Positions 1 through 31,448 of a stretch of 31,448 nucleotides of DNA are shown here, piece after piece. Each line of letters begins with the position of its first letter. The first letter of the stretch is position 1. The DNA lies in assembly GCA_001799195.1 (NCBI GenBank), contig MGSU01000262.1:1-31448 (forward strand). The letters run 5' to 3'. The notes under the pieces were generated by a model, which was given only the letters and a program-made list of their open reading frames with translations, did not search any database and was not told where the DNA came from. The position numbers and the translations under genes were made by a program. The DNA comes from Deltaproteobacteria bacterium RIFOXYA12_FULL_61_11. Lineage in GTDB: Bacteria; Bdellovibrionota_F; JAHFAK01; YA12-FULL-61-11.

Positions 1-1
1 G

Positions 2-1765
2 ACCCTGACCTTCGGCACCTGTCCGACCACAATCGTCGAAAAGGCGCAAATCAACGGCATCTGGGTCTACTCGGTCTTCCGCTGTGATTTCACCGTGTCC
101 GATCCCGACGGAACCACCCCGACGGTCGCCTTGGCCGGTCCGAGCGGGATGATCCTGACCAACGGCAATCGCCGCGTCGAGTACACCGTGCCCGAGGTGG
201 CTGCCGACAGTCCGGTCAACTTCACCCTGACCGTGGGCGACGGCGTGATCGACGTCCCCTACCCGAGGAGTTTCACGATCTTGAACGTCAATGCGGCCCC
301 GGTGCTCGCCGCCATCGGCAACCGGACCGCAGTCGAGTTGGTACCGCTCGTCCTCACGCTCTCGGCCACCGATCCCGACGCGGGCCAGACCCTGACCTAC
401 ACGGTCACCGGGCTGCCCGGGTTCGCCAGCTTCAACGCCGGTACCCGGATCCTCACCTTCTCGCCGCAACCCGGGCACGCCGGGGTCTACAGCGGCATCA
501 CCGCGACCGTCAGCGACGGCAGCGCCACGGACAGCGAGACCTTCAGCCTGACCGTGGATGAAGCCGGTCCCCAGGACGCCACCAATACGGTCGACCTGCA
601 GGGCAATGCCAGTCTGAAGGTGGATATCCTCTTCGTCCTGGACACCTCGGGTTCCATGGACTACGTGGCCTCGGGCATCTCCGACTTCCTAGGCGACTTC
701 CTCGCCCAACTCGACGAGCACCTCGACTTCCAGATCGCCCTGCTGTTGGCCCACAGCAGCGGTGACTGGTCCGGCCGACTCTACAACTACGGTACGGCGC
801 CGAAGATCCTCAAGAAGATCAATTATCAAAATCTCGACGGTTCAGTGAACGTGACGGCTCTCCAGGCCGCCTTCGCGATGAACTTCGAGCACTACGTCAG
901 CGGCCAGCCCGATGGCGGTGAGGCCGGGCTGTACTCTTACAACAAGGCCGTGGTCGACCTCCTCGGCGCCCCCAACCCGGGGTCGGTGGCGGGTATCGAG
1001 ACCCTGCGCGAGTTCTTCCGCCAGGACGCCACGCTGAACGTGATCTGGCTAGCCGACGAGAACGACGTCTGCTACCGGTACGGCATCAATTCGGCGGTGA
1101 CCTACACCAGTTCCGATATCAACTGGCTGTGTACCAACCACCGCACCCACGTCGACTTCTTCGGCCAGGACACGGACAACAGCAACGAGTGCTCGTCCTA
1201 CTTCAGCCTGTGCTTCAACTCCGCCACGCCGGTATTGCAGCGGCACCCCGCCGCGCGCACCACCACCGCGGAGACCATCTACTCCAACACCGTGGCGCTC
1301 AAAGGCGACCGCCCGGTGAGCATGTCCGGCATCATCTTCCGCGACATGGACAACCCGGCGCTGTACCCGGGGCTCGGCCTCAACGGCGAGAACCAGACCG
1401 GCCGCGGCTACAAAGAGGCCATCAAGGTCAGCCTGGGCAACCCGGACCTCGACGACCTCGACGAGGCTTTCCTCGGTCACGTCGTCGACATGCTCGAGAT
1501 CAAGACGGGTGCCGTGGACTTCAGCGAATCCATGGTCAAGCTCGGCGCCGTGGCCGGTTCGGTGGCCGTGGACGTGACCCTCGACCACGAGCCGATCCCC
1601 GAGACCCTCGCCGCCTTCATCATGGCCGTGAACGGCGTGCCGCTGGCCGAGCCCGTGGAAATCAGCGTGCAGCCCAAGGACGGCGAGGTGGTCAGCGTCG
1701 TGGTCCCGAGCGAGTATTATTTCGACGCCCTCCAGCTCCGCGTGGACTATCAGTACCTGCCGTAA
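2..1765 (+). CDS. Secreted von Willebrand factor A / He_PIG domain protein, 5' end missing
   Basis: The frame is already open at the window edge, so the start and any signal peptide lie outside; 587 residues are visible. Bases about 300-560 encode a cadherin-like putative Ig (He_PIG) domain with the typical 'ATDPDAGQTLTYTVTGLP' opening. A VWA domain follows from about base 610, with the metal-ion (MIDAS) motif DTSGS at about 640-654. Inside it is a Cys-rich stretch (about 1065-1215: VCYRYG, WLCTNH, ECSSYFSLC) that may form disulfides outside the cell. The end (about 1545-1760) is a beta-rich module. No C-terminal anchor is visible, and the gene stops at TAA. Such proteins usually act in surface adhesion or binding. 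Domain calls are firm; the function is inferred only from family. Confidence 0.88.
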   Translation, partial: TLTFGTCPTTIVEKAQINGIWVYSVFRCDFTVSDPDGTTPTVALAGPSGMILTNGNRRVEYTVPEVAADSPVNFTLTVGDGVIDVPYPRSFTILNVNAAPVLAAIGNRTAVELVPLVLTLSATDPDAGQTLTYTVTGLPGFASFNAGTRILTFSPQPGHAGVYSGITATVSDGSATDSETFSLTVDEAGPQDATNTVDLQGNASLKVDILFVLDTSGSMDYVASGISDFLGDFLAQLDEHLDFQIALLLAHSSGDWSGRLYNYGTAPKILKKINYQNLDGSVNVTALQAAFAMNFEHYVSGQPDGGEAGLYSYNKAVVDLLGAPNPGSVAGIETLREFFRQDATLNVIWLADENDVCYRYGINSAVTYTSSDINWLCTNHRTHVDFFGQDTDNSNECSSYFSLCFNSATPVLQRHPAARTTTAETIYSNTVALKGDRPVSMSGIIFRDMDNPALYPGLGLNGENQTGRGYKEAIKVSLGNPDLDDLDEAFLGHVVDMLEIKTGAVDFSESMVKLGAVAGSVAVDVTLDHEPIPETLAAFIMAVNGVPLAEPVEISVQPKDGEVVSVVVPSEYYFDALQLRVDYQYLP

Positions 1766-1789
1766 GCTCGGTGGTACTCCAGGAGAAGC

Positions 1790-1812
1790 CCCCCGTCGGC
1801 GCCACCCCGTCG
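1790..1812 (+). repeat. 23-bp dispersed intergenic repeat, copy A
   Basis: This stretch is identical to the reverse complement of 3901-3923. It lies 25 bases past the stop of the VWA gene. Both copies sit outside genes, which suggests a small repetitive intergenic element rather than chance. Confidence 0.5.
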
Positions 1813-1825
1813 AGGTAGAGTCACG

Positions 1826-1869
1826 CCAGGGCAACACACCCAAGACAGGACTATTACCTTGTTCCCTGG
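1826..1869 (+). terminator. Possible hairpin terminator after the VWA gene
   Basis: The left arm at 1826-1836 (CCAGGG, one bulged C, AACA) pairs with TGTTCCCTGG at 1860-1869. The loop is long (23 bases) and there is no strong T run, so this is a weak terminator candidate. The rest of the 1766-2076 gap holds repeat copy A, an AT-rich stretch (about 1970-2050) and the sigma-54 promoter. Confidence 0.3.
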
Positions 1870-2025
1870 CTCTTCCTAGAAGGGTTACACCCACCTGGCA
1901 TCCTTTGCTTGTTTTGCAGAATTGTTATGCATTCCGTACACGCACGAGCACCTTCGTGACCGCAGGCTGAATTCAATATATAATTAATATCAATTTATTA
2001 CAGTATTGCATGTAAATGTTCAATA

Positions 2026-2041
2026 TGGCACGAATACTGCT
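2026..2041 (+). promoter_or_regulatory. Sigma-54 (-24/-12) promoter for the extensin-like lipoprotein gene
   Basis: TGGCACGAATACTGCT matches the consensus TGGCACG-N4-TTGCW at every fixed position but one (C for T). The GG and GC elements have the required spacing. The expected start of transcription near 2052 leaves a 25-base leader before the ATG at 2077. The element lies in an AT-rich island. An imperfect palindrome upstream near 1941-1957 (CACGA, six bases, TCGTG) could be an activator site. Confidence 0.72.
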
Positions 2042-2076
2042 TAGTATTTCCGCGTTACGTTGTTCTGGAGTACTCG

Positions 2077-2994
2077 ATGGCCGCCACCCTCCTCGTCAGC
2101 CTGCTCACGGCAGCACTCCTCGGAGTGAGTTCCTGCGGTGAAATGGCCTATGACGAGTACGAGGACTACGAGGCTCCCGGCGAGGCAATTCCCATGTATC
2201 CCGCCCAACAACACGTCCGCCCCTCGCTCTCGGTTCCCCAACCCGTGACCGCGCCCGCCAGCGGAGCCGAGCAAGCCCTGCCGAGCAATGCGCACCTCCT
2301 GCCGACCATGCCCGTCGTCAACCCGCAGCCGGTGCAGACCGCCCAACCGCTCGTGGTCGCCGCCGCTGCCGGAGAACCTGCCGACCAGACCGCCCCCCGT
2401 TCCGTCGCGGCAGGGCTCAACGGGGGTTGCTTCGACGTGCTCGACAGTGCGGGGGTCGACTACACAACCCAGGGGCAGTCCTCGAGCGACAGCCATTGCC
2501 AGATCGCCCATCCGATCAAGCTCTCCTCCAACGTGAACGGGATCAAGTTCTCGGGCAACGGCATGCTGGCCTCCTGCGAACTCGGACGCCGGATCTACCT
2601 CCTGACCATGTTGGTTAAAGCCCGCCGCATCGTCGAGATCGGGCAGTACGGAACGTACAATTGCCGGAAGATCGCCGGTTCCTCGAGCTGGAGCAATCAC
2701 GCCAACGCCAATGCCATCGACCTGGCCTGGTTCAAGGACGCCGACGGAAAGGAGTACAACCTGGTCAAGCATTATTGGGACAATGACGAACGCGGCGCCT
2801 TCCTGCGCTGGCTCGGCGAAGAGATGCACCAACAGAAGCTGTTCAATACCGTACTCACCCCGGCCTACAACTCGGTCCACGCCAATCACTTCCACGTCGA
2901 CATCAACGGCAAGGGCACCTACTACAAGAAATTCACCGCGCAACCGGAAGAAGCCGAAGAATACTATTTCGGCGAAAACCTGACCGGGGATTGA
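2077..2994 (+). CDS. Extensin-like C-terminal domain lipoprotein (M15-type fold)
   Basis: The 305-residue protein starts at ATG 2077, seven bases after a GGAG. It has a hydrophobic signal and a lipobox-like VSSC with Cys20, so it is probably a lipoprotein. An acidic, Pro/Ala/Gln-rich linker (residues 24-120) precedes the Extensin_C domain (about 125-295). Diagnostic parts are the YNCRKI Cys, 'SNHANANAIDLAWF' (His208, Asp215) and 'HANHFHVD' (His268, His271, His273). These match the zinc-ligand layout of the related D-Ala-D-Ala carboxypeptidases (M15), so a role in cutting or binding peptidoglycan is likely; activity has rarely been shown for this family. The gene stands alone behind a sigma-54 promoter and runs tail to tail with the next gene. 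Confidence 0.88.
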   Translation: MAATLLVSLLTAALLGVSSCGEMAYDEYEDYEAPGEAIPMYPAQQHVRPSLSVPQPVTAPASGAEQALPSNAHLLPTMPVVNPQPVQTAQPLVVAAAAGEPADQTAPRSVAAGLNGGCFDVLDSAGVDYTTQGQSSSDSHCQIAHPIKLSSNVNGIKFSGNGMLASCELGRRIYLLTMLVKARRIVEIGQYGTYNCRKIAGSSSWSNHANANAIDLAWFKDADGKEYNLVKHYWDNDERGAFLRWLGEEMHQQKLFNTVLTPAYNSVHANHFHVDINGKGTYYKKFTAQPEEAEEYYFGENLTGD

Positions 2995-3011
2995 GCCCCC
3001 GCCAGGAGTTC

Positions 3012-3662
3012 TCAGGTTTCGACGTGCGCGTTGACAACCACGCGGGGAATGCTCAACCCGAGCGAAAAGCTGAAGCTGTGCCGACGGTCGACCACCCCAC
3101 CGAGTTGGGAAGCTAGTACCGTGATCAGCGCGAGTTGGTGTTTGGGGCACCAGAGGTACCAAGGCGGATCCCCGGGGTAGCACGGATCACTATACAAGAG
3201 TTCAAGACCATCTCCGGGGGCGGTCCGCACCTCGATAACGATAGGCGCTTCCAAACGACTCAGGGAACATCGTCTGCTGACGAGCAACAGCTCGTGGAAC
3301 AGCAGCATCATGGGTTGCGCCAGATCGGCGGGTACATGTTCGGGTTCGTGCAGGAATTTGAGCTCTGCCCCTGAGAAACACGCAAGGTCAGGTATCAGGT
3401 TCTGGTTATCGAGCAACAGGTGCGGCAACAGGGTAGTGAGAGCAACCCGATCGAGGTGGGAAGCCTTATACACGCGTCTCAGGGTCTGACTTATCAGCTT
3501 GATGCGGCTGCGGGTCTCGTCGAGGCAGGTTGTTTCCGGAACGTTGAGGTAGACGCGAAGAGCATGATTGAGCAACGAGTCGACGAGTTGGAGATTGTTG
3601 AAGACGCGGTGCTCGAGTTCCCTGAATAGAATCTCTCGATCGGCTCTGTGCAGGTCGAGCAT
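3012..3662 (-). CDS. Histidine phosphotransfer-like protein (HisKA_2-type helix pair, degenerate ATPase domain)
   Basis: The 216-residue protein begins with 'ILFRELEHRVFNNLQLVDSLL', close to the HisKA_2/HWE-type phosphoacceptor helix (E-x-H-R-x-x-N-N-L-Q), with His18 as the likely phosphorylated residue. The following domain has the layout of a kinase ATP-binding domain but lacks its key residues. The N-box equivalent is 'LLFHELLLVSRRCS' without the Asn, and no DxGxG G1 box is visible ('LYSDPCYPGDPPW' stands in its place). Known proteins of this build (Spo0B, ChpT) pass phosphate between response regulators rather than using ATP. The gene diverges from the response regulator at 4133, an obvious partner candidate. 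An in-frame TGA lies just upstream of the start, so ATG 3662 is the first possible start; its ribosome binding site is poor. Confidence 0.7.
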   Translation of the reverse strand: MLDLHRADREILFRELEHRVFNNLQLVDSLLNHALRVYLNVPETTCLDETRSRIKLISQTLRRVYKASHLDRVALTTLLPHLLLDNQNLIPDLACFSGAELKFLHEPEHVPADLAQPMMLLFHELLLVSRRCSLSRLEAPIVIEVRTAPGDGLELLYSDPCYPGDPPWYLWCPKHQLALITVLASQLGGVVDRRHSFSFSLGLSIPRVVVNAHVET

Positions 3663-3692
3663 GGTGGCTGGCCTTGGTCGTCACTCCCAGCC

Positions 3693-3721
3693 ATTGTACG
3701 GGTGGAAGAACAAAGTAGCAA
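3693..3721 (-). promoter_or_regulatory. Sigma-70-type promoter for the phosphotransfer-like gene
   Basis: On the minus strand, TTGCTA (3716-3721) is followed after exactly 17 bases by TACAAT (3693-3698, five of six matches to TATAAT). Transcription would start near 3686, about 24 bases before the ATG. The two palindromes lie just upstream, centred near -58 and -100. Confidence 0.5.
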
Positions 3722-3732
3722 TACAAACATGA

Positions 3733-3755
3733 AGTTGTCCCAAAATGGGACAACT
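3733..3755. promoter_or_regulatory. Perfect 23-bp palindromic operator, copy 1
   Basis: Ten-base arms AGTTGTCCCA and TGGGACAACT are separated by AAA. The core TGTCCC/GGGACA symmetry looks like a site for a dimeric regulator, such as a bacterial enhancer-binding protein or a repressor. No T run follows, so a terminator is unlikely. It lies 11 bases upstream of the -35 element of the minus-strand gene. Confidence 0.72.
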
Positions 3756-3774
3756 CGTTTGCGCAAAGTCGAAA

Positions 3775-3797
3775 AGTTGTCCCAAAATGGGACAGTT
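3775..3797. promoter_or_regulatory. Near-perfect 23-bp palindromic operator, copy 2
   Basis: The left arm is identical to copy 1; the right arm reads TGGGACAGTT, so only its outer bases differ. The centre is 42 bases from that of copy 1, four helical turns, so two bound dimers would face the same side of the DNA. The rest of the 3663-4132 gap holds repeat copy B and no gene that I can support. Confidence 0.7.
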
Positions 3798-3900
3798 TGT
3801 CGACGAGCAGGAGGGATGTTTCAGGTTACGAGAGCAACGGAATTTTGCATCCATGGCAGGAACGAAACGATGCCCACATTGCAGAAAGTGGTCATCACCG

Positions 3901-3923
3901 CGACGGGGTGGCGCCGACGGGGG
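3901..3923 (-). repeat. 23-bp dispersed intergenic repeat, copy B
   Basis: This stretch is the exact reverse complement of 1790-1812. Here the unit sits in a hairpin-forming context: GTGGCG at 3908-3913 can pair with CGCCAC at 3929-3934. Confidence 0.5.
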
Positions 3924-4132
3924 TCCCCCGCCACGCGCAAGGATGAGCATGGTGGGGGCGGCCGCAAGGATGCGGACCTCCAGCGCCGCGTAGGATGCAG
4001 CGGAGTCGGGGTGCGAGGCGACAGGACCCCTCGATCCACCCACGACTGAACTGACAAGTTGCGCACACGGTTGACTTGTGGTTTCGAGCATTGGAAAGAG
4101 ATACCTTGCGGTACGGCACCTGGAAGAAGGTC

Positions 4133-4780
4133 ATGACCACGGGAGAGCAGGAGCAAGGCGAGCGGATCATACTCCTCCTCGATGACGATCCGAATTTCTT
4201 CCGGCTGCTGCGCCTCGTGTTGCCGGAACACTACTCCCTACTCTGGTGCACGCGGGGCGAGGATGCTTTGACCCTCCTCTCCGCACGACCGGTAGACCTG
4301 GTTCTGGTCGACCTGTTGCTCGATGGAGTACGGCCAACCTCGAGTCGCGCGTTCGTGTCGGCAATCTCCGCACAGTACCCGTTCCTGAAGGTCGTCCTGC
4401 TCAGCGCTCATCTCCACGACAGCGTGGTCGAGGACTTCCTGGAAATGCCGAATGTCGTCGATGCCTGGGACAAGAACGTGCAAGAAACGCTGCTCGTGCG
4501 CCGGCTGGCCAACTTGTGCGCCTCCGGTCAACCTCGCTACAGCGCCTCCGACCCCATCGCCTTGCTGGAGCTCTTCGAACGCCAACGACACCTCTGCGCC
4601 CGCCTCGATCGTTTCCTCACGGTCGGGGTGATCGGTATCGTGGAGCACTTGGCCGCCGAACGCGACATTTCCCGCAGCGAAGCCTTGCGCTACCTCGGCT
4701 TGGCGCGCTCGACCTATTACCGGATGTTGCATGAACAGAAAGGAGCATGGGATTGTGATACTACGCTGCCAGCAGAGTGA
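4133..4780 (+). CDS. Response regulator: receiver domain plus C-terminal helix-turn-helix
   Basis: The 215-residue protein starts at ATG 4133, just after the strong site GGAAGAAGG; a TTG at 4076 in the same frame has none. The receiver domain is intact: acidic cluster Asp17-19, phosphoacceptor Asp60 in 'DLVLVDLLL', Ser91 and Lys114. After a short linker the last 60 or so residues contain a helix-turn-helix-like segment ('RDISRSEALRYLGLARSTYYRML') resembling Fis-type or transposase-type DNA-binding helices, so it probably acts as a transcription regulator. Its end overlaps the next gene, showing an operon with the TonB-dependent receptor and the NtrC-type activator. The degenerate histidine phosphotransfer protein diverging from it is a candidate phosphodonor (inference). 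Confidence 0.85.
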   Translation: MTTGEQEQGERIILLLDDDPNFFRLLRLVLPEHYSLLWCTRGEDALTLLSARPVDLVLVDLLLDGVRPTSSRAFVSAISAQYPFLKVVLLSAHLHDSVVEDFLEMPNVVDAWDKNVQETLLVRRLANLCASGQPRYSASDPIALLELFERQRHLCARLDRFLTVGVIGIVEHLAAERDISRSEALRYLGLARSTYYRMLHEQKGAWDCDTTLPAE

Positions 4781-6698
4781 GGCCCTCTTCTCCCCGCCTC
4801 GCTTCCTCTGGGCAATGGTGCTTGGCATGTGGAGTGCGCTCGGTGGTGCTGCAGTCGAGGACGAGCAGACCCTGCGAGAACCCCGGCGCGTGGTGCTGGA
4901 ACCCGAAGTCGCTCCAGACCGGATTTGGCCACGTCGCAGCTCGGTTATCGAACGCGAGGACTTCGATGATCGCGCTGCCGTGCAGGTCGACGAGGTCTTA
5001 CGGGGCCATCCCCAACTCGACCTTGCCGCGGCCGGAACCGTGGGCGAAAGCAGCAAGGTCCGTCTGCACGGGGTCGATGATCGCCGGATTGCCGTGTCCT
5101 ACGAAGGGTTCCGCTTGAACTCGCCCCTTGATCATTCGTTCGATTTCAACATATTACAAGCCTTCGCCTTTGAACGGATCGAGGTGCTGGGGGGACCGTG
5201 GTCGGTGCTCTACGGCAGCGACTCGGCCGGCGGGGCCATCGTGCTGGTCCCACGGGCACGGGTGAGTGAACCGCTGGCCCTCGCGGTCCTGGCAGGTGCG
5301 CGGCCGACCTTGTACGAACAGGCCTATGGTGGTACGGCCCTCGAAGAGGGTGGGTTGTTCCTCGGTGCGGCCAGGCACGACAGCGCAGGGGTCGGCTCGA
5401 ACGACCGGTCCAACGCCACAGGGTTCGCCCTCCAGGCTGAACTGGTCCGCGGCCAACATCGCTTCTCTGCTTTTTCCCTGGGGTCAGCCCTCGAGAAAGG
5501 TGTCGCGGTAGAACTCGGGCCCGCCGGTTTTGTGCGTGACCGAGATCGGGAGCTGCAACGCATCTTCGCCCTCGCCGGGGTCGGTTACGACGTGCTCTTC
5601 GGCGATGAGGCGACGATCAAGGCACGAGCCGGGTGGCTCTTCGATGGCACCACCCTGCGAGACGGTCCCGAGGCAGACGATGGAGCGGCCTTTGGTACTC
5701 GCGACCGAGGCTATCGCTACGCCGCCGAGGTCGTCGCCGAGGTGCAACTCGCGGCGGACCACCTCCTACGCGCGGAACTCGAGGTCCAGCACGATCGGGT
5801 CGAGAGCGCGGTCGCTGCTTCGGCCGAGTATGTCGATCAGGGACTCGCTCCGGCAGCGAAGACGATCCCTGCCTATTCCGTGGTCGATCGCTATCGCCCC
5901 CTCTCGGGGTTGACTCTCGAGACCGGGGTGCGTTTCGATCACTATGCCGGGTTTCCCGAAGTCACTCCTCGTGCCGGTGCCGAGTATCGGCTGACCTCGA
6001 CCGGCACCGCCGTGGTCGTGGCTGTCGGCAAAGGCTTTCGAGCGCCGTCGCCGTTGGAGCTCTCCGCCTCGCCCGTCGCCAATGCCTCGCTCGAGCCGGA
6101 ACAGAGTATTGAAGTCCTGGCAGGCCTTCGCCAAGCGCTGTTCTCGGAGCGCCTCCAGTTCGACGCAGAGGCCTTCCACGCTCGACATCGCGGCCTCATT
6201 CAGCTCGACCCCGGGACCGAACGCTTGGAGAACCTCGGCCGGGTAGACGTGGATGGCATCGACCTGCAGGTCTCGTTGCAACCGTGGCGCGGGTGGCAGC
6301 TACGCAGTGGCTGCAAGGCAATCCTGGCGCGGGATCTCCTCGCGGCGGAAGGCCAACCAGAGGAACTGCCCTTCCAGCCGCGGCTGACCTGGTCGGTTGC
6401 GGCCCGGGGCGAACTGGACGCCTGGAGGGGGTTCGTCGAGTATCGGGTCATAGGATCCTCGGTCAACCACCCCTATGTCATCGGTACCCCCGGCCTTGAC
6501 GGGGTCCCCCTCGGAACCCGCGGCGGTGCCCACAATCGCCTGGATCTCACCCTCGCGTACCGTTTCCGTAAGGTTATCGGCGAAACGCTCGAGCTTCGCA
6601 CCAAGCTCCTGAACGCCTTCGACGAGCGCAGTTCCGAGGTAGCCGGCTATGCTCCCTCGCCGCGGGAAATCTTTCTCGGCGCAGCGGTCGCGTTTTGA
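4755..6698 (+). CDS. TonB-dependent outer-membrane receptor
   Basis: I chose GTG 4755, nine bases after AAAGGAG; an in-frame ATG at 4731 has no such site. The product is 647 residues with an N-terminal signal, although its cleavage site is unclear. The plug domain (about residues 55-160) has typical parts: 'VDEVLRGHPQLDL', 'SSKVRLHGVDDRRIAVSYEGFRLN' and 'FERIEVLGGPWSVLYGSDSAGGAIVLV', closest in style to BtuB/vitamin and siderophore receptors. The remainder is a beta barrel with 'VGKGFRAPSPLEL' and 'GVRFDHYAGFPEVTPRAGAEY', ending in Phe as outer-membrane proteins do. It imports a scarce ligand using TonB energy; the ligand is not evident. It overlaps the regulator before it and the activator after it, so the three are co-translated. 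Confidence 0.92.
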   Translation: MILRCQQSEALFSPPRFLWAMVLGMWSALGGAAVEDEQTLREPRRVVLEPEVAPDRIWPRRSSVIEREDFDDRAAVQVDEVLRGHPQLDLAAAGTVGESSKVRLHGVDDRRIAVSYEGFRLNSPLDHSFDFNILQAFAFERIEVLGGPWSVLYGSDSAGGAIVLVPRARVSEPLALAVLAGARPTLYEQAYGGTALEEGGLFLGAARHDSAGVGSNDRSNATGFALQAELVRGQHRFSAFSLGSALEKGVAVELGPAGFVRDRDRELQRIFALAGVGYDVLFGDEATIKARAGWLFDGTTLRDGPEADDGAAFGTRDRGYRYAAEVVAEVQLAADHLLRAELEVQHDRVESAVAASAEYVDQGLAPAAKTIPAYSVVDRYRPLSGLTLETGVRFDHYAGFPEVTPRAGAEYRLTSTGTAVVVAVGKGFRAPSPLELSASPVANASLEPEQSIEVLAGLRQALFSERLQFDAEAFHARHRGLIQLDPGTERLENLGRVDVDGIDLQVSLQPWRGWQLRSGCKAILARDLLAAEGQPEELPFQPRLTWSVAARGELDAWRGFVEYRVIGSSVNHPYVIGTPGLDGVPLGTRGGAHNRLDLTLAYRFRKVIGETLELRTKLLNAFDERSSEVAGYAPSPREIFLGAAVAF

Positions 6699-8161
6699 AA
6701 CCCGAGGCCGCGACCGTCCTGGTGATCGACGACGACGAGAACTTCCACCGTTTCGTCGACCTCGCTCTCGGCAGCCGCTATCGCCTGATCCACGACCATC
6801 AGGGGGATCGCCTACGGGACGTCCTGGCCGGAGAGGGAGTGGACGTACTCCTGCTCGATCTCAAGCTCCCGCACCACAACGGTTTGAATCTTCTCGAGGA
6901 GGTGCACCACCTCGATGCCACGATCGAGGTGATTATCCTCACAGTGGTTCGAGAAATACCCGAGGTAGTACGGGCGATGAAAGCCGGCGCCTACGATTAC
7001 CTTACCAAAGACCTGGATTTCTCTCTGCTCGAGGAGGTGGTCAGACGGGCCGTCATGCATCGCCGCCAAAAGTTGGAGTTGGAAACGCTGCGCCTGGAGG
7101 TGCAACGTTTCCCCTTCCATCGCCTGCACTGGGGTTGTTCCGAGCGCATGCAGACCGTACGCTCGCAAGTCGTGCGGGCCTCGGCGGCGCCGTCCTCCGT
7201 TCTGTTGACCGGAGAAAGTGGGGTGGGCAAAGAAATGGTGGCCCGGGAACTCCATCTCCTGAGCCCACGCTCCAGAGAACCGTTCCTCGCCGTGAATGTG
7301 TGCGCAATTCCCGACAACTTGGTCGAATCCACCTTGTTCGGACATGAGCGCGGTTCCTTTACCGGTGCGACCAGGACCAAACGAGGGTGTTTCGAGCAAG
7401 TCAGGTCGGGGAGCCTCTTCCTGGACGAGGTCGGGGATCTCCGGCAGGATACCCAGGTCAAGCTCCTGCGCGTACTACAGGAGCGATCGTTCGAACGGGT
7501 CGGCGGGGAAGCACGCATCCCCGTACGTTGCAGGATCATCACTGCGACCAATCGCGACCTGCGGACCATGGTCGCGCGGGGGACGTTCCGGGAGGATCTT
7601 TTCTACCGCATCAACGTGGTACCGATCGAACTCCCACCGCTCCGGGAGCGATTGGAAGATCTCCCGATGCTGATCGCGCATTTCCTGGACAAGCACAATC
7701 GCATCTTGTCGAGGAAGGTCATTGGTCTGAACGAAGAAGCGATGGCGGCCTTGCGGTGTTATCCCTGGCCCGGCAACGTACGCGAGCTCGAGAACCTCGT
7801 CGAGAGGTTGATCGTCCTGAACGGGGACGGTTTGTTGGGTCTCCACGACCTGCCGCTGGAATATTATCTCCGAGGTGCATGCGCCGACCCAAAAAGCAGG
7901 TGCGGAGAGTACCGCACGAGCATGGAGTCCTACGAACGGGAGCTATTGCGCCGGGTACTCGAACAATGCCGTGGGCATCGACGACGAGCCGCGGCACGAT
8001 TGGGGGTACCTCTCTCGACCTTGAAATTTCGGCTCGCCAAACTCGGCTTGCACGCCACGCCGAGGAACGAGACCGAAAGCTCTCATCGCGACACGACGTC
8101 CCAATCCGGCAAACCGAAGAAGGGTCGTTCTCCGGGGTCAGGTCCGATCAACCTCACGTGA
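6695..8161 (+). CDS. NtrC-family sigma-54 activator (receiver, AAA+, Fis helix-turn-helix)
   Basis: The start is TTG 6695, whose bases overlap the TGA of the receptor gene, so translation is probably coupled. The 488-residue protein has a receiver domain (acidic residues in 'VIDDDENF', phosphoacceptor Asp55 in 'LLLDLKLP'), then an AAA+ domain with Walker A GESGVGKE near residue 173, the sigma-54 contact loop GSFTGA (220-225; the usual form is GAFTGA), Walker B 'GSLFLDEVGDL' and the arginine segment 'FREDLFYRINVVPIELPPLRER'. A Fis-type helix-turn-helix follows (about 410-455, 'GHRRRAAARLGVPLSTLKFRLAKLGL'). The last 33 or so residues are low-complexity and lie antisense to the end of the next gene. 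It would activate sigma-54 promoters when phosphorylated; the kinase at 11297 is a plausible partner. Confidence 0.93.
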   Translation: MKPEAATVLVIDDDENFHRFVDLALGSRYRLIHDHQGDRLRDVLAGEGVDVLLLDLKLPHHNGLNLLEEVHHLDATIEVIILTVVREIPEVVRAMKAGAYDYLTKDLDFSLLEEVVRRAVMHRRQKLELETLRLEVQRFPFHRLHWGCSERMQTVRSQVVRASAAPSSVLLTGESGVGKEMVARELHLLSPRSREPFLAVNVCAIPDNLVESTLFGHERGSFTGATRTKRGCFEQVRSGSLFLDEVGDLRQDTQVKLLRVLQERSFERVGGEARIPVRCRIITATNRDLRTMVARGTFREDLFYRINVVPIELPPLRERLEDLPMLIAHFLDKHNRILSRKVIGLNEEAMAALRCYPWPGNVRELENLVERLIVLNGDGLLGLHDLPLEYYLRGACADPKSRCGEYRTSMESYERELLRRVLEQCRGHRRRAAARLGVPLSTLKFRLAKLGLHATPRNETESSHRDTTSQSGKPKKGRSPGSGPINLT

Positions 8162-9585
8162 TGCGCCAGGTGGCCGGTTCGCCAATAGAGGACGATACCC
8201 GGCGGGTCCTCTCTGAGGACCTCTTGCAGGCGCTGGTAGGCGGCGGCGAGGTCCGGGGTGTCGGGGACAGAGGCGCGCAGGAAGCGGAACAAGGACAACG
8301 CCTCCCGATTGGCGTAGCCGATGAGGTCATGATCGAACAGCAAGTTCAACCAGTCCGTACCCGCCGCGGGGAAGCTCGGCACATTGAGCAGGGTGGCCTC
8401 GGCCGTGCATGCCGCGTCCTTCGGGTCGAGCGTCACCCCGCGATCGCGCACGGCGAAACCGAGATTGAGCAGGTCGTTGCCGAGGTAGCGCATGGCCGCG
8501 GCTAGGTCGGGGGTCTGTTCCTGGGACCGGTCCAACAGGACCCCAAGACGGCAATCTCCCACGTAGAGCCCCTCGTTGCGCCGGATCGCGCCGGCCTCGA
8601 TCAGAAGAGTCCGAGCCGCCGCGGGATCGTAGGTACGAACCGGTCCGGGTCGGTAGTGCGGATGGGCCGGGCTGAGCAGGGAGTCCGCGAGGTAGGCTTC
8701 GCCGGGAGCGATAGCCGCGAGAATGCCGGCTTTGTCCACCCCCAGGTCCAGTGCTCTCCTGACCAAGGGAGCAGCGAAGAAGGGCACGCGGTTGTTCAGG
8801 GCCACCATGACCGTAGCCGGGAGAAAGACCTGTACAACCTTGCACGAGGGGAGGGTGGAGAGACGAGCCGCCGCTCCGGCTGACAGGGCCGGATAGTACT
8901 CCAGGTCACCGCGAATCAGCGCCGTAAAGATGCGGGTTTCATCGGGCAGACTCGTGAGCAGGACGCGATCGAGTCGGGGTAAGCGTCCATAGTACAAGGG
9001 GTTGCGGACAAGGAGTATCGAGGCTTCCGTGGCGCTGACTACCCGGAACGGTCCTGTCCCGGGCGGGGCGGCGCGGAGTTCGCGGTCACCGTCGACAAGC
9101 AGGTGCCGGGGTAAGATACCGAGCATGGTCAGGTCCAACGCCGCCTCCGGGAGCGGTGGCGAGAGCTCCACGGCCAGAGTGCGCTCATCGATCACCTCGA
9201 CCTGACCGAAGCGCAGCGAGGCCAGCGAGACGAGGTAGTCGCCACGCCGATACGCGTCGATCGTAGCGGCTGCGTCGGCGGCCCGGACCGGCGAGCCGTC
9301 GTGGAAGTGCGCGTCGGGCCGCAGAGTCAACACCGTCCGGCCTGCGCCGTCGGACTGGGCCGACTCGAGAAGGGCCGGAACGACCCGGTAGTGCTTGTCG
9401 AGACGGTAGAAACCCTCGTACACCAGCTCCGCGACCATGGCGGCCCAGCCATGGTCTTCGTCTCTGGGATCGAGATGGTCGAAGCTGCCGAGACAACCAA
9501 TGGTCACGGTTTTCGGCGTGGGCAGGTAGAGTCGCTGAGGGGCAAAAGCAAGCACCAGGAGGATGGTACGGGCGATGATTCTCAC
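8083..9585 (-). CDS. Extracellular solute-binding protein, family 5 (SBP_bac_5)
   Basis: The 500-residue protein starts at GTG 9585 and has a signal sequence (MRIIARTILLVLAFAP). The body follows the family 5 pattern: 'TVTIGCLGSFDHLDPRDED', 'AELVYEGFYRLDKHYRVVPALLES', 'TLRPDAHFHDGSPVRAADAAATIDAYRRG', 'GTGPFRVV' and 'LDLGVDKAGILAAI'. Relatives capture peptides, nickel or metal-chelator complexes in the periplasm and hand them to an ABC importer. No permease or ATPase gene is in the window, so the protein either works with a distant transporter or acts as a sensor. It lies 84 bases after the radical SAM gene on the same strand, so it is probably co-transcribed with it. Its last 79 bases overlap the oppositely directed activator gene. 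Confidence 0.87.
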   Translation of the reverse strand: MRIIARTILLVLAFAPQRLYLPTPKTVTIGCLGSFDHLDPRDEDHGWAAMVAELVYEGFYRLDKHYRVVPALLESAQSDGAGRTVLTLRPDAHFHDGSPVRAADAAATIDAYRRGDYLVSLASLRFGQVEVIDERTLAVELSPPLPEAALDLTMLGILPRHLLVDGDRELRAAPPGTGPFRVVSATEASILLVRNPLYYGRLPRLDRVLLTSLPDETRIFTALIRGDLEYYPALSAGAAARLSTLPSCKVVQVFLPATVMVALNNRVPFFAAPLVRRALDLGVDKAGILAAIAPGEAYLADSLLSPAHPHYRPGPVRTYDPAAARTLLIEAGAIRRNEGLYVGDCRLGVLLDRSQEQTPDLAAAMRYLGNDLLNLGFAVRDRGVTLDPKDAACTAEATLLNVPSFPAAGTDWLNLLFDHDLIGYANREALSLFRFLRASVPDTPDLAAAYQRLQEVLREDPPGIVLYWRTGHLAHHVRLIGPDPGERPFFGLPDWDVVSR

Positions 9586-9626
9586 CCGCCCATCCTACCG
9601 TGGGTGCTACGGCTTCGCCAAGCTTT

Positions 9627-9698
9627 TCAGTAAAGTTGATAGGGTCTGCAGTAGGAGAGAACGATGTGTTTACGAGGCTGCTTCTTGCGGGTTTCCAT
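9627..9698 (-). CDS. Candidate 23-residue RiPP precursor peptide (small overlapping frame)
   Basis: The frame starts at ATG 9698 inside the 3' end of the radical SAM gene, in another frame, and stops at TGA 9627-9629. A near-ideal AAGGAG ends six bases before the ATG. The peptide begins METRKKQPRK, a basic leader-like part, and ends SYCRPYQLY, with one Cys and three Tyr as possible targets of a radical SAM/SPASM enzyme. PqqA and methanobactin precursors are of similar size. The sequence matches no family that I recognise. It is supported only by the ribosome binding site, position and composition; the frame could be fortuitous because AAGGAG is also part of the codons of the host gene. Confidence 0.42.
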   Translation of the reverse strand: METRKKQPRKHIVLSYCRPYQLY

Positions 9699-10992
9699 GG
9701 AGGACTCCTTCGGTGAAAGGGTTTGGCACATCCTGACCGAGGTGGCGTTCCCTGATCAGGTACAAACCTACCGTTTCCAGGTAGGGTTTGTTGCAGGGGG
9801 GCGGCGCCGACCGGTGCAACCGCATGGTGTGCTCCGAGGGACAACCACCGCCGCACAGGGGTAGGTATTCGCAGCGGCGACAGCCTGCCCGGAGCGGGGG
9901 TCGATCTTTTTCCCGGAGCTGAGAAGCAGAAGCGATCGACCCGAGTCTGAATTCAGGGCGACCGTAGGTTTCTGCGCACAGGTAGAGGTCGCCGATCGGA
10001 TCGAGGGCATAGGAGTGTTTGCGCAGGGCTTGGCAAGGGCCGCACGCGATCTGATCGGCGACGCAAAAGCCGGCCTCGAGGATGTGCCGATGTAATGCTA
10101 TGATCTCACATGTTTTTTGCACGCAGTTGGCCGCTGCGAAGTCGTTCGCCCAATCGGGATGAGCCAGGCCGGGGGTGGCCGGTCCAAGGCGTATCGCTGC
10201 GATATGGTCTTGCAGAGCATGGTCGGCCAGGTAATCGACCAGTTTGAAGAGAGGTTGCGGGTCGTCCAGATAGAGCCCGTTGATGATGGGTCGGCATATC
10301 CCGCGCAAGCGGACGAGGTTCTTCATGATGCGGGCAAAGGTCGGTTGCCCGTTCCGCAAGGGTCTTGTGCGGTTATGGGCATCACCGACGCCGTCGAGGG
10401 TCACAACGACGGTAAGAGGCGCGAAGGCCTGTAAGCGCGAGATCAAGGCGGGTTCGAGGAACCAGCCGTTGGTGGTCATGGAGAGGGTGAGTTCGATGTC
10501 GGCTTCTCGTAGGGGCTGAGCCAGCGCTGTGAGGATGTGGAACATGGCCTCACTGTTGAGCAGGGGTTCTCCCCCGATGAATTTGCAGACCACCCGCTCG
10601 GGCTGATGGCAGGCGATGCGGGTCAGCATCCACGCCGCAACCTCACTGGCGGTCGCGCGAGTCATCGACGGTCGGTGTTGCATGGAATGTTGATAGCAGT
10701 ACGAACAGGCGAAATTGCACGCTAGCGTGGTGGCAATGGTGAACTGGAGTTCCGAGTCGTCGGCCAAGGTCTGTTCGAGCATGCCTTCGTATTCACCGAC
10801 CTCGTCGTGTCCGTCCGCTTCGAAGAAGCTCTCGTGCTCAGCCGGGAGGGGAGCCCCGTCGAACGGGGCACCGGGGCGATACAAGTCGGCCAGCTCGGCG
10901 TCGAGCTCGCAGCAGTGATCGGTAAAGCTGTTGTAGACGAATGTCCTATCGGTCGGACCGGGCAGGACGATATTGAATTGCGATGCGTGCAT
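9670..10992 (-). CDS. Radical SAM/SPASM peptide maturase
   Basis: The 440-residue enzyme starts best at ATG 10992 (MHASQFNIVLPG); an in-frame GTG at 11004 is possible. The N-terminal region ('FNIVLPGPTDRTFVYNSFTDHCCELD') resembles the head domain usual in peptide-modifying SPASM enzymes. The radical SAM core carries CNFACSYC (Cys92, Cys96, Cys99) for the SAM-binding 4Fe-4S cluster, then 'KFIGGEPLL' (GGEP motif) and 'LSMTTNGW'. The C-terminal SPASM part has 'CGPCQALRKHSYALDPIGDLYLCAETYG' and 'CRRCEYLPLCGGGCPSEH' plus a later Cys, enough for two auxiliary clusters. Such enzymes crosslink or otherwise modify ribosomal peptides, or act as sulfatase-maturing enzymes; no sulfatase is nearby. It is the first gene of a minus-strand set with a candidate small peptide and a binding protein. 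Confidence 0.9.
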   Translation of the reverse strand: MHASQFNIVLPGPTDRTFVYNSFTDHCCELDAELADLYRPGAPFDGAPLPAEHESFFEADGHDEVGEYEGMLEQTLADDSELQFTIATTLACNFACSYCYQHSMQHRPSMTRATASEVAAWMLTRIACHQPERVVCKFIGGEPLLNSEAMFHILTALAQPLREADIELTLSMTTNGWFLEPALISRLQAFAPLTVVVTLDGVGDAHNRTRPLRNGQPTFARIMKNLVRLRGICRPIINGLYLDDPQPLFKLVDYLADHALQDHIAAIRLGPATPGLAHPDWANDFAAANCVQKTCEIIALHRHILEAGFCVADQIACGPCQALRKHSYALDPIGDLYLCAETYGRPEFRLGSIASASQLREKDRPPLRAGCRRCEYLPLCGGGCPSEHTMRLHRSAPPPCNKPYLETVGLYLIRERHLGQDVPNPFTEGVLHGNPQEAAS

Positions 10993-11063
10993 GACCGGGA
11001 TCACCGAGAGGTCGAACTGGGCAACGCCTAGTGGAAGATCGATGCCAGGAAGGGAACGGCAAA

Positions 11064-11104
11064 ATGATTATTAGAATACATAATGACAACATGTTATATG
11101 AATG
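11064..11104 (-). promoter_or_regulatory. AT-rich island, probable promoter region of the radical SAM operon
   Basis: In the 292 to 304 bases between the divergent radical SAM and kinase genes, this stretch is strikingly AT-rich. On the minus strand it holds TATAAC (11093-11098) and TTGTCA, but I could not pair a good -35 and -10 at standard spacing. I see no other gene in this gap. Confidence 0.3.
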
Positions 11105-11296
11105 CTACCTTGTCCAAACGATGGTTTCGAGCTAACATTTTGCCTCGTGCCTGCCTGCGGAGCCCGCCACGTGGAGCCAGGTCGGGAGGCAGCGCGGTTC
11201 GGCACGATGTGACGAAATCTTGTCCTTTACGGCCGAAACCTTGACCTGGTACCGAAGCGCCGGATGGTTCGTTGGGAGCTGTCTCGAGGGGGGACG

Positions 11297-12976
11297 ATGC
11301 GCCGTTTTGCCGTCCAGATGGCCATCCTGTTGTGCTTGGTCGGGGTGCTCCCACTGGGCGTACTCGGCTGGTCAGCGATGGCAGCGGCCGAACAGACGGC
11401 GTTGCGGGAGTTCGAGCGCAACCGCATCGTACTGTCCGATCTGTTCGGCAAGGTGATAGAAGAAACAACCTTGCGCATGACCCGTCAGGTGGACGGACTC
11501 TTTGCCCTGCTCCGACGCAATGTCGTCGCTCCTGAGCGCCGGGCTCAACTCCTCGACGAATACCTCCTCCAAGGCAAGGACATGTTTCTCAGCCTCCAGG
11601 TCTATGAGACAGGGGGGAGCGGGTTCCAGGGGTCGGGGCCGGTCGCGGCCGACCATCCCTTACCCGAGGTGTGGCGGGACTGGCCGGACGGTACCCTGAC
11701 TCCGATCGAATTGGAACATGGCCGCCTGCCGCGGGCATGGTACCTGAGGAGGGACGAGAACTTCCTCCTTGCCGCCGAACTCGATCTCGTCTTCGTCTGG
11801 GGGCTGATCGACGGGCTCAAGGTCGGACGGAGCGGCCGGCTGCAGCTCATCGTGGGCGATATCCTGGTGGCCGCGGGTGATCCGCGGCGTAAACGCTCGC
11901 TGTTCAGGGCGCTTCCGCCGACCGAGCTGGAGGTCTTGCAGAGGATCGCTCGCGACGGTAGCGGCACCATGGTCCAGGAAGGCCGGGAGGTCTTCGTTCG
12001 GATCACGAAGGATGACCGCTTGCAGTGGACGATCATCTTCACCGAGGACGTGGAGGAGGCGTTCGAGCACCTCCTGGCCCTGCGGAGCAGGTTGTTCTGG
12101 TCCTTGTTCCTGGTCGGATTGGTTGCCTTGGGGCTGGGCTGGTTGGTGAGCAATACCCTGTTCCTCCGCCCTGTCGCGGTGCTGCTTGCCTTCACCTCGG
12201 CCATCGGTCGGGGGCAATGGCGTGAACGCCCACGGGTACCGTGGTTCAACGAGATCGGCCAGCTCGGTGCGGCCTTGAACACCATGACCGACCAACTCGA
12301 GGAACTCACCCACCGCATCCGCAAGGGAGAACGGGAAGCCTTGCTCGGACGCATCGCTTCGGGCCTGGTGCATGATCTTCGCAAGCCTTTGATAAACATT
12401 GGACATTGTCTCACACTCTTCAACAAGAAGAAGCTGAATACCGAGGAACGAACGCTGGCCGACATCCTCGGGGCCGAGTTGTGCAATCTCGAACGCTTCG
12501 CCCAGGATCTCGCCACCCTCGGTACCCCGCGAGCACCGGCTCTCGTGCCGGTCGAACTGCATTCCTTCCTCGAACGGGTCTTGGCACCGTTCCGCACCGG
12601 CGGTTGCAGTATCGGGTTGGTCACACCTCCGGAGCAGGTGGTCCTCCGACTCGATGCCTTCATGGTCGAACGTGCCCTGGCCAATCTTGTCAAGAATGCC
12701 GAGGAAGCCCTGCAAGGACGCGCCGACGGAAAGGTCGAGCTCAGGGTCGAACCCGTGGAGAACGAGGTCCTCCTCGTGGTCGAGGACAATGGTCCTGGCA
12801 TGCCCCTTGGCGAGGGAGAGGATCCTTTTTCCCGCTACACCTCCGACAAGCGACGAGGGGTCGGCCTTGGGCTGGCCATCGTGAAGAAGATCGTGGAGAG
12901 CCACGGTGGAGAAGTCACGGTGATCAGTGCAACGGGTCAGGGCACCTGCTTCACGCTCCGCTTCCCGCGTTCATGA
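11297..12976 (+). CDS. Membrane sensor histidine kinase
   Basis: The start is ATG 11297, after GAGGGGGG; another ATG at 11264 lacks such a site. The 559-residue protein has a first membrane segment (about 5-27), a periplasmic sensor region of about 240 residues (probably Cache-like), a second segment ('LFWSLFLVGLVALGLGWLVS'), a HAMP linker, and a complete kinase core. The phosphoacceptor is His359 in 'GLVHDLRKPL', followed by the N box 'ALANLVKNAEEAL', G1 'VVEDNGPGMP' and G2 'GVGLGLAIVKKIVESHGG'. The core resembles NtrB/ZraS-type kinases, which phosphorylate NtrC-type activators. No regulator is directly attached, so the activator at 6695 is the nearest fitting partner (inference). It diverges from the radical SAM operon and shares a terminator hairpin with TolC. 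Confidence 0.92.
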   Translation: MRRFAVQMAILLCLVGVLPLGVLGWSAMAAAEQTALREFERNRIVLSDLFGKVIEETTLRMTRQVDGLFALLRRNVVAPERRAQLLDEYLLQGKDMFLSLQVYETGGSGFQGSGPVAADHPLPEVWRDWPDGTLTPIELEHGRLPRAWYLRRDENFLLAAELDLVFVWGLIDGLKVGRSGRLQLIVGDILVAAGDPRRKRSLFRALPPTELEVLQRIARDGSGTMVQEGREVFVRITKDDRLQWTIIFTEDVEEAFEHLLALRSRLFWSLFLVGLVALGLGWLVSNTLFLRPVAVLLAFTSAIGRGQWRERPRVPWFNEIGQLGAALNTMTDQLEELTHRIRKGEREALLGRIASGLVHDLRKPLINIGHCLTLFNKKKLNTEERTLADILGAELCNLERFAQDLATLGTPRAPALVPVELHSFLERVLAPFRTGGCSIGLVTPPEQVVLRLDAFMVERALANLVKNAEEALQGRADGKVELRVEPVENEVLLVVEDNGPGMPLGEGEDPFSRYTSDKRRGVGLGLAIVKKIVESHGGEVTVISATGQGTCFTLRFPRS

Positions 12977-12989
12977 TCGTCTCGGACAA

Positions 12990-13023
12990 GGGGGTTCTTG
13001 GCTGCTCGAGCGGAAGAACCCCC
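12990..13023. terminator. Bidirectional hairpin between convergent genes
   Basis: GGGGGTTCTT (12990-12999) and AAGAACCCCC (13014-13023) form a perfect 10-bp stem with a 14-base loop. It lies exactly between the stops of the kinase and TolC genes. No long T run follows on either strand, so termination efficiency is uncertain. Confidence 0.65.
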
Positions 13024-13032
13024 AGCGGTGCT

Positions 13033-14361
13033 TCACCCCTCTTGCCGCCCCATGGCCGTCCCGAGCGCCAGTACGGCCAGATCGCGTTGCAAGCGTTCCA
13101 GAATCACGCCGGTACGAGCGGAAGCCAGCTTGGCCGCCGCATCGCTGACCTCCAGGCTGGTGGCCAGGCCGACCTCGTACTGCAGATGCACCAGACGGTG
13201 GTTCTCGGTCGCGAGTTCGAGTTGCTTCTCGGCGAGCCCGACATGCCGTTCGCGTTTTTTCACCTCCAGCCAGGCCTTGCGGACCTCCTCGCGGACCGAG
13301 AGGTAGAGCTGGCGGTGCTGGTTCCTGGCCACGCGCAGGGCGGACTCCCGTTCGGCCAGTTCCGCGGAGCGCAGACCGCCGTCGAAGAGCTGCCACGAGG
13401 CTCCGAGGATGATTCTCCAGGTATCGTGCTCGCCCGAGAAGCCGGTGGCGGAATCCCAGGCCCACGCATAGGTGAGGTCGACGTTGGGAGCCCACTTCAT
13501 CCAGGTCTCCTGGGTCAAGTAGCCGGCCAACGAGACCTGCATCGAGGCCGAGCGCAGGTCTGAGCGCTGATCGAGGGCTCGGTCGATGGCCGAGGTTTCG
13601 TCGGGGAGCTCGAGCACCGGCTTCGCGGGCATGGCGAGGGTCGTGGGGGACGTGTCGAGATCCAGGAGGGCGGCGAGAGCGGAGAGGGCCGTGGCATTCC
13701 CGTCGCTGCTGTCGGCGAGGTCTCGGGAGGCGGAGAGGGCCAGACTCTCCGCTCGCAAGACATCGATCCGGGTCCCCTGCCCGGCAGAGGTCAAGGCAAT
13801 GGCTTGCCGATGGAAGGCCTGGGCATTCTTCTCGTTCTCGCGGGCCGCCTCGATCAACTCGCCCGAGGCATAGGCCTGGCGATACGCCGAGGAGACGGCA
13901 AAGAGCAGGGTCTCGAGACTGCGGCCCGCCTGCCCTGCGGTCGCATCTTTATTAAGGTACGCGTAGCGGAGGAGCGGCAGGGAACGGGCATTGAACAGAG
14001 AGATGCTGGCGTTCAGGCCGGCGTGCCTGCCCCACAGCTCTTGGATCACGGTGCGCGACGATGCCGCGGGCGCCGGATCGCCGCTGAGCTGCGAGAGCGC
14101 GGCCGTCAGTTCGCCGAAATCGAGAGCGATCTCGCGTTCGTTGCGGGTCAGGTTGCCATCGAGGTTGAGCCTCGGCAGGAGGATGGCCCAGGCCTTGTCG
14201 ATGAGGAGTTCTGCCTGATGCAGGCTCTCTTCGATCGTGCCGGCCGCGGGGTTGCGCTCTCTGGCCAACTGCAGGGCACTCGGCAGGTCCAGTTCGTCGG
14301 CTCGGGCCTGGAGGGGCGCCGCAATGAAGAGCGAGCACAGGAGCAACGCGATGAGGAACAT
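13033..14361 (-). CDS. TolC-family outer-membrane efflux protein
   Basis: ATG 14361 follows GGAGG by four bases and gives a 442-residue product with a clear signal peptide (MFLIALLLCSLFIAAPLQARA). A longer frame upstream to 14526 would run through the end of the pump gene and is not credible. The protein shows the two-fold OEP pattern: 'LDLPSALQLARERNPA' at the start, long Ala/Leu-rich helical stretches, and 'NVDLTYAWAWDSATGFSGEHDTWRIILGASWQLFDGGLRSAELAERESALR' with the family's W-x-L-F-D-G-G-xR signature in the second half. It would form the outer-membrane channel of the tripartite pump encoded just upstream (11-base gap). It is the last gene of that operon. Confidence 0.93.
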   Translation of the reverse strand: MFLIALLLCSLFIAAPLQARADELDLPSALQLARERNPAAGTIEESLHQAELLIDKAWAILLPRLNLDGNLTRNEREIALDFGELTAALSQLSGDPAPAASSRTVIQELWGRHAGLNASISLFNARSLPLLRYAYLNKDATAGQAGRSLETLLFAVSSAYRQAYASGELIEAARENEKNAQAFHRQAIALTSAGQGTRIDVLRAESLALSASRDLADSSDGNATALSALAALLDLDTSPTTLAMPAKPVLELPDETSAIDRALDQRSDLRSASMQVSLAGYLTQETWMKWAPNVDLTYAWAWDSATGFSGEHDTWRIILGASWQLFDGGLRSAELAERESALRVARNQHRQLYLSVREEVRKAWLEVKKRERHVGLAEKQLELATENHRLVHLQYEVGLATSLEVSDAAAKLASARTGVILERLQRDLAVLALGTAMGRQEG

Positions 14362-14372
14362 GAGACCTCCGA

Positions 14373-17300
14373 TCAGGACTGGCGTGGGAGGATGCGGCCG
14401 AACAGCCGGCGGGAGACGTCCACGACCCTGGCCTGGACGAGATACATCACCGGCACCATGATCAGGGTCAGCACCGTGGCGAAGGACAGGCCGAAGCTCA
14501 CGGCTCGGGCCAGGGGGCCCCACCACTCGACCGTCGAGGAACCGGTGTCGATGGAGAACGTGGTGAAGTCGATGCTGATCCCGAGGGCCATCGGCAACAT
14601 CCCCAGGATGGTCGTGATCGCGGTCAGGAGCACGGGTCGGAACCGGGTGACGCCGGCGCGCAACAGGGCCTCGCGCAAGGGAAGGCCATGTTTCGTCAAG
14701 AGCTGGTCGGTGTAGTCGATGAGCACAATGGCATTGTTGACCACCACCCCAGCCAGGGAGATCACCCCCATGCCGGTCATGATGATGCCGAACTTCTCCC
14801 GGAACAGCAGGAGTCCGAGCAGCACGCCGATCAACGACATGACCACCGATCCCATGATGATCGCCGGCCGCAGGACCGAATTGAACTGGGTGATCAGGAT
14901 CATCAGGATGAGCAGGAGGCCGATGAGGAAGGCCTCGGACAGGAACTCGACCGCTTCTTGCTGGTGTTCGTCCTCACCGCTGTAAGTCACGAAATACCCT
15001 GGCGGGAGTTGGAGTTTCTCCCCGAGCAAGGCCTTGACCTCGAGCATCACCTCGGAACTACTGCGGCCGCTGACATCGGCGCTGACAAGGATGGTACGCC
15101 TCCGGTCGATGTGCTTGATCGAGCCGAGACCGCCGGTCGTGCGCACCGTGGCCACATCCCGGAGGGGAACCTGGACGTCGTCCTTGCCCGTGACCCTGAG
15201 GTCGAGCAGATCGGCGATGGAGGCCCGGAAGCGCTCGTCGGAGCGGACGACGATATCGTACTCTTCTTCTCCTTCGCGCAGCACGCTGACCTTGGTCCCG
15301 TTGATCGCCGACCGCACGGCCTGGGAAATGACCAGGGTATCGACCCCGCGGAGCTTGGCCTGGACCCGATCGATCTCGACGACCAGCTCGGGCTTCCCGG
15401 CTTCGTAATCGTCCTTGAGGTCGACCACCCCCTGGATGGTCCCGAGGAGTTCCTTGACCTCGCGAGTCAGTCGGGTGCTGACGGCATAGTCCGGGCCGGA
15501 GATTTCGACCGAGACCGCAGCGCCGGTCGGTGGGCCGTGCTTCTCCACGTCGACCTTGAACTCGCCGCCCGCCAGGCCGGAGAGGAAACCTCGGAAGGCC
15601 TCGATGGAATCCCAGGTGCTGTGCGTCCGCTCGTGCCGGTCCTTGAACTCGACATCGGCCACGGCCAGGTGACTGTTGCCCCCGCCGCTCTGCAGATTGA
15701 GCATGCCGCCGCCGTACCCGACGTTGGCGATGGTCATTTTCACGTTGTCCTCTGTCTGCGCAAAGGCTTCGACCTGGCGCATGTACCCATCGGTGGTGGC
15801 CAGGGTCGTCCCCTGCGGGGCCTTGATCGAGACCTGCGCCCGCTCCGGGGTGCTGGAGGGGAAGAACTCGATGCCCGAACCGAAGCGGGCATAGGCCATA
15901 ACCGTCACGATCAGGAGGAGGTTGCTCGCGCTGATCAGCCACCACGGATGGTCCAGGGACCAGGCCAGGACCCGGTGGTACCGCCCGAGGACCGGTCCGG
16001 TCGGCACGCCGCTGTCGTCGAAGAGCTTCTTCCCGCTCGTGCGCAGGAAGCTGCTCGCTGTGACCGGATTGATGACCAGGGCCACGAACAGGGACGCGAA
16101 GAGGGCGATGATCACGGTCTTGGGGAGGTAGCCCATGAAACTCCCCATGACCCCCTCCCAGAACAAGAGCGGGGCGAAGGCCACGACCGTGGTCAGGGTC
16201 GAGGTGATCACCGGCCAAGCCACCTCGGAGGTAGCACCGATCGCGGCGAGGTTGCGTTCGGTCCCTTCCGAGGCATGCCGATAGATGTTCTCGATGATGA
16301 CGATGGAATTGTCGACCAGCATACCCAGCGCCAGGATGAGCGAGAACAACACCACCATGTTCAAGGTAACGCCCAGGAGGCGCAGGGCGATGAAGGTGAT
16401 CAACATGGAGAGGGGAATGGCCAGGGCGACGAACGACGCGTTGAGCAATCCCATGGCCACGAACAAGACGAGCAGCACCAGGAGCAACCCGCTGATGATG
16501 TTGTTCTCGAGGTCGGTGACGATATCCCGGATATAGATGCTCTCGTCCTTGACCACCTCGACCTTGGTACCCGTGGGCAGGGTCGGCGAGAGCGCGGCGA
16601 GGTCGGCCCGGATGCGCTCGGCCATGCGCACGCCGTCTTCGCCCGCGCGCTTGACCACCCGCAGGTTGATGCTCTCGATCCCGTCGGTCCTCGAGATGGT
16701 GGTGCGCTCGGCGAACCCGTCGATTACCCGACCGATATCCCGTAACTTCACGGGGTTACCATTGGGGCTCTTCAGCACGAGGTCCTCGAGGAGCCGTACA
16801 TCCTTGTATTCGCCGGGAATGCGCACCGTGTATTTGCTCTGGCCCAGTTCGAGGTTCCCGGCCGGGGTGGTCAGGTGCTCCTGTTGGATACGGCTGATGA
16901 CCTGACCGAACCCGAGCTCGTAGAACTCCATCCGGTTCGGGTCGAGATAGATCTGGATCTCCCGTTCCAAGCCGCCGACCATGTCCACGCCGAGCACGCC
17001 CGGGACTTGCTCGACAACGTCCTCGATGTCCTCGGCGACCTGCTTGAGCCTGACCATGCCGTAATCCGCGGCCACGTTGACCAGCATGATCGGGAACTCC
17101 GAGATGTTGATCTCGATCAGGACCGGGTCCTCGGCATCGCGAGGCAGGTCCACCTTGGCCTTGTCGACCTTGTCGCGGACCTTCTCGTAGGCGTCGTCCA
17201 TGTCCACATCGGTCTCGAACTCGATCGTGATGATGGAGACGGACTCCGAGCTGGAGGACGAAAGCTTCTTGACGTCCTTGAGGTCCTTCAGCTCGCGCTC

Positions 17301-17501
17301 GAGCACATTGGTGACCAACTTCTCGAGGTCGGTGGGAGCCACCCCGAGGTAGAGGGTCTGCACCAAGATGATCGGAATTTCGATGTCCGGGGCACTCTCC
17401 AACGGCAACACGCGGTACGCATTGACTCCCGCGATGAAGAGCAGGAGCACCAGGACATAGGCGGTGGGTTTATGAGAGACGGCGTAGGAGGTGATGCTCA
17501 C
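14373..17501 (-). CDS. RND-family efflux pump, inner-membrane subunit (AcrB/HAE1 type)
   Basis: GTG 17501 follows GAGGAG, giving 1042 residues, the normal length for the family. The first membrane helix (about 12-30) leads into 'LPLESAPDIEIPIILVQTLYLGVAPTDLEKLVT', typical of the porter domain. The central helices include 'GMLVDNSIVIIENIYRH' in helix 4 with its essential Asp, and the second half has 'GVVVNNAIVLIDYTDQLL' in helix 10. The protein uses the proton gradient to expel substrates through the membrane fusion protein and TolC; the sequence does not show which substrates. It is preceded by the fusion protein after 10 bases and followed by TolC after 11. The strand opposite carries a long spurious open frame caused by high-GC codon use. 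Confidence 0.96.
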   Translation of the reverse strand: MSITSYAVSHKPTAYVLVLLLFIAGVNAYRVLPLESAPDIEIPIILVQTLYLGVAPTDLEKLVTNVLERELKDLKDVKKLSSSSSESVSIITIEFETDVDMDDAYEKVRDKVDKAKVDLPRDAEDPVLIEINISEFPIMLVNVAADYGMVRLKQVAEDIEDVVEQVPGVLGVDMVGGLEREIQIYLDPNRMEFYELGFGQVISRIQQEHLTTPAGNLELGQSKYTVRIPGEYKDVRLLEDLVLKSPNGNPVKLRDIGRVIDGFAERTTISRTDGIESINLRVVKRAGEDGVRMAERIRADLAALSPTLPTGTKVEVVKDESIYIRDIVTDLENNIISGLLLVLLVLFVAMGLLNASFVALAIPLSMLITFIALRLLGVTLNMVVLFSLILALGMLVDNSIVIIENIYRHASEGTERNLAAIGATSEVAWPVITSTLTTVVAFAPLLFWEGVMGSFMGYLPKTVIIALFASLFVALVINPVTASSFLRTSGKKLFDDSGVPTGPVLGRYHRVLAWSLDHPWWLISASNLLLIVTVMAYARFGSGIEFFPSSTPERAQVSIKAPQGTTLATTDGYMRQVEAFAQTEDNVKMTIANVGYGGGMLNLQSGGGNSHLAVADVEFKDRHERTHSTWDSIEAFRGFLSGLAGGEFKVDVEKHGPPTGAAVSVEISGPDYAVSTRLTREVKELLGTIQGVVDLKDDYEAGKPELVVEIDRVQAKLRGVDTLVISQAVRSAINGTKVSVLREGEEEYDIVVRSDERFRASIADLLDLRVTGKDDVQVPLRDVATVRTTGGLGSIKHIDRRRTILVSADVSGRSSSEVMLEVKALLGEKLQLPPGYFVTYSGEDEHQQEAVEFLSEAFLIGLLLILMILITQFNSVLRPAIIMGSVVMSLIGVLLGLLLFREKFGIIMTGMGVISLAGVVVNNAIVLIDYTDQLLTKHGLPLREALLRAGVTRFRPVLLTAITTILGMLPMALGISIDFTTFSIDTGSSTVEWWGPLARAVSFGLSFATVLTLIMVPVMYLVQARVVDVSRRLFGRILPRQS

Positions 17502-17511
17502 GAGGGGCTCC

Positions 17512-18588
17512 TCAGTCGGTGACTACCTGGATCTGCTGACCATCGGAGAGCCCCCGCTGACCGAGGACGATCAGGCGATCGCCGGGCGCGACCCCGGAGG
17601 TGAAGAGGACCCGTTGACCGTCCGCGAGCGCTGTCTCGACCACCCGACGCCGCGCCACGCCCCCCTCTTCGAGGTAGACCACACGCCCGGCCGACTCCTC
17701 GAGCACCACGTCCTGGGGTGCCACCAGGACTTCCTTGAAATCGCGGACGCGCAGGTGCACGGTGGCGGCCATACCCACGCGGATGCGATACTCGGGATTC
17801 TTCACCAGGATCCGGACCTGGAAGGTCCTGCTCAGGGGATCGGCCGCTGGGAGGATCACGTGGACCTTGCCCTCGAAGTCGGTCCCGAGCGCGTCGATCC
17901 TGACCGTGGCCCGATCCCCTCGCTTCACCTCTGCGATCTGGTTCTCGGGGAGTTGGGCCTTGACCACGATGGTGCTGTGATCGACAACCTGAAGTACGGG
18001 CATCCCCGGGGCGACGTATTCCCCTTGGTCGGCAAAGGTCCGGGCCACGATACCGTCGATCGGGGAGACGAGGCGGCTACGCTCCAGGTTGACTCGGGCG
18101 ATCTCGTGCTGGGCTTCGGCCGATTGGAGCCGGGCCAGAGCTTCGTCGATGGCCTGTTCGCTGATCATCTCTTCCCCTCGCAAGGTGGTCAAGCGCTCGT
18201 GGGTCCGTTTGGCCAGGGTGAGGGAGACCGCGGCCTGGTCGGCCTGGGCCTTCTGCATGGCGTAATCGATGCGCGCGATTTCCTGGCCTTTCTTCACCCG
18301 TTGCCCCAACGCGACGGTGAGCTGCTCAAGACGGCCCGCGGTCTCGGCCGAGAAGGTGAGGTCCTGATCGGCGTCGGTCACCCCACTCAGGGTGATGGTC
18401 CGGCTGAAGGAGGTCGGCTCGAGGACCTGGATCCTCACCTTGGTCAAGTTGCCCGAGTTCGGCCCGGGTCCGAGGGTGGTTCGCTCCTGCGGGGTCGCCG
18501 CATTTGCAGCGGTGCCGACCGGCTCGCTAGGGCTACAAGCCGTTAGACCGGCTGCTGCGAGGATCAAGCTGAACAGGAGAGGGTTCAT
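17512..18588 (-). CDS. RND efflux membrane fusion lipoprotein (HlyD/AcrA family)
   Basis: The 358-residue protein starts at ATG 18588 with AGGAG seven bases before it. The signal ends in a clear lipobox (LTAC, Cys18). It then shows a beta-barrel and lipoyl half ('GVTDADQDLTFSAETAGRLEQLTVALGQRVKKGQEIARID'), a helical hairpin (about residues 110-165), and the second lipoyl half 'SRLVSPIDGIVARTFADQGEYVAPGMPVLQVVD'. It links the RND pump to TolC in the periplasm. The gene is the first of the three pump genes and lies 68 bases after the large AMIN protein gene on the same strand. Confidence 0.95.
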   Translation of the reverse strand: MNPLLFSLILAAAGLTACSPSEPVGTAANAATPQERTTLGPGPNSGNLTKVRIQVLEPTSFSRTITLSGVTDADQDLTFSAETAGRLEQLTVALGQRVKKGQEIARIDYAMQKAQADQAAVSLTLAKRTHERLTTLRGEEMISEQAIDEALARLQSAEAQHEIARVNLERSRLVSPIDGIVARTFADQGEYVAPGMPVLQVVDHSTIVVKAQLPENQIAEVKRGDRATVRIDALGTDFEGKVHVILPAADPLSRTFQVRILVKNPEYRIRVGMAATVHLRVRDFKEVLVAPQDVVLEESAGRVVYLEEGGVARRRVVETALADGQRVLFTSGVAPGDRLIVLGQRGLSDGQQIQVVTD

Positions 18589-18656
18589 TGCAGAGCTCCT
18601 ATTGTCCTAAGTATGGGTGGTGAAACTACGATCGAATACGGATGGTCGAGAGCAGA

Positions 18657-21452
18657 CTACCAGACTCTGACCTCGACCTCCTTCCCCTCGGTGCGTTTGA
18701 GACGCATGCGGTAGGTACCCCGGACCTCGATCGAGAGGGAGACCTCTCCACCCGCTTCGGCCACCCGGACTACCCCCAATTTCCTACTGTTGACCGGGTA
18801 CTCGTTCGCGGGGAGGGCGGAGGTGAACCCACGCAAATGGAGCAAGACCCTATCGGGGAGCTTCTCCGCCCAAATGTTCCTGCTCGAACCGTTGATGGGT
18901 ATGGTCACCGCCTGGTACCGTTTATACGTTTTAATGGAGAGTTCGAGGAGTTTCTCCCCCCCGGCGCTCTCCTGGACCGCGGCCTGGGACGTTGCGCCGG
19001 CCAGGCCGACCTCGCCGGTGGCCGGAGCTTCGGCACGTGCCGGAACCGCTCCGGTTTTCGAGGGGCTGTCGGTCTCGGGTTCCAGCGTGTCTTCAGCGGC
19101 GAGTTCTGCGGCGATCTGCTCGCCCAGGGGAAGATCCGAAGAAACTTCCGGGCTCTCGGCCTTGGCTTCATGGGGCAAGGGCAGGACGGCTTCGGTTTCG
19201 AGTTCTTCCAGGTCCTCCAACTGCTCCGTATTCCCGGGGAGGAGGCTGCGTTCCGAGAGGAAATGGCGAAGGCCGAGCAGGATGACGGCGAGCAGGACCA
19301 CCGCGAGCAGGCCCACCAGGATGACTTTCACGCGTTGCACCGCGGAAGAAACGCCGGCACGCTTGGGGGTTGCTCCCGAGGTCATCCGAGCCTCAATGGT
19401 CCTGCGTATCTGTTCGTCGATAGCGCGTTCGTCGAGGGGTGGGGTTCTCGGACCGCTCCTGTCCTTGGAAGCCAGCTCGACGAGGTCTTCGATCAACGGG
19501 TCGTCCCGGTGCTGGGACGGAACTTCCGTCGAGGGATCGCGAGGCTCCTTTGGGTCGGACAGGAGGGCTTCGATCTCGGCATCCAAATTCGGCTCGGCAG
19601 GAGGCGGCGGGACGGCTTCGTTCTCCGCCTGGCCGCCCAGGAGCTCGGCGATCTCGGTATCCAGATCCTGTTCTCTAGGAGGCGGCGGGACGGCTTCGTT
19701 CTCCGCCTGGCCGCCCAGGAGCTCGGCAATCTCGGTATCCAGATCCTGTTCTCTAGGAGGCGGCGGGACGGCTTCGTTCTCCGCCTGGCCGCCCAGGAGC
19801 TCGGCAATCTCGGCATCAAGATCCTGTTCTCTAGGAGGCGGCGGGACGGCTTCGTTCTCCGCCTGGCCGCCCAAGAGCTCGGCGATCTCGGCATCAAGAT
19901 CCTGCTCGGCAGGGGCCGGCGGGACGGGCTCAACGTCCGAGGGCAGGCTCAACGGATCGTGCAACTCCAGCTCCTCCCGGGAAGCTGGGTCGGAGGGTGG
20001 AAGAGGATCTTCCGCTGGGGATGCATCGTCCGAGGAGAGCCAGTCCCCCTCGTGCTCCTCGGAGTTCTCGTGAGCCGGGGCCGCTTCGGACCAACCTGAC
20101 TCGTTCTCGTCCCCGAGTAAGCCGTGGAGTTGCGCATCGAGTTCCAGGTGTGGATCGAGCGGTTCGTCGGAACCGAGACCGTGATCCTCCCAGGTTTCAA
20201 ACGTCTCACGCTGATCGGCCGGGGCTGTCCCCGCGTCGGCGAGCAGCGCGTCGGCCTCGGCCCCGAGCTCCATCCCCTCGTCGGCCCAGGTGCCCTCTTC
20301 GGCCGGGGCTGCCCCCGCGTCGGCGAGCAGCGCGTCGGCCTCGGCCCCGAGCTCCATCCCCTCGTCGGCCCAGGTGGCCTCTTCGGCCGGGGCTGTCCCC
20401 GCGTCGGCAAGCAGCGCATCGGCCTCGGCACCGAGGTCCACCCCCTCGTCGGCCCAGGTGGCCTCTTCGGCCGGAGTTGCCCCCGCGTCGGCGAGCAGCG
20501 CATCGGCTTCGGCCCCAAGGTCCATCCCCTCGTCGGTCCAGGCCATCTCTTCGGCCGGGGCTGCCCCCGCGTCGGCGAGCAGCGCATCGGCCTCGGCTCC
20601 GAGGTCCATCCCCTCGTCGGCCCAGACAATCTCTTCGGCCGGGGCTACACTCGCGTCGGCGAGCAGCGCATCGGCCTCGGCCCCAAGGTCTATCCCCTCG
20701 TCGGTCCAGGCCATCTCTTCGGCCGGAGCTGCACTCGCGGTGCCACTGTGGGGACGCTGTGCAGGTCGATCGTACGAAAGCGGGACCGGAGAGGATCCGA
20801 GATCGAGCTCCCCCGAGGTCCAGTCTTCTTTCCAGTCTTCTTTCATCGGTTCGCCGAGACGATCCAAAGACGAGGGATCCTCCTCACCACCCTCTTCACC
20901 CGCGATCATGGCAATGACTTGCTGATAATGCTCGTCAACTGCCTCGGGAGGTTCACCTCCCGGACTCGCCAGCGAGGGGGATGGTTTTCGCTGCGAACTG
21001 GAGGGAAGTCGAGCGAGTATCTTGCGCATCAGGGTTTCCGCGGTGCGTTCGAGTTCCGAGTCTCTGATCCCGGAAGAGCCAGGGGGACTCGAGGGATCTT
21101 CGAGAAGGAAGTCGATCATCGGTGCCAGAGCTTCTTGCCGCACTGTCCTCGGCCGATCCTCGGCTTCGGGTGGCTCCTTGGACAGGAATTCCTGGTAGAG
21201 TTCGCGTTCGACCGCGTCTAGATCCTCGAGCAAGAGGTCATAGCGACCCGGTTCGATGTTCAGGGGAGTGGTCTCGACAAACAAGGTATGCGGCGTTGTG
21301 GGGAAGTGCAGGGCGATTTCGAGCACCTCGAGGTGTTCGAGGCCAGCAGCCGCGCATTCGATGCCGATCCGGTCGGCACTGCAGTGGACCACGCGAGGCT
21401 CGATGGTCGTGCCATCGAGTTCGAAGGAGAGCTGCAACCGTTGTTCGTCCAT
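18657..21452 (-). CDS. Large repeat-rich inner-membrane protein: PilZ-like N-terminus, acidic repeats, one membrane segment, C-terminal AMIN domain
   Basis: I use ATG 21452 (931 residues); TTG 21464 in the same frame sits ten bases after AAGGAG and may be the real start. Residues 1-95 form a compact domain like a divergent PilZ domain, although the c-di-GMP-binding RxxxR motif is not seen. Residues about 244-412 are six 28-residue acidic repeats (W-A-D-E-G-M-D-L-G-A-E-A-D type) and 513-617 are four 26-residue repeats (QDLDAEIAELLGG type). One membrane helix (about 708-730) follows a basic stretch, placing the repeats in the cytoplasm. The end (about 835-931) fits an AMIN domain, which binds peptidoglycan. 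The build recalls FimV-like polar organisers. It precedes the efflux operon and may share its transcript. Function unknown. Confidence 0.72.
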   Translation of the reverse strand: MDEQRLQLSFELDGTTIEPRVVHCSADRIGIECAAAGLEHLEVLEIALHFPTTPHTLFVETTPLNIEPGRYDLLLEDLDAVERELYQEFLSKEPPEAEDRPRTVRQEALAPMIDFLLEDPSSPPGSSGIRDSELERTAETLMRKILARLPSSSQRKPSPSLASPGGEPPEAVDEHYQQVIAMIAGEEGGEEDPSSLDRLGEPMKEDWKEDWTSGELDLGSSPVPLSYDRPAQRPHSGTASAAPAEEMAWTDEGIDLGAEADALLADASVAPAEEIVWADEGMDLGAEADALLADAGAAPAEEMAWTDEGMDLGAEADALLADAGATPAEEATWADEGVDLGAEADALLADAGTAPAEEATWADEGMELGAEADALLADAGAAPAEEGTWADEGMELGAEADALLADAGTAPADQRETFETWEDHGLGSDEPLDPHLELDAQLHGLLGDENESGWSEAAPAHENSEEHEGDWLSSDDASPAEDPLPPSDPASREELELHDPLSLPSDVEPVPPAPAEQDLDAEIAELLGGQAENEAVPPPPREQDLDAEIAELLGGQAENEAVPPPPREQDLDTEIAELLGGQAENEAVPPPPREQDLDTEIAELLGGQAENEAVPPPPAEPNLDAEIEALLSDPKEPRDPSTEVPSQHRDDPLIEDLVELASKDRSGPRTPPLDERAIDEQIRRTIEARMTSGATPKRAGVSSAVQRVKVILVGLLAVVLLAVILLGLRHFLSERSLLPGNTEQLEDLEELETEAVLPLPHEAKAESPEVSSDLPLGEQIAAELAAEDTLEPETDSPSKTGAVPARAEAPATGEVGLAGATSQAAVQESAGGEKLLELSIKTYKRYQAVTIPINGSSRNIWAEKLPDRVLLHLRGFTSALPANEYPVNSRKLGVVRVAEAGGEVSLSIEVRGTYRMRLKRTEGKEVEVRVW
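19601..19912 (-). repeat. Four tandem 78-bp coding repeats
   Basis: Units begin at 19601, 19679, 19757 and 19835 and differ at only a few bases. A further, strongly changed unit follows at about 19523-19600. Each encodes 26 residues with a QDLDAEIAELLGG core. Near-identity of the DNA suggests recent duplication or gene conversion. Confidence 0.9.
20217..20720 (-). repeat. Six tandem 84-bp coding repeats
   Basis: Units begin at 20217, 20301, 20385, 20469, 20553 and 20637, and part of a seventh begins at 20721. Each encodes 28 residues (APAEE-x-x-WADEGMDLGAEADALLADAG type). Units differ slightly, with M/E/I/V swaps near the middle. Confidence 0.9.
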
Positions 21453-21504
21453 GATCCCGTCCAACTACGCCCAACTCCTTGAGGCGACGAATGCAAAACA
21501 GGGC

Positions 21505-21533
21505 ATTGTGGTCCCTGGGCACAAGGAAGTCAA
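21505..21533 (-). promoter_or_regulatory. Sigma-70-type promoter for the AMIN protein gene
   Basis: On the minus strand, TTGACT (21528-21533) and CACAAT (21505-21510) are 17 bases apart. Transcription would start near 21498, about 45 bases before the ATG. A small stem (CAGGG/CCCTG, 21499-21517) followed by TTTT overlaps the -10, so this could instead be a weak terminator of the upstream gene. Confidence 0.4.
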
Positions 21534-21618
21534 CGCCGAATTGTTTTTCTTGCCTGCGGGCTCGGTTCTGAGGGAGGAAGCGTGGGAACCCGCACCTCAT
21601 CGGAGCAGCAAGGAGGGG

Positions 21619-21981
21619 TTAGAAAAACGTGCCATTCGGAGAGATGTACTCGTCTTGGATCGCTTCTTGGAGCAAGGCCTTGGCTTTCGTGCGGTCTTGC
21701 TCGGCGACGGCCACGGTCACGCCGCTGAGCTCGCCGATGTTCATGGGCAGGGCAGAACACGTCCGGTCCTTGAGGAGCACGGGGATATCCTCCCGTTGGA
21801 GCAGGACTTTGATGTTCTCGGCTTCCATGTTGTCGGGTGCCAGATAAAGATCGAGGTATTCCAGACCGCGATCGTCATCTTCCGTAGAGACGGGAAGCAC
21901 CGCGACGAGAGGTAGGTTACAGTCGGCACAGATCGCGACATCCTCGTGGAACTCGGCTCGGCATTTCGGACAGTATGGCAT
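21619..21981 (-). CDS. Zinc-ribbon plus DUF2007-like small protein
   Basis: I start it at ATG 21981, with GAGGA seven bases upstream, giving 120 residues; an ATG at 22005 is in frame. The N-terminus 'MPYCPKCRAEFHEDVAICADC' is a four-Cys zinc ribbon (CPKC and CADC). The remainder has 'APDNMEAENIKVLLQREDIPVLLKD' and 'GVTVAVAEQDRTKAKALLQEA', the pattern of DUF2007 (putative signal-transducing protein). The biochemical role is unknown; related proteins are small, cytoplasmic and often single genes. A possible promoter lies 34 bases upstream of the ATG. Confidence 0.72.
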   Translation of the reverse strand: MPYCPKCRAEFHEDVAICADCNLPLVAVLPVSTEDDDRGLEYLDLYLAPDNMEAENIKVLLQREDIPVLLKDRTCSALPMNIGELSGVTVAVAEQDRTKAKALLQEAIQDEYISPNGTFF

Positions 21982-22014
21982 GATGAGATCCTCTGCTCTT
22001 GTCATTGACGGTGC

Positions 22015-22043
22015 ATCGTAGCAGACCCCTTTTCCGAGAACAA
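22015..22043 (-). promoter_or_regulatory. Sigma-70-type promoter for the zinc-ribbon gene
   Basis: On the minus strand, TTGTTC (22038-22043) and TACGAT (22015-22020) are 17 bases apart. A TCCGAG/CTCGGA stem with the loop TTGTT overlaps the -35 and could be an operator or the end of the upstream transcript. Confidence 0.4.
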
Positions 22044-22084
22044 CTCGGAGAAGAGCCGCGCGGGTGGGTGGGTAAGGATGAGTC

Positions 22085-23314
22085 TCAGCGCGCGTAGGAT
22101 GAGATCGGCAGGCGCGGATCGGTGCGTTCGCCATCGTCGAGGATGACGAGTTGGCCTGCGCTGTTCTGGGTGTAGGGCGGATAATACATCTCGGCCGCGG
22201 TCTTGGGCACGATGTAGATCCTGGTCACTTCGTAGAACTGCTCGCTGATGTAGCGGGTGACCACCGCGATGCGGAGGTCGTTCTTCGGGAACCCGATGAT
22301 GAGCTTGGGGATGCCGATGATGCCCGCGACGATCTGCTTGATGAGGTGGACGAACATCTCGAGGTTGGGGAAGGGCAGAGTCGTTCCGATCTCGTAGAGC
22401 ATTCCCGCACTGCGGGCACCGTCCTTGCCGACACCCGAGACCACGGTTTCAGAGAGACTGATATCCTTGATAATATCGAAGAGTTCGTTGAAATTGCCGG
22501 TATTGACGTGGATACCGTCGTTCAGCTCCTTGAAGATCTCCCAGAAAATATTGGTGCCTTCGCTGGCTTCGAGCGCGGCGAGCACGGTGTCGTAATCTCC
22601 GGAGGCGAGGGCTGTGCGGAGCTCTTGGTCGACCTTCTCGCTGACGTCGTCGATGACATCGCCGGTGCCTTTCTTGAACCACTGCTTGATGCGATTGATC
22701 ACATCGCCCCAGTACGCGAAGGAGGTATGGAAGATGACCTCGGCGAACCCGTATTCTAGCGCGGTATATTCTTTGCCCTCGGGGTCGACCAGGGTATAGC
22801 CCTTCGCGACGGTCCCTTCTTTGATTTCTTTGAACTGGATCATCATTTTGGGCGCGAGACGGGTGATATGGGAATTGCAGGCCGGGTCGCCGGTGTGGAT
22901 CTTGAAGATAGAGAACAGGGGATCGCTCGGCTTGCTCGTCGACTTCACGGGCAGATAGCTCGTGATATCGAAGATGTACGAGAAATAATGGGAGAAGGGC
23001 AGGGTCTTGATGATCATGTCGGGATTGATCCCGATGAACCGGTAGAGACTCGAGGGCAGGAAGTTGAAACTGGACTTGCCGTCGAGCATGCGCCGCATGG
23101 CGATGGCGACCTTGCTGCCCACACCGGTGTACTTGGTATCAGTACCTTCGGTAATACCGACGCCGGCGAAATCGACCGAGGGGGCACGAACCTGGAAGCT
23201 GGTGCTGACGAACAGATCGTCGAGGTCGATGACCCGAGTCACGGGAGCCTGCTCGGCCAGGGCTGGAAGGCCCAAGAGGATGCCCAGAACGACACCGCAC
23301 GCCAAGAATTTCAT
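22085..23314 (-). CDS. Exported protein of unknown function
   Basis: The 409-residue protein starts at ATG 23314 after GAGGAGGGG. It has a good signal peptide (MKFLACGVVLGILLGLPALA, cleaved before Glu21), so it is periplasmic or outer-membrane. I do not recognise the rest. It contains 'VDFAGVGITEGTDTKYTGVGSKVAIAMRRMLDGKSSFNF', a hydrophobic aromatic part ('FSHYFSYIFDITSYLPV'), a middle region rich in Asp/Lys, 'HLIKQIVAGIIGIPKLIIGFPKNDLRIAVVTRYISEQFYEVTRIYIVP', and a Pro/Tyr-rich end. The many aromatic and hydrophobic stretches could suit a membrane-associated or lipid-contacting protein. It is a single gene with its own probable promoter, divergent from the ArsA-type pair. Confidence 0.75.
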   Translation of the reverse strand: MKFLACGVVLGILLGLPALAEQAPVTRVIDLDDLFVSTSFQVRAPSVDFAGVGITEGTDTKYTGVGSKVAIAMRRMLDGKSSFNFLPSSLYRFIGINPDMIIKTLPFSHYFSYIFDITSYLPVKSTSKPSDPLFSIFKIHTGDPACNSHITRLAPKMMIQFKEIKEGTVAKGYTLVDPEGKEYTALEYGFAEVIFHTSFAYWGDVINRIKQWFKKGTGDVIDDVSEKVDQELRTALASGDYDTVLAALEASEGTNIFWEIFKELNDGIHVNTGNFNELFDIIKDISLSETVVSGVGKDGARSAGMLYEIGTTLPFPNLEMFVHLIKQIVAGIIGIPKLIIGFPKNDLRIAVVTRYISEQFYEVTRIYIVPKTAAEMYYPPYTQNSAGQLVILDDGERTDPRLPISSYAR

Positions 23315-23373
23315 ACCACCCCTCCTCGTCTGGATGCAGGAAGCTCAAGCCTTTCACACGCTGAGCGAACCCG

Positions 23374-23402
23374 ACCATAATGCAAACCGTCGAGAAAGTA
23401 AA
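23374..23402 (-). promoter_or_regulatory. Sigma-70-type promoter for the unknown exported protein
   Basis: On the minus strand, TTTACT (23397-23402) and TATGGT (23374-23379) are 17 bases apart. This leaves a leader of about 50 bases before the ATG at 23314. Confidence 0.42.
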
Positions 23403-23521
23403 GGACGAAATTCACCAACCGTGAGCTCCGCGGAACGAGCAGGGGCGGAAAGGGCACGAGTACGCTTGTCATTCCCCTGCTCAGGGGGTAGGGTCCGTGC
23501 CTTGTCGAGAGGGCGCGAGCG

Positions 23522-24400
23522 ATGAGCACGACAAGACCGGAGATGACCATCGTCACGGGCAAGGGCGGCGTGGGGAAGACCACGGTGGCAGTCGCCCTGG
23601 GGATGAGTCTGGCCACGGCAGGACACCAGGTTCTGTTGGTCGAGTTCGACTCCCAGACAGGGGTCGGCACCTTGCTCGGCCGGAGCAAACTCCCCACCGA
23701 ACCGGTCGAACTCGCTCCGCGGTTCCGGGCCGTCAACCTCCTGGCCACAGATGCCACCGAACGCTTCCTGCGCAGGCAACTCCCCCTACCGCTCCTCTTC
23801 AACCTCGTTGCCCAGAGCAGCGCTCTGCGTTCCTTCCTCCGCGCCACCCCCGGCCTCGATGAAATGTTCCTCTTCGGCGCCCTCGACGCCCTGTTGCAGG
23901 AGCATCCGGAACTGGACCAAGTGATCCTCGACGCCCCCGCCACCGGACATGGCTTGACCCTGTTGCGCATCCCCTATGCCTTCGCCCAGTTCGTCACCTT
24001 CGGCGGACCTCGCCGGCTGGTTGAGGGAGTCCTCGCCATGCTCGAACAGGCCCAGATCTACGTGGTCACGCTCCCCGAGGAACTACCGGTGAGCGAAACC
24101 TTGGAATTGGCAACGTCCTTGCGCCGGAGCATCCCCGTCCCCCTGCGCAAGATCGTGCTCAATCGCTGCGAGGAAGACCCTTTCGACGACGAGGAGTTCG
24201 CCTTCCTCCGCACAAACTGTAGGACAGCCCCGGCCGAGGAATTCCTAGGAGCGGTCACTCGTTGGCGGAACACCCTGCACCGACAATCGAGGCAGCGCGA
24301 CAGGCTCGGAGTACTCGGTCTCCCCCTGGTCTCTTTGCCCGCCCTGCCGGGTCGCGATCTCGATCGAGCCCAGCTCGGGCTCCTCGCGGAGGTCCTGTGA
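23522..24400 (+). CDS. ArsA/Get3-type ATPase, first of a pair
   Basis: The 292-residue protein starts at ATG 23522 with a GAGGG upstream. It has the deviant Walker A 'TGKGGVGKTTVAVALGMSLATAGHQVLLVEFDSQ' of the ArsA/ParA (SIMIBI) class, with the signature Lys, and 'VILDAPATGHGLTLLRIPYAF', which matches the switch II region of ArsA homologues. The length is half that of E. coli ArsA, so two subunits should pair. Its neighbour is a second such ATPase, and the stop and start codons overlap (GTGA). No arsenite pump gene is nearby, so arsenic export is unlikely. The substrate is unknown; it may act in protein targeting or cell-envelope assembly. Confidence 0.9.
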   Translation: MSTTRPEMTIVTGKGGVGKTTVAVALGMSLATAGHQVLLVEFDSQTGVGTLLGRSKLPTEPVELAPRFRAVNLLATDATERFLRRQLPLPLLFNLVAQSSALRSFLRATPGLDEMFLFGALDALLQEHPELDQVILDAPATGHGLTLLRIPYAFAQFVTFGGPRRLVEGVLAMLEQAQIYVVTLPEELPVSETLELATSLRRSIPVPLRKIVLNRCEEDPFDDEEFAFLRTNCRTAPAEEFLGAVTRWRNTLHRQSRQRDRLGVLGLPLVSLPALPGRDLDRAQLGLLAEVL

Positions 24401-25530
24401 ACAGTGCCTTGGCCGAAGAGTTGCTCGGTCGGCGCCTCATCGTCTGCGCCGGCGGCGGAGGTGTGGGCAAGACGACCTTGTCGGCGGCCCTGGCGTTGTT
24501 CCTCGCTCGTCGCGGCAGACGGGTCCTGGTGGTGACGATCGACCCGGCCCGCCGGCTGGCCGAGGCCCTCGGCGTCGCCCCCGAGGGTAATCGTATCGTC
24601 GAAGCGACGAGGACCTCGGCCGGGGGGGTGCTCGAAGCCATGATGCTGGATTGCCGGCTCACGTTCGACGAAAGTCTCGCTCGGCATGCCCGTTCGAAAG
24701 AAGAATTCGAGAGAGTTCGCACGAGCCACCTCTATGAACATGTGGCCACGGCGTTGAGCCGTACCCACGAATACATGGCTCTGGAGAAACTCCACGAACT
24801 GCATCACGACGGCACCTATGACCATATCGTGCTGGATACCCCCCCGACCCGCGATGCGCTCGGGTTCCTGGATGCCCCCCAACGCATGCTCGATTTCTGT
24901 AACGAGAGGATCTTCCGTTGGTTCGTCCCCGAGGACGAGGGTTCCCGTTTGCTCCGTTTCGGCCGGGAGCGAGCGCTGTGGCTGCTCGGCCGCGTGGTCG
25001 ATCAAGGAAATCTCGGGCCGATCGCCGAGTTCCTCGGAGCCCTGGCCGGACTCTTCGGAGGGTTCCGCGAACGAGTCCGGGACGTGCAGGCGACCCTGCG
25101 CCAGGACGGCACGACCTTCATCCTGATCGCCAGCCCCGGACGCAGCAGCATGCACGAGGCCCTGTACTTCGGTCGGAAGATGCGCGACTATGGGCTCAGA
25201 CACCGTCATCTCCTGGTCAACCGCGTGTTCGACTATCCCTTTTCCGAACGCCCGCTCCCGCCCCTCGAAGCCCTGTTCTCGCAAACCCTCGGCCTCGGAG
25301 CAGCACGGGCCGGACGTTTGATCACGGCCTGTGAGAAGACCCACCAGCGTTTGGCCGACCTGGCCCGCAGGGATGCAGAGCAGCTCGCTGCTCTGGCAAG
25401 TGCCCTCCCCGACACCATGCAACTCACCAGCATCCCCCAACTCGACCTCGAACCCGTCGAGCTCGACGCCGTGGGGACCTTGACCGACTTTCTCTTCGGC
25501 ACTATCCCCGGCCCAGGGGAGGAACCATGA
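24397..25530 (+). CDS. ArsA/Get3-type ATPase, second of a pair
   Basis: The GTG at 24397 overlaps the TGA of the previous gene and follows GGAGG, giving 377 residues; the open frame runs further upstream but only inside the first gene. Walker A is 'CAGGGGVGKTTLSAALALFLARRGRRVLVVTIDPARRLAEALGV', with the DPA-type switch I seen in ArsA relatives. 'YDHIVLDTPPTRDALGFLDAP' is the switch II region. It is clearly different from its partner, not a fresh duplicate, so a heterodimer seems likely. The gene runs with an ATGA overlap into a TPR lipoprotein gene, so the three products probably work together. Confidence 0.9.
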   Translation: MNSALAEELLGRRLIVCAGGGGVGKTTLSAALALFLARRGRRVLVVTIDPARRLAEALGVAPEGNRIVEATRTSAGGVLEAMMLDCRLTFDESLARHARSKEEFERVRTSHLYEHVATALSRTHEYMALEKLHELHHDGTYDHIVLDTPPTRDALGFLDAPQRMLDFCNERIFRWFVPEDEGSRLLRFGRERALWLLGRVVDQGNLGPIAEFLGALAGLFGGFRERVRDVQATLRQDGTTFILIASPGRSSMHEALYFGRKMRDYGLRHRHLLVNRVFDYPFSERPLPPLEALFSQTLGLGAARAGRLITACEKTHQRLADLARRDAEQLAALASALPDTMQLTSIPQLDLEPVELDAVGTLTDFLFGTIPGPGEEP

Positions 25531-26627
25531 GACCGTGGCTCGGACCTATCCTCCTCTCTCTGCTCACCGCGTGCGGCCAGACCACGTACAGGGCAAAGAT
25601 CGACCAACTGGTCGCGCGGCCCCTGTCCTTCAACCGCGCCCTCTTCGACGGAGCATTGTGGAAGGCACACCTCCTCTACCGCGACGGCAGCCGGGCCTTC
25701 GACCATCACGAGTACGGTCGGGCGTACGAGCTCCTCAGCGAATACGTGCGCCGCTATCCCGAGGGAGAACTCCTGCCCAGAGTGCATCTCAAGCTGGGCT
25801 TGACCTGTAGGGAATTGAACGAACCGGGCAAGGCCGCCGACTACTTCTCCCGCTACTTGCGCCAGAGCGACCACCGCTTCGAACCGCCCCGTCACTTCTT
25901 CTTCGCCGCGGAAGCCTACGCTGCCGACGAGCACTACCACGAGGCCCTCTTCTACCTGGATCAGCTCGAAGGACACTCCTTGCTGAGCAACCAGGACACC
26001 GTCCGACTCGCCCTGCTCCGGGGTTTTTATGCCTTCGGGCTGCGCCACTTGGAGGACTCGGAACGGCAACTCCTGCGTTGCCTCGACTACATCGACACCT
26101 ATCGCACCTACCTGCCTGCCATCGAAGACTGGGAACGGGCAAAAGCGTACCACGTCCTCGGAGAGATCCAGGTCCACCGTGCGCTGCACGAAGAGGTACG
26201 AGCCCCCGAGGCCGGGCCGGACAAGGTGTTGGGGGATAGAGCCTACTGGACCGAGCGGGCCGAGTATTACTTCAGGAGGGCCATCGAGGTCGGTGACACG
26301 GGCATGGCCATGAGCAGCCTGCAGCGTATCGCCGAGTTGTACCTGGGCCTGTACCGCCTCCTGCTGCCTTCCTTGGTCATACCTGCATCAGTGCCGAGAG
26401 CCGAGGCCGACCGGCTACGGCTCCAGTTCCGCCAGGAGGTGGGTCTGCTGGCCAAGAAGGCCCAGCATGTCTACCAGCGAGCGTGGTCGTTCGCCAAGGA
26501 CGTTCAAGAACTCGAGACCTGGTTGCCCACCATCGAAGCAGGCCTGGCCGAGGTCGAGGTCGAGTTGGCCGCGTGCGGCTTGCTGGCGCCCGTCCTCGAG
26601 GTCCACCCTCCCAAAAAGGCTCCCTAG
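25527..26627 (+). CDS. TPR-repeat lipoprotein
   Basis: ATG 25527 overlaps the stop of the ATPase gene. The 366-residue protein has a short signal and lipobox (LLTACG, Cys16). Helical repeats follow from about residue 45 to 275: 'AFDHHEYGRAYELLSEYVRRYPEGELLPRVHLKLGLTCRELNEPGKAADYFSRYLRQ' and similar pairs, as in outer-membrane TPR proteins of the YfiO/BamD kind. The second half is a long helical region with many Leu and Ala. It probably serves as a scaffold at the outer membrane. Its partners are not known; the operon link to two cytoplasmic ATPases is unusual. Its stop shares four bases with the ComEC stop. Confidence 0.82.
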   Translation: MRPWLGPILLSLLTACGQTTYRAKIDQLVARPLSFNRALFDGALWKAHLLYRDGSRAFDHHEYGRAYELLSEYVRRYPEGELLPRVHLKLGLTCRELNEPGKAADYFSRYLRQSDHRFEPPRHFFFAAEAYAADEHYHEALFYLDQLEGHSLLSNQDTVRLALLRGFYAFGLRHLEDSERQLLRCLDYIDTYRTYLPAIEDWERAKAYHVLGEIQVHRALHEEVRAPEAGPDKVLGDRAYWTERAEYYFRRAIEVGDTGMAMSSLQRIAELYLGLYRLLLPSLVIPASVPRAEADRLRLQFRQEVGLLAKKAQHVYQRAWSFAKDVQELETWLPTIEAGLAEVEVELAACGLLAPVLEVHPPKKAP

Positions 26628-28912
26628 GGACCGCGCCCACTCCCCCAGGCTCCGATCGAGAGAGCGTCGGGCGTTATCGCCAAGGAGATACTCCCCGAAG
26701 TGCCGGTGCAGAGGTCGTGCGGCAACCCGGGTGCCGGTTCCGGGCATTCTCGAGAACTGGTGAACGTGAGCAAAGGTTGATGCCGACTCAGCACCGGCCG
26801 CGCCCCCGCCCTGCGACTCCCGTGGTGGGGGAGCTGGACGACCGCCGAACGTAACAACCCCGCGTATTGATCGATGAACCGGTCGAGCGCTCGACCCTCC
26901 AAATCAGAGGTCAAGATCACGGTGTAGCCCACGAGGTCCCAGGCCATGGCCATGGCCCCGACGTTGTCGCTCCGGGCACGAGCAAAGGCAGCCTCCGGCG
27001 CAAGCAAGGTCAAGCACACCCCCCCATCGTCGGTGCTGCACCAGCGCCGGCCGGCCATCACCCGGCGCACGGTCACGCCCCGATCGAGCGCTGTCTTGAC
27101 CAGTGGTGCGAGTTCGGAGGCCGGACTGGGCCCGAGCCAGAGTTCCCCCACCTCGACCACTTCAAGGACGGCTCGCAGACCGCCGTAATGGTCCAGGTCT
27201 GCATGACTTGCCACCACCAGTTCAAGGCGTCGCAGACCGAGGTGCGCGAGATGGGGCAGCACGCGGGTACGTCCTGGATCCGCTCCCAGGCGGCTCCCCC
27301 CGGCATCGATCAGGACCGCCCCGTGGCCGCGATGCAGGACCAGGATGGCATCGCCGTGACCGACATCGAGGACATGGACCTCTGCCTCGGCCGGATCGAC
27401 CGGTCGCCCGTCCAACCCCCAGGCGACCGTACAGCCCAGGAGCACGGTGACCACGGGACGCCATCGCCGAGGCCAGGGGCGAAAGACCAAGAGCGCTGCC
27501 CCGCCGAGGTAGAGGCAAAGGGTCTGGGCCGGGCTCAGCACCACGGAGAATACCTCGCGCGGCAAGAGGAGCAGAACCTCCACGAGCAGGCGATCGAGAC
27601 CATCGAGCCAGCCGAGCAGGAGAGGAAGGGTGGGCGGGTGGCACGTCCCGACGACCAAGGTCACGAGATGCGCGGGGATGATACCGAGGGTGAAGAGCGG
27701 ACCGATGAGCAGGTTGTTGAAGAAACCCGCCAGACAGATCCGCTGGAAAACCAGCGCACTGATAGGGACGAGTCCGAGCTGGACGATCACGATCAGCCGT
27801 CCGTGCTCGCGACAGGTCCGCCAGACGCGCTGGAAGAAACCGACGGCAGGCAGTCTCGTCGCCGGTAGAGCGAGGAGCACGAGCCCATAGGCGAGGTAGG
27901 AGAGCACGAGGGAGACGTCGAGCAATTCCTCACCGATGATAGCGTGTTGGATGGTGAGAGCGAGCAGCACGGTGTCGAACCGCCGGTGCCGACGTCCACG
28001 CAACGAGCACACCAGGAACAGAGTGATGATCAACAAAGACCGCGACGTCGCGGGATGGGCGCTCGTCAGACCTCCGTAGGCCAGACAGAGGCAGTACGCG
28101 GTAATACTGCACAAGAACGAACGCCGCACGAACAAGAAGGACCAGGGCACGAGGCGCAGGAGCCCTCCGCAGAGCGAGAAGGCAAGTCCCCAGGCCAGGG
28201 CCAAGTGCAGGCCCGAGACGACCACGAAATGACCGAGACCGCTCTCGAAGAACGCCTGGAGTTGTTCATCGGCAAGCCTGTGCCGCGAGCCGAGGAGCAA
28301 GGCGGTGATGAACCCCGTGCTGTCGAGCACTTCGAGGTGGTGCTCCAGATTGTTCCGCCAACCCTCGAACAGCTCACGCACCACGCCCTCCGAGCGCACC
28401 ACGACCAAGGTACCGGGATCCTCGAGGCGTCCCCGGCGACACGGTTTCCGGGTGAGACCGCACCGGCTCTCCGAGCGGGACAGGCGTACCCGGGCAAAAA
28501 CGAGATCTCCAGGAGCCGGTGGCTGATACAGCTCCGGCGCACTGAGGAGCAGAGATCGGGGTTCTATGGGCCGGCCCTCGACCTGGTGGACCACCACCTC
28601 GATCCGGCTGCCGTTGCGGTCGACCCAGACTCGTCCGTGACAGCGGCCGGCGAGGACCACGCTCGTGTCCGGGGCGAGGTCGGGATGAGGGTCACTCAGC
28701 CGATCGGTCCACCCTGTTTGGAGAGCACTCGCTCCTGCGAGGACGAAGAGGAAAAGGGCGTGCAGCGGTCCCTTTCGACGAAGCGCCAGACCGAGCAGGG
28801 CGACAAGACAGGCGAGGACGGCGATCCCGAGGGCACACGGCGATTCGAGACTCGGAATCGAACTTCCGAACAGCGCACCCAGAATATGGGCCGAAGCGAG
28901 CCATTCAACCAT
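26624..28912 (-). CDS. comEC: ComEC/Rec2-type DNA internalisation channel
   Basis: The protein has 762 residues, the normal ComEC length, starting at ATG 28912. It has N-terminal membrane helices, a periplasmic OB-like region (about residues 75-180), the competence membrane domain with 'FFESGLGHFVVVSGLHLALAWGLAFS' (about 230-255), and a C-terminal metallo-beta-lactamase domain with 'VHVLDVGHGDAILVLH' (about 513) and 'VVASHADLDHYGGLRAVLE' (about 565), the metal-binding SHxDxDH motif. It would carry single-stranded DNA across the inner membrane during natural transformation. It is not beside other com genes. Upstream there is only a weak ribosome binding site and a possible sigma-54 element. 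Confidence 0.93.
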   Translation of the reverse strand: MVEWLASAHILGALFGSSIPSLESPCALGIAVLACLVALLGLALRRKGPLHALFLFVLAGASALQTGWTDRLSDPHPDLAPDTSVVLAGRCHGRVWVDRNGSRIEVVVHQVEGRPIEPRSLLLSAPELYQPPAPGDLVFARVRLSRSESRCGLTRKPCRRGRLEDPGTLVVVRSEGVVRELFEGWRNNLEHHLEVLDSTGFITALLLGSRHRLADEQLQAFFESGLGHFVVVSGLHLALAWGLAFSLCGGLLRLVPWSFLFVRRSFLCSITAYCLCLAYGGLTSAHPATSRSLLIITLFLVCSLRGRRHRRFDTVLLALTIQHAIIGEELLDVSLVLSYLAYGLVLLALPATRLPAVGFFQRVWRTCREHGRLIVIVQLGLVPISALVFQRICLAGFFNNLLIGPLFTLGIIPAHLVTLVVGTCHPPTLPLLLGWLDGLDRLLVEVLLLLPREVFSVVLSPAQTLCLYLGGAALLVFRPWPRRWRPVVTVLLGCTVAWGLDGRPVDPAEAEVHVLDVGHGDAILVLHRGHGAVLIDAGGSRLGADPGRTRVLPHLAHLGLRRLELVVASHADLDHYGGLRAVLEVVEVGELWLGPSPASELAPLVKTALDRGVTVRRVMAGRRWCSTDDGGVCLTLLAPEAAFARARSDNVGAMAMAWDLVGYTVILTSDLEGRALDRFIDQYAGLLRSAVVQLPHHGSRRAGARPVLSRHQPLLTFTSSRECPEPAPGLPHDLCTGTSGSISLAITPDALSIGAWGSGRGP

Positions 28913-28960
28913 GTGGGGCCTGGACCTGGTGTCAGGATCGGTGCGATCGAGAGGATGAAG

Positions 28961-28976
28961 GGCAAGAACGATACCA
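28961..28976 (-). promoter_or_regulatory. Possible sigma-54 promoter for comEC
   Basis: On the minus strand, TGGTATCGTTCTTGCC has the GG and GC elements at the right spacing and an intact TTGC. It departs from consensus in the CAC part. It is about 50 bases before the comEC start. Weak on its own. Confidence 0.3.
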
Positions 28977-29074
28977 GCCGGAGAGCGTCCTCTCGTCGTC
29001 GATCTACCCTCCGGAAGCGCCCCGAGGTACGCCCCGCGCGAGTTTTCCGTTTTCGGACCACGGGCTTTGGGAGC

Positions 29075-29090
29075 TGGCTTCGCTTTTGCT
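29075..29090 (+). promoter_or_regulatory. Probable sigma-54 promoter for the C39-like protein gene
   Basis: TGGCTTCGCTTTTGCT has TGGC and TTGCT at the exact -24/-12 spacing. Transcription would start near 29101, leaving about 24 bases before the ATG at 29125, almost the same leader length as at the extensin-like gene. Three central positions (ACG) do not match. Confidence 0.5.
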
Positions 29091-29124
29091 CGTGGTTCGA
29101 GGTCTGGAACGAACGAGGTCGTGG

Positions 29125-30072
29125 ATGCACCGGCTGCTTGTGTTCACCATTACCATCTGGTTGCTCGTCCTGCTCGGCAGCAGTACCCCGAGCTGCACCT
29201 CGGACACCTCGCTCCCGGATCCCGAGTTATCGGCAGCCCTCTCGACCATGGGACTGGAAGGAACCGATCTCGAGGCCCTGCTCGAAGTGGCGACACTCTC
29301 GCCTCTGCACCGCACCGCGATGCTCCAGGCGATCAACGTACCCGGACGGACCGCCGGAACTCTCGTCGAGTTCGGCGCTGCCATCGAAGCCTTGGACGAG
29401 AGGACGCTCGCCGAACGCCTCGTCCTCCGCACTACCCAGCGCTATCCCAATTCCTGTTTCGGACACTCCCTGCTCGAGACCATGACTGCCCTCGACCCGA
29501 TCCTGGCTCTCGCGGTCAGCGGGGACGCGGCTCTCGCGGCCCGACAAGAGACGGAGATCATGGCCTGGTTCCACGGTGGCCACTACCATTCTCAGACCAT
29601 GGAGGAGTTCGAAGCCGACCCCTATGCCGACGATGTGCTCGGCGGGGTTTCCCCGGAGCAGATGCTGCCGGGCGCGCAGCACTTCCTCACCCCCTCGAGC
29701 GGACGTGGGTATCGCCTGACCACCCCGTCCAACGGCATCGAAGCCCTGGCCGAGCTGCTCTCGTCCCTGGAAGAGTTTCCCGAACACCCTGTCCTGCTGT
29801 TCTCCATGAGGCATGTCGTCCTGGCCCTCGAACTCGAACGCGAAGGGAACGAGACGAGGATCCTCATCCACAACCCGATCAATGCCTCCCTGACCTGGGT
29901 CGAGGAGCGGGTCCTTAGTGAGTTGTTCGAGCTGCCCGACGGGTTGGCCATAGCGCTGGGCGCCGAGGCCAGTCCCCTGGCCGATGCTCCCGAACTGCAA
30001 GACCTGCTTGAGGAAGGAGGGTTTCCCCTCTACGGTCTCATCGTCCCTCTGCGCGAGGAAGCCACGCGGTAG
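29125..30072 (+). CDS. Secreted protein with probable C39-like (papain-fold) domain
   Basis: I use ATG 29125 after GAGG; the frame is open back to TTG 29086. The 315-residue protein has an N-terminal hydrophobic signal ('LLVFTITIWLLVLLG') and Cys24 just after it, but this lacks a standard lipobox. The body has 'QRYPNSCFGHSLLETMTA' (Gln105, Cys111), then 'HPVLLFSMRHVVLALEL' (His230) and 'RILIHNPINASLTWVEE' (Asn250). The order Gln-Cys-His-Asn/Asp and the 'HVVLAL ... IHNP' layout are those of C39-type peptidase domains. This is my inference from motif order; overall similarity to named families is low. It has its own sigma-54-like promoter and runs tail to tail with the IPT/TIG gene. Confidence 0.6.
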   Translation: MHRLLVFTITIWLLVLLGSSTPSCTSDTSLPDPELSAALSTMGLEGTDLEALLEVATLSPLHRTAMLQAINVPGRTAGTLVEFGAAIEALDERTLAERLVLRTTQRYPNSCFGHSLLETMTALDPILALAVSGDAALAARQETEIMAWFHGGHYHSQTMEEFEADPYADDVLGGVSPEQMLPGAQHFLTPSSGRGYRLTTPSNGIEALAELLSSLEEFPEHPVLLFSMRHVVLALELEREGNETRILIHNPINASLTWVEERVLSELFELPDGLAIALGAEASPLADAPELQDLLEEGGFPLYGLIVPLREEATR

Positions 30073-30099
30073 GATCCGGTTCATCGGTAAGGAGCACGC

Positions 30100-31448
30100 T
30101 CAGTCGGATCGTCGGGAACGCACCCTGCGAACGAGGAAATATCCCACGATCAACCAGCAGGTGGAAATCAACCAGCCCACGATCAGGCCATCGGTACGAA
30201 CCAAACACCCCCCGCTCTCGCGCAACCGCGGGACGACCCGAACTGCCTGCTCGAGACGGAGCTCTTCGTCAGGAGTTCGCAAGATCAAGTCTCGCCAACC
30301 GATCACCGCATCCTTCCGCACGAGGAGTTTGAGTTCGAGGGTCTTGGCATCCACGACCGCGACTTGTTCGACGGCTATCCCCTGACCGAGCTCGACCTGG
30401 AGGTCGGCGAGCGAGAACGCAGTCCCTTCTCCATGCACGGTGAGGTTGCTGCTGTCATCCAGGGCAACCTCCTCGGGGGTTACCTCGACGATCCGAGGAG
30501 CATTAACGATGCGGAATACTCCTTCGTGGACGAGGTGATAGCCGTCATCGATCACGAGGATGTCGCGAAAGCCACCGGCCGTGCCTGCGTCGGTGCGCAC
30601 GGTGACTAGGACCTGGGAATTGCTCTTGGGGAGCACCTCGAGCACGGTGATGCCCGAGCCGAAGGAGACCTCGGTGATCCCGGAGAGGAAGGAGGTCCGG
30701 TATCCGAGCAACTCGACTTGGAAGGTGGCCCCCTGCGGTCCCTCGTCGGGGAGGACCGCCACCAAGGCGGGATTGTCCTGGATATGCAGGCACCGCTCGC
30801 AGCGCTGGCTGCGGTCCGCCACGGTCAGGGTGACATCGAGCTCCCCGGGAGGGTGGTCCCGATCGACGGTCACATTGAGCTCGAGCAGTTCCGGAGTAGT
30901 TCGCACGATGCGGTTCACGCTGATGCGTTCGCTGCCCAGGTCGAGATGGAGGTTGGCCGGGTCGAAATCCAGATTGGCGCCGATGAGGCGCACGTTGACC
31001 GTGGTCCCGGCATCGAGATAGTTCGGGTCCACGTTGATGAGCGAGGGCAGCGGCCTCACCTCCAGCCTATCCTCGAGACGCAGGATCTGTTCCCCGGAGG
31101 ACAAGGTGACGGGCCGAGGTCCCAGCGGAGCGGAACTCTCGATGCGCACCGAGACCTCGACCAACATGGGCGATTGTTCGATCAGAGCGACATGCTCGAC
31201 GGTAATGCCCTCACCGAACGCGACATTCAAGTCGTTCGGGTCGAGGTCGACATTGGCGGTCTCGAGCAGGCACCTGGTCGCGGTACCGGTGAACAGTTGC
31301 GAGGGTTCGATGGAGAGGATGCCGGGCCGATACCCGACGAAGAAGGTTCGGGGCAGGTACCCGGTCCCACCATCGGGGTTGACCACGATGAGGTCTTTCA
31401 ATCCTGGACGGGTGTCGGGGGCCGCAAGGACGGTGAAACGCAGCTTCG
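30100..31448 (-). CDS. IPT/TIG repeat protein with C-terminal membrane tail, 5' end missing
   Basis: The reading frame stays open to the window edge ('LRFTVLAAPDTRPGLKDLIVVNPDGGTGYLPRTFFV'), so the protein is longer than the roughly 449 residues visible. It holds several IPT/TIG-type immunoglobulin-like repeats, each with the pattern 'xxIxxVxPxxLDAGTTVNVRLIGANLDFDPANLHLDLGSERI' and 'RDLILRTPDEELRLEQAV'. Near the end comes 'ESGGC', then a membrane helix ('GLIVGWLISTCWLIVGYFLV') and a basic cluster RRVRSRR. It is probably an adhesive or structural surface protein with a membrane tail or a sorting signal. The first codon in the window that could be a start (TTG 31401) is not needed. Confidence 0.8.
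   Translation of the reverse strand, partial: KLRFTVLAAPDTRPGLKDLIVVNPDGGTGYLPRTFFVGYRPGILSIEPSQLFTGTATRCLLETANVDLDPNDLNVAFGEGITVEHVALIEQSPMLVEVSVRIESSAPLGPRPVTLSSGEQILRLEDRLEVRPLPSLINVDPNYLDAGTTVNVRLIGANLDFDPANLHLDLGSERISVNRIVRTTPELLELNVTVDRDHPPGELDVTLTVADRSQRCERCLHIQDNPALVAVLPDEGPQGATFQVELLGYRTSFLSGITEVSFGSGITVLEVLPKSNSQVLVTVRTDAGTAGGFRDILVIDDGYHLVHEGVFRIVNAPRIVEVTPEEVALDDSSNLTVHGEGTAFSLADLQVELGQGIAVEQVAVVDAKTLELKLLVRKDAVIGWRDLILRTPDEELRLEQAVRVVPRLRESGGCLVRTDGLIVGWLISTCWLIVGYFLVRRVRSRRSD

Follow-up and report, generated by a model that had tools for sequence, protein, structure and literature searches.

Peptide pheromones are classically a feature of Gram-positive bacteria. Among the described systems, four come close to the locus found in the window, i.e. 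in the whole stretch of 31,448 nucleotides analysed here. The first is the geopeptide system of Geobacter, whose maturase is represented in NCBIfam by the model TIGR04280. This model is the best family match of the window maturase, both enzymes fall in the same maturase group (support 96/98), the peptide is encoded beside the enzyme, and a TonB-dependent receptor, a periplasmic binding protein, a kinase and an NtrC-type regulator are found in the neighbourhood. The two systems differ in their peptides, which carry a CC pair and an acidic EVLDEG-like leader in Geobacter and one Cys and a basic leader in the window, and in their binding proteins, which belong to PF04392 in Geobacter and to solute-binding family 5 (SBP5) in the window.

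The second system, methanobactin, also combines a short precursor, a TonB-dependent receptor and a family 5 binding protein, MbnE, for which no inner-membrane importer is known (PMC7558416). However, methanobactin is matured by MbnB/MbnC, whereas the window encodes a radical SAM/SPASM maturase together with a kinase and a sigma-54 regulator. When the locus genes were scanned with Pfam and NCBIfam, no MbnB/MbnC-type protein was named, MbnE (5icq, E-value 2e-10) is only a mid-list relative of the window SBP5, and the window locus shows no sign of a metal. Because the maturase is a radical SAM enzyme, the window system is not methanobactin, and the likeness is architectural only.

The third system, LuxP-LuxQ, provides a precedent for a kinase reading a binding protein (PMC7584622). 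Here again the gene of a periplasmic binding protein neighbours that of a kinase whose sensor domain is periplasmic, in our case by prediction. LuxP is of the ribose type, whereas the loci studied here have SBP5 or PF04392 proteins, and their presumed ligand is a modified peptide that would need a TonB-dependent receptor. By analogy, the window system resembles a hybrid of LuxPQ sensing with methanobactin uptake, without belonging to either. Finally, the SCIFF maturase CteB and other thioether-forming SPASM maturases have their SPASM cysteines in common with the window enzyme, and CteB is its best fold match; but identity is below 20%, the target is not a SCIFF peptide, and the NCBIfam scores lie far under the cut-offs of these families. 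No published account of the present gene set was found in the open-access literature searched.

The window makes up one contig of an assembly that amounts to 4.6 Mb and is 87% complete, and the closest genome in our comparison set has only the class in common with it. A preliminary description, made from the sequence alone, had named a receptor, an activator, a binding protein, a SPASM enzyme, a 23-codon frame and a sensor kinase, all of which were confirmed where it had placed them, the protein families by Pfam and NCBIfam scans (Table 1).

Table 1. Genes of the peptide locus in the window
Feature	Position	Strand	Evidence
Response regulator	4133..4780	+	Open frame 4076-4780, ATG 4133; Response_reg 8e-9
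TonB-dependent receptor, BtuB/CirA-like plug	4731..6698	+	Pfam Plug 2e-19, barrel 5e-29
NtrC-type sigma-54 response regulator	6695..8161	+	Receiver, Sigma54_activat 7e-65, HTH_8 (Pfam)
Family 5 solute-binding protein (OppA/NikA/MbnE superfamily)	8083..9585	-	SBP_bac_5 2e-47
23-codon precursor peptide METRKKQPRKHIVLSYCRPYQLY	9627..9698	-	Shine-Dalgarno AAGGAG 9710-9705; equivalents beside the maturases of other phyla
Radical SAM/SPASM peptide maturase	9670..11004	-	Radical_SAM 2e-14; TIGR04085 SPASM 45 bits, cut-off 27
Histidine kinase, predicted periplasmic dCache-type sensor	11264..12976	+	HATPase_c 7e-24, weak HAMP

The first response regulator, made of a receiver and a C-terminal HTH-like region (Xre-like-HTH weak and under its cut-off), opens a regulator-receptor-activator operon. 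The receptor possibly starts slightly downstream of the position given, and an N-terminal signalling domain was searched for in it and not found. Its nearest NCBIfam model is a B12 receptor, with a score far under the cut-off, and its PDB relatives are matched through the plug only. Kin of the window SBP5 include NikA, CntA and MbnE and also peptide binders. Its relatives in the PDB bind peptides, nickel or metallophores; together with those of the receptor, they leave the choice of ligand undecided. No permease linked to this protein was recognised among the genes scanned, which were part of the neighbours. The true start of the maturase is likely Met5, at about 10992, and the predicted structure of the kinase sensor region matches dCache domains.

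The preliminary description had also reported an exporter as missing. The window indeed has no dedicated exporter and no leader peptidase, but a TolC/RND permease/periplasmic adaptor (MFP) efflux operon (13033-18588, minus strand) adjoins the kinase. Strictly speaking, the window therefore does not lack an exporter. This operon is a possible export route for the peptide, and nothing ties it to the locus. In most of the complete Omnitrophota loci, an ABC exporter lies between the maturase and the kinase. Elsewhere in the window, on the minus strand, we observed a ComEC-like competence protein with a metallo-beta-lactamase domain (26624-28912) and a protein in which four stretches resemble the quinohemoprotein amine dehydrogenase alpha domain III and TIG is matched weakly (30100-31446); the latter is probably a surface protein of the repeat type.

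A tree of 61 maturases placed 40 of them in one group (support 96/98), apart from 21 other SPASM maturases. This group comprises the window enzyme, those of the genome G015, of UBP13 and of HOT.CON.50, 14 from Omnitrophota and 21 Geobacter-type enzymes. Within it the window maturase, which like its SBP5 is very divergent, pairs with that of G015 (92/93), both branches being long. The closest named relative of the clade is the geopeptide maturase family; the window enzyme scores 140.3 bits against TIGR04280, below the curated cut-off of 400. By this cut-off it is not a geopeptide maturase, though group and genomic context are in common. At the thresholds used, TIGR04280 matches occurred in 59 of the 146 genomes sampled from the Geobacter class (58 of 146 over the family cut-off), in 14 of 237 Omnitrophota genomes and in 23 of 386 broadly sampled genomes, the latter including other SPASM types without the neighbours. 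Genomes G516, G566 and G591 of the broad sample are further likely members. A plasmid search with the maturase returned only distant SPASM proteins. As a separate observation, a Phycisphaerales genome carries five radical SAM/SPASM genes in tandem (L033, 5513-12366).

Nine relatives were compared with the window maturase, and the cluster cysteines C96/C100/C103 (CxxxCxxC) and the SPASM cysteines C324, C343, C375, C378, C384, C388 and C404 were invariant. The structural model (pLDDT 80) matched best the fold of CteB (5why, Z 26.1) over residues 8-423, and within this full-length model residues 8-80 align with the N-terminal part of CteB. The enzyme probably cross-links the neighbouring 23-residue peptide. 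A cross-link centred on Cys is likely because the cluster and SPASM cysteines are invariant and CteB is the best match of the model; from this fold and the invariant Cys of the peptides, the link at the Cys-containing C-terminal core would most likely be a thioether.

The window peptide has a basic leader, a single Cys and an aromatic C-terminal core. Its ATG lies six bases after the AAGGAG, about 28-29 bases inside the 3' end of the maturase gene. Since no close homologue of the window locus is available for a codon test, the reality of the peptide is argued comparatively. The best homologue of the window maturase, at 31% identity, is that of G015, a genome of another phylum and the sole one of that phylum in the comparison set; there a 21-codon frame behind AGGAGG, MKVLKIKKVVRQKAVCSWYLY, overlaps the maturase end. 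In a third lineage (G516), the peptide MKVIVLKKGVKPEKVCAWFKY has the same position as in the window and G015, that of HOT.CON.50, MKIIKKGSKIIVPRPDCQWVLDHR, follows the maturase directly, and that of UBP13, MKLTVIR(V/T)GKPGPLGCVILR, lies upstream of it. The UBP13 pair shows 6 synonymous and 1 non-synonymous codon changes in the peptide, a coding signature. In this genome group, a 37-aa frame after the G016 maturase (MQEARFEV...) was rejected: it runs into the beginning of SBP5 in a different frame, and the conserved UBP13 peptide is upstream.

Peptides of relatives in other phyla read ...AVCSWYLY, ...KVCAWFKY, ...PDCQWVLDHR and, in Omnitrophota, ...CCWPPGTE.., where the frames follow the pattern ME(I/V)(I/V/L)xxG...CC(W/F/Y/M)PxG. 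The Geobacter frames read ...EVLDEG...CC followed by a variable tail. The Cys is invariant in the cores, the other core residues not being conserved. In Geobacter, mean pairwise identity reaches 63% in the leader against 14% in the core, taken as the residues after the invariant CC; this contrast would fit a core that bears the specificity, as one would expect if the signal diversified in specificity. Among Geobacter-type loci, L161 has two maturases and three peptide genes with a common leader and different cores (9156-12436, minus strand, and flanks). In a Bipolaricaulota MAG (L049), a strong-Shine-Dalgarno CC peptide, MRVLRGKLDVIIMGCCRSHSAPKKGFEA (5335-5421), lies upstream of a maturase (5538-6881), and no receptor, binding protein or kinase was recognised around the latter.

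To qualify as a peptide, a frame beside a maturase had to have an ATG with a strong Shine-Dalgarno, 18-45 aa and a Cys in the C-terminal half. Such a frame was found beside 36 of 55 clade maturases, the expectation from simulated sequence being 0.95, and in the controls 0 of 55 times on the opposite strand and beside 1 of 28 other SPASM genes. Owing to the relatedness of the 55 loci, they do not count as independent events; it is the spread over phyla that carries the argument. On this comparative ground, we consider that the 23-codon frame is a real gene.

Of the 38 clade loci, 36 had a binding protein within 8 kb of the maturase, 33 a TonB receptor, 34 a kinase and 30 a recognised response regulator, several absences being due to contig ends. 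The same searches of 28 other SPASM loci (389 kb) found a binding protein, a receptor or a kinase in none of them. As neighbours were typed by sequence similarity to reference proteins taken from clade loci, divergent receptors and kinases may be missed, in the controls too. The gene set recurs in at least five phyla. For instance, G015 has the set of the window in another phylum, namely an NtrC-type regulator (adjoined by a receiver-only regulator), a receptor, the maturase with its overlapping 21-aa peptide, an SBP5 and a kinase. The typical order in Omnitrophota is NtrC, receptor, SBP5, peptide, maturase, ABC exporter, kinase and AraC-type regulator, not all being present everywhere. Geobacter loci have a receptor, a PF04392 binding protein (non-homologous to SBP5), a kinase and NtrC around the maturase, and UBP13 loci an SBP5, a dCache kinase and a LytTR regulator. 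Thus maturase, receptor, binding protein and small frame stay linked in other phyla, which supports the central proposal of the preliminary description, that the SPASM enzyme matures a peptide working with the receptor, the binding protein and the kinase and activator.

The receptor is not universal, since no linked one was found in the UBP13 loci, nor in L217 and L218. We rejected the explanation that a receptor is linked only where an outer membrane exists: UBP13 is diderm, with BamA and one solo TonB receptor elsewhere, and has no linked receptor. An SBP5 tree was also discarded as a test of co-inheritance, its branching being without resolution and only four unlinked SBP5 proteins included. 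Two arrangements are recorded here as such: upstream of a related maturase in L231 (3402-8630), a kinase has a family 5 binding protein on either side, a TonB receptor lying opposite, and in L217 (8198-8809, minus strand) a Type IV pilin-like protein lies between the peptide and SBP5 genes.

In four Omnitrophota loci, the binding-protein/peptide/maturase operon, whose first gene is SBP5, is immediately preceded by a near-consensus sigma-54 site (TGGCAC-N5-TTGCT type). Three of these have NtrC in view, and the contig of the fourth, L153, is cut upstream. No such site precedes SBP5 in the NtrC-less loci, nor in L145/L146 despite an NtrC gene. The position of the sites before this operon and their absence from the NtrC-less loci suggest that the NtrC-type regulator controls peptide production in the loci bearing them. 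No strong site was found at the G015 locus, and a candidate promoter at the window locus was rejected (best score 11.4 of 14.5). In the Geobacter-type loci L159 (13593), L161 (5648) and L167 (13590), a sigma-54-like site stands before the NtrC gene itself and not before the peptide.

The best explanation, held with middling confidence, is that the locus makes, recaptures and senses a small modified ribosomal peptide as an autoinducing signal. First, the maturase, probably by means of its N-terminal domain, would recognise the basic leader and cross-link the Cys-containing core, most likely by a thioether. Next, the product would be exported, by the ABC exporter in Omnitrophota, and brought back into the periplasm by the TonB-dependent receptor. 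There the orphan family 5 binding protein would bind it, and the dCache kinase would read the complex of the two. Finally, the kinase would control the sigma-54 activator, closing the autoinducing loop. The genes, the clade, the linkage, the peptide family and, for some relatives, the exporter and sigma-54 sites are observed, whereas we infer modification, transport direction, ligand identity and signalling role. The lack of a recognised permease next to the binding protein would agree with a sensing role in the manner of LuxP and LuxQ, although MbnE likewise has no known inner-membrane importer. Several points count against the signal: the variability of the cores also fits ordinary RiPP diversification, the UBP13, L217 and L218 loci have no linked receptor, the window SBP5 and maturase are very divergent, the window has neither a dedicated exporter nor a leader peptidase, and strong sigma-54 sites are absent from the window and G015 loci and from before SBP5 in L145/L146.

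The secreted peptide could instead bind a metal and return through the receptor and binding protein, the kinase sensing the loaded peptide or the metal, on the model of methanobactin or the opine metallophores. The TonB receptor and SBP5 do correspond to the methanobactin uptake pair MbnT/MbnE (PMC7558416), the window SBP5 has metal-related kin, though peptide binders too, and the invariant core Cys could act as a ligand. However, no inner-membrane importer or metal regulator was recognised in the loci, the Geobacter binding protein is of PF04392, the kinase is as constant as the receptor, the non-Cys core residues are not conserved, and a thioether would use up the Cys. We regard this metallophore-like role as unlikely; a metal function of the window locus is a candidate that we do not favour. 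The autoinducing signal is preferred to it because the kinase is near-constant in complete loci and the cores are hypervariable.

Improbable, in our view, is an exported antimicrobial or envelope-acting RiPP with receptor, binding protein and kinase serving immunity or regulation. Bacteriocin loci commonly have hypervariable cores and an ABC exporter, but the producer's own receptor and binding protein would be unusual immunity genes, and no immunity-type gene was recognised. The peptide could also be the precursor of a redox cofactor or small molecule recaptured via the receptor, the kinase reporting on supply. PQQ biosynthesis likewise uses a short precursor, PqqA, and a SPASM maturase, and the TonB-dependent PQQ receptor PqqU is among the weak matches of the window receptor. 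Yet no excision protease, oxidase or PqqB/C-like gene was among the recognised neighbours, and the core is hypervariable, whereas a cofactor precursor should keep its cross-linked residues, which makes this reading quite improbable. That the window frame arose by chance, its enzyme having another target while the peptides of relatives are real, is very improbable: the frame overlaps the maturase gene, lacks a close homologue for the codon test and has a per-locus chance of about 2% (0.95 expected in 55), but it is alike to those of G015 and G516 in place, length, basic leader, single Cys and C-terminal Tyr.

Returning to the autoinducing signal, we tentatively extend it, as a quite possible generalisation, to a Gram-negative-type signalling class of at least five phyla, in which a radical-SAM-modified peptide would be exported, recaptured by a TonB receptor and read by a binding protein and a two-component system, the hypervariable cores acting as species-specific signals. 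Since the gene set recurs so widely, it looks like a widespread means, apparently not described before, by which Gram-negative-type bacteria produce a ribosomal peptide, take it up again and sense it. A peptide that a diderm makes for its own use in this way has to cross the outer membrane twice. With the genes for production, recapture and sensing side by side, including in culturable Geobacter relatives, the idea is directly testable, and a maturase family so far named only after its peptide gains a functional context.
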